Assembly: GCA_021234155.1 (NCBI GenBank)
Contig: JAJEKV010000011.1
Span: forward strand, 19,608,677 to 19,672,676
Origin: Isoetes taiwanensis
Taxonomy: Eukaryota > Streptophyta > Lycopodiopsida > Isoetales > Isoetaceae
Length of the DNA: 64,000 nucleotides
Reading direction: 5' to 3'
Below are positions 1-64,000 of the stretch, one piece after another. Both the position numbers and the translations under genes were made by a program. Positions within the stretch are counted from its first letter, which is position 1; every line of letters begins with the position of its first letter. The notes below the pieces were generated by a model that did no database searches, had not been told where the DNA came from, and was given only the letters and a program-made list of their open reading frames with translations.

Positions 1-658
1 TTATATCTGCTGTCATCTATCAACAATGTGTTTGTCATCTGGTATCTCCAAAATTTCTGGTACACTTTGGACAGATCCTTAAGGAAAATTGGCTTATTAA
101 CCACTTTTAATTTTGTGTTGGTGCAGTCATCCTGATTCCAAATAAAAAGAAATCTGCCCTTATATTCCTGCAGCAACTTTCTCATCAACAAGTCAACATT
201 ACTCTTAGCCATGCTGGACCACAATGCAATCTCAAATTTTGAAAAACACCATTCTAAGAACTCCTTAAATCCAGGCCTGGAAACTGCGAACTTTTGATGG
301 TTCAATTTCTGGATGGTCACTTCTGGCTCGGCCGATGCAGGGATCCTCTCTTTCAAGTCATAAAACTTGCCTAAAACCCCATTAAAATCCAGAACAAGGA
401 GAATTTCAGTTAACCTCTTGGTTTTTGTTGGTTGAGGTTGTATTGGACTCGTTGAGCAGTCTGCATCTTGTCCAGGATCCGGGGTTTCTTTGTCAACTTC
501 ATCACCTGCATCCGCATTTGGCTCATATTCAGCACCAAAACTTTTTTCTGGTGAAGGACCCCGTACAGAATGAATCTCAAGGGAATTAATTTTCCCCCCT
601 AAATCAGATGCACTAGGAATCTCTTCGTGATGGCTTCCAGTTGCAGTAGCATTTATCT
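1..658 (-). CDS. Exon encoding FCP1-like phosphatase domain, cut by window edge
   Basis: Open from the splice acceptor (CAG at 661-659) to base 1 without a stop, about 219 codons. The first ~75 codons are acidic and Pro/Glu-rich linker. The domain then starts with LVLDFNGVLG, the HAD motif I region; the classical DxDxT is here DFNGV, with Asn in place of the second Asp. Further along are SRPGFKEFLEWCFSKFEIALWSS-type blocks (Arg-Pro-Gly-x-x-x-Phe-Leu, then a W-S-S strand) and a LLIDDSRY block matching the conserved C-terminal DD of FCP1 domains. Plant FCP1-like proteins with a D-x-N-G motif are known, so the substitution is probably a family feature; whether such proteins are catalytic is unsettled. 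The domain's end lies outside the window. Confidence 0.8.
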
Positions 659-3441
659 CTGCAACATAATTGAAATGAGGAAGACCACAGAAAAATACAA
701 AAAAATAAATCATGTATGTGGCATCGGTACTTACTTGATACGACTGCATTCAGTTGACTATCCAAATTTCGTTTTGGAGTCTCCACGCCGTCAGCAGCTG
801 GGATTGACTTAGGAGTATCAAATGGGGTGAATTCTAGGTACAACCGGGAGGTATCTTGCAGTCTCATAACTGATCGAGGCGTGGATAACTGTTGGATATC
901 CTTGGTCTCAAATTTCTGCAATTCTGCAAACACTAAGTCAAGAGACCTCGCGGACAACATCAAAGAAACATTAGTTAAGGCACTTGTTTGCAGCCGAATC
1001 TATATTGTTTGCAAAATAACAATATCAAGCCTGGTGAGTTGACAACCATTCAAGAGGGTCACGCACCAGGCTTTTTACTCTCTTTTCGATGTTCCTGTTT
1101 ATATATATCTAAAGTGCCCCCTAAAATGAGCGAGCGATCTCATCCCAGGGGGCACTTTAGATACAATAAACAGACAAACAAAAGACTAAGTCAACCAGAT
1201 GGAAGAGACTAAGCCGTAATGAAAGAGACCTGAGTACAAGCATCGAGACTTCCCAAACCTTGCTTTCACCCCTCTTTGGACTTACTTGTGTCTATTGGTT
1301 CTTGTGGTACCACTCGAACACCAAAAGCCAAAAGCCATGTCTCAGTCATAATGTGGGCACAACTGGGGCTGCAGCAGGTTCTAGAGTGTCTGCAAAACAA
1401 ATTCAAAATCAATAGAGTCTTTAGACGAGGGTTAGAGATGATAATATTTACCTCAAATGGTGTGATAGACATGGAATGTGATACCGGTGGACGATTCTCG
1501 CTATCACAACCGCAACATTTTACCCTCCCATTTCGCATAACGCCCACAAAATGGACAACCTTCATCACCCTCTTCTTCTTCCTCGGGAAGCATTGGAAGT
1601 CAGGATCTAAAAAGAGTGCCATGACCACTACGCCGGAAAAAATCTCAAATCTTTGCATTCGAGGTAGCAGCTCCAGCAGTAAGTCTTCACATGCCTTTAC
1701 CTCAATTTCAGTTTCTGTTAATTCCTTATTTAATTGTTTCAGCCCAGGCAACACTATACCATTTAGCTCTTCATCCTTTAGTTCGCTTACAACCCGAACA
1801 CCCTCTGCCGCTTTGGTTCTTTGTCATGATTGATTGCCATCTGTGTGCAAATCAGCTCTAATTTCGATGCTTTATGCTCCATCAACTCAATCTTTCTTTT
1901 GATATCATTTTTCCTATCCTCGTTTGCTTGCAATCGTTGCTTGCATCTATCAAACCTAGTCGATGTTGCAGACCAACCATTCCTTCACAAGTCCGCCATA
2001 GTCCGCGCAAAACAAAACACTACGATATGTCGACCTCCTAACATAGTAAGCCACGTCTTGATGGAAAACCACAATCACACACCACACAACACAAGGTAGG
2101 TCTCTACACACCACCACATACCACACACCACACAACATACGCCAGACGACACACCACACAACACAACACTGGTGGTGGTGGTGTGTGGTGGTGGTGAGGT
2201 GTGGTGGTGGGGTTTGGTGGTGGTGGTGGGGTGTGTGGTGGTGGTGGAGTGTGGTGTGGGGACATGGTGGAGTGTGGTGATGGGGTGTGGTGGTGGGGTG
2301 TGGTGTGGTGGTGGTGGAGTGGGGGGTGTGGTGGTGGGGTGTGGTGTGGTGTGGTTGTGGTGGAGTGTGGTGGTGGTGGATTGTGGTGTGGGACATGGTG
2401 GAGTCCGGTGGTGTGGTGTGGTGGTGGTGGAGTGTGGTGGTGGTGGAGGAATGTGGTGGTGGTGGTGGAGTGTGGTGGTGGTGGAGGAGTGTGGTGGTGG
2501 TGGTGGTGTGTGTGTGATGGTGGTGGTGGAGTGTGGTGGTGGTGTGTGTGGTGTGGGAGTGCGGCGGTGGGAGATGGTAGAGTGTAGTGGTGGGAGATCG
2601 TGGGGTGTGGTATGGGACATGGTGGATGCCAACAACTCACCATCACCACACATACCTCATCTATCATTCTGGCATCCGTTGCACGAAATGCCCCACAGAT
2701 GGCATCATAGAGACACAACATGACAATACAGCCAACATGATGCAAAATGGTAGTAGACATACCTGATTCTTGAAGTGGATTTGATGTTACCTTTTCTGTG
2801 TTGATAGAAACAATCTAGATCAAGCTTGAGATTTTTTTCTGTTGTAACACAACTAATAATTGAACATACCTGCAATGGCATGTTTTTGTCTCAGACCATT
2901 GCTCTGCTTTTCTGTTTTGATTGTGAGTTCAGATTGAATGTGTGGTCTAGAGGAACCTGATTTGGTTTTTTCCCTATCATCTTCATCATCCTTGTCACTT
3001 TTACTATTTTCCTCCTCGTCAGGTTGGATTTGCCTATGCTTTCTCTTGGGTCTAGAAGAACTGGCCTCTGCTTTCTCATCGGGAGTTTTATAATAATCCG
3101 AGAAGCTCTTCCAATTAACAGCCTCCCCCTTTATATGCAGATAATAAGCCACTGCCCAGGTTCCAGGAGCCATTCCACCCCATGTATGTGGCTTCCCTGT
3201 AATTCTTTTGTAAAATTGCATGAACTCTTTGTATTGTTCATTGTTCAGATTCTTCAACCTGTACAAGAAAACATATGCCTTAATTTTTCAGTTTGAACAA
3301 AACATTTGGGGGAAAATACCTGTAGCCAGATTTATTTGGAACTCTGTCACCCCAAAGCTTCTTTAGATCTTCGTGGGGCACAATCTCTTGTTTGAGGAGA
3401 GATTTCATCGTGTAACCAGTGGCGTTCAATTCTGACTCCAT
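1..3441 (-). CDS. Intron-rich gene with C-terminal FCP1/NIF-type HAD phosphatase domain (partial)
   Basis: A multi-exon gene is read from 3441 down to the window edge. Supported exons are 3441-3320, 3258-2870, 2795-2763, about 1804-1452, about 999-735 and 658-1. The first two introns (3319-3259 and 2869-2796) and the last (734-659) have GT-AG borders and keep the frame. The middle is not resolved: a lysine-rich coiled-coil-like stretch lies near 1955-1815 and simple repeats fill 2104-2620. The N-terminal part is charged and not recognised. The last exon carries an FCP1-homology (NLI-interacting-factor-like) domain, a HAD-fold family that usually removes phosphate from serine, for example on the RNA polymerase II tail. 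The 5' end sits directly against a truncated copia element, so the true start may have been lost. It could be a live gene or a recent pseudogene; joining 1804-1452 to the next exon is uncertain. Confidence 0.6.
735..999 (-). CDS. Linker exon of the FCP1-like gene
   Basis: Spliced to the phosphatase exon across a 76 bp intron (734-659) with donor GTAAGTACC and acceptor TTGCAG; the junction restores one Lys codon (A|AG), so the phase fits. The upstream acceptor is tentatively the AG at 1001-1000, since the same frame meets a stop just beyond. The peptide (about 88 residues) is hydrophilic and rich in Ser, Leu and Asp; no domain recognised. Confidence 0.55.
1452..1804 (-). CDS. Exon with cysteine cluster, possible Tify/TDBD-like fold
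   Basis: Open stretch of 117 codons between a possible acceptor (GGCAG at 1809-1805) and the donor GAG|GTAAAT at 1452/1451. The first half predicts a helical, Glu/Leu-rich segment. The second half has GRVKCCGCDSE followed about 12 residues later by ITPFE, reminiscent of the Cys-x-x-Cys...Phe-Glu pattern of the TPL-binding/Tify-like domain of plant PHD proteins such as IDM1. The resemblance is weak and rests on spacing only. Splicing to the next downstream exon is unclear because several AG sites lead into a stop. Confidence 0.4.
2104..2620. repeat. GT-rich (TGG)n microsatellite inside an intron
   Basis: About 500 bp of near-uninterrupted GGT/TGG and GTGTGG units on the + strand (CCA/CAC on the - strand) with only scattered A and C. 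It lies in an intron of the FCP1-like gene. Long open frames on both strands here are low-complexity artefacts. Confidence 0.95.
2763..3441 (-). CDS. N-terminal exons of the FCP1-like gene
   Basis: Three exons with consistent phases: 3441-3320 (starts ATG GAG TCA GAA, donor CAG|GTATTT), 3258-2870 (acceptor TTGTACAG, donor GCAG|GTATGT) and a 33 bp exon 2795-2763 (acceptor AACACAG, donor TCAG|GTATGTC). The first junction is phase 2 and rebuilds an Arg codon; the next two are phase 1. The peptide begins MESELNATGYTMKSLLKQ and contains a Trp/Tyr-rich block (HTWGGMAPGTW) followed by an acidic, Lys/Ser-rich tail with a KRKHR cluster that could act as a nuclear signal. Family not recognised. The ATG lies about 1 bp from copia-derived sequence, so more N-terminal coding sequence may be missing. 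Confidence 0.6.
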
Positions 3442-4132
3442 TAGGGTTGTTTCCAGCCATGATAAGTGCCTTTACAGAATTGCATTCTAGCATATTGAAC
3501 TTCTCCAAGACTGAGTCTATGTACTTACCTTGATTTAGAGATATTGTCATGTTTGTTCTGTCTCTCCTTACTTGAATTCCCAGGAACTGAGTCAACTCTC
3601 CAAGATCTGTCATTTGGTACCTGGTTTTGAGCATCTCCTTGCATTTATTTAAGAAGTTCATATTATTGGAAGCCAGTATACAGTCGTCCACATACACTGC
3701 CATTATACAAAATTCTCCCTCATCCTTTAGTAGATAAACGTTGCCATCATTAGCCAACTTAGTAAAGCTTTGTTCTTTCAAAAAATTGTCAATACAAAAA
3801 TACCATTGTCTTGGAGATTGCTTCAGCCCATAGACAGCTTTCTTTAGTCTCCAAACTTTGTCTTTCTCAACTTCAAAACCTTGAGCTTGTCTCATGTAAA
3901 CTTCTTCCTCCAAATCTGCATTAAGGAAAGCTGTACAAACATCCATATGGTGTAAATCTAGATTTAAGGCATTTGATATGGCAATTATCATTCTAATGCT
4001 GGCTAACTTAACAACTGGTGAGTAGGTTTCATCAAAATCTACTCCCCTCTTTTGTGAATTTAACCTTGAGCAACCAGTCTTGCTTTGTGCTTTGGGCTGC
4101 CATCTGCATTTGTTTTCAACTTGAATACCCAT
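3442..4132 (-). pseudogene. copia reverse transcriptase, truncated
   Basis: Continues RT after the frameshift: RGVDFDETYSPVVKLASIR, the AFLNADLEEEVYM block, GLKQSPRQW and the catalytic YVDD in AVYVDDCILAS. The frame runs to about EKFNMLECNSVKAL and then passes into unrelated sequence that belongs to the neighbouring host gene. The RNase H domain (about 150 further residues in family members) is absent. Confidence 0.92.
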
Positions 4133-6315
4133 TTGTTTCCTATTGCATTCTTCCCCTTTGGCAGGTCTACTAATTCATATGAGGATGTTCTTTCGAATGA
4201 CCTCATTTCCTCCATCATTGCAATTTTCCATTTGTTACTGTCAAGTGAGTCTATTGCCTCCTCAAAAGTCTCTGGAATTCCAGATTCTAACACCATAAAT
4301 ATTTCGTCTGTGTTATCCTCCGTGGTTTTTTGCAATCTGCTACTTTTACCATTCTCTCTCCTTCCAAATTTCTCTATGTCAATGGCAATTTCCTGTTGCA
4401 GCCTTTCTCCTTCAGTTTTTCTCTTCTTAACTTGATTGTTTTCCTTTGCTGGTTCGTGTTCCTGTTCTTCTCCTGCAACACTTCCATCCTCATTATTATC
4501 TTCTTGATTGTTTTTCTTTGCTGATTCATGTTCCTGTTCTTCCCCTGCAACCTTTCCATCCTCATTATTATCTTCTTCATCACTGTGATCAGAATCTTCA
4601 GCATCTATCTCATTTTGAGTTATTGTTTTTTCCTTTGTACTGTTGGGACTCATCATATTGTCAGAATTGTGTTTTCCTTCTCCTTTTGAATTCTCCTTTT
4701 CTATCAGCGGTCTGTACAAAACATTCTCTTGAAATATTACATCTCTGCTTATCATCACTTTCCTTTTAAGTGGATCATACATTCTATAACCTTTGGAATG
4801 CATGTCATAGCCAACCAAATAGGTTATCCTTGACCTATCATCCAATTTCAGTCTTAATCCCTGGGGAATGTGTGTGTATCCCAAACACCCAAACACTTTA
4901 AATATTTCATAATGAGGAGTTTTTCCTGACCAAATGACTTCTGGTATTTTACCTTCTATGCTTTTTGATGGCAGACTATTTTGTATGAGTACAGCAGTCT
5001 TGACTGCCTCCTCCCACAAGAAATTCGGCAGACCTGCATGCTTCAACATAGCTCTTGTAGCATTTAGAATTGTTTTGTTCTTCCTCTCAGCCACACCATT
5101 CTGCTGAGGCGTATAGCTGCAAGTAAATTGTCTCTTTATGTCCCTGTCTTGACAATATCTAACAAATTTTCCTGACAAGTATTCTCCTCCCCGATCAGAT
5201 CTTACACATTTGATTCTTTTTCCAGTTTCACACTCTACTTCTGCTGCAAAATTTTTGAAGGCTTCAAAAGCTTGGTCTTTTGTTCTCAGACAGTAGAGTC
5301 TTGTTTTTCTGCTGTAATCATCAACAAATGTTATGAAATATCTTTTTCCTGTTATTCCTGTCACATTCAATGGACCACAAAGGTCAGTGTGAATTAAACC
5401 AAGAATTTCATTTGCTTTTCCTTTTGCCTTTGAAAAAGGCAATCTGGAGTGCTTACCCAACATGCAACCCCTGCAAACATGATTTTCTATTGCTTTATCA
5501 GATGACATCAATAATCCCTGCTTTATCATAAGTTCAATATTCTTCATATTTGTGTGCCCAAGTCTTTCATGCCACATTGCAATATTTGGAGCTAGAGTCA
5601 AATTAATACTTTCAACTGATCGAGCATTTATACCAAACAAGTTGCCAACTCTTCTTCCAAGGAATTTTAATTCATTTCCATCAAAGATTTTACAATGAGT
5701 CCTTTCAAAAATGACTTTCAATCCCATATCAACTAATTGAGAAATAGAAATCAAATTTCTCACTAAGCTAGGAACACATAAAACGTTTTGTAAGTTCACA
5801 ATTCTCCCATTCAGATCAAATAGCTCGAGTATGCCAACATCTTCAATTATTTGGAGATCACCATTTCCAACTTGTATATGACCACCTTGACTTCCTATTT
5901 TTTCTTTTAGGATTTTTGAACTACATACAATGGATTTTTCTGCTCCACTATCTAGAACCATAAAATCATCATCATCATCAATTCCAGCATTAGTAACAGT
6001 AAAAACTTTATGTTTTCTTACCTTATCCTCTTCATCTTCCGTAATTTCTTCAAGCATAACTTCTTCTGCTATGTTTGCTTCTGCATATGAGTTGTTCCTG
6101 AATCTTCCTCTACCTCTTCCCCTTGTGGCAGAATATCCTCTTGTTCCCCTTTCTTTCCCCTTTGAGAAGTTCTTAGGTGATGAGCAATTGGATGCATAAT
6201 GTCCTCTCCCTCCACAATTGTAGCAGTTTATTTCTTTAGTCATCATAGGGCAGTCTATTTTCAAGTGACCATATGGATTACAGTTAAAACATGGGCCAAG
6301 CTTACCTCTTTTCTT
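4060..6315 (-). pseudogene. copia pol: zinc knuckle, protease, integrase, start of RT
   Basis: In frame with gag past the TAG. Seen in order: a degenerate then an intact CCHC knuckle (CYNCGGRGHYASNC), protease active site MVLDSGAEKS, GAG-pre-integrase zinc region (WHERLGH ... CRGCMLGKHS), integrase core with DLCGPL, FVDDYSR and SDRGGEY plus the PQQNGVAERKN block, an acidic linker with two near-identical 39-residue repeats (about 4430-4580), and the start of RT (KWVFKLK ... KARLVAQG). It ends at a frameshift near 4060. Integrase inserts the cDNA; protease processes the polyprotein. Confidence 0.92.
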
Positions 6316-7014
6316 CTATTCTTTACCTTTTCCTTTTGCAAATAAAACTTGTGTGGCATCTTCTTCTTCCATTACTTTGTTCTGCTCTATTTCTGTCTTC
6401 AACATTCTTTCTGCCTCAATCCTTGTTCTTGCAAGGGTTCTGATAAACATGGCTATGTTTCCAAGACTGGTAACAGACCTTGAAATGGCCAACACCTGCT
6501 GCTGTTGAGAGTAACACACTCCTGCTCCCTCTAAGTCAGCAATGATATTGTCAAAGGTTTGAAAAAACTCATTGACATTGTCTTTTTCATGAAACCTTAG
6601 TCTTCTCATTTCATTTTCAAGCACATCGATTTGTGAGGAGGTTTTCTCCTCATAATTAAGGAGCATATAACTCCACATCTCGCTAGGATGCAATCCTCTT
6701 ATTTTTAACACAATACTTGAGTTTACCTTACTCATTATAATCCCTTGAGCCTCTCTTAGTTTTGCCACATCTACTGTGCCTCCTCCTTTTGTTGCTTTGG
6801 TGCCAGCTTCTGCCTCAACTCCATTTACTGAGCTCGAGCTTCCTTCAGCAGCAACCTCAGAGAATCTGCTCTTAGGTTCAACAATATCCCATAGCCCTTC
6901 TACTTGCAATACATGCTTGATCTTTTCTTTCCAAACTTGGAATCCTGAATCCCCTTTGAAAACATCAATGGCACTCAACAGGCCTGCACCAAATCTGCTT
7001 GCCATTTGTCTCAA
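6316..7014 (-). pseudogene. copia gag (capsid) region
   Basis: About 232 codons, starting a few bases after the PBS, with the copia gag layout: MRQMASRFG start, a hydrophobic F-x-x-W-K-x-K-I block (residues ~22-36) and a helical central part typical of the UBN2/gag-polypeptide family that forms the capsid-like particle. It ends in KGKGKE then TAG at 6318-6316. The next codons continue in the same frame (Lys-Lys-Arg-Gly-Lys) into the zinc-knuckle region, so gag and pol were one frame and the TAG is either a point mutation or, less likely, a readthrough site. Confidence 0.85.
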
Positions 7015-7018
7015 CCTA

Positions 7019-7030
7019 GCTCTGATACCA
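7019..7030 (-). other. Primer-binding site, initiator Met tRNA type
   Basis: TGGTATCAGAGC on the - strand, one base from the LTR end; the standard copia PBS complementary to the 3' end of initiator Met tRNA. Confidence 0.9.
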
Positions 7031-7031
7031 C

Positions 7032-7615
7032 TGTTAGAAATAAGCAGTGAATAGAACCAATATCATGTAATAATGTTAGATTTTCTTAGATTGATAATCA
7101 TCTATGTGTAAGAAACACCTCAATCTAATGGCACAAGATGATTTTATATTCAACTTCAACAAAAAACCAATTGTATAACACTAGCCAAGTCACTTCTTCA
7201 ACTTATCATTAACATTGGCAATTATGACCATTGGAAATAATCTTAGCATTACTGTTCATATGAGATCGATGAGGATACTGTAGCTTCAAACTTCAAATAG
7301 GTCATTCAATTTCAAATCGATTCATACCTGCCTCACGATTGCTCCTGCTCATTTCCAATAATTTCGAAACCCCTGTATTACATCTTTATTTATCTTTGCA
7401 GTCCAACGGTCAAGCCAGACCGCCGATTGGCTCTTCATGTCTTCATCATACTGAATCGATTCATTTGAACCGAAATTGGCTCCATTGACGGGTGCTTTAG
7501 GTACTCAATCTTCATCATCGGATCTTAGGTGCTTTAGGTGCTATCTCAACTTTCTCACCTGTCACAGAATTTCCTTGAATATTTTCCCATCTCAATTATG
7601 GCATGAATTCTAACA
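7032..7615 (-). repeat. 5' LTR of the truncated copia element
   Basis: 584 bp bounded by the inverted termini TGTTAGAA (7032) and TTCTAACA (ending 7615), the usual 5'-TG...CA-3' of LTRs. The PBS is one base away. No second copy is present in the window because the 3' half was lost. Confidence 0.85.
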
Positions 7616-7876
7616 AGCGGCGCCCGAAAATGGATGCGGATCGTGATCATAACGAAAGGTAAGCGTTGATGTATGATTTAAGTTACCGCAAGCATTAAAT
7701 GCATTCAGATCTGTAAAATTCGGACGGTCCATATAGGTTTTCTTTGTGGTTCTCTTTATGCTTTTCTATGAATTTCATCTTGCGCAATTCCCATGGCGGA
7801 CAAAGCTCTTTCAGCAAATGCATTTTTGCTCTGTAAGCAAATATAAGCGCTTTAATTTTCCTAAGTACTTGATTCC
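7616..7876. other. Short spacer, no gene seen
   Basis: Ordinary AT-rich DNA between the copia LTR and the tandem duplication. No reading frame with recognisable content. Confidence 0.5.
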
Positions 7877-8465
7877 ATGGCTTATAATGTTTGGACAAAT
7901 TGTAATTGCAAGGTTCCTTCACAAATTGTAATGTTTGGACATCTGTATGTCTATGACATTGTTATATTTCTTATTTTATCTTTGTTGAGTTCGAATTGAA
8001 TTTGCAGCATGTTTATGCATTTAGAATCATATGGTGTTGGGGATGCAGTAACAAGTTGGCGAAATATGTGAAATACACACTTTGAGAATGAGTATGTGAT
8101 CAAGCCATCCTGGTTAATCTGAAAGGCTGAATTGTTGGATGCAGAAAATTGAAAAAGAATTTAGTAAGTGACTGGGATACATTGCTATGCAATAGAGTTA
8201 CTGTTCCAGCTAAGTGAAGGATAGAATGCTTTTGTTTTTTTTAACTTGGTTAGTATCATGAGAGTAATATATTAATGTGTATTGTGTATAAAAACATGGA
8301 AAGAAACATCTATTAACATCACACTAAATACAAGATAAAAAGATGCTATTTAAAATAAAGGTGATGTCGTTTAGGGAGTAGTTCGAGGCCAATATATTGT
8401 TGGATTCAGTTGCTCATAGACTGATCTTATTGTAGAGCATTAAACGTTTTTGAAATGTTTAGAAA

Positions 8466-8609
8466 TCCATATTGGAGGTCGTGGATCTGGTATACTACGC
8501 GAAGCATGGCAAACATTATGGAGAAGACTTGGTGTTTGTGAACCAAGTCATCGACAAGATCTGTCAGGTCTTTGAACTGGGATTTATGGCCGTCATAGAA
8601 TTGAGATAG
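8466..8609 (+). pseudogene. Exon-like fragment, copy 1
   Basis: 48-codon open segment after a T-rich stretch: ILEVVDLVYYAKHGKHYGE, then a hydrophobic helix-like part (VIDKICQVFELGF) and TAG. A near-identical segment lies in copy 2. A further exon-like piece upstream (about 8040-8120) is NKLAKYVKY...ENEYVIK in copy 2 but is disrupted in copy 1. The family is not recognised; conservation of sense between copies suggests a once coding host gene. Confidence 0.4.
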
Positions 8610-8710
8610 TTATGATATGTTATACAATAGATCACATTGTTGCTACAAAGGTCCTAGGTATGTTACCTTTATCTTGTGTCTTCATCTTCTATTTTTTATA
8701 GCAACTGATG

Positions 8711-8739
<29 letters not shown>
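8711..8739 (-). other. Terminal poly(A) tract of the insertion
   Basis: Twenty-nine T on the + strand immediately after the left target duplication aactgatg. Confidence 0.85.
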
Positions 8740-8741
<2 letters not shown>

Positions 8742-11061
8742 TATGATTATTATGCTTAAGCATGCTCCATCTCCCCTAAGTTTGGGAAGGTTTTGGAAAA
8801 CTGAGATGTCTAAAATGATGCTCTTGGGGCAATAGAGCAAATATGGCCTTAAGGGGAATATATCTTGACTAGAAGGCCTTTTACCTTAATTAAGCACGGT
8901 GGATATTTAATACACAAATATGTATCCTGAAATACTTGGGGCAATGGTATGACTATTGCCTTAAGATGAGTGCACAAGGAAGAATGGTGGTTGGACTTGG
9001 GCTGGCACAAAATACACCATGAAGTTTAGCCAGCAAACATATTGACCACAGTTGTTTACTTGGTTACGTATACAAAAATAAGAGGCAGCTTGCATCTAAA
9101 CCTTACCTTAGGTTTCCCAAAATGCCGAAACCTAATACAATGGATTAGGTTTTCCCCCAAAAATGCCCTTATCCTAATTTGCAGCAGATAGCTTGGAAGC
9201 TCCGGCCCTATTTCAGCTCTGTCTTTGCACTGCATTATCAATGATGATTGACGCTTTACCTTAGCATTCAGATGGATGGATGCCCAAGCTCGGCTGCGGT
9301 GATGCTTGGCCTGGAAGGCAAATGATACAAAGCTTCATCAAAGCAGTTACCCTCTGGTTGAAGCAAACGACAGTATTGAAGATTCAATAGGTAACAAACA
9401 GATGCCAAGGTGTTGCTTCATGATTCGGGTGATTGCCCTGAACCCATTCATGCTCTGCAAAAGGCGTCCATAAGGCGTCCATGTAACCCAAACTTGGTGG
9501 GATCCGACTCTGTTTCTGCAATGCTTTATCATAATGGATTTAGGCAGTGGATTGCTTATCTTCATGGATTCTTATCAAGCTATAGAAAGCTAAGGCATGG
9601 AAAATCCGGATTATGGATTTCATGGATTAATAGGCAGGGGTTAGACTTGTGATGAAGAGATTCACGGTTTTTGCTCAAGTTCAAGCTATGAACAGAACGA
9701 AATATTTTTGATCACGTTCTATTTGCACAGTTCGTCCTTAAAGCTTATGACGATGTCTACCACAGGAAAGTCTTAAGATAGACGATTGTGCCCTGAACTC
9801 CAGTTCTACTTTGCAAAAGGCATCCATATAACTCAAAAGGATGGAGATAATGATTTCGATCCAAACGAGAACAAGGTTCTTTCACAGCTTCTTAAAAGTT
9901 TGCTATTAGAAGCTCATTCTTTTTTAATAAAAACTTTCTGAATCCTTAGATCTATGTGACCGAACATGCATATATTGTAGGTTCATGTAGGTTACATATA
10001 ATATATCTTATCTTAACAGGACATTCCTGTTACGGATTTTGTAGATCTATATTGGCAGGAAGCCTTGTAGAAATAGATTGATCTATTGCCGAGCAAGTTA
10101 ATTAAAGCTGAAGCTGCTGCACTGTAGTTTTCCAAATGGAAAGTCAGGATCAAAACATATTTTTATAGCATATACTCTAATTCTGGTTCTATTGTTATAC
10201 AATGGTAGGAGCCTTATTAAAATAATAAGAGGGATTGAGCAACTTAAAGCTCTGATTTCTTATGAACTGTGAATGCTCTAGGCATAAATTTCTAACTTCA
10301 TGTCCTTTCTGGCTTAAATTAACTGAGGGCAAAAGGCACAATGGGTGATCAGTGATAAACTGAGAGTCCCAATGTACCTTTTGGCCCTTGCACGTTTACC
10401 ATCATCATGCTAATCGTGTATTGAATGGCTGCAGGTATCGGACTCTCCTCTCATTGTGTCTTATGCTTTCAAAAAAGTTTTTTTTGGCTTGAAGGAATAT
10501 GGAGTATTTGAAGAGAAACAGGCCAGAGATGTACTACTTGAAGTTTTTGTGCAACTATGGATAGATCTTAAATTGTTTTAAGTACACTGAATGATAATGA
10601 GCTATACTCTACAGTTTGGGGTAAGCTTTATGAATTTTTAGACAAGGCAGCATGATGGTTGATAGTCAAATATGAAGCACGAATTAATTGAAAAGGTTGT
10701 CTTTGATATTATGAACATGGCTGTGCATCTAAAATAATAAATGCTGAATGCATGCATTATAAACTCGTGTAATAAGTATTTTATTACACTATAATATTAT
10801 GGATTTAATTTCTAAAGGAATATATTGCATTAAATTGGCTTATTTGGCAATGGATTTAATATTCCAGGGATTTAAAATGTAACATGCCTCACAGGCAAGT
10901 ATTGTGAGAAAGTTTATTGCTTATGCTGACTAATGTTTCTTTGATGTGGATGGGACATGGGGTACCATGCTAGAAAGGCTCATTCTAGTAATGGGAGGAT
11001 AATACTGCCAAGGGATTGACCGAGGCAGATGTCTGGTCCAGTTTTAACTAGTTCAGGCCGC

Positions 11062-11062
<1 letters not shown>
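8740..11062. other. 2.3 kb segment between the two poly(A) tracts
   Basis: No transposon protein is recognisable. AT-rich DNA containing one exon-like segment (10435-10581, +). Best read as flanking sequence carried along by LINE transcription past its own poly(A) site (3' transduction), or as a second insertion into the LINE tail. Confidence 0.5.
10435..10581 (+). pseudogene. Exon-like fragment inside the transduced segment
   Basis: Follows a clean acceptor (GGCTGCAG at 10427-10434) and is open for 48 codons to TAA: VSDSPLIVSYAFKKVFF..., then EYGVFEEKQARDVLLEV. Amphipathic and exon-like in codon use, but no family recognised. It lies inside the LINE-borne segment, so any parent gene is elsewhere. 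Confidence 0.35.

Positions 11063-11092
<30 letters not shown>
11063..11092 (-). other. Internal poly(A) tract (LINE 3' end)
   Basis: Thirty T on the + strand directly after the LINE 3' untranslated region; read as the poly(A) encoded in or added to the LINE transcript. Confidence 0.85.
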
Positions 11093-11093
<1 letters not shown>

Positions 11094-11366
11094 AAGGACG
11101 AAAGCCAAAAAGTTTATTAATCAGAGAAAAAGTACAAAGTTTACATGTCTCATCTAACTGTGTAAGCACACAAAGATGCCACAGGAGCACGAGCCTGGAG
11201 CACAATGTACTTACTCCAGAATAGGAGACTAATGATAAGAATCAATTCGGAGATACTGAATCCAGATGCGTTCCACCAGTTCTGAGTCAAGGGAGGAACA
11301 CTTGTAGGCTGTCAATATCTTTTTCTGGGCCACCGTAATAACACTGCGTGCAGATGAATAAATGCC

Positions 11367-12206
11367 CTAAAAGATGTGGTGTCTGCGACGCTCCCATATC
11401 GACCATAGGAGCCAACCGGAACCAAGATGAAATGCCCTTTGTTTAGCTGGAGGCCATGTGTTGGGATAGGACGCCAAAAGGATGCATCGGCAGTCCAATG
11501 TACTGGTAAACAAACCTTGTAGCCAAGACCACGCTGGTTGAACCTTAGGACAATCAAAGAGACAATGCTCAAGAGTCTCAACGTCCAAAGGACAGAGCGG
11601 GCATACTGCAGATATGCGAGGATCATAGCGATATCGACAGGCATTAACCCGCAGGCACCTGTGGATAACCTGCCACCACAGTACAGAGACTTTAGGGTGG
11701 AGCAACCTATCCCAAAGCCATCGCCATGTACGACACAAAGTGGGCTGTGGAACATGTAGGTGCCACCCATCTGGCAATTGGAGGGGTTGTGGTGCTAAAA
11801 GAAGGCGATATACTGATCTGACAAATTGCTTGCCTTTGTGAATCATGACAGTCCCATGGCACCCTTTCAGCAACACCAACTTGCACCATAAGAGGCAAAT
11901 TTTCTGCGACCTTCTCCCATAGAGATACATCCCAACGAGAGAGCAGGAACTTTGCTTGAAATTCAGGCCAAGACAGTAGGCGACCCTCCTCATACCATGC
12001 TTGAATAGAGACAACACCTGCAAGAACCCATCGTCACTATGTAAGGGGATGAACTGAGGCTGCCAATGGAGGTGCTGAGGGGTCTGGAGGCAGTGGTGCC
12101 CACCACCATGGAGTCTCCAAGAGGGTGTGGATAGAGGGGCATGGCCAGAAAAGATGTCTGACTGCCTCCCATGCTGCCAACAAGCCACGCAAAAATGGAG
12201 AAGCAC
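11367..12206 (-). pseudogene. LINE ORF2, C-terminal zinc-finger (zf-RVT) region
   Basis: After the second frameshift the frame carries a Trp-rich segment (WDRLLHPKVSVLWWQ) and the zf-RVT signature CPLC...HCLFDCP near its end. A 3' untranslated stretch of about 270 bp follows to the poly(A) at 11092-11063, ending in GGCTTTCGTCCTTC. Confidence 0.85.
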
Positions 12207-13050
12207 TTGGAAAAGGCTGCAGAGTCTGAAATAAAGCCCAAGGTAGGACTGGTTTGACAGCCTTCTTGCCTAGAGGGATACAGTGACCAAGAGCTTGTCT
12301 AAGAAGGCGTGAACCAGGAGAGTCATCCTCACCATTCAGGAGTCTCCAAATGAACTTTGAAATAAGCACTTTGCTCTGCAGTAAGAAGTCCGTCATACCC
12401 AGACCACCTGCCCATTTTGGAAGGATGCACTTCGACCAAGCCACCTTAACCATAGCACCTTCCTCAGTACCTGCACAAATAAAGTTCCGAACTATTGCAA
12501 TAAGCTCACGCACTTTGATCTGTGGTGCTAGCAGTACGGATGCCATATAAACATGGGTACTACTAAGGACTGGCTTGGCCACTGTAATGCGACCCGCAAG
12601 AGACAACTTAGCAGTGGACCACCAGAACAAGTGCTTCTCCAAACCCCTAATGATCTCCTCCCGTGCAGCTCCCATAGTAACATGGATGCCAATTGGAATC
12701 CCCAACAACTGGATGGCCTGTCCATGCGCAAGTAATTTCCATGGATAATCGTGAACACATGCCGGAGCCGGATTATCCAATGTCCACAAAGCTGTACACT
12801 TCTGCCACCCCACAAGAACACCGGAAGCCAGTGAAAAAGTATCTAAAAGCATTTTGGCAGTAGCAAGATTCTCCTCATTAGCGACTAGGAAGAGGAACGT
12901 GTCGTCTGCATATTGATTGCAAACCTCTTGTGTGACGTCCTCCATTGCAAGACCATGGAGAAGTCCCTCTGTCATTGCGATGGTGAATAAATGTGACAAA
13001 GCCTCTGTAACAATTGTGAAAAGCAATGGTGGTAAAGGGCATCCCTGGCG
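12037..13050 (-). pseudogene. LINE ORF2, RT C-terminal half
   Basis: Continues the RT after the first frameshift: GCPLPPLLF, then the catalytic YADD in NQYADDTFLFLV, LLGIPIG and the thumb region (LSLAGRITVAKPVL, WSKCILPKWAGGLG). It ends at a second frameshift near 12100. Typical of plant L1-clade LINEs. Confidence 0.9.
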
Positions 13051-14892
13051 AATACCAGACCGAGTGAAAAGGCATGTGACGGCTCACCATGGAACAGGAC
13101 AGTCGCCCGAGCAGAGATATGCAGCTTCATAATATCTGATGTGAATTGTTCCCCAAATCCCAGTCTTAGCATACAACGGCGCATGAACTCCCTGCTGACA
13201 CTGTCATAAGCTTTTGCAAAATCAAGCTTAAGGTATATAACTGGAAGGTTTTGCCTACGTGCCCAATAAATTCCCTCGTAAGCAGCAGCAACATTATTCA
13301 AAATGCACCATTTTGGAAGAAAACCTGATTGGGTTGTTGAGATGGACTCTGCCAAGATGTCCTTTACCCGCTCTGCAAAAGCCTTGATGAAGATCTTATA
13401 TACGGATGACAATAAGGTGATGGGCCGCCAATCTGAAATAGTCTGAGGATCCTTGGCCTTGGGGATGAGTGAGATGGCACCTGTGTTTAGAATTCTATCC
13501 AAAGCAGTGGACCGCCGAAAGTCACAGAAAGCATCATACACATCTGGCTCCAGCCATTCCCAATACTCCTGGAAGAACTCAATTGGCAAACCATCCAAAC
13601 CTGGGCATTTGCCTCTCTTCAGTTCAAAGACTGTCGAACCTAAATCATCAGCTGTCATAGCTGCCTCTATGGACTCGCGCTGCTCACCAGAGATGATGGG
13701 GAAAATCCTAGATAAAACAGCATCTTGCATTTCTGATTGAAAGGGAAGATGTTTCTCAGCAAAAAACTTCTGGAAGTGGTTATGCAGATGCTGCCAAAGT
13801 TCAGTCGGCTCTGTTAGCATCGAACCATTCGGCAAAAGCAATGAGGACATGGTTGATGTCATGCGACGCCTCTTAGCTGCACGAAAAAAGAAGCCCGTAC
13901 AACGGTCTCCATCACGAAACCAATGCAGACCTGCCTTCACCTTTGCTTGCTGAATTTGCTCCTCCTCCAATGCTTGGATCTGTGCCAAAATATCACGATC
14001 ATGAACACCTGAAAGACGTCCCTGTCGAGAATGGAGCAGGTCCTGATACAAAGTGTCCAGTAAAGCACGACCTGCTGCTGCAGACTCTCGACCCCACTCT
14101 TTGGCAAAACCCCTGACTGCCGCAATTGCATCCACTATGCCAGTCATACCTCGACGTCGGTTGAAGGCAGTTGTCCAAGTATTCTTGCAACCTTCTTGAA
14201 AGTCAGCATCCTTTAAGAACTTCACGTTCAAGCGAAAAGACGTCCTTCCAGGCCGCCGTTGCTGCAGGGGCTCGTCTGAAATGAATTGCAGATGGTAGTC
14301 TGAAACTGAGTTATCTCTGAGACAGAATCGAAAGAGACCTGAAAGTGCCGCAACTGTATCTGTATTCCAATAAGCTCTATCCAACCGAGAGCTTGCGCGA
14401 CCCCCACCAACTTGGCCATTGCACCAAGCGAAGGCACCTTCACCATCAATCTCCGAGAAGTTGCAGTCATGGAGTAGACGAAGCCACTGCTGGCGTTCAA
14501 AACCAGACACCACTATAGAGGTCGCCCCCAACCAATCAGACTCCACTTCCACCATATTGAGATCCCCAACAAGAAGCCATGAAATGTGGCAGCCCAAGCT
14601 GAGTATCTTCCCTCGCAAAGAGGCCCACAGTGAAGCTCTCTGATGAGGTCTATTATGGGTGTGAACATTAATTAGAACATATTTAACCCCTTGTTCCTGC
14701 CATACAATTAGGGCCCAACGACCAAAGCGATCAGCCTGAGTAAAGATGACTGGCAAGGAAGGAAGCCAAGCTATCATGACCCCTGCACTGGCAGAATCAG
14801 CTGCTGCGATAAGGACATTAAACCTGCGACCAACCATGTCTGCAAGCTTTGATACATCTCCCTTACGACACTTATGCTCTTGAAGACATACA
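12972..14892 (-). pseudogene. LINE ORF2, endonuclease and RT N-terminal half
   Basis: The frame begins inside the apurinic-like endonuclease (CLQEHKCRKGD-type start at the very edge, so motif E survives), with GDLNMVE, a SDYHL near the domain end and NVHTHNRP in between. A helical spacer follows, then RT: GKCPGLDGLP, IPKAKDPQTISDWRPI, GFLPK and the catalytic-palm LDFAKAYDSV. The frame is lost near 13040, just before the expected RQGCPL block. The enzyme nicks target DNA and primes cDNA from it. ORF1 is absent because of truncation. Confidence 0.9.
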
Positions 14893-16170
14893 AACTGATG
14901 TTGTAAAAGGTGGTTAGAGCATTCTTGAAAATTTACTTCTCAGGTTTGCTTAGTTATATTACTCAAGAGCTTAGGCTCTAGAATTTGAGTATGGAATTTA
15001 AGATGTTCTATGATCTCACTTGTAGAATTTTGTAGGAGACTCAAGTGTTCCTTGAAACTTTTCAAGTGAGTATTAGCACAAAAAAGGTTTAAATTCAAAA
15101 CGTATGATATATATTTAACAAAATCTGGACTTATTCAAATCTAATAGTAATACTTCACGGATGCACTGATAAGATTATACATACAAATTTTAACTCTTTT
15201 CGATTTTAATAATTTTATTAATTTGTCTTTAAATCAAAAGTATGATGTTTACTAAAGCATAAAATCAATTTCTAGACTAGTCTTTCCATCAATCTATTTA
15301 GAATTAAATTTTTATTTATGAAGAACTATATATGATTAAAATATTGTCTTTTCAAAATATCTAGGGAATGTTTTTTGTTGAAAGTATTTAAATGATTACG
15401 TTTATATTAAATAATTTATCTTTTCAATAATAAATTATTTAAAATTTTGCTATTAAAATATAAACTTTATGATTTAATAAATTTCAAACTAAAATTTGTC
15501 TTAAAATAGTTTTAAAAGTGCTAAGAGTCTGTAATTGTAAAATCCTTATAATAGTTTAAGTCAATCGCTTATCAAAATGGCTTATAATGTTTGGACAAAT
15601 TGTAATTGCAAGGTTCCTTCACAAATTGTAATGTTTGGACATCTGTATGTCCATGACATTGTTATATTTCGTATTTTATCTTTGTTGAGTTCGAATTGAA
15701 TTTGCAGCATGTTTATGCATTTAGAATCATAGGGTGTTGGGGATGCAGTAACAAGTTGGCGAAATATGTGAAATACATTAACTTTGAGAATGAGTATGTG
15801 ATCAAGCCATCGTGGTTAATCTGAAAGGCTGAATTGTTGGATGTAGAAAATTGAAAAAGAATTTAGTAAGTGACTTGGATACATTGCTATGCAATAGAGT
15901 TACTGTTCCAGCTAAGTGAAGGATAGAATGCTTTTGTTTTTGTTTTTAACTTGGTTAGTATCATGAGAGTAATATATTAATGTGTATTGTGTCTAAAAAC
16001 ATGGAAAGAAACATCTATGAACATCACACTAAATACGAGATAAAAAGATGCTATTTAAAATAAAGGTGATGTCGTTTAGGGAGTAGTTCGAGGCCAATAT
16101 ATTGTTGGATTCAGTTGCTCATAGATTGATCTTATTGTAGAGCATTAAACGTTTTTGAAATGTTTAGAAA

Positions 16171-16314
16171 TCCATATTGGAGGCCGTGGATCTGGTATAC
16201 TATGCGAAGCATGGCAAATATTATAGAGAAGACTTGGTGTTTGTGAACCAAGTCATCGACAAGATCTGTCAGGTCTTTGAACTGGGGTTTATGGCCGTCA
16301 TAGAATTGAGATAG
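16171..16314 (+). pseudogene. Exon-like fragment, copy 2
   Basis: Counterpart of 8466-8609, with Val to Ala, His to Tyr and Gly to Arg changes and the same TAG end. The upstream exon-like piece (about 15750-15823) reads NKLAKYVKYINFENEYVIK before a TGA. No known domain recognised. Confidence 0.4.
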
Positions 16315-16639
16315 TTATGATATGTTATACAACAGATCACATTGTTGCTACAAAGGTCCTAGGTATGTTACCTTTATCTCGTGTCTTCATCTTCTATTTT
16401 TTATAATAACTGATGTTGTAAAAGGTGGTTAGAGCATTCTTGAAAATTTACTTCTCAGGTTTGCTTAGTTGTATTACTCAAGAGCTTAGGCTCTAGAATT
16501 TGAGTATGGAATTTAAGATGTTCTATGATCTCACTTGTAGAATTTTGTTGTTGTTTTCTAGAAATTCATATTTTTTTACGCCAACTCAGACAAAACAACT
16601 TACATATTTTTATATAAAGGTGATAAGCCTTTTGCTTTC

Positions 16640-16705
16640 TTTGCACGTGATAGCATTTCAATCCTTTCAATGCTGGCCCAGCATTGAAATGCTATCACAT
16701 GCAAA
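16640..16705. repeat. Hairpin, 23 bp arms
   Basis: Arms 16640-16662 and 16683-16705 pair with one mismatch around a 20-base centre; the centre plus inner arms contain a second overlapping palindrome (tttcaatgctgg/ccagcattgaaa). Lies in the 745 bp unique to copy 2. Confidence 0.85.
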
Positions 16706-16865
16706 TAAAACCAATCTTTGAAATTTCTTTTAAAGTTTCAAGTTTCAAACAGCGGATCCTTTCCACTAGAAATGCCTTCACCTTTTGACTAGAATATGTC
16801 GGCAAATGACCTCAAGCTGTTACACAAGATCTCAATTATTAGTAGTGGACAGTGGACTACAATGA

Positions 16866-17126
16866 TCAGAGGTCTTCAATGATCATGTTTAACTCATCGA
16901 TCATACTAAAATTAAAGACTCGTTCCGGATCACAATTATCAATGTCCGTCTTTATCATATAGCGGTACAGGTCCCGCACAACAGTAGGATCTGATAGATC
17001 CACACTGTCCTTCACAGCAGTCAGTGCCATTGTCCAAATATCTTCGTGAATTTGCTGCCGCGGGTATGCCTTCCACATCTCTAAGAAGTAAATTTTGACA
17101 GCTTTAAATCGATCCATAGGAGTCGC
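16866..17126 (-). pseudogene. Terminal-exon-like coding fragment
   Basis: Starts after an acceptor (TATATCCAG at 17135-17127) and is open for 86 codons to TGA. The peptide begins ATPMDRFKAVKIYFLEMWK and continues with a Pro-Arg-Gln, then acidic helix-rich sequence ending DELNMIIEDL. Composition and the clean acceptor suggest a real last exon. Family not recognised, and no other exon is seen nearby. Confidence 0.45.
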
Positions 17127-17839
17127 CTGGATATACAAACAAAAAATAGTTAGGTTCCGCTTAAATCTTTAACTAAAACAAGTTAAATTTATTCACACCA
17201 AAACACAGTCTAGCTTGTTTACGGGTAATGAAAATGAAGCATTTATGGAAGTCTTTGTGGAGTCTATGATAATGTCTGTTCTTTCTATCATTCTCAAGTG
17301 TTCCTTGAAGTAATGAAATAACTTTTCAAGTGAGTATTAGCACAAAAAAGATTTAAATTCAAAACGTATGATATATATTTAACAAAATCTGGACTTATTC
17401 AAATCTAATAGTAATACTTCACGGATGCACTTATAAGATTATATATACATATTTTAAGTCTTCTTGATTTTAATAATTTTATTAATTTGTCTTTAAATCA
17501 AGAGTATGATGTTTACTAAAGCATAAAATCAATTTCTAGACTAGTCTTTCCATCAATCTATTTAGAATTAAATTTTTATATATGAAGAACTATATATGAT
17601 TAAAATATTGTCGTTTCAAAATATCTATGGAATGTTTTTGTTGAAAGTATTTAAATGATTACATTTTTATTAAATAGTTTATTTTTTCAATAATAAATTA
17701 TTCAAAATTTTGCTATTAAAATATAAACTTTATGATTTAATAAATTTCAAACTAAAATTTGTCTTAAAATAGTTTTAAAAGTGCTAAGAGTCTGTAATTG
17801 TAAAATCCTTATAATAGTTTAAGTCAATCGCTTATCAAA

Positions 17840-18111
17840 CTATCACGTTTCATTTACAAATTGTCAAATTTTAAATTGCTAAATCATTGAAATTTTAAAA
17901 TTTCATATCCTTGAAATATCTTCTAAATAGATTCAAATAAAAATTAGTTTTGAAAACAACTTTATGTTTTAATAACCATTGTCCTTTTATTAATTTGAAA
18001 GAAACCTGTATAATTATAACTTATAAAAGTTATTAATTATTAATATAAAAAAAAGCTAAAAAATACATATAATCTTATAATGGCATCCTTAAAGTGATTT
18101 CTATTAAATCA
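17840..18111. other. AT-rich spacer, no gene seen
   Basis: Very AT-rich, between the tandem duplication and the split recombinase gene; nothing recognised. Confidence 0.5.
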
Positions 18112-18217
18112 ACTGCTGATTGGTTAGAAGATGAAGTATTGCAAGATATGGCTTGTTAATTGACTGTGATGTAGAGGATGTAGTGCGTAATATAGAGAAT
18201 GTCTCTTCTAGGTTGAT

Positions 18218-18712
18218 ATGGACATTATTAATTCTAATGTTCAAAATACAAAGAAAGCCAGAAAGAAAGGGAAGAATGCATGTTTTCTTGAGTTTGATCA
18301 AGAATTTGTTAAGGAGTTGAGGATGGCTAGGAGGAGGTTTGATGAGTGCCGTATGCATCGTGGCTTTGGTACTTCTAAAAAACTGGAGGAGTTGGATAAG
18401 AGGGAGTTTGCTGGCATGTTAGAAGAGTCCATTCTACAAGTTATTAAAACGGATGTGAACTCTTCCCGACTGAATCATGAGTATTTTCTTTGACTCTTTA
18501 TTTCATATATTTTCTATTGATTGTTACTTATCATTTCTTATTTATGACAGGTTATAGGATATGTTTAGGAAGTTTGGTGCCATGATTAGATGGGCGCAAG
18601 AAATTAGAGTGGCTGAAAGTGGTATTAAGAAGAGACCTTTTGATAATAGATGCTGCCCTCTCTTTACTAAAGTTAGGCCTGCTTGAATAGCATTAATGCA
18701 CCATTCTAGGAA
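18218..18712 (+). pseudogene. DUF3504/Crypton-like tyrosine recombinase gene, 5' part
   Basis: Exon-like frame 18218-18493, preceded by an acceptor (TCTTCTAG), encodes a basic start (KKARKKGK) then a helical region with SKKLEELDKREFAGMLEES and LQVIKTD. This matches the pattern of the N-terminal core-binding helices of DUF3504 proteins (ELD...F...L..F...VRK.DG). A second exon (about 18551-18690) reads FRKFGAMIRWAQEIRVAESG. The gene is cut at 18712 by an LTR element and resumes at 33828. Frames do not join cleanly, so the copy is decayed. Identification rests mainly on the 3' part. Confidence 0.55.
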
Positions 18713-20253
18713 TGTGACGTTCCAGCATAACATACGGTATGAATACGTATATTATACTGACACGTCACTAGTACATGTCGACTCAGACGACATGTACACG
18801 GCGACCGTAAAGGGTAGTACCCTAGGGTACGACCTTGTGAACCATTATATTGCACATGTTAAGGCCACATGTGAATATAATATCCTTTGCCATGTGGCAA
18901 TAGCCCATTGACTAAAAAGGGCCCAGCCCTAAATTCGTGGGCATAAAGGGGCATAAACCCTAAAAGGGAAACCCTTTCGGTTTCCAGCCCCTATAGGTCG
19001 GATTGCAGCAGCTTTGGGCGCCATTTCGCCTGAAGAGTAGCAGAGGAGTCGGAATTCATAGGTTGCAGCTCGATCCAGGACCAGCAGTCTCGAAATCCAG
19101 CAGCATGGACGCCTTCAGAGGAGTGGGAGCCAGCCAAGAAGTGGGTTAGTGGTTGATCTGATAGTTAAATCCGAGTTCTCAGGCCTCATTCCATAGGATT
19201 AGTATTCATTCTTAGCTATAGGCGACCCCTACAGCCTAAGAATGATAGGAACTAACAAAGGAACCTAACCATGTATGATTAGGTAGATTAGAATAGATGT
19301 ATTCTATTATTTCAGTTCTGTTGTGATGTTGTTTTGATATTCTATGCGCCACTCTTGTGTATTGGGAAGGGGGGTAGAGACCCAGAGCCCAAGTAGTTGG
19401 ATGATCCTAGTTTTAGCCCATTAATTCCCAATTACGCGGCTCGTGCATAAGAGCCCGCTTGGCTGTGGGTGGCGGAGCTAGACCGGCTGACAAGGGAGGG
19501 CTTGTCCAATCACGGTTGATCCCGCTGGCGCGTAACGACGGCCGGGGAACGCTGTGAGCTAGGCCTAATACCCTGGCACTGCGTGAGGGCAGGGTATGGG
19601 CTCGACACTCGTGGGGTGATGCGTCACCTTCCAAAGGAGTTGAAGTCGAATCTGGCAAAGGCTCTCTAGCTCGCCTTTGTGATTGGCATGAACCTTCGGA
19701 GGGAGTGATCCCCTCCTCGCCTCATCGGGCCGGGGAGATGCAACCCAAGAGCAAGTAGCCCCTCCGGCTATTCACCCGCGGGCCTACGGTCGTTCCAATA
19801 CTTTTCAGCCTATCCGCAAAGTATGCACAGAGGGGGCGGATGGAGTGGACTACCCAACGACCATGTTCCTATGCCAGCCAAATCCATTTGCCATGAATTC
19901 TGTCTGCATTGCTATCTGGAGACCCCAAGCCGTCAGTCTTTCCCCATGAGTCTGAGCCTGGGTAGGTTTTCCCCATGTTATGTTGATGTACTGATGTGTT
20001 GTTGCAGCTACTGTGGGTATGTTATTGTTGATTGATGTCATGTGCTCATGTTTTGTTTACGCTTCTGCAGCTAGGTCGATCCCGAGGGAGACGGGATGAA
20101 TGACACGTCCATTCTTCCCCGTCGGGTTCTTGGCCACCATCAAGGGCCCGATGTTAGGTGGACGGCCTCATGTCAGCGAGCAGATGCTGATTTGAGGGAT
20201 GATCTCCAGTTTGTATACGATCAGGGCATCGTATATGAGCCGGGGTCCTCTAA
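18713..20253 (+). repeat. 5' LTR of the 15 kb element
   Basis: Begins TGTGACG and aligns along its whole length with 32257-33827. Compared with the 3' LTR it has many small differences, and its TATA region reads gggcataaagggg instead of tataaaagggg. GC-rich open frames in it are not genes. Confidence 0.9.
18771..18797. repeat. LTR hairpin, 5' copy
   Basis: GTACATGTCG, seven-base loop, CGACATGTAC: perfect 10 bp arms. Conserved in the 3' LTR. Confidence 0.85.
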
Positions 20254-20254
20254 A

Positions 20255-20276
20255 TGGTATCGTAGCTCGATCTTGG
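20255..20276 (+). other. Primer-binding site of the 15 kb element
   Basis: TGGTATCGTAGC two bases after the 5' LTR, close to the initiator-Met PBS TGGTATCAGAGC with two changes. Confidence 0.6.
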
Positions 20277-20481
20277 CGCACTGTGATCGAGCAATCGACC
20301 AAAACCCTATAGGAACTAACTCATCTAGACATTCAGTCTTAGAGGTAAAAGCCCAAGCACAAACCTCGAGTAGCGGGAAATTTTTTTTCCTGGGGTAGAG
20401 CTAGTAATTATCTAAGATTAGGATAATTAGAGAACATAGGCACTTAAGAGATCCTAATAAATTTCAGGCACTTTTGGCCAA

Positions 20482-21583
20482 TGACTCCAAGAGTGCGCCA
20501 GGAGCATGTTAGGTTCAGACCTAATGGCCCTCTCGCGCACTCTTAGAGTAGTCACCCCATATGAACCCTAGAACTTGGCCTTAGGAACTCCAAATGGTAA
20601 AATAAAAGATGAAATCCCAATCAAAAAGTTCGAAATAGCTAGAATTATATGTTAAAACATCGAAAAACATTAAGTACAAGTCACTTTTGGAACAATATAT
20701 GACTCCAAGAGTGCGCCAGAGTATAGTTAGGTCCCGACCTAACCCCCTCCTCGCGCACTCTTAGAGTCATCCCTAAAAGTGACCTCAAAAAAATTGATCA
20801 TAACTTACTCAAATGGTAAAGGTAATAATAGAATCTTGTTTAGAATGATTAAATTAGTGGGAAACGCATGTTAAATTGTGTAAATTGGATAAGTTTAGAG
20901 CGGAAAGGGACAACACCTCTAAGGGTGCGCCAGGGCATAGTTAGGTCTGGACCTAACACCCTCCTCGCGCATTCGAGAGAAAATAGTTGAAGAAGACCTA
21001 GCTTCGATTCGAGATATGGAGGATTTCATCAACAAACCAAGAAATTAAGCAAGGCAGAGATGGAGGTCGTGCAACACCTGAAGAATCATTGGCGTGCACG
21101 CTCCACGCAAAAGACACCGAAAGACATGAGACTGGCGAAGTACATCAAGAGGACAGATAAATAGAACACAAGCTGCTTTTTGTAACTGGCAGGCTTATAT
21201 GTAGTGTATGAAAATTTTGAATAATAAAGATATATAGTCGCTTAAAAATGTGTAGTCATTAGGTACAGTATTAGATCTGGAGCAAATGCGACATTTTGGC
21301 CAAACACCTCCAAGAGTGCGCCAGAGCATAGTTAGGTCCCAACCTAACCCCCTCCTCGCGCACTCTTAGAGTCATCCAGCCAACTGGGCCATTGATTAGC
21401 CCTACTTGCTCCAAACGTAGTAAATAAACAAAGAAACTTGCATTTAGGAAGAAAATTAATAGAAATTTACCCCTTCCAGCTGATTCTTGGCACCCATTAG
21501 GCAGAGATAGGCCAACACCTCTAAGAGTGCGCCAGAGGCCACTTAGGTCCCAACCTAACACCCCCCTCGCGCACTCTTAGAGG
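20482..21583. repeat. Array of five related hairpins after the PBS
   Basis: Five copies at 20482-20553, 20700-20769, 20917-20978, 21307-21371 and 21519-21583. Each has a left arm like CTCTAAGAGTGCGC, a right arm GCGCACTCTTAGAG and an inner short inverted pair (TTAGGTC/GACCTAA). Spacing varies from about 150 to 400 bp, and the DNA between copies is unrelated. Both arms are conserved while spacers are not. Confidence 0.9.
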
Positions 21584-23714
21584 CGTCCGATTTTTCAAAC
21601 CCCATAACTTGAGCTACAGAGCTCCAAATCGCCTGAAATTTGTTGCAATAGGACCGTTAGACAGCCTAGAATCCATTTATGACCTCAAATTAGGCTAGAA
21701 ATGTCAAACCCCAGCTCAAAATGACCAAAATTGCTCAAACCCTTGAATTGCCTTTCCAAACTGTGGTTTGTTTGTAAATAGAAGCATACCCCAGTAGTAC
21801 CTCACAAGTATTACCTCGGCTCAAAGCTGATGCCTTACTCCTAGATAGAAGTGCCCAAGAACACCCCTTTGTTATAGTCATCTACACCTCAGCATAGCAA
21901 CCCAAGTCCAACTGTTGGTACATCACCTCTGCTCATGCCAAAGGCATAAACCTTGACCTAATTTTGTGTCCTTCTAATAGAGTTTGACCTATACAGCCGC
22001 CACATTGACACTCCCTATTGCCAGGATACCTAGAAAGGAGCTAGAGTCTAGAGCTGCCCAAGTCACTCCATGTGTAGAGATTGGACTCCCCCAAACCAAC
22101 TTTGCTAGGACCTTAGAGTATGCCTCAAACATCATGGAGGTTTTGCAAAACAACCCTCACGTCATACCATACCACACGTCCTAATGTCCATAGACTTGGA
22201 GATTATAGACATGTCTCCAGTAATGCTGCTCGAGCCATCTTGCTTGCTTATAGAGCCCAAAATGTTGTAGGAGAGCCCTTCAAGTAGACCCTTAGACTCT
22301 AGGATATACGAAGGCATTTTTTCGGGATCGGGGCCGAGCCACGTAAGAGCTAGAGGCGCAACTTCTTGAAGACATCAAGGTCCCAGCCGATGTACAGACA
22401 GATAAGGAGAGGAGACCGAAAAGGCAGGCCCAAGAGAGGGAAGCACAACGACAAACACCTCAAACGACAAACGAGTAGAACAGGACACCACCGGCCTATC
22501 ATCAATCTTCATCAAATGGGAAGAATATTCGGTAACCAACGGCATCAAGAATCTTCTAGATGTCAACCTCCCGCTACCACGCCCACGAGCTCACAAAGAA
22601 AAGAGGATCTCGACGCCTTCACCAGTTCGGCGCATGATGAGTTTCAAATGGAAGAATGCAAGGCAAAGAAAAATACAAAAGTGTGAAGACGAGACAAGCA
22701 ATGCCACATTAGCATCACGAGCTAGGGCCAGAGGGCATAGTCTTCCGTCGAGGAGAGAAGTCATGGCGACACAGGAGCGTATAGAAACCGGAGGGAAGAC
22801 AACCACGACCTTGCAGTCCAGCAGCTCAAGCGAATGTCATGCAACGTCAACAAAAGGAGCAACCAAGCTAGGCAACCACAAAGCACCTAAGGCTGACCAG
22901 GACGAGCTTCCAGCTCCCTTGCACCAACAGGAGAACTTTCATCGGTTCCTAAAGGTAGGAGACCATGAGGGGGAGGAGACGCATATCAGGGAACATCTCC
23001 GACTTGAAGGCCTATATCAGCATTAGGGGCAAGATCAAGGAGGAGAATATTCCGCTCAAACAAGAATTCCGGACCCAGAAACACCTAGAAAGCAAGGAAG
23101 GACGACTTTACGGAGTGCGAGACTCGAATGGATAGGATCCAAGGGACGGAGGAGACGACCTAGCCAGCAGGTACAAATCACGCAAAGGCAACCAGAAGAA
23201 GCTAGGGTAGGTGCAATGGAGATGACCACACTTCCAAGCACAGGAGAGGCACCTCGGAATGAAGCAAAGCCCAATCAAAAGGGGCGCACTCAGAAATTCA
23301 ACCTACGGAGGAATGACAATGCCTGCCTATCGACCACGATCTCAGAGCTTCGAAGACATTCAAGAACGCCCGACTGCAACAGCCAGGTGATCAACCGAGC
23401 AATGGCACCGCACATCGGCAACCTTGCAATGACACACTGCATATAGGGACGTTGAGCGGTCACCGCATTCCTTACGACAGACATGCACATTAAGGAGGAC
23501 CATCTTTTTCAAGGGACCACATCGACGAACACTCTTCGCAACTTGGGGTGACGAGCTCGGATCAGACATGAAGCTCAACAATAATAGCAGCATCTCAAGG
23601 AATCCCGGAGTCAACCAGAACGAAGAGGACGCAGCAAAACCGAAGGATCAAATGCGATAGGAGGATGGGAAACCCTAAAGGAGTATAAACATTTAAGTAG
23701 ATCTTCGTAGTTAA
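21584..23714. other. Interior of the 15 kb element, no recognisable gene
   Basis: From about 22300 the DNA becomes A/G-rich with broken frames encoding Lys/Arg/Gln-rich peptides (for example EDIKVPADVQTDKERRPKR near 22370). These could be the remains of a gag-like protein, but no motif confirms it. Confidence 0.4.
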
Positions 23715-23737
23715 GCACAATTTCATTATTTTTGGAC
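23715..23737. repeat. Left terminal inverted repeat
   Basis: 23 bp, perfect inverse of 28088-28110. Confidence 0.9.
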
Positions 23738-23907
23738 AAAACCTGAATTTATGGACCATTTTTTAAATTGTCGCATGAATGACTCTTTTTCATACACTAA
23801 TTGACATCCCTTGCGAGTGCTGCATATGCCTCAGCAGCATGCACGGGTATCTTGATAGTATTGGGTATCTTCTTCTTGTTTGAAAGCATAGTCGATAATC
23901 TCTAGTT

Positions 23908-24235
23908 CTATACGGTCACTTGCAGTCGTTGGCCTCCATCTCTTCTTCCAACAATTGACATAATTGGATGGGTAGGTACAGGCTCCCAACAAGTCACTTG
24001 GATAGTCTCAAAGTTCTCTTTCTTAACATCCATTTGGGGCTCTTCAATAGCATACCCTACCCACGTCGGACACAAGACATCATCAGGCCACACCATTACA
24101 AAACATGCCTCACGGTGATGGCTTGTCGCTTTGTGGTACATGATGAGGCATCCAAAAACAAAAGGCCCAATGTGCCCGATCAAGCTCTCATCAATATCAG
24201 AGGTATGCACATGTTTAATGAAATATATAAAAGAT
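23908..24235 (-). pseudogene. Exon-like fragment, unidentified
   Basis: About 105 codons open, with a residue pattern of a real protein: ESLIGHIGPFVFGCLIMYHK, then CFVMVWPDDVLCPTWVGY and a Trp-Glu-Pro near the end. No family recognised. It follows in order the exon-like piece at 24329-24529 on the same strand, so both may belong to one captured or resident gene. Confidence 0.4.
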
Positions 24236-24328
24236 ATCAATCACATACCTATTTCTATTTTGTTGCAAGAGAAATTTCACGGTAAGATCTTCATGGATGG
24301 CTTGTCAAATGGACATTCATGTTCTTAC

Positions 24329-24529
24329 AGGAGTCCCCCGATATACTGAGAATAGATGATGTCGACTTCGATGTAAGTGCCTTCTTGTCACAAAGTCCAG
24401 TAGCTTTGGCATTGTAGTAGTCCATATATAATGAAATAATCCAAAAATGAAAGTTGAGATTGCTAAACAGATGGAACCCTTGGGTGTCGGACACGTCCAT
24501 AGTGTTCAATCCTAGAAAATGGCCACAGA
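24329..24529 (-). pseudogene. Exon-like fragment, unidentified
   Basis: Between an acceptor (GGTGTTACAG) and a strong donor (CT|GTAAGAAC), open for 67 codons: GHFLGLNTMDVSDTQGFHLF then an aromatic block (FHFWIISLYMDYY). A further possible exon precedes it near 24750-24660 (starts MMNIFKMDVWFQKGF after TTTTGCAG). Not recognised. Confidence 0.4.
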
Positions 24530-24838
24530 CTGTAACACCTGGGTCTATAATGATACAAAATCTTTCCCCAAAGCTATTGTAATGTCATACCTCTATTGTC
24601 AGCAATTAGCATCTCCTAGAGTGTGTTACCCTGACTTCAAACACCTCTTCAACACTATGAGCTAGTTGGGACTAAATGAGGTGGCTGTGAATTCTCGTAA
24701 CAAGAAACCCTTTTGAAACCAGACGTCCATTTTGAATATGTTCATCATCTGCAAAACAGTGAAAGATATATCATTACAAATTGGGCGCTCGCCGCATTTC
24801 CAAGCTTGAAGCACATCTGAAAATATGGGAAAAATGTG

Positions 24839-24870
<32 letters not shown>
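24839..24870 (+). repeat. Poly(A) tract
   Basis: 32 A between two palindrome copies; no retroposon body recognised on its left. Confidence 0.9.
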
Positions 24871-24874
<4 letters not shown>

Positions 24875-25452
24875 AAAAATTGGGCGCCCGCCCTATTTGG
24901 GCTCGCCAAGTTGGGCGCTCGCCCCATTTCAATGCGCGAGATTCGGCCCCATGCGTGCACAAATTTGGGTGTCTCCCTTATCTCTGTGCACGAGATTTGG
25001 TCTTCAGCATACTGAGCACTACCTGTTGACTTACAATCACCACAAGTTGAGCCAAGCTAGTAGCATAACAAATTATTGACAACAACATTGTTTGCTCATT
25101 CTTAAATCAAACCCTATGACAAGTAGCTATGTCATTTCGAAAATAAAAAGTCATACCTCATCTTGAAGCCAAAGGGTGTGTCTTATCACCTCATTATTAG
25201 TGTGGCAATGCATGCTGCAATTCTCAACGAAAGAGAAACATGGGTACTTAGAGCACTAGATAAAGGAGATCTATTCTCCATTCGAAATTAAAATTACACT
25301 AAAATAAATCTAGAATTGCAATAAAATGACGACCTTGAATTGCAAATCACGAAAGTCGCAGCACATTACGCTAGCGCAAATGGTTTAGTCGAGAGCGGCA
25401 ATGACGGGTAGCGAGACGCTCGGAATATGGAATGGATAGCAAGTGCTTGGCG

Positions 25453-25592
25453 ATATTGAGTCGAGGGGGGGGAATTTGAATTTGAATTTTGAATCTCAAT
25501 AATGACGTGAATGGTCCACACAACAATATTGAGTTGAGGGGGGAAATTTAAATTTTGAATCTCAACAACCACGTGAATGGTCCACGTGGCAG
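25453..25592. repeat. Two-copy tandem repeat, about 70 bp
   Basis: The unit runs attgagt(c/t)gagggggg...tttgaatctcaa...cacgtgaatggtccac and occurs twice with small changes. Confidence 0.8.
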
Positions 25593-25751
25593 CTTTTTTT
25601 TGAATTTTGAAATGGTCATGTTAAGGTGCATTTAATCTGACACGCTCTATGGGCACTAACTACGCATGGACCTTTCATTATGAGCATGCCACTTCCCCAT
25701 CATGCATGCAACCTCCTCGTCCTCCTCCTTATCTGCTCCTCTTCCTTGAAG

Positions 25752-25845
25752 GCGCCCATCTTCTGGAGGACCTTTTGAGGTGTTTTTCCATGTTTCATAA
25801 AGGCGCCCATCTTCTAGAGAACATTTTGAGGTGTTTTTGCATGTC
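25752..25845. repeat. Two-copy tandem repeat, 50 bp
   Basis: ggcgcccatcttct...ttttgaggtgttttt repeated at 25751 and 25801. Confidence 0.85.
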
Positions 25846-27180
25846 CAAAGCCGCCAAAGGTTAGCATATCTTCTTCCTTGTGTTTTTATTCCTTTTATAT
25901 CATTTGTTAGTGTTTTTATTCCTTTTGTATAGATTGTTCTATTGGCTTTATATGCCCACTTCAATGGTGCATGGCCCTTGTTTTTCTTTTACCCTTTTGT
26001 TGGGTGTGCATGTTGTATTTTGCTTTAACAAGGCTTACTTTTACTTAATAAGATTGGGTTGTCACTTGGAAGGGGGTGGCTAATTTGGAGCCCTCCTATT
26101 TTTATTATTTTTGCCTTGAACACGACCATTGCCATATATTATTTTAAGTTAATCTCTTTTAATTGTTTTCTTGTATTAGGCATGCAAATTGGGCGAGCGC
26201 CCAATTTGATGTCTAGCTCTACCAAAACTTGCCTTCCATACATTCTAATACTTATATTCCACACATATTTTCCCTTCTAATGGACATGTAAATTGGGTGG
26301 TCGCCAAATTGGCCCGCCCCATTAGGTCTTCCCCTGTATGTTGTATGGAGATTCCTCATGCACAAATCGGGCGGGCGCCCAATTTGTTATGTGCTTAGTA
26401 CTGAACATCTAACTTGCCTGCCCCATTATGTTTTCCCTGTATGTTCTATGTTCTATGGAGATTCCTTATGCACAAATCGGGCCCGATTTGGTGTGTCTGC
26501 CTCGTAAGTGCCAATTTGTTGTGCCTCGCTAGCATGCCCAATTCTTAGAAAAGTAAGAAGGAACAAGATTAGAATGTTTGTTGAGCATTCTATTTCAAGA
26601 TAAGAAATTGAAAAATACATGCACAAGAATTAACGGCTCACACAAATTAGGGGCTCAGAAATATAATGAGTATATTATCTGCTTGTTTTCCTACAATCAA
26701 TTCTCTTTTAAATTGGGCGATCGCCCAATTTGTGGGACACTACAGTAAGCTATTAGACTAGCTTATCCCATTCTGCAAGCTTATGAGCTTGTTTTTCTGA
26801 AGTCCCAGGCGTATTCCTGCAAGCGCTCCTGCTTCAAATCCGGCGAACGCCCAATTTGATCATAATAAAATTAATCATGAAAGAAAAATGACCATTTTGT
26901 TGGTCTTATAACACTGGCAGTCGCCCGATTTTAGAGTAGCAGTAGTTCTAAAGCTGGCTGGCCCTTATTCCTTCACCTGTGTTCCTGCAACAAGAAACCA
27001 AACAGAAGAATAAACCAAAATATGAACAGATCTATGATCTTGCAATCTGAATCTTTCTATCTTTTGTCTATGCAAGCACATCTTTTGTCTATGTTTTGGC
27101 ATTGCAGAAGTTCCCAAGCAATCTACAGATTCGAAACAGAAGGTAGAAACATTTGCATATGGCGCACTGAGGGTTCTTAC

Positions 27181-27267
27181 CGGATATGATTCGTCCTTGA
27201 GTACCAAATGGAGGCAGAAGCAAAAGATCACCGCCAGAAGCAGAAGAAGAGACACAGATAGCTTCAT
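27181..27267 (-). CDS. First-exon-like segment encoding a signal peptide
   Basis: ATG at 27267 followed by a 20-residue hydrophobic run (MKLSVSLLLLLAVIFCFC), then KDESYP and a strong donor (CCG|GTAAGAAC). Length 29 codons, phase 0. This is the shape of a secretory-pathway first exon. The nearest acceptor (TTGTTGCAG at 27002-26994) leads to a stop after three codons, which would give only a 32-residue product. Downstream exons are not identified, so it may be a captured gene start. Confidence 0.4.
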
Positions 27268-27391
27268 AGCAGGATATTGCTTTGAAATTCCTCTTTGCAG
27301 GAAGAGATACAGATATGCAAACTGCTTTTAGAGCAAATCCACAAAACGTTTACCTCTTTGTAAACCGCTTTTGGAGCAAATACACAACCTG

Positions 27392-27500
27392 ATTCCGCAA
27401 CCTGATTCCGCCTCCTCCATTTTGTTCAGCTGGTCATTGAGATGACGAGAGAAGAAAGCGGCGGAGGATATTGCCGTCGACATCTACTTTTAGGTTTAGG
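27392..27500 (-). promoter_or_regulatory. Telo-box and possible gene start
   Basis: On the - strand AAACCCTAAACCTAAACC (27510-27490) is a telo-box-like motif, common near transcription starts of plant translation and cell-cycle genes. It is followed at once by ATGTCGACG opening a frame MSTAISSAAFFSRHLND, with a transit-peptide-like composition, before a possible donor (TCAG|GTTGCG). A host-type promoter plus first exon is plausible. Confidence 0.4.
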
Positions 27501-28087
27501 TTTAGGGTTTTGAAATTTTTCTTTTCTTCTTAATATTGTTTTAATCAATATCGTTTATCTAATTGTTTAAAATGACAAAAACCAACAATTGCTTATTGGC
27601 CTTGTGTTTAAGGCTTTCGTCTTGTGTGTTTCGAGTGTTGAGTTCGAAACTGGCTTGTGACATTTAGAGAATTTTTTTTTTTCGTTAATAATTGTAGATA
27701 AAGTCAACCTGTGATATTTAGAGGGTTTATTTTTTCCATTGGAAGTTATATGCTTCATTTTTTATTATTACCAATGTTGTAGATAATGATCAATGTTGTT
27801 GATTGCAATGCAGCATGTGCAAATAGGGCGGTCGCCCAATTTTCATTAACATGGCACATGGAAAATAAAAACTTACATCGTGGATAGTATAATATGTTAT
27901 AAAACACATATTATATAACCATGTATTTTATAATATTTTTTATTAAATAGTTGTATGGGTATCAAATAGTTGGGGGTTCAAGCTATATTAGCTTACAATT
28001 CTTTCAGCGTTCTTTATATTTTGGATGAGAATGTACACTTTAGATCCTTGTTCGAGGTAATTTGGGAACTGTATGGACTTGGGGAAA

Positions 28088-28110
28088 GTCCAAAAATAAT
28101 GAAATTGTGC
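28088..28110. repeat. Right terminal inverted repeat
   Basis: 23 bp, perfect inverse of 23715-23737. Confidence 0.9.
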
Positions 28111-31100
28111 ATAGTTGTTTTAGAAAAGTGGATGAATTAAAATCCCAATGTAAATGCGTATATGTCTATTGTATATCTCGTGTGTTCACATATATAGTGG
28201 AGAAACACGAGTTTAGAGCCATGTCTACGGATTTAGCGCTTAGAATCAGGAAGCTCCTTCACTTCGACTACCAAAGGAGGAAGCAAGGAAGCACAACTAT
28301 AGCCCAAGATCAAAATGGAAGAGCAAGTACGAAGGAGGAACGACCCGACATCAACGAGCCAACTAAGAAGGCAACATCTCGACAACCATAATTCTACCTT
28401 GTGGTAATATAGGGTGATGCGCTATGACACGTGTATTAGATGGAGATGCACTTATGAAAGGCACTGCGACGAGGAGATATGCCTTCAACAACTAGGTGAT
28501 GGCTTCGTCAGGTACTCCTACCAGTAATTAGAAGAGAAGAAGCCGATCATATCTCCGACATCTGGCACGTCAAACGCCCAAGATAGAAGCATTCGACACC
28601 TGAACGACAAGAGTATATCTAAGGCGTGTACTTCTTCAACTCAAGGGTCAAGGCCGCTGCAGATATAAGGATCCATCATCCCGACAATATAGCCAGCCAG
28701 GAGGAGAGCCATGAAGCTTTACTTGACAGAGAGACCGACATGCATAGAGGGACAAAGGTCGAACTCGAAAGCTGGAGAAGTGCTAGCAACCCGACTTCTT
28801 CCACGAGCTCCCTAGAGGCAAATGAGGATCAAAACCGACGGGCACAATCAAAACCACCGGAGGGTACCTCAAGACAAGAAGACGGCATAGCACTGAGGAA
28901 CGTGACAATGTCCAAGCCAGGTGATCGAGGGGATCAGCAAGGAAGATTGGAAGCTCGATGGAGAACCAACTAGGTGAGGCAAGGCGAGGCGAGCCGATGA
29001 CTTGCACGCGGACTTGCATGCAACGTGGTGAACCCAAGGATCGACGATTCAAAGAACAACTGCAGAAGAGAACAACTCCAGAGGAGTATAGCCAAAGGAA
29101 GCGCGCACAGCCTCAAGAGACGCCTCCAAATAGCTTCAAGTATCAGGAAGGGGGGAACAATTACAGCCCGAGAACAGAATCAGGAGGCAGACCGAAATGT
29201 CGAAGCATCAACGACCAGCACACCTTTAGTTAGAATGTGAGGCAAAGCGTGTTGTGCCATAGACGACAAACATCGGAGGGCCCAAGTATATCAACAAGTA
29301 CCCCGGAATACGAGCTGACGTACAAATAGGAGGATATAGATCGTCAATACCAAGCCACTGGGAGGAACACCGATGGCATTACCAAGAAGTAGGTGTGCAA
29401 CTCGAAGGGAGGCACAAGGGGGACTTAATAGCTCTAGTAGTAATTGTAATTATGTAAGCTATATGCTTTGCATATATAGTTCCCTTGTTATTTCTTCCCT
29501 CCCATAGCGTAACAAATCAAACGAAGAGATGTCAACCAATTTGCAGGGGTGAAGCAATCAACAACTTCAACACTCTTCGGGCAACGCGATAACGACAAGA
29601 GGACTCGATGTATGAGACGTCGATGAAGTCGAGGAAACAATATCGGATATAGAGTCGTCCTTTAGCTGCCAAGACAAAGAGTCAAGATGAAAGATCTTTT
29701 TCAACGGCGCCACCTTCAGGCTTTTGAAAAGCGGCATGGAAGATTTCAAGTGACCAACTACACCATCAAAGACCAGCAAGGAGAGGCTTCTAAACGAACA
29801 AAGTCAACCTCTACATCAAGAGGAGCCACCGTCAAGGAGACCGAGGTATCGAGCAACTCGGAAGAACGTACCTTGCTACTTCAAGCAGGCAACCAGTGGA
29901 TGAGCTTCTAGCAAGCTCAGGAATCTAAGGCCATGGGGCCTAGTAGGTTAAATGTACGGACGGCAACATCCATATTGGGATTAGAAGGCATTGCCGGATA
30001 TTCTCGCTGAAAGGATTGCCCCAATATTGAGCTAACCGTCAAGGATTGGGAAGGAAACGCATAGGAGTGACTAAAATTATACACGATCGTAACAGACATC
30101 CAACGTATTGAAATCACTTGGTGAGATTGATCACCTCGCTAAGAAGGAATCATTACTAGGATAATTGTTGACCATGTATAAATCTAGTACCTCCAAAGAA
30201 TAATCCAACCGAAAGAAAAGAAGTAATCTAACAAGTCCGGCCAACTTGTTACGATGACATCAATTCGATTGGTAGGAATATTCCAAGAGTTTAAATAGCT
30301 AAGAAAGGGGGAATCTCTAGAATATAAAAGAATAGTACATGTAAGGTGCATTTAAAATAAGAATTATAGTAATCTTTTGAGACAAAAGGAATTGTCATAA
30401 TGACAAAACCTTGTGGTTTGGAACCGTTCTAACTAAGTGGGTAACCCGTAACTATATTGAAACAAATGATAACATAATATATGCATCCATCTTAGATGGT
30501 TATATATGTTAGCTAAGGCTAGTAAAGTAATGCGCTAAGTAAGAAGCGTATAACCTCTTAAGGGGAGAGAATAGATATGACATGGTGTACAACGTCATTA
30601 AAGGGGTGCAGGACCATTTTCTTTTCGAAGAAAGTGGGAGGGCTCAATTTTTTTTTGATTGAACATACTTGCATCGAATTGACCGACCGTAGAATGGAGT
30701 TCACTCCGGCAATGGCCGAAGCGAATAGAGCGTAAGATAGATAGATACCTTAGTGCTCAGGAGGCCTTCAACGTGCGAGACTGACGTAGTAGCTAACTAC
30801 ACCAATGAAGTGGAGCAAAACTATGGGAGCAATGCAACGACCAAGTCATCTCCAAATTACTCAACGCCAACTCAATGGGTGGATGCGTTCTAGCCTTAGG
30901 TAAGGTGTGTGCATGTATGATAAGCTTTAATGTGTCTTATAGATAAGTTAAATATAGATCCTAATAACTGCATAGAAATTGCTGTACGTATATGTATCAT
31001 ACGGAAATAAGTTAAATAACAACGATAATGTGAGTTAATTCATAAATATTACGTTAAGGTAATTATGTTAATCACATGCATTAAAGGGAGCCAGCAAAAA

Positions 31101-32239
31101 TCGGCTCAGGCATGTCGATTTGTGTTTAGATTAATTTCATGTGTAGTTAAGTATAATCTACGCATGCAACCTATGAGGTAAGGGTTGCATGCGTTGCTAC
31201 CGATGACGAGATTACTACGGTGATCTCTAGGGCGTGGTGTAATGTCAATGTAGGCATGACCGCGTTTCCGCTTGGATGAGTGGAAGGTAGATTGGAAAGT
31301 CTACTTCTGTTCCACGGAGGTAGACGACCTCGAGAGAAAGGAGGTCATTCAGGAATGCATTGATAGGAAAAGCACCTCTAGCCCCATATATGCTTTGATA
31401 GGAGGAATCTGGCCTTCACGCCCATATACGGGAAGGACCTATCCTCCACGCTGGGCAACTAGGGTGTAGGCATGAGCGGCATATAGGCATATAGGCGCTG
31501 TCTCCACGGCCATAATGGAAGATTCACCCTCTTCCTACGCCGGGAGATTAGCCATGCATCCATGTAGATAGGTGGGGTGGTCACCATATAACCAAAATTT
31601 TATTAATAATTAAAAGGGTTCTAATGTAGTGACGACCTGCGGGCCAATAGAGCGCTCCGGAGGGCGAGGAGGTCGAGCTACGAAGACTTGCAACACAAAT
31701 TTTGTTATAATGTGATGCAAGGGATGAAGAGTACCTTAGAAGTGTAAATTTTGTATGGAATTGATAAACTTTGATAAACTTAAATATTGTATGGAATCAT
31801 AAGTTAATTGGATAATAAAATAGTACAGTAATGTCTTAAACATTACCTTAGAGCAATTCTAATAATTAAGATAGTAAGTGTGTAATTATAGATATTGTAA
31901 AATTAATACAGGATTTTAAGGTGCGAAGACTTGCAACACAAATTTTGTTGGAATGTGTTGCAAGGAATGAAGAGTACCTTAAATAATAATTGTATATGAA
32001 AGTGTTAAATTGTGATAAACTAAATGTTGTGATAATGTAAAACTAATAAGTACCTTGTTTTAAGCTACGATTTGACAAGTTATTTGATAATGTAATGGCG
32101 TAATAATGATTTAAAAATATTACCTTAAGGTAATCTTAATAAATGTGTAAGTATTATAGTAGTATATCGTATGCATCAGGCTGATTGCAGGACAGGAAGA
32201 ACCCAAGGTGGGGAGACTCGATGTCAGCGGACAAAGATC
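28111..32239. other. Right interior of the 15 kb element, no recognisable gene
   Basis: A/G-rich sequence (28200-30100) coding only for broken Lys/Arg/Glu/Ser-rich peptides, then AT-rich DNA. Same character as 22300-23690, consistent with one region split by the 23715-28110 segment. Confidence 0.4.
31678..32160. repeat. Two-copy tandem repeat, about 245 bp, before the 3' LTR
   Basis: The block cgaagacttgcaacacaaat... recurs at 31679 and 31923 and continues through a shared AT-rich part (aatgtcttaa.../aatggcgtaa..., both with cattaccttaGAgcaa-like text). Confidence 0.75.
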
Positions 32240-32256
32240 AATTCAAGGTGGGAGAA
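32240..32256 (+). other. Polypurine tract of the 15 kb element
   Basis: AAGGTGGGAGAA immediately before the TGTGGCG start of the 3' LTR; standard plus-strand primer position. Confidence 0.7.
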
Positions 32257-32314
32257 TGTGGCGCCCAAAGATAACATACGGTATGAATATCGATATTATA
32301 CTGACACGTCACTA

Positions 32315-32341
32315 GTACATGTCGACTCAGACGACATGTAC
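32315..32341. repeat. LTR hairpin, 3' copy
   Basis: Same perfect 10 bp hairpin as at 18771-18797. Confidence 0.85.
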
Positions 32342-32481
32342 ACGGCGACCGTAAAGGGTAGTACCCTAGGGTACGACCTTGTGAACCATTATATTGCACA
32401 TGTTAAGGCCACATGTGAATATAATATCCTTTGCCATGTGGCAATAGCCCATTGACCAAAAAGGGCCCAGCCCTAAATTCG

Positions 32482-32488
32482 TATAAAA
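32482..32488 (+). promoter_or_regulatory. TATA box of the LTR promoter
   Basis: TATAAAA followed by GGGGCATAAACC, about 225 bp into the 3' LTR, where the U3/R boundary would be expected. The 5' LTR version is mutated. Confidence 0.6.
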
Positions 32489-33827
32489 GGGGCATAAACC
32501 CTCAAAGGGAAACCCTTTCGGTTTCCAACCCTATAGGTCGGATTGCAGCAGCCTTTGGGCCATTTCTCACCAAGAGTAGCAGAGGAGTCGAATTCATAGG
32601 TTGCAGCTTCGATCCAGACCAGCCAGCCTCGAAATCCAAAAAGATGGACGCCTTCAGAGGGAGTGGGAGCCAGCCAAGAAGTGGGTTAGTGGTTGATCCG
32701 ATAGTTAAACCGAAGTTCTCGTGCCTCATTCCATAGGATTAGTATTCATTCTTAGCTATAGGCGACCCCCTACGACCCTAAGAATGATAGGAACTAACAA
32801 AGGAACCTAACCATGTATGATTAGGTAGATTAGAATAGATGTATTCTATTATTTCAGTTCTCATTGTGATGTTGTTTTGACATTCTATGCCACTCTTGTG
32901 TATTGGGAAGGGGGTAGAGACCCGTGAGCCCAAGTAGTTGGATGATCCTAGTTTTAGCCCATTAATTCCCAATTACGCGGCTCAGGCATAAGAGCCCGCC
33001 GGGCGGTGGGTGGCGGAGCTAGACCGGCCGACAAGGGAGGGCTTGTCCAATCACGGTTGATCTCACCGGGCGCCAGAACGACGGCCGGGGAACGCCGTGA
33101 GCTAGGCCTAATACCTCGCAATCGCGTGTGAGGGCGGGGTATGGGCTCGACACTGTGGGGTGATGCGCCACCTTCCGGTGAGTTGAAGTCGAATACGAGC
33201 AAAGGCTCTCTAGCTCGCCTTTGGATTGGCATGAACCTTCGGAGGGGGAGTGATCCCCTCCCTCCTCATCGGGCTGGGGAGATGCAACCCAAAGAGCGCG
33301 AGGCCCTCCGGCTATTCACCCCAAGGGGCTACGGTCGGCTCCAATACTTTTCAAAATTCTATCCGCAAAGTATGCAATGAGGGGCGGATGGAATGGACTA
33401 CCCAACGACCATGTTCCTATGCCAGCCAAATCCATTTGCCATGAATTCTCGTGCATTGCTATCCGAGACCCCAAGCCGTCCGGTCTTTCCCCATGAGTCC
33501 GAGCCCGGGTAGGTTTTCCCCATGTTATGTTGATGTAATTGATGTGTTGTTGCAGCTCTTCGTGATATGGTGGACCACCCTTCGAGGTGGGTATGTTATT
33601 GTTGATTGATGTCATGTGCTCATGTTTTGTTTACGCTTCTTGCCTAGGTCGATCCCGAGGGAGACGGGATGAATGACACGTCCATTCTTCCCCAGTAGGG
33701 TTCTTGGCCACCATCAAGGGCCCGATGTTAGGTGGACGGCCTCATGTCAGCGAGCAGATGCTGATTTGAGGGATGATCTCCAGTTTGTATACGATCAGGG
33801 CATCGTATATGAGCTGGGGCCGTCACA

Positions 33828-35347
33828 AGGAATACGCCCGTGTTTACAAAAAGGGGGGAGTAGACGAGATCACTTTTTTCTTATGAGTTATCATTGTTGA
33901 AATATGTTGATCATCAGCTGACTTTTCTTATGGGTTTGCAGACAAGATGGATGTTCTATTGTGTGTCAATGTGGGGTATTCATGGGCAAACATAATTGTC
34001 CAATGTTGCTATCTTCGATTTTAAGTTAGGAACATATAATTGCCGTGAATTTGTTGAATATGATGAGAGAACGAACAAGACATTTGATATGGGCATGGAT
34101 AGATATGAAGAAGAGGCCTTTAAAATATCTTTCAACTGCTTCGAAGAAGATGTTACATTGTCCTATAAACAGCTTTTCTTGCATTTACCTAAGTTGGAGA
34201 ATTATAAATGTGAGATTTTGCCTCTCGATAAAGGTGGAAGACCAGAAAAAAAAACAGGTCCGACTATTTTATATAGGCTACCATAAGACCAAGGACTGAT
34301 ATATGTAATATTTTTTATTATTGATTCTAGTTCTTTGCTTGTTGTTAATTATTTATATGCAGGTTTGGTATAATTGCAAGCATAGGGTCAGTGGGATGAA
34401 GTTTTTGTCATAGATGGAATACATGATGGATTCTATAGGGGTGGAGATACATTTCAGTGGGAAGAGTGGTCGGGCTATACTTTGTAGCAGGACGATTCGT
34501 AATAAAATTCTTTTGAACACTGGTATGAATGTGTCAGGCCATCGCATTGCAAAAGCGTTTAAAAGGTGGAATTTTCTTTCTATTGTTGTTTCTAGTTCAT
34601 AATTTTTGTTGATGTTACTTATATTGTTATTGTTCTATTATTGCAGGTATGACAAGACTTTGGAACTTCAAGCGAAATATGCTATGGAAGTTGTTGCAAA
34701 TCCTTTTAACCAGGATGGCACAAGACGCATGTATCAAGACATGTATAATGATGAGTTGCAAAAGATTGACGAGGCTGAAGCTGGATGGTTACTTGTTTTG
34801 GGAGCAAGCTCTTGTCCTGGTTCTAGTTCTGATTCTGTTCTCACTTCTACTAATAGTGTTGTTATCAATTCTACTACTAGTTCAGATTCTGCTACCACTT
34901 CTCATATTTCTGGAACTCTCTTTAAAACGGCACTTCCTGTTGTAATTTCAGCTCCAACACTTTCTTTTGTTTGGAACAAAGCCTCCTGCTATTTGTTGTG
35001 ATGTTGCACCTTCTAGTAATAGTTTTACAGCTGCTAGTCATGGAACACCGAATGTGACTTCTCCTTATTCTGATTTACCTGATGCTAGTCATGCAACATT
35101 GAATGTGACTTCTCCTTCTGAATTATTTGATGACGACTTTCCCATACTTGATGAAGCTGCATGGTATGAAGAAGCCACTCCTGAGGTTAGGAAGGCTATG
35201 AATCTTGTCCCTTTGCGAAAAGTTAATCAGCAAACTCAAGCTCCTACTATTTTTGGAAATACATTCACTAATTGTATAGTTGTTACCAATGGTGTGATTG
35301 TGACCAATGTGGATGATAATATTCAACATCTTATACCTGGAGCATGA
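33828..35347 (+). pseudogene. DUF3504/Crypton-like tyrosine recombinase gene, 3' catalytic part
   Basis: After an acceptor (GGGTTTGCAG near 33942) the frame reads WMFYCVSMWGIHGQT, a stop, then LSNVAIFDFKLG and EFVEYDERTNKT. This is the DUF3504 pattern around the first catalytic Arg (G-L-R-G-x-x-E-H...DF.L...E.V...ER..KT), with Arg changed to His and the Glu position now TAA. The exon after 34363 has SGRAILCSRTIRN and VSGHRIAKAFKR; joined at acceptor TTGCAG (34646) it continues YDKTLELQ. G-H-R and the following Tyr fit the second catalytic box and nucleophile of tyrosine recombinases. The rest (to 35347) is a Ser/Thr-rich tail with a frameshift near 34960. Crypton-type recombinases cut and rejoin DNA through that Tyr. 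Clearly a decayed copy. Confidence 0.65.
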
Positions 35348-36148
35348 GGTAATCAGTGAATTTATTTGGTTTTCTCATAATTCACCTAGTTGTTAATATC
35401 ATTGAAAGCGACCTTGTTTTTAAATTTTTACATAGGATGGATGGTTTGGGATTAGGTCATTTCATGCAGTCGCCCTTGCTCAACCTAATAGGCTCATAGG
35501 ACTCCTGCAAATGAATTGCTGAGGTGCTACATATAAGAGTCAGAAATCAGAAAAAAATGAAGCTAATAAGTAGTGCTATGTTTAATATCCTAATCGAAAA
35601 CCTGCTAATCAATCTGAGTCGTCCATTCTGCTTCCATCATCCACCATCATGCCATCTAATTTTCCATCGGCATTTAAAGGCCATTGTGGATTCATCTCGA
35701 CATTGCATGAGCAAGGACCCAAAAAAAAAAAATCTAGCTAGCGAATCCAATTCAACTTCAAAATCTAAGTTAGCCTAGCATGGTTCAAGCTTTGACCTCA
35801 ATATTGATTTCCAAATTATTTTTGGGCCAGGCCTCCCTGGGCTTTCTATGATTGTTCTCTCTGTTTTGTGGCAGTATAACCGAAAACTAATGAAGGCCCA
35901 TCGGTCAATGAAAAGATGTGGTTAGCCTGCATAGACTGAAGGATGGTTAGTCAGTCAAGAATAGTAGTAGAACCCGCCTAAAACTAAAACTGTGATGACC
36001 ACCATGATTTGAATCTTTGTTCTAGAATGGCAAGCCCAAGCCTTACTAATTTCATTAAACTGGAAAGACAACAAGTATATGCAAATAACCATTATATATG
36101 AACTGGACTCATCCCTGCAATCAAAAGGAAAAATTAGAGCTGAACTAT
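35348..36148. other. Spacer, no gene seen
   Basis: Ordinary DNA downstream of the recombinase remnant; short frames only. Confidence 0.4.
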
Positions 36149-36753
36149 TTAAAGGAATGGAGCAGCATGCAGACCAATTTGTGCATGACAGGTTAACTGG
36201 GAAAAAATCTTGTCCAAGCAACTAAAAATGAAAATTAAAAACAAACTAGCAGAGCCAATTGCGACATTGGCATCCCTGGCTGAGATGCCCCCAGAAATCC
36301 CGGGGCATGCTGAGCCAGATAATTGAATACCATTGAGGGGTTTAGAAGGTGAAGAAATATAGCATCGCTGATTAGACCATTGTGGAATGTCTAAGAAAAT
36401 ATGGATTTGTTCGTCTGTATGCAAAGAAGGCGGAGAAGTCATAACAGTAAACAGATATGTTTGCCTGCATTGCATAAAAGAAATGGTTGTCAGATGGCCA
36501 GCGGCACTGTCTGAAGTTTTTATCAAAAGAACCTTGATGCTCCATAATTCTAAGCTTTGTCTCAGCTCATCGGGCTGAATCATGCACCAAAAACAATTCC
36601 ACGGTCGGTTGTGCTGCTTGAAGCCAGGCAGAACTAGCATACTTTAATGGAGAGCATAGCCAGCCCACTCTGATCAGCAGCTTCTACATCAAAATTAAAT
36701 TCCCTTTTCTTATTGAGCTTTTCAAAGAGGGCCAACACTTTTGCTGGCCCCAT
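36149..36753 (-). pseudogene. Unidentified coding-like fragment with frameshift
   Basis: Starts MGPAKVLALFEKLNKK at 36753 and runs through VEAADQSGLAMLSIKV, then shifts frame near 36640 into DELRQSLELWSIKVLLIKTS and a Ser/Pro-rich stretch to 36149. The sense of the sequence on both sides of the shift and its length suggest real ancestral coding sequence. No domain recognised. Confidence 0.4.
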
Positions 36754-37041
36754 CTATCTGCAAATCAAGATACAGACACAAGGTGCAGCACATTTTTGAA
36801 TCAGCGGGTAGTTGCATCAGGAAAACCTTGGAAGCTAATTTTTTTTGCCACTGCCATCTTTGTTACACCGAAGCACCCAGTTTGGAGAACGAAAATCAGG
36901 CCGTCATGCTTTGTTCTATTCTAACTTCAAAATTTCTATCTTTCGACTCAAGCACACCGCCTTACCACCATTTTCTGTTTTCATAAGATCAAGGCACAAT
37001 CATCAAATATTTGTTGCAGCGGCCAATTATCTGGAATACAT
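36754..37041. other. Spacer left of the chromovirus
   Basis: No gene recognised. Confidence 0.4.
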
Positions 37042-38775
37042 TGTTATGAACCCCTAATTTTAGTACCAAGAATTTCGATTTGTATTCACATCAACCATCA
37101 GAGTACACAAAACAAGTACTGCCTCCCACGAGGCTAAATACATGAAAGCCACATATACAGATAACAAGACGACAACATAGATAACTATATACACACCTAT
37201 ACTCCGCCAGCTATCAAACAGCCTCCACAAGCTTCCACGTGTTTGTAACATACATATGAGTTATCCAGTAGTGTCAACATGAAGCAATGACTGACGGATG
37301 CAAGTACACACATATGGAATCCACCACATGCACCATAGCATCTGCCAAGCAGACACACCCTGCCATATCTAAACAGTACGTCGTCTAGAACCCCCGCGCT
37401 GGTGGATCCAGTATGAGAGGGAAACTGCAAGCATTATAAGAACTTAGGCCGTCGGACTGTTGGCTACATTTATCACCATCCCATACCAGTGACGGGTTTC
37501 ACCGCACCAACGTTCCCATGATTCTTAATTAGACAAGCTACGCTTATCTATCCAGATGCTATACATAAAACTCTCCCATATGATAAACACCTAGTGCTTA
37601 TTTACTCCGCATAAAGGCTCATATAGAGCTCATGATATCAAATCATATATACAGAGTAAGATAAGACACTCTTATAGCACTAGGCTGTCGATGGTCACCT
37701 AGTACCATCCCATACCAGCACTAAGCACCCATCTCACTAGTAATAAGAGGTCTCTTAATGAAACAAGTTTACACTTGTTTCAATACAGGTGAGGGGAGCA
37801 TTAGAAGAAAAAGGCTCGACAGCTCCGTAAAGCATCACCGGCCTGCAGCCTCTTGGTTGCTACTGCAACCTGCTGGCCCGCCAGAACTGGGTAAGCATCC
37901 TAAGCTTAACTCAGCTTATTCTACCGAGCTTTTGTGAGGAAGGAGTTTAGCAATTCATAAGGTCTTGGTTTAAGGTTTAACTCTGGTCCTAGGGAGCAAG
38001 CCCATACCAGTTATCATGAAGCCTTAAAATTACGGTAATCCTTTACCCATTATATTCATTATAGTTAGCTTGCCCAAAGGGCCACAACCGGATTGTATCC
38101 GGCCCAGGACATACCGAAATAAAGCTTATCTACTGCAACTGGGGTTCAGCAGATCATAAACCAATTTCTTCACCTTCGAATTGCCTATCCCTCCTGCTGC
38201 AAATCGGCTCCCTTCTCTTCCCACTTTGCCTTCCGGCTTCCATCTTCTCTGTCGCACCCTGCAACAGGCTGCCCCTTCCTGATCCAAGGCCCTGCCAATC
38301 ATGGCTAAACTACGTGGCACTGCCCCAACAGGGCAGGTGATCCTGATAGATCATAAACCCGGCCCCAGATTCGGCTATTTGGCCGTTGTTATGGGTCCTT
38401 GGTCCAGCCACGTTCAGATGCCCCGATTTTAGGTAGGGTGCTTACACTTTAAAACAATGGTTCTATAGCCATTAACATATGCTAGGCTTTTATTCCATGG
38501 GTCGCATAACCCATTAAAGCATTTCCCAATCATTTAAGCATTAGCCCTCCCTTACATTATTTTCGTAAGGTACTTAGGGTAACCACACAACTATATCCAA
38601 CATTTATAAATAGTTGCGCCCCTAGTCTAAGATCTATCACGGTGCACCATATACTAGACTAGAGAATCATGCGACCAATGATTTCAATGCCACAACATTA
38701 AATCATTATTGTTAGCCCCTAACAACATGCATGCAAATTATACAACCATGGCCTGTAAAATATTTAAGCATAACA
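37042..38775 (-). repeat. 3' LTR of chromovirus 1
   Basis: 1734 bp, ends TGTTATGAAC at 37042 and ...GCATAACA at 38775. Polypurine tract AATTTGGGGGTAA on the - strand lies directly before it (38788-38776). Confidence 0.9.
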
Positions 38776-38796
38776 TTACCCCCAAATTCTTGTCCT

Positions 38797-39246
38797 CAAG
38801 AATCGACTCCAGACCATTGAGCCATAACATCCAGATACTGTGTCATGAAACGACGGCTCTTCCACGTCGCCTCTGAGACAGGTCTAGGTTTCCATTTCAC
38901 CAGAAATTCCATCTGTTCTCTTCTGGGAATTCAATGGGGTAGGAATTCTATCCAACTCCACCATGTGTTCATGGGACGGCGCAACATTTGCAGCTTTTCC
39001 TAGATTTGGTCGCAACTGGCTCACACGAAAAACTAGATGAATGTCCACATTCGGTGGAAGTTGCAATTTGAAGGCAACTTCGCTATATTTCTTCAAAATC
39101 TCATAAGGACCACTGTATCTTGGGGAGAGCTTTGGTTTCTTTCCTGCAATTAATAGCAATATTGCTTTTCTTTTCAGATTTGCAGGAAAGACCACACGAA
39201 GATAAACCATCTGACCCTCATGCAGCTCGATCGGGGCTCTTGACAA
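38797..39246 (-). pseudogene. gypsy integrase C-terminus and chromodomain
   Basis: The GPY/F module (KLSPRYSGPYEILKK, then HLVFRVSQLRPN) is followed after a frameshift near 38930 by a chromodomain-like segment EFLVKWK ... EATWKSRR, ending at a TGA (38798-38796). A chromodomain marks chromoviruses and guides insertion to particular chromatin. Confidence 0.8.
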
Positions 39247-39276
39247 ATTGGCACGTGCCCTTGCCCGATCCTGGGC

Positions 39277-40058
39277 CTATCTCATACGCAATTGACACAA
39301 TCCAAGTGTCACATCTATGCCTTCAAGCATACTTATAGCAGCATCAGTTTTCAGCCCTTCAAAGCCAAGCGATATAGGTCCTCTGGGATTTCTCCCAAAC
39401 ATAGCCACAAATGGGCTAGTTTTGATGCTCTGTTGGAACCCATTATTGTAAGCAAACTCTACAATTGGCAAATAGTCCTCCCATCTGGATTGTTGAGTGG
39501 CTACATAAGATCTCAGCATATCCTCCATAACCTGATTCACTCTTTCAGTTTGCCCATCCGTTTCTGGATGATCTCCACTAGAGAACTGAAGAGTGCACTT
39601 TAATGCAGAGAACAATTCCCGCCAGAAATTTCCAGTGAATTTCACATCTCGATCGCTTACAATAGCTTTGGGCAATCCAAAAATAGGAAATACATGCGGC
39701 ATATAAGCCGTGGCCACCGCCAAGCCATCAGCATTCTTTATCAGAGGTATAAAGCGTGCATAATTTGTCAACCTATCCACAATAACAAGTATCTGAGTAT
39801 AGTGATGCACAGTACGAGGCAACTTCACAATGAAATCCATAGAGATTTCACTCCACCTCTCCTCTGGCATAGGCAGAGGTTGTAAAAGTCCTGGAGTCTT
39901 GCCTCGACCCCCTGACATGTCTGACAAATTTTCACATATTCCTGCACATCTTCTTTCAGCCAGTAAAACATTCTTTTAAGCGATTCATATGTTTTCCATT
40001 CACCTCCATGCCCAGCATAAGGTGCATCATAAAAGTCGCTCAATAATTGCTTTCGCAA
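39277..40058 (-). pseudogene. gypsy integrase
   Basis: HHCC region (GHGGEWKTYESLK ... CQTCQG) at 40058-39905; core with SMDFIVKLP, SDRDVKFTGNFW and HPETDGQTERVNQVMED (D-D-E). A frameshift separates zinc region and core near 39900. Confidence 0.88.
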
Positions 40059-40108
40059 AGGTCCACAACATGAACATAGATACGTCCCTTATGATAGCAG
40101 AGTCCATT

Positions 40109-40786
40109 CTAGATATCCCAAGCATCAGGTAACTTGGATAGATGCTGCATACTCAAAATATAGGCATCTAAGTCATATGCTTGTCTAATCTGCGACAACA
40201 AAGCAATTTCACATTTAACCATCACATTTACTTCTCGAACCCTACAAAGAGCATCAGCAATAGGAAGATGTTCAACATGAAAAGGAAATTGAGAAAGAAA
40301 GTCCAACCACCTTGCTTGCCTTGGACTTACTTCAGCTTGGCTTTGCAGGAATTTCAACGGTTTATGATCGGCATAGACCACAAACTCACACTTGTTGCGG
40401 AGATAATGTTTCCAGACTTTGAGCGCATGAACCATTGCCAGTAACTCCTGCTCATAGGTGGAATAGTTCTTCTCAGCAGCATTGAGTTGGCGATTTTCAT
40501 GCGTCACCACCCTTCCATCCTACATGAGAACAGCACCAATGGCATAACCACATGTGCGTCTGTGTAAACCTCATAAGATTTACTCATGTCTGGGATCAAC
40601 AAAATAGGCGCTGAGGTGCTCTTTAGCATATCCATCCTGCTGCTGCTTCCCCGTCCATTGCCAATGGATATTACTTTTCAACAACATAGTTAGAGCAGCT
40701 GCAATCTTGGCAAACTTCCAGACAAATCTGCGATAATAGCTGACTAACCCCAATAAACTACGCAACTCAAATACATTCCTTAGCAC
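40109..40786 (-). pseudogene. gypsy RT thumb and RNase H
   Basis: 40786-40580 carries LRSLLGLVSYYRRF (RT connection). 40510-40109 carries RNase H with LNAAEKNYSTYEQELLAMV, YADHKPLKFL and RQARWLDFLSQF. Degrades RNA in RNA-DNA hybrids. Confidence 0.88.
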
Positions 40787-40837
40787 TAGCCAAGACTGAA
40801 TTGCCTCTGTCTCCTTGGGATCTACAGCTACACCTTC

Positions 40838-41764
40838 TCAGATACAATGTGGCCCAAATATTCCACCTGTGCACTTTGACATCTTTGCATACAACTTATG
40901 CTGTTTGAGCAGAGTTAGCACTGAATGCAAATGATCCAAATGCTCGTCTAAGGTTTTACTATATACCAAGATATCATCTAAAAATACTTCAACAAAAGTA
41001 TCAAGACATCCTGCAAAAACCTCATTCAACATTCTGGAAAAAGTAGCAAAAGCATTCATTAGTCCAAAAGGCATCCCTAAAATTCAAAATGACCAAAGAT
41101 GGTTCTGAAGATAGTCTTATGCACGTCCGACTCCTTCACCCTTATCTGGCATAACCACTGCGCAAATCCAACTTAAAAAAATACTTAGCTTTTGTTAATC
41201 TATCAATAATCTCATCAATCCTAGGCAAGGGGTACCTATTCTTGATCGTAATCTTATTCAAGGCGCGATAATCAATGCACATCCGCATTGATCCGTCCTT
41301 TTTCTTGACTAGAATGCAGGAGCACCATAAGGGGATTTGCTAGGTCTCACAAACCCTTTGGCTAATAGCTCATGAACCTGCTTTTTAACCTCCACTTGTT
41401 CTAATATGGACAATCTATAAGGGCTACGAAACACAGGTTTGGATCTAGGCTCTAAATCAATCTCATGTTCAATCTCTCTACCAGGGGGAAGACCTTCAGG
41501 CAGTTCCTCAAGAAACACATCCTGAAATTCATACAACAGATCCTGCAACTCTCTTTGGCCTTTTGAATTCTCCATGACCTCGTTATCAGCGTTCATATGA
41601 CAACACTCAAAAGCAGGATAACATTCATCAACAAATAAAAGAAAACATTGATTGGAAGGTTTACGTACTAGTTTCTTGACCTGAAGCAACGGCACGATCT
41701 TGGAAGCTCCCGTCAAAAGACTTCCTTGCAAATATATCTCACATCTATCATGCTTCAGAGTCAC
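40838..41764 (-). pseudogene. gypsy reverse transcriptase
   Basis: N-terminal part 41764-41309 with LPEGLPPGREIEHEIDL and the PYRLS...[14 protein letters not shown] block. The next part is broken. 41074-40838 has MPFGLMNAFATFSR and the catalytic FLDDILVYS. Copies cDNA from element RNA using a tRNA primer; this copy is interrupted by frameshifts near 41310 and 41080. Confidence 0.9.
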
Positions 41765-41776
41765 CTGGTGAGTATT

Positions 41777-42280
41777 TCAATCTATTGCAATAGGCTTAAC
41801 TCGCTGCAACCATGTTATCCCCAACACCACATCATATCGGCAAACATCCAAAAGGTCAAAATCAAGCTTTTCCTGGTAGCCTTGAATACAGGGCATCCCA
41901 ACAGCTTTACGATCCTCCACCTGAGAATCGTTCACAAAAGGCCCATCTACCTTATACTTATTAGTTTTTACACATGGTAGGTGCAGTTCTTCCACCAACT
42001 TAGAAGAGATAAACATGTCAGAAGGGCCACAATCCAATAACACCACAATGTTTTGGCCCATGATTCTGCCCAAGAATCTAATAACCCATCCAGCAAACAT
42101 ATCCGTGATGTCCTTGCTTGTGGGCTTATCCAGCGTGCATAGCTCTTCCATGGCAATGACTGAAATCATCTTAGATTCCAATATTTCTTCAGCCTTTTCA
42201 GTCACGTTTGCTTTCTTGTTATCAGTTTTCTTGTTCTGTGGCTGGGAGCATTCACGACTGATATGCCCAGGTCTCCACAT
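41777..42280 (-). pseudogene. gypsy aspartic protease
   Basis: Begins with the end of the knuckle (GHISRECSQP), then about 80 residues of linker and the active-site strand VVLLDCGPSDMFIS, where the family's D-S/T-G-A is D-C-G-P. The substitution at the second position argues the copy is inactive. It ends LGITWLQ, the conserved flap region. Confidence 0.8.
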
Positions 42281-43290
42281 CTATAGCAGAAAATCCCCTT
42301 TCTGGGACCATCAGACTTAGAGTTCGCCTTACGCTTCTTGGACTCTCCACCTGCAGACTTAGGCTTAGGCTGCTCAAACTTTTTCTTCTTGAAAAACCTA
42401 TTTTTCTTCTTTGAGAACTTCCGGGACATCCTCTTAAAGGACTCATCCTCTTCCCCAAGCTGACGAGCCAACATTGCTGCCCTCTCAAAATTCTCGAGCT
42501 TCAATCCGATTATCTGCTTCTTGAGAGCAACACTGGATAGACCACCTAGGAAGAAATCAACCTGCCGAGCCTTGGACAAGTCTCCAACCCTGTGGATATA
42601 ACCCCGTACCTTATTGATATAAGCACTAAGAGAACATGTCTGCTTATAGTACTGCAGCTTCTCAAGCGAGCATCATGCTGAGGTGCGTATTCCCCAATAA
42701 AGTATTTCCTGAAATCAGAGCAGGTATTCACCTCCTCCTTCATGGTAGGACCATTCCACCAGCTATAGGCATCCGATTTCAGCTGCATCTGCGCAATAAA
42801 CAATTGCGCCTTATCGCCTTTGTTGGTAGCCTCAAAAAAGGTCTCAAGCTTGTCAATCCAAGCCATGGCCTCCTCAACAATTCCCATCCCAATCCGGGAT
42901 CTTCGTGCATTCAAGACTGTGTATGCCTTCCTTGCTCAATCTGGAACTCTTCAGTGACTGCTGCAGGTACATCCGGGTCCACCACCACAACTGCCGGAGA
43001 CTTCCCTTTCTCCGCAGACTTCCCTAAGCCATCCTTGCTAGCAAGGGTCTTCAATACAGTTCTCATAGCAGTCCGAGCGTCTAATACTGCCTTGAAGCTC
43101 TGCTGCACACCCAGCAAGTCCTCACCCCACTTCATCTTCATGGTCTCTAGGTTCTTCTGGGTTTCCTGTACGCGAGCAGCCAGCCCTCGTACATCAGGTT
43201 CCTCCTCCATAGGAATCACCTGTTTCGCTACAATATGCGCGCCTGCACTAGTCTTGCCGTGCTCCATCTCAGCTACTTCAGGTCCAAGCC
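42202..43290 (-). pseudogene. gypsy gag with CCHC zinc knuckle
   Basis: Frame 1 (43290-42911) encodes an acidic N-terminus. After a break, 42914-42546 has WIDKLETFFEA and YSWWNGPTMKEE, the retrotransposon capsid (retrotrans_gag) pattern. After a second break, 42579-42202 has a Lys-rich linker and FCYRCGDLG, a zinc knuckle whose second half (H-I-S-R-E-C) is shifted into the next frame. Gag packages the element RNA. Confidence 0.85.
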
Positions 43291-43298
43291 GCAACTCA

Positions 43299-43311
43299 GG
43301 CTCTGATATCA
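43299..43311 (-). other. Primer-binding site of chromovirus 1
   Basis: TGATATCAGAGCC on the - strand, next to the LTR end; one change from the initiator-Met PBS TGGTATCAGAGCC. Confidence 0.85.
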
Positions 43312-44920
43312 TGTTACGAACCCCAAATTTTAGTACCAAAAATTTCGATTTGTATTCCATCAGCCATCAGAGTACACAAATCAAGTACTGCCTCCCACGA
43401 GGCTAAATACATGAAAGCCACGTACATAGATAACAAGACGACAACATAGATAACTATACACACACGTATGCTCCGCCAGCTATCAAAAGCCTGCACAAGC
43501 TTCCACGTGTTAGTATCATGCATAAGAGTTATCCAGCAGTGTCAACATGAAGCAATGACTGATAGACTGCAAGTACATACATATGGAATCCACCACACGC
43601 AACAGAGCACCTGCCAAGCAGACACACCTCGCCATATCTAGATAGTACGTCGTCTAGAACCCCTGTGCTAGTGGATCCAGTATAAGAGAGAAACTGCAAG
43701 CATCGTAAGAACTTAGGCCTTCGGACTTTGGCTACATCCATCACCGTCGCATACCAGTGACGGGTTTCACCTCACCAACGTTCCCATGATTCTTAATTAG
43801 ACAAGCTATGCTTATCTATCCAGATGTTATACATAAAACTCTCCCATAAAATAAACATCCAATGCTTATCTACTCTGCATAAATGCTCATATAGAGCTCA
43901 TGATATCAAATCATTTATCCAGAGTAAGACAATACACTCTTATAGCACTAGGCTGTTGATGGTCACCTAGTACCGTCCCATACCAGCACTAAGCACCCAT
44001 CTCACTAGTAATAAGAGGTCTCCTAATGAAACAAGTTTACACTTGTTTCAATACAGGTGAGAGGGCATTAGAAGAAAGAGGCCCGACAGCTCCGTAAAGC
44101 ATCACCAGCATGCAGCCTCTTGGTTGCTACTGCTACCTGCTGTCCCGCCAGAACTGGGTAAGCATCCTAAGCTTAACTCAGCTTATTCTACTGAGCTTTT
44201 TGTGAGGAAGGATTTAGCAATTTATAAGGTCTTGGTTTAAGGTTTAACTCTAGTTCTATGGGCAAGCCCATACCTTACCGAAATAAAGCTTCTCTACTGC
44301 AACTCGGGTTCAGCAGATCATAAACCAATTTCTTCACCTTCGAATTGCCTATCCCTCCTGCTGCAAATTGGCTTCCTTCTCTTCCCGCTTTGCCTTTTGG
44401 CTTCCGTCTTCTCTGTCCCACCCTGTAATAGGCTGTCCCTTCCCGATCCGAGGCCCTGCCAATCATGGCTAAACCACGTGGCATTATCCCAACAGAGCAG
44501 GTGATCCTGTCGGATCATAAATTCAGCCCTAGATTTGGCTACTTGGCTGCTGTTACAGGTCCGTGGCCCAGTCACATTCAGATGCCCTGATTTTGGGGTG
44601 CTTACACTTTAAAACAATGGTTCTATAACCATTAACATATGCTAGGATTTTATTCCATCGTCGCTTAACCCATTAAAGCATTTCCCAATCATTTAAGCAT
44701 CCCCCCCCCGGTCATTATTTTCATAAGGTACTTAGGGTAACCACGCAACTATATCCAGCATTTATAAATAGTTGCGGCCCTAGTCTAAGATATACCAAGG
44801 TGCACTATACCCTAGACTAGAGAAACATGCGACCAATGATTTCAATGCCGCCGCATTAAATCATTGTTGTCAGCCCTAACAACATGCATGCAAATTATAC
44901 AACCATGGCCTGTAAAATAT
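43312..44920 (-). repeat. 5' LTR of chromovirus 1
   Basis: About 1609 bp; starts TGTTACGAACCCC at 43312. Lacks the last 12 bp of the partner LTR and about 103 bp in the middle (partner 37990-38115). Confidence 0.9.
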
Positions 44921-45391
44921 CTTTTCAGAGCTTTGTTCCATGAAAGATGATGCATATCATGAAATGTGGTGTTGATAAGGCTTCAGGTATAAAGTCAACA
45001 CATGTTGTTCCATGTAACCTACTTCTGTTATCAGTTCCTTTATCTGCAGAGTCATTAGATTATGAGTCTTCTTTTTGTTGTTCCATGTAACCTACTTCTG
45101 TTATCAGTTCCTTTATCTGCAGAGTCATTAGATTATGATTCTTCTATTATTTAGGATGAGACTTCATATTTCTCTGTTATTCAAGACAAGAGTCCAATCT
45201 ATCTGACCAGCTTGTCAAAACAGTAATGGGCAAAACCATTGTCACATACCCCAAGTTTGACATATTATTTTTGTGTGAAACAAGGTACATCAGTACTCTT
45301 AAGATCAATGGAAAACAGAAAGATATAGGTACAATTGAGGGCCCCTTAAGATATCATCGTGAAGCTTTGCAAGGGGATCACTATTGATACT
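44921..45391. other. Spacer with a two-copy 73 bp tandem repeat
   Basis: gttgttccatgtaacctact... occurs at 45003 and 45077. Nothing else recognised. Confidence 0.7.
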
Positions 45392-45580
45392 TTAGTAACG
45401 TGCTGCTGCCCGAGATTCAGATTTTGCAAAATTAGCAATCCCTCTAGCCACTTGGGCCAAAACATCTGGATGTCCTGATTTTGCCATCACAAGTAGAGCT
45501 CTTATGCCATCACAAGCAAAGCTTTTCATATGATACATGTTCTCTTCATTTATTTTCGATTTGCAAAGCCATTGGGATGC
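45392..45580 (-). pseudogene. Orphan exon of an ARM-repeat kinesin (KIN-U/ARK type)
   Basis: After an acceptor (AAATCAG) 62 codons are open to TAA. The segment IRALLVMAKSGHPDVLAQ, then VARGIANFAKSESRAA, is the armadillo-repeat signature of plant ARK kinesins, which control microtubules in tip-growing cells. Motor and other ARM exons are not present nearby, so this is a duplicated fragment or one exon of a gene whose rest is displaced. The normal next exon would begin with Gly; here a stop follows, supporting a fragment. Confidence 0.7.
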
Positions 45581-45785
45581 CTGATTTACGACTTGTTAAA
45601 TAGATAAGTTAAATGGATGCATCGAAGTGTGATTCTTTTGACTGAATGTTGGTAAAATGAACAGCTTTCTGAAATACCTTAATAGCTTTGTGTGCGAACG
45701 AGATTATTAATAAATAGTGTTATGGTAAATGTTAATTTAACTAAACCTTAACCGCTCATGTCTGAATGCACATTTTAAATATTAT

Positions 45786-45808
45786 GTTAGGTTAAATGTT
45801 AACCTAAC
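45786..45808. repeat. Perfect hairpin before the HUH locus
   Basis: GTTAGGTTAA-ATG-TTAACCTAAC; 10 bp arms, 3-base loop, about 20 bp left of the direct repeat. Confidence 0.85.
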
Positions 45809-45827
45809 AGGAGGTGTGCAACGTCTA

Positions 45828-45889
45828 TTATGTGGCCGAAATTTGAAATGGTATTTTTATAACCTAAGGTTTTCAGTGGTTAGTATGGG
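45828..45889 (+). repeat. Left 62 bp direct repeat of the HUH locus
   Basis: Starts attatgtggccgaaatttg; matches 48167-48228 with about three differences. Confidence 0.9.
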
Positions 45890-46189
45890 TATTCGTATGA
45901 GAATACGGTAGGAAATGACGGCGGCACTATCGATTAAAAATATGGGAATCTAGGGCTGGCATCTGTGCCTGGGTTGGTCGGAACTGGGAGTTCTTACGTA
46001 GTCTGGAGATGGGTATGGCGGAAATGGCGATGGCAGCGCTGGGTATGTGACTTGGTTCTGTCATTGTTTCTGTTTTGGGCCACAGAATAAGGAGGGGTTG
46101 TCTTGGTTGTTCGGAAGGCCATCTCCAGTTTTGTGTCAGCGGATTTCTGTCACAGGTAAGCCAGGTTTGCTGCTTTTATTTTGTTTGTG

Positions 46190-47230
46190 ATGTCTTTGAA
46201 GAGAGCAGCGAAAAATGGGAAGGGTGTTGCTTGATATGTGCCTCCTTCTCTGAGTTCTTTAAAAATTGGCTCCTCTAATTCTGGAAAGCCCCAGACTGGG
46301 GAACATGCTGCTGGGTTGTTCTCTTTGGTCAGGATTGGAGTGCCATAGATGTCAGTGTCACCTTGGGTTTTGTCTGGGCAAGATGTGCCCATGAGTTTTT
46401 ATGATGCTCTTGTTGGCTTTTGCAATTGAAGGTGTTTGGCTGGAGCTGTGGCCATGGAGCGTGGTGCAAGTGTTGATCACTTGCACTGCCAGGCTGTTTT
46501 TAGAGCTAAGTTCAAGAGTCCCAGGGCCATGAATGATGATATAAAAAAGGATTTCAATTGGGTTTCAAAACCACCGCGTGTGATTTTGGTATGCAAAGCC
46601 CTTAAAAACACTCGCCTTCATTGTTTTGAAGGCATGATTGGGTACTGTATGAAGGTAGTTGGGAAAGTCCATTATATTTGTCATCTCCATAATATGAGTG
46701 AAGCTGCTATTGAGAAAGGAAAAGATCTCTATTTGAGATGGGGAGCTGGTGATACGAAAAATCTTGTTGTGCTTGACAATAAGAACCTCTTGAATCGAGC
46801 TGCACATTTTGTAAATTACCATAGGAATCGTAGGTTGACTGCTAGTCTATTGTATACCTTGGCTAGGATGATTCGATCTGGAAAATTTACCTTGTCTAGT
46901 TCCTGGATCATCCCTTCAAACACGGCCCATATCAATGAGCATCGTGTTCAGGCTGCATGGAGAGTGCCGCTAAATCCTAGTCACTGCATGACATCCAACA
47001 TGCGGACGATTCTATTTGGCCAGCAGGCTTTGTGCCTGTGGAGAGGAATGGGCCTGGGCGCAGGCGTTATTGGGATGATGCTATTCCTGCTGATGAGAAA
47101 GACAATAATTTTGAGGATATACATGATGCTTCTTATAGTGCAGATAGCCCTGATGTCGTGATACTTGAGCTTGGCGTAGATTATATCCCTATGCACAAGG
47201 GTGGTCGTACCATGGCTGTTGGGTGATGAA
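46190..47230 (+). pseudogene. HUH (Rep-like) endonuclease gene, decayed; Replitron candidate
   Basis: One frame runs from an ATG at 46190 to about 47005 with three in-frame stops (TGA 46232, TAG 46346, TGA 46427), then shifts to another frame to TGA at 47226. Motif II of HUH endonucleases is clear: VDHLHCQ (His-Leu-His at 46478-46486), which holds the metal. About 50 residues later comes GYCMK (46640-46654), the Y-x-x-K of Rep motif III, with the Tyr that attacks DNA. A basic and aromatic region follows (LARMIRSGKF, WIIPSN). HUH enzymes start rolling-circle replication or transposition by nicking one strand. No helicase motif is seen nearby, unlike Helitrons or CRESS viruses and as in Replitrons. 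An endogenised CRESS-type sequence is the main alternative. Confidence 0.7.
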
Positions 47231-47299
47231 CTTGCTTGGGTGTTGGTTGTACAGTTTGAGTTTCTTTGTTTTCATGCTTTTATTTGTTGTATAGTTGCA

Positions 47300-47725
47300 G
47301 GAGTCATGGAGACTGATCTGGAACCAGTTGTTGGCATGGACGAGCCTGTTGTGTCCTTGCCTGAATATTTAATTTCATCTGCCATAGATGCATCCCATCC
47401 CGACCCTATTGTGTATTCAGCTGAACCAGAGGCAACATTCTCCGCTCAGGAGTTTGTTAATAATGTTATTCAAGTTGGGACAGGGCACATAGGATTGCGG
47501 CATCACTGCGTTTGCTATTCTACATGCCCATTGACAGTGCTATATCTATTGTGGAGTGGGAGCACATAGGTGTGCCTGTTTCTGAATTGCACATATTGCA
47601 TTCTCATATGAGCCTTGCAAGGGCATTACTTGTGCAGGAGATATGTCAGTTAGATGCGGTGATAAGGCATGCGCAAAGTGGCTCGGCTATGAACTCGTTT
47701 ATGTTTATGTTTGTGTTTTGTTAGT
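47300..47725 (+). pseudogene. Possible C-terminal exons of the HUH gene
   Basis: After an acceptor (TATAGTTGCAG at 47299) the frame reads METDLEPVVGMDEPVVSLPE, acidic, and in another frame near 47500 LRLLFYMPIDSAISIVEWE and LARALLVQEICQLDAVI, helical. Same strand and immediately downstream; likely the tail of the same gene, broken by a frameshift near 47490. Confidence 0.45.
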
Positions 47726-48007
47726 TTGTTATTTGTATATGAAGTTCATGGAGGTTGATCTGGATTTGTGTTGTAGTGCTTGCAGGAGCACCTTGGTGTT
47801 GGGGAGCTCAACTTCGTTCACCTGGTTGAGTGTCCTTCAACATTGTAAAGTCTGTTTTGAGTTAATGGATAGTTGTGGTTATGCTGGTTGTGGAAAATGC
47901 TTTGTTAATGATTATGAATAAACTGAAATTGGTTAGGGACCATTATGAGGTCACTTTTTATTGATGTTTCATTATGTAAATAGGACTAACTTGTTTGATG
48001 TGTTAGT

Positions 48008-48062
48008 GGGCTTCGGCCCCTGGGCATAGCACGCATTCCCTTTTGTGGGATGCATGCTATGC
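48008..48062. repeat. Two adjacent hairpins at the 3' side of the HUH locus
   Basis: GGGC-TTCG-GCCC at 48008-48019 and a larger hairpin 48024-48062 (arms GCATAGC...GCATTCCC and GGGATGC...GCTATGC, one mismatch and one bulge). A GGTTCGACTCC element follows at 48091. Confidence 0.75.
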
Positions 48063-48166
48063 TTGGATAAGCATGGGAATTTATACTGGGGTTCGACTCC
48101 CTAGGCGCATTGTAATTTATGTGGTGGCTGCTGCTTGAATTGTGTGACCCAAATTATGCTTATAGG

Positions 48167-48228
48167 ATTATGTGGCCGAAATTTGAAATGGTATTTTTAT
48201 AACCTAAGGTTTCCAATGATTAGTATGG
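48167..48228 (+). repeat. Right 62 bp direct repeat of the HUH locus
   Basis: Matches 45828-45889. The two copies are 2339 bp apart and bracket the endonuclease gene. Confidence 0.9.
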
Positions 48229-48999
48229 CTCTAACGGGTAAGTCAAATACAATAGATTTGACCCATCTTGACTTGGATTTAAGGGCTGAAATTTGATAAG
48301 GTGGAATATGTTGTGCAATATGTTTGCATCGAATGCTAAAAAAAACTTTGAAATTAACTCTTAAATTTAATTTAATATAACGTAATCAATGGTGCATAAG
48401 ATCCATAAATACATACGAAATTTCAACCACCTTGAAATTTCGCCCTCTTTTAGCTTTCTTTTAAACGGCGAAATATTCTGTTCCCATCGTGGCGGCGTTT
48501 CTGGGCGGCGCCGCTTCCCTGTCCCTCTGTTTCTGTTTCATGCTCCTAACCCTGTTTCTATTTCTGTTTCAGCGCTCCTCAATCTGTTTCTGTTTGCCAT
48601 GAAAATGCATGCTTCAAATACTGCATCCAAACTCCGGCAAGCCACAAACTACAGAAACCGTTTGAATGGAGGCTTGCTTTTCTGATTTTTTTTCCTTCGT
48701 TGCATGAATCGGTGGCCATATTAGACAGAATCGAATTGAATCAAGGTAACTCTTGCTTATTCTTCATTTTTTTTCCTTCTTTATGGCTGCAAAGAGAAGT
48801 TCTAGAGTTCAAAAACGTATTTAACCGGGCTTCTTCCCAAGCAGCCATAGACTTCTTGATGGCGCCCAAGCTCCAGTCTGCTGCTCTATTACATCCAGGC
48901 TTCATCAAAATCCAACATCAAACGAACTTTCTAAAGCAAAAATCAAGCTCCAGCCTCAAGAACGGACTAAATTTCAAGCTGATTGAAATTTCGTCGGAG
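48229..48999. other. Upstream region of the 49168 gene, no coding recognised
   Basis: Contains short frames only and a Pro/Phe-rich pseudo-frame (48389-48685). Confidence 0.4.
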
Positions 49000-49112
49000 A
49001 ATTTTAGGGACCTGTAAAATTTCTTGTGGAAATTTTGAGCTGACCTGGCGGCGCCACTCGCTCGCCAGGTCAGCTCAAAATTTCCACAAGAAATTTTAAG
49101 GTCCCTAAAATT
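49000..49112. repeat. Near-perfect 113 bp foldback upstream of a gene
   Basis: Arms of about 50 bp (49000-49050 and 49063-49112) pair with a single indel around a 12-base GC-rich loop. The arms start AATTTTAGGGACC and end GACCTGGCG. It sits 55 bp before the start codon. Confidence 0.92.
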
Positions 49113-49120
49113 ACTCCTTC

Positions 49121-49139
49121 CCTAAACCCATTAGGGTTG
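49121..49139 (+). promoter_or_regulatory. Telo-box-like motif before the 49168 gene
   Basis: CCTAAACCCATTAGGGTTG, containing AAACCC and TTAGGGTT in opposite orientation, 29-47 bp upstream of ATG. Telo-boxes are common in plant promoters of ribosome and organelle-biogenesis genes. Confidence 0.55.
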
Positions 49140-49167
49140 CGTTTCAAACCTAGCTCTGCCGGAGGCT

Positions 49168-50065
49168 ATGGCGCCGGCAAAAGGCATCTGTTCAAGGCTA
49201 GTTAGGTACATGTCTGGCGAAGTTTCCATTTCTGCAGCTCCGGCAAAGCCCAGGCTTGCGTTTGAGAAGAGCAACTATGAAGCAGAGCTGGGCAAGAAGA
49301 ACGTGGCTTTGTCTGTTGCAGAACAGAGTCGGGAATACAAAGAGAAGGTGTCCAAGATGCGGAAAAGATTTATTCGTGAAATGGAGCGGAAGAAGGTGGA
49401 GATGATGAGAAAGGCGCATGTCGATCGTCAGTTGCTTGAGGAGGCCAAGAAGAAAAGGTTGGCTTTGAAGGCTGGAAAGAGAGAGATTCGTGCTCTTCAA
49501 GTTTTGCAAGAAAAGGAAGCTCTTCGCCTTCGGCTGGTACATGTTACCGCTTGAATGGTTAGGTCAAGTTTTTTTTTTCTTTTTCTTTTGTGTGCTGTAG
49601 GTCCTGTTATCTTTGTTCTTGGCCAGCATTATGTGTTGTTAGTAATAAGTTATTCATTTGCTCTCTAGGAAGCAGAAAGAGCTCAGAGGGTTGAACGAAG
49701 AGAGGTAAAGGAACACCTTATTGCTTCCCGGAAAGAAGTACGCCGGGAGAAAATTAGACAGCAAAGCTCTACATGGGTAGATGAAAAAAACCTTGAATTA
49801 AGGGTTTTGGAAGCTATGGCGGATCCGATTAAGTTAATTCCACCACCGGAATTTTTCTATAGCAGTAGTATCGAACTACAACAAGCCGCTATTAGGTTTG
49901 TATTCTTACAATCCGAGGGCATATTTTTTAGTTGGGTTCCACGTTGATCCTTTTTTTCTAATGGACCACCAAATTTTTTACAGAGACGATGAATCGGGGG
50001 TATCTGACTCTGATTATGAACAATGGGGAAGTTCGGATGAGGAAGATAGCATAGGCAACGATTAA
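49168..50065 (+). CDS. Three-exon gene for a basic coiled-coil protein, probably organelle-targeted
   Basis: Exons 49168-49536, 49669-49895 and 49984-50065, with introns bounded by CTG|GTACAT...CTCTAG and TTAG|GTTTGT...TTACAG. Phases 0 and 2 fit, and the frame is intact to TAA. The product is about 225 residues. The first ~30 residues (MAPAKGICSRLVRYMSGE) are Arg/Ser-rich with no acid until Glu18, like a mitochondrial presequence. Residues ~45-130 form a Lys/Arg/Glu-rich coiled coil. Around residue 155 is the WVDEKNLELRVLEAMADP block, which resembles a conserved plant family of uncharacterised mitochondrial or ribosome-associated proteins. The C-terminus is acidic (SDSDYEQWGSSDEED). Function not assigned. 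Best-preserved gene in the window. Confidence 0.85.
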
Positions 50066-53000
50066 TGTAAGTAGTTTGATGTTGTACTGTCCCATCCTCA
50101 GCTATGCAGAAGTTATTGGGCAGTTATAGAATCATTTTTCAGATATAAAGTGCCCTAAGAATTTGCTTTAGATTAATGTTAGCAATCTTGTTTGCTTTAA
50201 AATTTCTTGTGCATTGGATTATTTTCAGCGTTACACCGGGTACCTTTTGACAATCTAAGGATAAGCCTTACTAATGCACAAAGTTCTACTCAAAGAATGC
50301 CTTGTTGGTAATAGTCTCTTGAGTTTTTATATGTGCAGATACAAAAGTATGCTAATTCTCTGCTTGAGTATTGACCTATGGCCATGGTTAATAACTCCAA
50401 TAACTTAGCGAATATTTTGCTTAGTTGCATGTTCTATAGACTTCCGCCTATATATTAGCGAGAAGTCGAATATAGCTTGACATGCATATAATGAGTATTG
50501 TTATTTTGCTTGAGCAATAACCGTTTCCGTGGTTGATTACTCCAATGAGGTAGCAGACATTATGGCTTATGATTTTCTATATGCATGTACATTATTTTGC
50601 ATTGTGCGTGTAACTTCTACATATTCTTTAGATGTGGTTGCTCAAAGTACTTGTTTGAGCTGATGCATCAGTTTTAGACATCAAAGGACTCAGTGAAATT
50701 TTTTGGGGAGGGGCCGCTGAATTTGTGTACTGTTTTTGACATTTTGAAAAGCTAGTTTTCTCGATGGTTTGGGAGGCATCACTATATTAGTGAAGGATAA
50801 AAAAAATGCAGCGGGTTGTCGTATCTGAAATTCCAGCAGATTGTCGTATTTGAAAAATGCAGCGGATTGTCGTATTTGAAATTGCTACAAAAGCACCATG
50901 TGATATTTACCTGCCAACAAATATCGAACCTATCTTGAAAAAAATTGAAATATGAATGATTACTTCCATTAACTCTAAATGGGTCCTTAACTCAAAAAAT
51001 TCTAAAAAGCTATCAGCCGTTGGATAATTTCCCCAAATAGCATCGTGCACATGGGTCTGGTCACCGTACACGTGGCAGAACTTAAATTTGGAGGACAGCC
51101 AGGCAGGCCGAGAGGCCACATCCGACAGCTGCGAGCAAGTATGAGGCCCTTTGTTCTTCGAATCCTGCATGTGTTTGCTCCAGACCAGAGCAATCGAAGC
51201 ACAAACCCAAGCAATCCAAGCACAAACCCATGACAGGCCTTATCTAAATGGCAGGCCCGTTTTCAAGGCAAAACAATAATATAAGACCTAATTTACGAAT
51301 TCCATTAAAGAACATAGATGACGCAGCGGTGGATACAACGCTGTATCAGAATTTTGTTGAGATTTCGGCTGAGAGCATCAGAGCGCAGCCACAATTTTCA
51401 TGTTGCTCCATGATTTTCAGAGCACGAACATCACAGTGCACCTCCACAGCAGTGTGTAATCTCGATTCAGCAACCGAGCTATCCAGCAACCGAGCTACTC
51501 TGAGGCAGGCATCCTTTGTCATCTAAGAAAAAACCAGAGGAAGACATCCCACCCTCTCTGTCTCCTCTTCTAGAAGTAGCAACACCCACTCGGAAATCCA
51601 AACTCGCCATCCCGCAGGAGCAAATCCTGAGAAAATTTGAAGATCCACTGCAGAACTCCACGCGTGAGAAAATTTGAAGATCCACTGCAGAACTCCACGC
51701 GCTGGCCGACCACACAGCGGGCATGCCTCTGTCGCCTAAGAACTAGGCTGTCACCAACTGTAGGGCTAGGGAAAAAACAGAGGACAAGCATTGCAAAAAA
51801 TGTCACCAACTGTAGGGCTAGGGAAAAAACAGAGGGCAGGCATTGCAAAAAATGGACGGCCACGCCTTTTTTGGAATTTCAAAATTAAACCAGCCATCCA
51901 AAAACAATTGCAGAACTCTAATTCCTATTTGGCTAGCTCATAAGTATTTAATTCCTTTATGCCCAAACAAAACCAAAAATTGATATGAATTGAAGCTTCC
52001 CCAAGATACTCCAATAAACATTTCAACCATTGTAGCTTGCTAGGCTCAATTATGATACAACACGCACTTCAAACAAGAAGATTTGTCAAAGCCTCCTTAG
52101 CCATGTCCAAAATAATATCATGATGCAATGTTCTAGTTAATAGTCAAATAATAGATACCAATGCTATGAACTTCAACTTCTTTCCAAGATGATCATCGAC
52201 GTTTATTGGAAAGGCCTTGCCATTCTAGCACAACAAATTAACATGGCATTTAAATCATGGCATTTTTGTCAATGTTGATGCAAGTGGTGATTTGTTGCTA
52301 CATGAGAAGATAAGTTGCTACATGAGAAGATAAGAAAGGTTTTCATGCAAATTGAAGTGGAATTGAAAACCTCACTATTTTGTGTATGAACTTACAAAAT
52401 ATGATCATAAAAGGAAACGTTTACGGTAATTTTGTGAATTACTTTTACTACCTGTTGTACTTTGGTTCTACATAAACTATTGAAGAATAGTGAATTGAGC
52501 ATTTGTATAATATTCTATGGTTGCATTTAATTGCAACCAAAATTATTTAGTTATTTTAAATCATAATAATTGATGTGTTTATGAAGGAAAAAAATAGCAG
52601 TAATGCAGGCTTGAGGATTGGGTTAGATTGATTGCATAGTTGGGTTAGGTTGGGGATTATGTGCATTTCACGGAGGTCTTTGGTATAAACATAAATGTAG
52701 AGTAGGCATAACTTGGTGCATACTAAAATGTCAGATAAAAGGTTGTATAAACACAAACGCACAGTAAGCACAATTTGGTCCATACTAAGAAGTGTTGGAT
52801 AAGAGATTAACCTTTAGCCTGCTTGAAGAATACACATGCCGTTAAAAAAAACTGTCCAAGGAAAATGAAAATGGATAAAAGAGCTCATCTGAAGAGCATT
52901 TGACACATTATAGTAGAATTTGCAAGTTAGAGATAATAGGCATATATATTTCGTCATGCTTTATTGCGATCTGGCTCTATTTATGAAACGAGCAAACATT

Positions 53001-53836
53001 TGCAAGGCCATGAACTTTGTGGATCTAGAATTTAGGAGGATTTGCTAAGCATATATAGAATACACAAAAAGATAATGGCAAATGAAAGATGCATTGTTCT
53101 ACTAGAATAAATAGAATAGATTTTTTAACGTAAAGAATTATTTGCATATTCTTAATTATTGAATCAACTAAATTTGAATTTGTTTCGCCCAGATTTGAAT
53201 TTTATATCTAGAAATAGAAGTCGTATGGGAGATTTTAATTGCACTGAAGCACAAACATATAAGAACATGTTTCCATAATGGTTGGACAAAAGTAAGTGCA
53301 TCAAAATGTGTATCAACCACCTTTCAAGTCATACACGTTTCAATTTAGTACCATACCTACCAAGAGGTGAATTCAACAACCAAGAGGATGCATAAGTTAG
53401 ACGATTAAGCATATGCAGCAATAGAAGCTTAGAAACTATCGAATTCAAGCAATACCTAAACTGTTGCTATATACCTGAAACACCCCACCCAGAGTTCCTG
53501 ATGCATTTGCTTGCCCCCAGTTTCCAATAACGAGTGAATACTTCAAAACAACTACCATAGCAAAGAACTCCAGGTTCTAGGGCATTAAGACTTCCTTTTA
53601 AGTATGCTACATTGTGATGTGGCAATGCCATGTATATATGCCCCAGTTAGCTTTACTCCATTGATACAAACTCTAATAAAGAAAGCCATTAGGGTTTCTT
53701 CACTGGTGATAACCACAGAAACAACTAGCATTTGAAGAGCGCGTAGTATAGCTAGGAAGAAACTATTGCACCGTTTTACAAATCTGAGTCGAGATTGTGA
53801 TGCCGACAGACCTAAACTCATCAATAAAAGCATAAT
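50066..53836. other. Intergenic DNA with several short tandem repeats, no gene recognised
   Basis: Tandem repeats: cagcggattgtcgtatttga-type units three times at 50805-50885; 37 bp units at 51629 and 51666; 52 bp units at 51749 and 51801; 19 bp units near 52299. Short frames only. Confidence 0.6.
51629..51852. repeat. Two adjacent two-copy minisatellites
   Basis: gagaaaatttgaagatccac (37 bp period, 51629-51700) and tgtcaccaactgtagggcta (52 bp period, 51749-51852). Confidence 0.9.
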
Positions 53837-54008
53837 TGTTAGAAGGAAAATACCCTAGCATAACCCTAATGTGATGTGGCATGATGCCACGTCAGCACAT
53901 ATGACTACTTATAGTCATGAGCTACTCTTCTGCATGTAACTTTTGTTTTGCGGACTTATTGATTGTGGACGCCATGTCATATTTTCGTATAGTCTGTGCC
54001 TCCTAAAA
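53837..54008 (+). repeat. 5' LTR of the second copia element
   Basis: About 172 bp, with a perfect 15-base palindrome GTGGCATGATGCCAC (53876-53890) that recurs in the 3' LTR. Confidence 0.8.
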
Positions 54009-54113
54009 GGGTATCAAAGCATGTTGAGAGGCGGGACGAAGAAATTCTTGCTTGCGACTACAAATTTTACTAAGTGTTTTTAGGATTTAAAACAAAATGC
54101 TCTTAGCTTTCTA

Positions 54114-54539
54114 TTGACGTCAATCTTGATTGGATCTGGCAAGTTTTTCAGCAAGAACTGGCTAGTTTTATTTTTTTGGTGCAACCTGGTTACAGTGACA
54201 GATTTCTTGTTACATTGTTGCAGTTGCTTCTTAAATCACAGTCAAATCTATTATTTCTTGTATCAAAGTCATGGATACTCAGAATCCAATACTGGATGTT
54301 CCAATTATGTTTCCTGGAGTGACTTTTTTGAGACTTATATAGGTCTCCTCAAGTTAAAGAAGGTCTTGAAGCCACGGTGGGATCCAGATGCAAATCCTGA
54401 TGAAGATGAAGAAGCTTTGGATCATTTGAAATCTCTGGTTGATTCTGAGATTAGATTGCAACTCAAGGAATGTAAAAGTTTTATAGAAGCTTGGAAATAC
54501 CTCAAACCTTCCTGTGTAGTCACTGGTCTTGCAAAATAG
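54114..54539 (+). pseudogene. copia gag remnant
   Basis: The open frame contains a coil region, KVLKPRWDPDANPDEDEE, ALDHLKSLVDSEIRLQLKE and FIEAWKYL, fitting the copia gag (UBN2-like) helical core. No start near the PBS and a TAG after LAK at 54537, so it is a remnant. Confidence 0.65.
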
Positions 54540-55259
54540 TCTCTAATCAAGCAAGAAATGGAGCAATTGAAGCTGACAACATGTGACAATGTTGTAGGCT
54601 ATGAAATGCTAGCAAAAGGTAAAATCCAAGGCTAGGTAGTTTAGATACAACACGCCACACAACGTTGCCACATCAATAGATATCAACAAGTGTGTCTAAT
54701 AATGTCCACGAAAGTTACTTATAACCAAATGCTAAAAAACACCCCATGGGCAATAGAGTGAAAATGTATATGAACAATATATGATTCCAACATGCTAGAG
54801 TGAAAATATAGACAATAATTGATCAAGTTATAAGCTTTCAACATGAGATCGTTAGATTCTAAACATGCACTAACTCATTGCCATCCAGACTACTATATCT
54901 TTTAACAATGATCTCTATAAAACATGGATGACTATCCATAAATGCAAAAACTAAGCAATTAACTAGTTAATTATGTTTGAATAGCTTAGAGCTGACTAGC
55001 CCATCACAATATAAAAGCTCAAATGGATGTAAACATAAAGGGATGGTGGGGCAAAAACTAATTGCACAAGTACAATTGTTCACCAAAATTCTTCATCCGA
55101 CTCACAATTTAATTCAAGTCTAAACTAGTTTGAAAAGTTCTATCCACCACCAACCATGACCGAAGATTCAAATCAGCTCCTAAAGACTCAGTGGAAAAGC
55201 CACCTGGAAACCTCGCAAAGCTTGCCTTATACTACCAGGGTCAAGAGAACCCTGTCAGT

Positions 55260-57552
55260 AACTAGCATTTTACACTAAGAAACCATGTGTAGATCATCTT
55301 CGGATTTTTGGCTATCTTGCCTATGCTGCTATACCTACGAAAAAACTCAAAAAGTCTGGAAAACGACAGAGCCATTAAATGTATTTTTGTGGGATATTCT
55401 CTTAACAATAAAGGCTGGAGGCTTTTTATCCTAAAAACAAGCAAGTCTTTGTTTCCAGAAGTGTACAATTTGTTGAGGATGCCAAATACAAGGAAGATAC
55501 GGCTGATACGTAGTCATTTCAACTTGAGTTATCGCATCATCTTTTTGAATATGCCAATTCAAGACTTCCGACACCAACTAATGTTGTTCCTGTACCCTCA
55601 TTGTCTGCTGCTCATGAATTCAGTGTCGAACAGTCAACCTCTTGCTGTTGGCTCTCATGATGATTCCACACATTTGCTAATTCTAGAAGATGATCACCAT
55701 GGCATTCCACTTGTAGGCCAGGGAATTTCCTCTCCTCTATACGAGAGTGATTCCTCCTCAAATTCTTTGGATGCTGATTATTCTTTGGCATCTATTACTA
55801 CTATTCTAGATCCTGTGATACCTCCAAGAAGATCTAGAAGATTGGCTGGCTTACCATCGGAGAATATTACATGTAATTTCGCTTTGATGGCTAAATACCA
55901 AGAGCATCAAGACCCCCAAACATTTAAACAAGCAGCCAAGCATAAAGAGTGGATTACTGCCATGGAAATCAAAATTTCAATGTTAATTAAGCAGCAGACC
56001 TGGGATTAGGTTTCTCGTCGATCCCACCATAATATCATTGGCAGCAAATGGGTTTTTCGCACTACATTCAATTCATATGAATATGTGGCTAAGCATAAGG
56101 CGCATTTAGTAGCAAAAGGTTATAATCAAAAGTTTGGCAATGATTATACCGATGTTTTACTTTTTGCTCATGTTTTGCTCCTGTGGCTTGGATGGTCACT
56201 ATTCATGTAGTCTTAGCTTTTGGAGCTGCCAACAAATGGCCAATATGGCAAATGGACTTTAAGAAATTGCATTCTTAAATTGAAGGAGACCACTTACATG
56301 GAACAGCCTGTCGGTTTTGTTAAACAAGGACAAGAACACTTAGTCTGCAAGCTCAAACGAAACTTATATAGTTTTAAGTAAGATCCAAGGTGTTGGAATC
56401 ATAAAACCAATGCATTTTATTAGCGACAGGATTTCAGAGATCTCAGAGATTTCAGATTTCAGAAGATCTTTACTCTATATGTCGATGATCTATCATTATA
56501 GGAGATGCTACGAAGCTAATATTCAAGTTAAAAGACTGACTTTGGTAATTCATTTGAGCTTACAGACTTGGGTTTTCTACAATTTTGTTTAGGAATTGAA
56601 GTTTGGCAGCACTCTACATATCTTTAACTCACTCAAACGAAATATATCAAGGATTTATTACTGCGGTTTCACAAGGAAGATACCAAGGATGCTTCCAGTC
56701 CATATGAGCAGGGGACTAAAATTACTTTGATTTCTCAGGAATCTTCTTGTGATGTTACGCTCTTTAGACAGCTTGTTGGAACATTGATCTATCTCAATAT
56801 TACCAGGCCAGACATTACTTTTGCTGTTAGTGAAGTAAGCAGGTTCATGCAATCTCCCAAGCAAAATCATTGGTGAGCTGCAAAAGGTATACTTGCTTAT
56901 CCTAAAGCCACTATGACTGAAGGTCTAGTGTATAGAAAACAGGAAAACATGGATCTACTGTTTTACATGGATACTGATCATGCTGGAACCGATTTTGATT
57001 ACAAACGATCACATACAGGATCCATGTCTATGCTTGGAGCTAGTCCTATTAACTGGGGATCTAAAAAGCAGATTTCAGTAAGCCTTAGCACCACAAAAGA
57101 CGAGATAAAAGCCGTGGTTACAAGAACTCAGGAAATGATGTGGTTGTTACAATTATTTCAAGAGTTGAAAGTTCCCATTTCAAAGGCTAAGATGTTAATG
57201 GATAATTCTGGAGCCATCAAGGATGAGCAATACCATCATCCAACTAAACATCATGATACTAAGCTGTGTTTGTCAGGGAATAAATGCAGCAGTCTGAACA
57301 AATGCAGCAGTCTACTTTGGATGTGGAATACTGTATAACTTCAAGTCAACTAGCTGATGGAATGACTAAATCGCTTAAGTACCATCATCCAACTGAACAT
57401 CATGATACTAAGTTGTGCTTGTCAGGGAACAAATGCAGTACTCTACTTTGGATGTGGAATACTGTATAACTTCAAGTCAACTAGCTGATGGGATGACTAA
57501 ACCACTTACAGGCTCATGGCTTAAACATATGAAGTTTCTGCTGGGCATGTAA
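55260..57552 (+). pseudogene. copia integrase C-terminus, RT and RNase H remnants
   Basis: Integrase end (RIFGYLAYAAIPTKKLKKSG, FVGYSLNNKGWRLF) at 55300-55440. RT start (EWITAMEIKISMLIKQQTWD then NIIGSKWVF) near 55950-56060. RT fragments with many frameshifts to 56880, and RNase H with FYMDTDHAGTDFDYKRS and SLSTTKDEIKAV at 56913-57230. The C-terminal end LADGMTKPLTGSWLKHM lies at 57480-57552. A 145 bp internal duplication interrupts RNase H. Confidence 0.85.
57231..57505 (+). repeat. Internal 145 bp duplication in the copia RNase H region
   Basis: accatcatccaact(a/g)aacat...gactaaa occurs at 57231 and 57380 with few differences. Confidence 0.85.
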
Positions 57553-57635
57553 AAGTTGCAAATTAACCCTTGATATGATGTTCCTGTGTTACATTTGGGT
57601 TACATTCATGTGTTACAGTAGAGTTTCAAAAGGGG

Positions 57636-57698
57636 TGTTAGAAGCAAGGAAACCCTAATGTAATTCTAATGTGATGTGGCATGATGCCACGTCAGCAC
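57636..57698 (+). repeat. 3' LTR fragment of the second copia element
   Basis: First 63 bp of the LTR, matching 53837-53900 and ending gccacgtcagcac where the chromovirus LTR begins. Confidence 0.88.
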
Positions 57699-59341
57699 TG
57701 TGACGCTCCCTGCTAAATATACGGCGCTCGGCCGTACACTCGGCAGGAAATCCCCCATCCGGCTCAACAGCCGCACAGGCCCTCCGTCTACCCCGCACTC
57801 TAAGGTGACCCTAGTGCGGGGAGGGGACACGAAGGTGTCTTGGCGCGCCCTTCCCCTATGGGCTCCTATAACAGCGGAAGCGATAAACATGTCAGAACTA
57901 GCATCAACAATACAAATACTACCTCGAAGGGTAGTCCATCACATATCCAAAGGTGCAAAGAACATAACCACATACCATAAAACGTGAGAGCTCCTACCCG
58001 TGGATCTGACACATAAGGAAGTCGACCGACTGGATAGGCCTCAAGATAGAGCAGACCGAGTCATAACAATGGCGGGGCTGGCATAAGACAATGGCTAGGG
58101 TTGACCACTCCATCCGCCCCTCCTGTGCATACTTTGCAGATGGGCTAGATCAGGCTCTGGCATGACTCTAACCTTCCGGATACGCAATCCCATGGCATCA
58201 CCCATCGGGACTACTCCAGGTTGCATCTCCCTGGTCCGTCAAGGTAGGAAGGGTTGCATCTCCCCTTCCCGGGGTCTAGAGGCTCCACGGGCGGCTAGAG
58301 AATCGTGACGACACACGATTCGTACCCGACTGAACCCCCCAAAACAAGAGCCAAGCTGACACTTGCAACCCTTGAGAGGCAGGGCAACACCTTCGCCCCA
58401 GGAGGTGTCGGACCCATGCCCGGCCCACACGAAGTGACCGGCCATAAGCCTAGCCCACTATGGGATCCCCCGTAGCCCCCGCTCGGCAGGGATCCTCCCT
58501 CCACATTGCCTCTAGCCCCGTTGTGTAGTGCTGAGTCACATCATAGCCTCCGTAGCCTGGTGGGTTCCTATGCACAGGCCGCAATCTAATAGGAACTAAG
58601 GGATCTATACTAGGAACATACTACATATGGCCCTAGGTCTCTACCCCCCTTCCCAACACAAGAGGAATAAACATGATCAACCATCATCCCATAATCATCA
58701 TGAACAATATCATATGAACATCTTAACCTAATCATACATATCTAACTATTAGTTAGGGTTCATTGATTAGGGTTCAAGATGTTCAACAAAGGATCTAGGG
58801 TGGCTCTACTCTAGCTACGAAATACTAACCCATCTGGAGTGCTAACTCCCAGATGAACTAACATGGACTCTACTCAACCTACCTCCTCCAGAAGCGCTTC
58901 CTCCCATCCCTGGCGTCTCCATGCTCCTTGACGTGGCTCGAAGACTTGCTCCCTCTACGATCATACACACCTTCCAGGGGCTGCTGCTCCAGGCTAGGCT
59001 CTGACGAACGATGCTCGAAACGGAGTTTCGGGCGCGTGGATGAGGGTTTAGGTGCTAGGTCAGGGAAAAAAGGGTCTAGGGTTAGGGTTAGAGCTAATAT
59101 AGGTGTGGGTCCACATGGGATGCCACGTGGCACCACTAGGATGAGGCCGTGTGGCGGTTGCCCAATAGGATAAGGCCATGTGGAAATGGGTCTTATCCTA
59201 AGGTTATCTAAGTTAAACAATTAACTTAGATGTGCACCCCTTGCCACTTTCCAATGCATACAAGGCTACTCAGGTAGACTTGTATGGTGACGGGTCCAGG
59301 AATATACGTATATATAGCGTATATTCCCCTCGAACGCCACA
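57699..59341 (-). repeat. 3' LTR of chromovirus 2
   Basis: 1643 bp, TGTGACG at 57699 and CGCCACA at 59341. Near its start on the - strand is a perfect hairpin GGAATATACG-9 nt-CGTATATTCC (59299-59327) with a TATATATA loop. Shares blocks with the 18713/32257 LTRs. Confidence 0.88.
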
Positions 59342-60235
59342 TTCTCCCCTAGAACAATGCCGTCCCTCAAAGATTGCGCTAAGGTGACGAGGCTACTCGA
59401 TCCTGCAAAACAACACAACATATACTTAAATTCAACGATCAACTTGTTATTAAAGAGTTAAATGTCAAAATTTAGGCTATATTTGTACTTATACAAAATT
59501 ATATAGCCTTAACAAGGTTACTTCTTACAATAATTCAAAACATTATTATAACAGGTTTATTAGGGTTCATAATCTAAATTATGGTTCCCCCATCTTCTCG
59601 TAATGCGCCTCCACCTCGATGCTCCTTCTCACTTGCCCGCATTACATGGAGCACATTACGTTAGTCTAATTAATAAAATTGTGGTTTTAGGGGACCACCC
59701 CCTACCAATACCTTGCACTTTCGATCATGGCCCTTCCCGGATTTGAGCTTAAGGACCATTTAAGATGATCCCATCATCGCCCATGATCAAGTGCTACCTT
59801 GTACTTTCGGTTACCCTATGTTTGAGTACCCCTAGTGCATCATGCCCCAAGGGTTTCAAGCTAGGGAACGTCTCACGATCCCATCATCAGCGATGATCAC
59901 TTTGACCTTCACCATGACCCCCTACGGCCAGGTGTGCGACCCCACATCGTGGCATAGGGGAGCATCCGAATCGATGTCCCATCATCGCACCATGCCTTTC
60001 CTTCTCTCTCTCGCATGACCCTATTGGTCATGCGCACCTCTGGTGCATGTTGGCCTAGAGAACGCCTTAAAGGCTTATCTCATCATCGCCCACACGTTCC
60101 AAGATGGCACATGTATTCTACCAACTAGAGGACATGAGCCGGAACTTAAGGTTAACTAAGAAGCATACTAAGCTAACCTCCCGGGCGAAGTCGGGCTCGA
60201 CTGTGCCTGAGGCTTACTTCGCCCATCCAACTCCT
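59342..60235 (-). other. 3' untranslated region of chromovirus 2
   Basis: Between chromodomain and LTR; no coding recognised. Confidence 0.6.
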
Positions 60236-60568
60236 TCATGAACTCACGGGTATTGCTTCTCCAAATCTTGCTTTAATACCCACGTCAAGGTCTTCCAGCG
60301 GCAAGTGTTTCCACTTGACCAAATACCGGGAGGAACCGAGACCTCCTAGTCTTCTTGAATGACTTATCAAGAAGTAACTTCGTGCACGATTTCCACTTGC
60401 TCTTTTCGTCATTTCCAACAAAGTTGGAGTATCCAAAACCTCCTCGGGGTTAGGATTGTGCCTTTTAATAAACTTACGTGGAAAACCTTGTGAACTTTGA
60501 GATGGGCCTAAGATCCAACTTGTGGGCTTGGGAGCCCACTCTCCAAAATCTTGAACGGACCAGCCCAC
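60236..60568 (-). pseudogene. Chromodomain region of chromovirus 2
   Basis: Overlaps the integrase end. RYLVKWKHLPLEDL is the chromodomain core with its aromatic and acidic positions; the expected T-W that follows is shifted by a frame change. Preceded by an RARSYFLIS stretch. Confidence 0.8.
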
Positions 60569-61401
60569 CTAGGGGCAAGCTTCTTGCAACTCCCAATCCG
60601 AAGCTTAGCTTGCTTGACCTTGATCTTCAACCACACGCTATCGCCTACTTTGAACTCTCTTACGGTCCTGTGCTTGTCGGCTACACTCTTCTGCCGACTT
60701 CTTGCTGCTAGGAGGTAACCCCTCACTTCTTCCACCAACTGCTGCATATCTCCTAGCATTTGTTGGGACACCTCAACCTTTGACACGGGATTGTGCCAAG
60801 TGTCCGGGGTTAAGCACTGGTACCCGTAATTTACCATGAAAGGAGACATCTGAGATGACTCCTGTTTGGCACTATTGTAGGCGAATTCCACCAAGTGGAT
60901 GTACTCCTCCCACTTGGACTGCTTATTCCACACAAAGCTTCTAAGCATATCTTCAATGATTCGATTCGTCCTCTCCGTCTGACCATCTGTTTGGGGATGA
61001 TAAGCTGTGCTCATGGAGAGCTTCGTCTGAATGGTGCTGAAGAGATCCTGCCAAAAAGCACTCATAAACTTGGAATCTCTATCAGATATTATCTCCCGAG
61101 GCATGCCATGGAGCCTAAAAATCTCCTTCACAAATAGCTTGGCAGTATCTAATGCTGTGTCAGTAGTTCTACAAGGCACAAAATGTGCCATCTTAGATAA
61201 TTTGTCTACTACGACCATCAATGCATCCTTGCCTCGAAGAGTCTTGGGGAGTCCTGTGATAAAATCCATACTTACCACTTCCCACTTCGCATTCGGCACT
61301 GCTAGAGGTTCCAAGGCACCTGGAATTCGAAGCTGCTCCGCTTTGGTTTGCTGGCACAACCCGACACTTTCGCGAATATATCTTGCTATCTGCTTCTTCA
61401 T
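60508..61401 (-). CDS. Integrase of chromovirus 2
   Basis: About 297 codons open: VSMDFITGLPKTL, DRDSKFMSAFWQDLF and AYHPQTDGQTERTNRIIED give the D-D-E core. The GPY module (SCKKLAPRWAGPFKILE) is near the end, after WLKIKVKQAKLR. The zinc region lies in a separate frame to the right (61401-61470). Longest intact domain of this element. Confidence 0.92.
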   Translation of the reverse strand: MKKQIARYIRESVGLCQQTKAEQLRIPGALEPLAVPNAKWEVVSMDFITGLPKTLRGKDALMVVVDKLSKMAHFVPCRTTDTALDTAKLFVKEIFRLHGMPREIISDRDSKFMSAFWQDLFSTIQTKLSMSTAYHPQTDGQTERTNRIIEDMLRSFVWNKQSKWEEYIHLVEFAYNSAKQESSQMSPFMVNYGYQCLTPDTWHNPVSKVEVSQQMLGDMQQLVEEVRGYLLAARSRQKSVADKHRTVREFKVGDSVWLKIKVKQAKLRIGSCKKLAPRWAGPFKILESGLPSPQVGS

Positions 61402-61504
61402 TCCCGGCGGAAGTAGCTACTTCAAATCTTGAAGTAGGTCTTCATAAACCCTGCATGCCCCTCAACTATTGGGCTGTTGTGTGTGTCATGGAGGATTAGC
61501 TTCC

Positions 61505-62027
61505 TTACCCCGGCGATTCGGGCACACACAACTTATGCTTATGATACAACAAGTTGCCTTCCTTCTTATAATGCTTGAAGGCTTCGCTCCTTATCTGTTC
61601 TAGCCTCTCTAGAAAGGCTTTCCCATACCTCCTTGAAATCACCATCGGATGGTAAAGTCTCCTCAATTTTCTTGCCATACCCGCTCGAAAGAGTTGATAT
61701 AGCATTACAATGAATTCTGGTTTCAAGAGGTCTTCTAGAAAGAGCATCGGCGACCACATTCGACTTACCTGGCTTATAAGCAATCTCAAAGTCATACTCT
61801 TCTAGGAATTCCATCCACCTCCTTTGCCTCAGATTCAGGAGTGGTTGGGTAAAAATGTATTGGAGGCTCGGTGATCGATCTAACCGAAACTTCCTCCCAA
61901 GCAAATAATGCCTCCAAATACGAAGAGCCCTGACAATAGCTAGAAGTTCCTGATCATGGGTTGGATAGCGCTGCTCGGTGTCGTTCAACTTCTTGGAATC
62001 ATAAGCTATTACCCTTCCTTCTTGCAT
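61505..62027 (-). pseudogene. RNase H of chromovirus 2
   Basis: MQEGRVIAYDSKKLNDTEQR, YPTHDQELLAIVRALRIWRH and the YKPGKSNVVADALSRR end, in overlapping frames with a shift near 61790. Typical gypsy RNase H. Confidence 0.9.
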
Positions 62028-62227
62028 AAGGACTCCACCTGTTGCTATCTTACTTGCATCTGTTGCTACTATCTTGTCCTTGTCTGGATCTCAAGCGTAA
62101 CTAGCAATCGGTGTCGTTGTTAAGGTCTCCTTAAGCTTTTCAAATGAAGCTTGAACATTTTCTAACCAATGTGTTCTCCAATCTTTCACCTTAACACTCT
62201 TAGTGAGGTCCGTCAAAGGGGCCCCAC

Positions 62228-63264
62228 TTAGCGAAGTCCTTCACGAACTTTCTCAGAATAACCCGCCGGACCTAGAAAGCTTCTTACTTCCGCCACATTC
62301 TTTGAGCTGGCCAATCTACTACCGCTTCGATCTTTTATGGGTCGGTGGAGATTCCTTCCCGATATGACATGGCCCAAGTACTCCACTCTTTCAGTAGCAA
62401 AGTGGCATTTGGAGAGCTTTCCATACAAACGATGCCGCCTCAACTTTTCTAACACCCTTCTCAAATGCTGACTATGATCTTCGATGGACTTGCTGTAGAC
62501 TAGAATGTCGTCGAAGAAAACAATGACAAACTCATCTAGAAAATCCCTGAAGACGTCGTTCATGAGGCGCATAAAAGTTGCTGGAGCGTTCGACAATCCA
62601 AAGGGCATTATCAGAACTCAAAGTGACCATACCGCGTTCTGAAGGCGGTCTTATGGATATCCTCTTCTTTTATTCTTATTTGGTGGTACCCTGACCTCAA
62701 ATCAATCTTGGAGAATACCTTTGCTCCTTGGAGCTGGTCCATTAAATCATCTGCCCTTGGCAAAGCATACTTGTTCTTTATCGTCTGTTTGTTGAGCTGG
62801 CGATAGTCTATGCACATTCTTAAATTGCCATCTTTCTTCTTCACGAAGAGTATGGGTGCTCCAAAAGGAGACACACTTGCTCTAATAAAACCGAGCTCAA
62901 GCAATTCCTGGAGTTGCTTCTTGAGCTCAATCAACTCCGGTGTGCTCATCCTGTATGGTGCCTTGCTGGTAGGCTTAGCATCTGGTGCTAATGTGATCTC
63001 ACACTCCACACCCCTATAAGGTGGTAGCTGCCGGATCTCATCCGGAAATACATCCTTGAATTCTGAAATAAGCCTAGCTACTGGCTTGGGCAATTGCTTT
63101 CCCTTTTGATCGTTTCCATCCTGCTTATTGGGCTCAATTGCCTCCAATCTCAAGATGTAATCCACCTTATTTCTTTCTATACTTTTCTTTAACCGCTTCA
63201 AAGAAATACACCGCATAGAAGAAGCCGCCTTCTTACCTCTCACTATGAATTTGGTGCCGCCCAA
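62228..63264 (-). pseudogene. Reverse transcriptase of chromovirus 2
   Basis: 63264-62611: [50 protein letters not shown] and [15 protein letters not shown]. After a one-base shift at about 62610: MPFGLSNAPATFMRLMN and the catalytic FFDDILVYS. Only this shift and one near 62300 break it. Confidence 0.92.
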
Positions 63265-63811
63265 AGGCCGTCATGGCGACTTCATTGCGGTCGCAGTCGA
63301 TCATGGCTTTTGCTGGCTTTAGGAACTCCATTCCTACTATAAGGTCATACCTTCCAATCTCCATGACCTCTGCCCCCATCGGCCACTTACTTCCACTAAG
63401 GTCTATGTCGAATGTGATCCTCCTCCCCTTAGTGTGCCGAATGGCGCCGTTTGCCATAGCAACTGGCCTTGGCTTAGACTTCAATACCTTGTTCTTCATT
63501 AGGGCAGCCAGCCTAGGAGAGGCAAAGTTATGAGAGCTACCTGTATCTATCAATACTAGATATGGACTGCTATCTGTGATCCCCTCAGCCGCAATGACTG
63601 TTGACTGACTTTCAATGTCATCTGACTCAATGTTTGCACATATGTGGCACTCACCATCTATGAAGTCCTGGGCCTCATGCTGGTCGTCGTCTTCATCCGC
63701 TCGTTGGTGAATCCCAATCCATAAGCTCTGCCAAGGCTGCCTGCATGACGAATGGGCAATCATGGGTTCGGTGCCCTGGCTGGAAGCACCTGAAACAAAG
63801 CTTCTTCTCAA
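63233..63811 (-). pseudogene. Aspartic protease of chromovirus 2
   Basis: YLVLIDTGSSHNF carries the D-T-G active site, and YDLIVGMEFL the flap. The frame overlaps the gag knuckle frame, consistent with a frameshift between gag and pol. Confidence 0.9.
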
Positions 63812-64000
63812 TACATTCCTGTCTCTTCTCTTTCGTCAGGCTGTCTAGAATACGCTTTAACATGCTGCCCCCTGATGCATTCTGCGGCTTACGGTCCCCA
63901 AAGTTCTTACCCTGAGCTCTCCCTTGCTGCTGGCCTCCTGATGGCGTGGTTGCTGATTGCTTACTCATTCTTTGCCCTTTGGTACCGGCCCCGTTGACCT
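63693..64000 (-). pseudogene. gag zinc-knuckle region of chromovirus 2 (cut by window edge)
   Basis: Gln/Gly-rich linker, KEKRQECIEKKLCFRC and the CCHC knuckle CFRCFQPGHRTHDCP. The N-terminal capsid lies outside. Confidence 0.85.

Follow-up and report, generated by a model that had tools for sequence, protein, structure and literature searches.

A degraded Replitron copy in the lycophyte Isoetes taiwanensis and its better-preserved relatives in the same genome

What does an HUH/Rep-type endonuclease gene broken by stop codons represent in the genome of a vascular plant? The question is raised by a 64,000-nucleotide stretch of Isoetes taiwanensis contig JAJEKV010000011.1 (hereafter the window), in which an earlier note had placed such a gene at 46190..47725 and named it as a candidate Replitron. 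Replitrons are defined by one catalytic tyrosine (Y1) in a YxxK motif, and the group has one founding active element, from Chlamydomonas. We conclude with high confidence that the window holds the inactive remains of an old Replitron insertion; the element is a DNA transposon of ~2.5 kb whose transposase is an HUH (Rep-type) endonuclease. The proposed frame is real and lies on the + strand; the span attributed to it had to be divided, into a transposase relic at 46190-47226 and a second coding segment that accounts for the rest, to ~47694.

The transposase relic (+ strand) ends in ...MAVG and contains three stops and one frameshift. A profile search, the check on which the earlier note had staked its reading, returned a Replitron HUH match: with its stops written as X, the frame 46190-47000 (+) matched Pfam family PF21859 (Replitron_HUH) at 8.9e-19, with 68.5 bits against a cut-off of 28.5, over positions 5-127 of the 128 in the profile, and none of the other five reading frames matched this family (0/5). 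Both motifs that had been picked out in the sequence are present on the + strand, His-Leu-His at 46478-46486 and Tyr-Cys-Met-Lys at 46643-46654; the latter supplies the candidate catalytic Tyr (codon 46643-46645) together with the Lys at +3. The spacing, which had been put at about 50 residues, is 53 from the second His to this Tyr. We scored 19 single alanine swaps in the window frame against PF21859, 10 of them at control positions. The second His (6.0 bits lost), the Tyr (6.1), the Lys (4.3), the Glu of MERG before HUH (4.2) and the Gln after HUH (4.6) are strongly conserved profile columns; smaller losses were seen for the first His (2.5), the Asp before it (2.0), the Gly before the Tyr (1.4) and the Leu of HLH (0.2). 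Nine of the 10 control swaps lost 1.2 bits or less, and the tenth, the Tyr of VHYIC, lost 5.3. For the C-terminal family Replitron_C (PF21860), the window and three of the six other copies sent to Pfam gave sub-threshold scores in the right place and order (12.8-14.6 bits, where the cut-off is 27); it was not listed for the remaining three. Protein database searches with the window transposase gave no match, and an AlphaFold model built from the single sequence, without relatives, was uninformative (pLDDT 34).

The three in-frame stops (46232 TGA, 46346 TAG and 46427 TGA, on the + strand), which we viewed as codon types only, lie upstream of a stop-free piece, 46430-47158, that by itself matches PF21859 at 2.6e-14 (54.1 bits, profile 29-127). 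Residues beyond the third stop raise the score, and the frame was therefore once open through that stop. The frameshift lies near 47020, where the other copies are longer than the window by 4 bases (20/25), 3 bases (3/25) or 6 bases (2/25); the window's own length was found in 0/25, so that no other compared copy shares the shift. About 25 other genomic matches do follow the shifted frame of the window, at least as far as query residue 228; two of these (L027 and L028) are set apart from the majority by a separate indel. The open frames of L011, L013 and L018 terminate in the MAVG that also closes the second frame piece of the window. L006, the closest of the compared copies, is separated from the window by a dS of 0.124 with a dN/dS of 0.58, a ratio that would be expected after loss of function. 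The stops, the private frameshift and this ratio agree with the earlier description of the copy as decayed.

That description had carried a prediction of better-preserved relatives, and the genome contains them. When all 1,658,258,908 bp (1110 contigs) were searched with the window protein, 150 of 4341 first-look candidates were scored, all of them at E <= 1.6e-95 and the window among them, so the genome holds at least 150 scored copies; by hand count the matched stretch is free of stops in 97 of the 150. The window copy is dead, with many better-preserved relatives in the same genome. For closer comparison we used 25 places besides the window (L001), namely L002 and L005-L028; L003 and L004 coincide with L027 and L028. 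Five of these (L002, L005-L008) came with the search, and the other 20 were fetched by region. Conservation of the motifs among genomic copies had been the second point at stake, and in segments taken by tblastn similarity with the motif ignored, HLH is intact in 24 of 25 copies (QLH in L006), the Tyr in 25 of 25 and the Lys in 24 of 25 (Asn in L010). All six other copies sent to Pfam gave PF21859 over profile positions 1-127/128, the whole HUH domain. Median dN/dS of the transposase is 0.07 (range 0.02 to 0.98; 279 of 300 pairs, the rest being too short or saturated), in a sample whose 20 region-fetched members were hand-picked mostly from the top and are all stop-free in the matched stretch, a choice of similar, open copies that pushes dN/dS down and favours open frames. 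Against the window copy, dS exceeds 0.75 or is saturated in 19 of 25 copies, and despite this high dS the first 200 residues of the transposase are 84-92% identical. High or saturated dS together with a conserved transposase points to long-lived transposition.

The limits of the element were drawn by homology to these copies, which begins at 45827 and stops at 48348-48353 in the furthest-reaching ones, L006 being alignable over 45827-48352 at 89.5%; the degraded element thus occupies 45827 to ~48352 on the + strand. Its left terminus, ATTATGTGGCCGAAATTTG..., is the first member (45827-45888, +) of a 62-bp direct repeat. Searching with the first 203 bases yielded 402 candidates and 41 matches, of which 40 were scored. 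The left end is sharp, since the match begins exactly at the base equivalent to 45827 in 18 of 19 loci besides the window (one of the 19, L039, coincides with L024). The 60-mers upstream of the 19 loci are mutually unlike, save for four on contig C1033. There, at ~1.70-1.83 Mb, four Replitron left ends (L040, L042, L045 and L046) with shared flanks lie within ~125 kb, and this group is a locally amplified duplicated region.

The second member of the 62-bp repeat lies at 48167-48228 (+). At 95% identity and a distance of 2340 bp, the pair could be taken for a long target-site duplication or for the leftover of two adjacent insertions. We regard this as improbable and rejected it, because the homology of the copies extends beyond the right repeat to 48348-48353; moreover, four other copies (L006, L010, L022 and L024) carry a second left-end-like stretch of ~60 nt inside their right ends. 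Shorter stretches of this kind (30-32 nt) occur in L009, L012, L018, L019, L021, L023 and L027. The 62-bp repeat is better read as the left terminus and a copy of it near the right end than as a target-site duplication, and the terminal repeats are putative recognition sites of the transposase.

The right tip of the Replitron is heterogeneous. Among 18 other copies in which a right end was found, 15 have CACCC-type tails, typically of ACACCCCAAATGATAAT units in varying number, which end at differing points inside these repeats; such a tail is absent from L008, L010, L016 and the window copy. Target-site duplications of 3-8 bp showed no excess over shuffles in 15 copies, with a doubtful right tip in L009, L013, L019 and L027, and no empty site turned up. 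An 8-bp candidate terminal direct repeat was not above chance. At one place, L028, the element adjoins a shorter element exactly where CACCCCAAATG meets ATAATGTGG, which could hint that the end may itself serve as a target. Genome-wide, the exact 21-mer spanning this junction is present a single time, at L028, which gives no indication that head-to-tail junctions are common in this one form that the search covered. Another place, L029 (G000:C1078:11577200-11583900), consists of head-to-tail units of ~2.6 kb that are 93% alike, plus a part unit at 90%. We rejected a clean concatemer for this array because its units hold ~370 bp unmatched to the L011 element, and it therefore reads as a segmental (tandem) duplication.

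Between the transposase stop and the right end lies a second conserved coding segment (47300-47694, +), of ~138 codons in other copies and frameshifted in the window near 47483. It is present in whole or in part in 24 of the 25 other copies. With a median dN/dS of 0.18 (220 of 276 pairs; maximum 1.57, in one closely similar pair), it is constrained as coding sequence, and it gave no Pfam match above the cut-off. In most copies viewed by eye, a GT...AG pair of matching phase is present, L018 being without the acceptor. The segment could be a downstream exon of the transposase gene or a second ORF.

Beyond it, the right end has the makings of a folded structure. We aligned 21 copies over 144 window bases (L009, L023 and L027 were dropped as wrongly anchored, and L002 and L020 gave no match) and drew from them, on the + strand, a hairpin GGGC-TTCG-GCCC at 48008-48019, with 98.8% of cells paired; a long hairpin at 48022-48064, in which three pairs have changed on both sides among copies; and at 48067-48110 an outer stem, ATGAGC/GCTCAT in most copies and partly broken here, that encloses a T-arm-like or box-B-like hairpin. 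The enclosed hairpin reads CTGGGG-TTCGACT-CCCTAG in the window, with CCCCAG as its last arm in most copies. The most conserved part of the right end, CTGGGG-TTCGACT-CCCCAG-GCTCAT, resembles a tRNA T-arm with an acceptor strand after it, and a box B lies within it that fits the Pol III consensus perfectly (GGTTCGANTCC). The exact 25-mer CTGGGGTTCGACTCCCCAGGCTCAT, to which the window copy itself has no match, was counted 186 times in the genome and never when read backwards.

The alignment supports six helices. Standard pairs fill 97.0% of their 789 cells, compared with 33.8-48.5% when partners are slid, a control that favours the helices because they were drawn from the aligned sequences. Double-sided changes occupy 14 cells, a number attained in 1 of 500 shuffles, whose mean was 4.5, and neither the covariation score nor the percentage paired was matched by any of the 500, in a test that related sequences may pass without structure. 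There was no excess over shuffles in pairs with double changes (3 versus 2.5) or in further pair types (19 versus 19.2). G-T pairs outnumber A-C cells (39 versus 12), which suggests that it is the coding strand that folds. ARAGORN found no tRNA in eight copies. Rfam found nothing in the window, and its hits in one copy were both far below cut-off: 10.3 bits for an 18-nt tmRNA T-arm, where 47 are required, and 19.8 bits for a microRNA, where 95 are required. We tentatively propose that the right end is a folded cis-element, made up of the TTCG-loop hairpin, the covarying long hairpin and the acceptor-like stem stacked on the T-arm-like hairpin, which in the coding strand or its RNA copy might be a signal for the HUH transposase or for host Pol III.

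Hairpins near the 3' end also belong to Helitrons, eukaryotic transposons with an HUH nickase, and a Helitron relic that had lost its helicase would account for the HUH chemistry, for these hairpins and for the failure to detect a target-site duplication. We nevertheless consider a Helitron origin very improbable. Replitron_HUH is the sole family matched above cut-off, and the earlier remark that no helicase motif is seen holds at the level of Pfam, which found no helicase family in any scanned coding piece of the element or in the six other long-frame copies; no RepHel fusion was seen. Helitrons have a two-Tyr arrangement and ends of the form TC...CTRR, whereas the Isoetes element has YxxK and unlike ends. 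A second conserved Tyr does lie 10 residues past the candidate catalytic one (24/24 copies; its swap loses 5.3 bits), and this gap presumably differs from the one between the two tyrosines of Helitrons.

A Rep-like HUH domain could likewise stem from a circular Rep-encoding single-stranded DNA virus or plasmid of which an endogenous copy persists. The Reps of CRESS-DNA viruses and plasmids use HUH plus YxxK chemistry, as the Isoetes element does, and a weak link between them and Replitrons has reportedly been noted. Such an origin is exceedingly unlikely here: the Pfam matches include no viral Rep family, NCBIfam gave no match to the window protein, viral and prokaryote contigs yielded no confirmed relatives of it, and the single PHROGs match (0.012), to a family of 62 columns and unknown function, lies outside the HUH domain. 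The defined left end and at least 150 scored copies also stand against it, and neither a capsid gene nor any other viral gene was seen. That the frame is instead a domesticated host gene, as the very low dN/dS among copies might suggest, has next to no probability when copies were scored at 150 places or more, share their left end although the flanks are unrelated, and are accompanied by 186 exact right-end 25-mers; it is refuted for the window copy by its three stops, its frameshift and its dN/dS of 0.58 against L006.

The Replitron reading is thus supported by PF21859 over nearly its whole length, by the retained HLH and YxxK motifs, and by constraint, a sharp left end, many unrelated insertion sites and the hairpins. 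The element belongs to the known Replitron group and lies inside its known host range. Liverworts, mosses, lycophytes and ferns are already among the hosts given in the summary in PMC10741241, which weakens the earlier suggestion that Replitrons are scarce in land-plant annotation. According to the same summary, they measure 900 bp to 4 kb, with terminal or near-terminal direct repeats of 5-11 bp and target-site duplications of 2-8 bp (PMC10741241). The Isoetes element, at ~2.5 kb, falls within this size range, and it shares with Replitrons the PF21859 endonuclease and the lack of a detected helicase. Its host, a lycophyte, is a non-seed plant. Its copy number is high, as that of Replitrons is said to be. 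It differs from the summarized elements in its longer end repeats (30-62 bp versus 5-11 bp), in the lack of a detected target-site duplication (3-8 bp searched, versus the 2-8 bp reported) and in a C-terminal domain under the Pfam cut-off, and it adds to what that summary describes a conserved coding segment and an array of right-end hairpins (PMC10741241). The word "replitron" was not found by word search in the Isoetes taiwanensis genome paper (PMC8566536), and among the papers in which the search did find it, none has Isoetes as its subject by title.

The surroundings of the insertion include both host genes and other elements. Less than 1 kb downstream lies an intact-looking gene for the mitoribosomal protein mS26 (49168-50065, +; exons 49168-49536, 49669-49895 and 49984-50065, with borders set by eye), whose product has plant mS26 as its best solved relatives (PDB 9evs_V, 1.5e-8) and gave no match in a protein database search. 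A neighbour of this kind fits a plant nucleus. Directly upstream of this gene is a MITE-like inverted repeat (48996-49117; 55-nt arms, 12-nt spacer). On its other side, the Replitron adjoins an armadillo-repeat fragment (45392-45592, -; PF00514 at 0.02, below cut-off), which we take to resemble an ARK-type kinesin exon and which is a candidate gene remnant or duplicated exon. Further away are Copia-, L1- and Gypsy-type retroelements, the Gypsy naming partly by eye, at ~3347-7062, 12037-14939, 39277-42672 and 60508-63835 (all -), with long frames in the Copia and L1 elements. A direct repeat of ~1.6 kb (37042-38763 and 43312-44920, 89-92%) flanks the Gypsy-like frames and probably represents their LTRs. 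A long GTGGTG-rich simple repeat at 2160-2640 has several open frames and implies no gene.

By analogy with HUH transposases, a transposase of the window type most likely acted by nicking and single-strand movement. The protein would bind ATAATGTGGCCGAAATTTG, the terminal sequence that stands at the left end and recurs near the right. Its tyrosine would nick one strand and remain attached to the 5' end, and a single-stranded DNA copy of the element would leave for insertion at another site, with the coding-strand hairpins at the right end perhaps marking where the strand is recognised or ended. We know of no structured origins of such a kind for Replitrons; if our reading of the right end is true, Replitron ends would be structured origins. 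Collectively, our results describe a vascular plant with at least 150 scored Replitron copies, the conserved ends of which offer concrete substrates for testing a helicase-less HUH transposase in plants.
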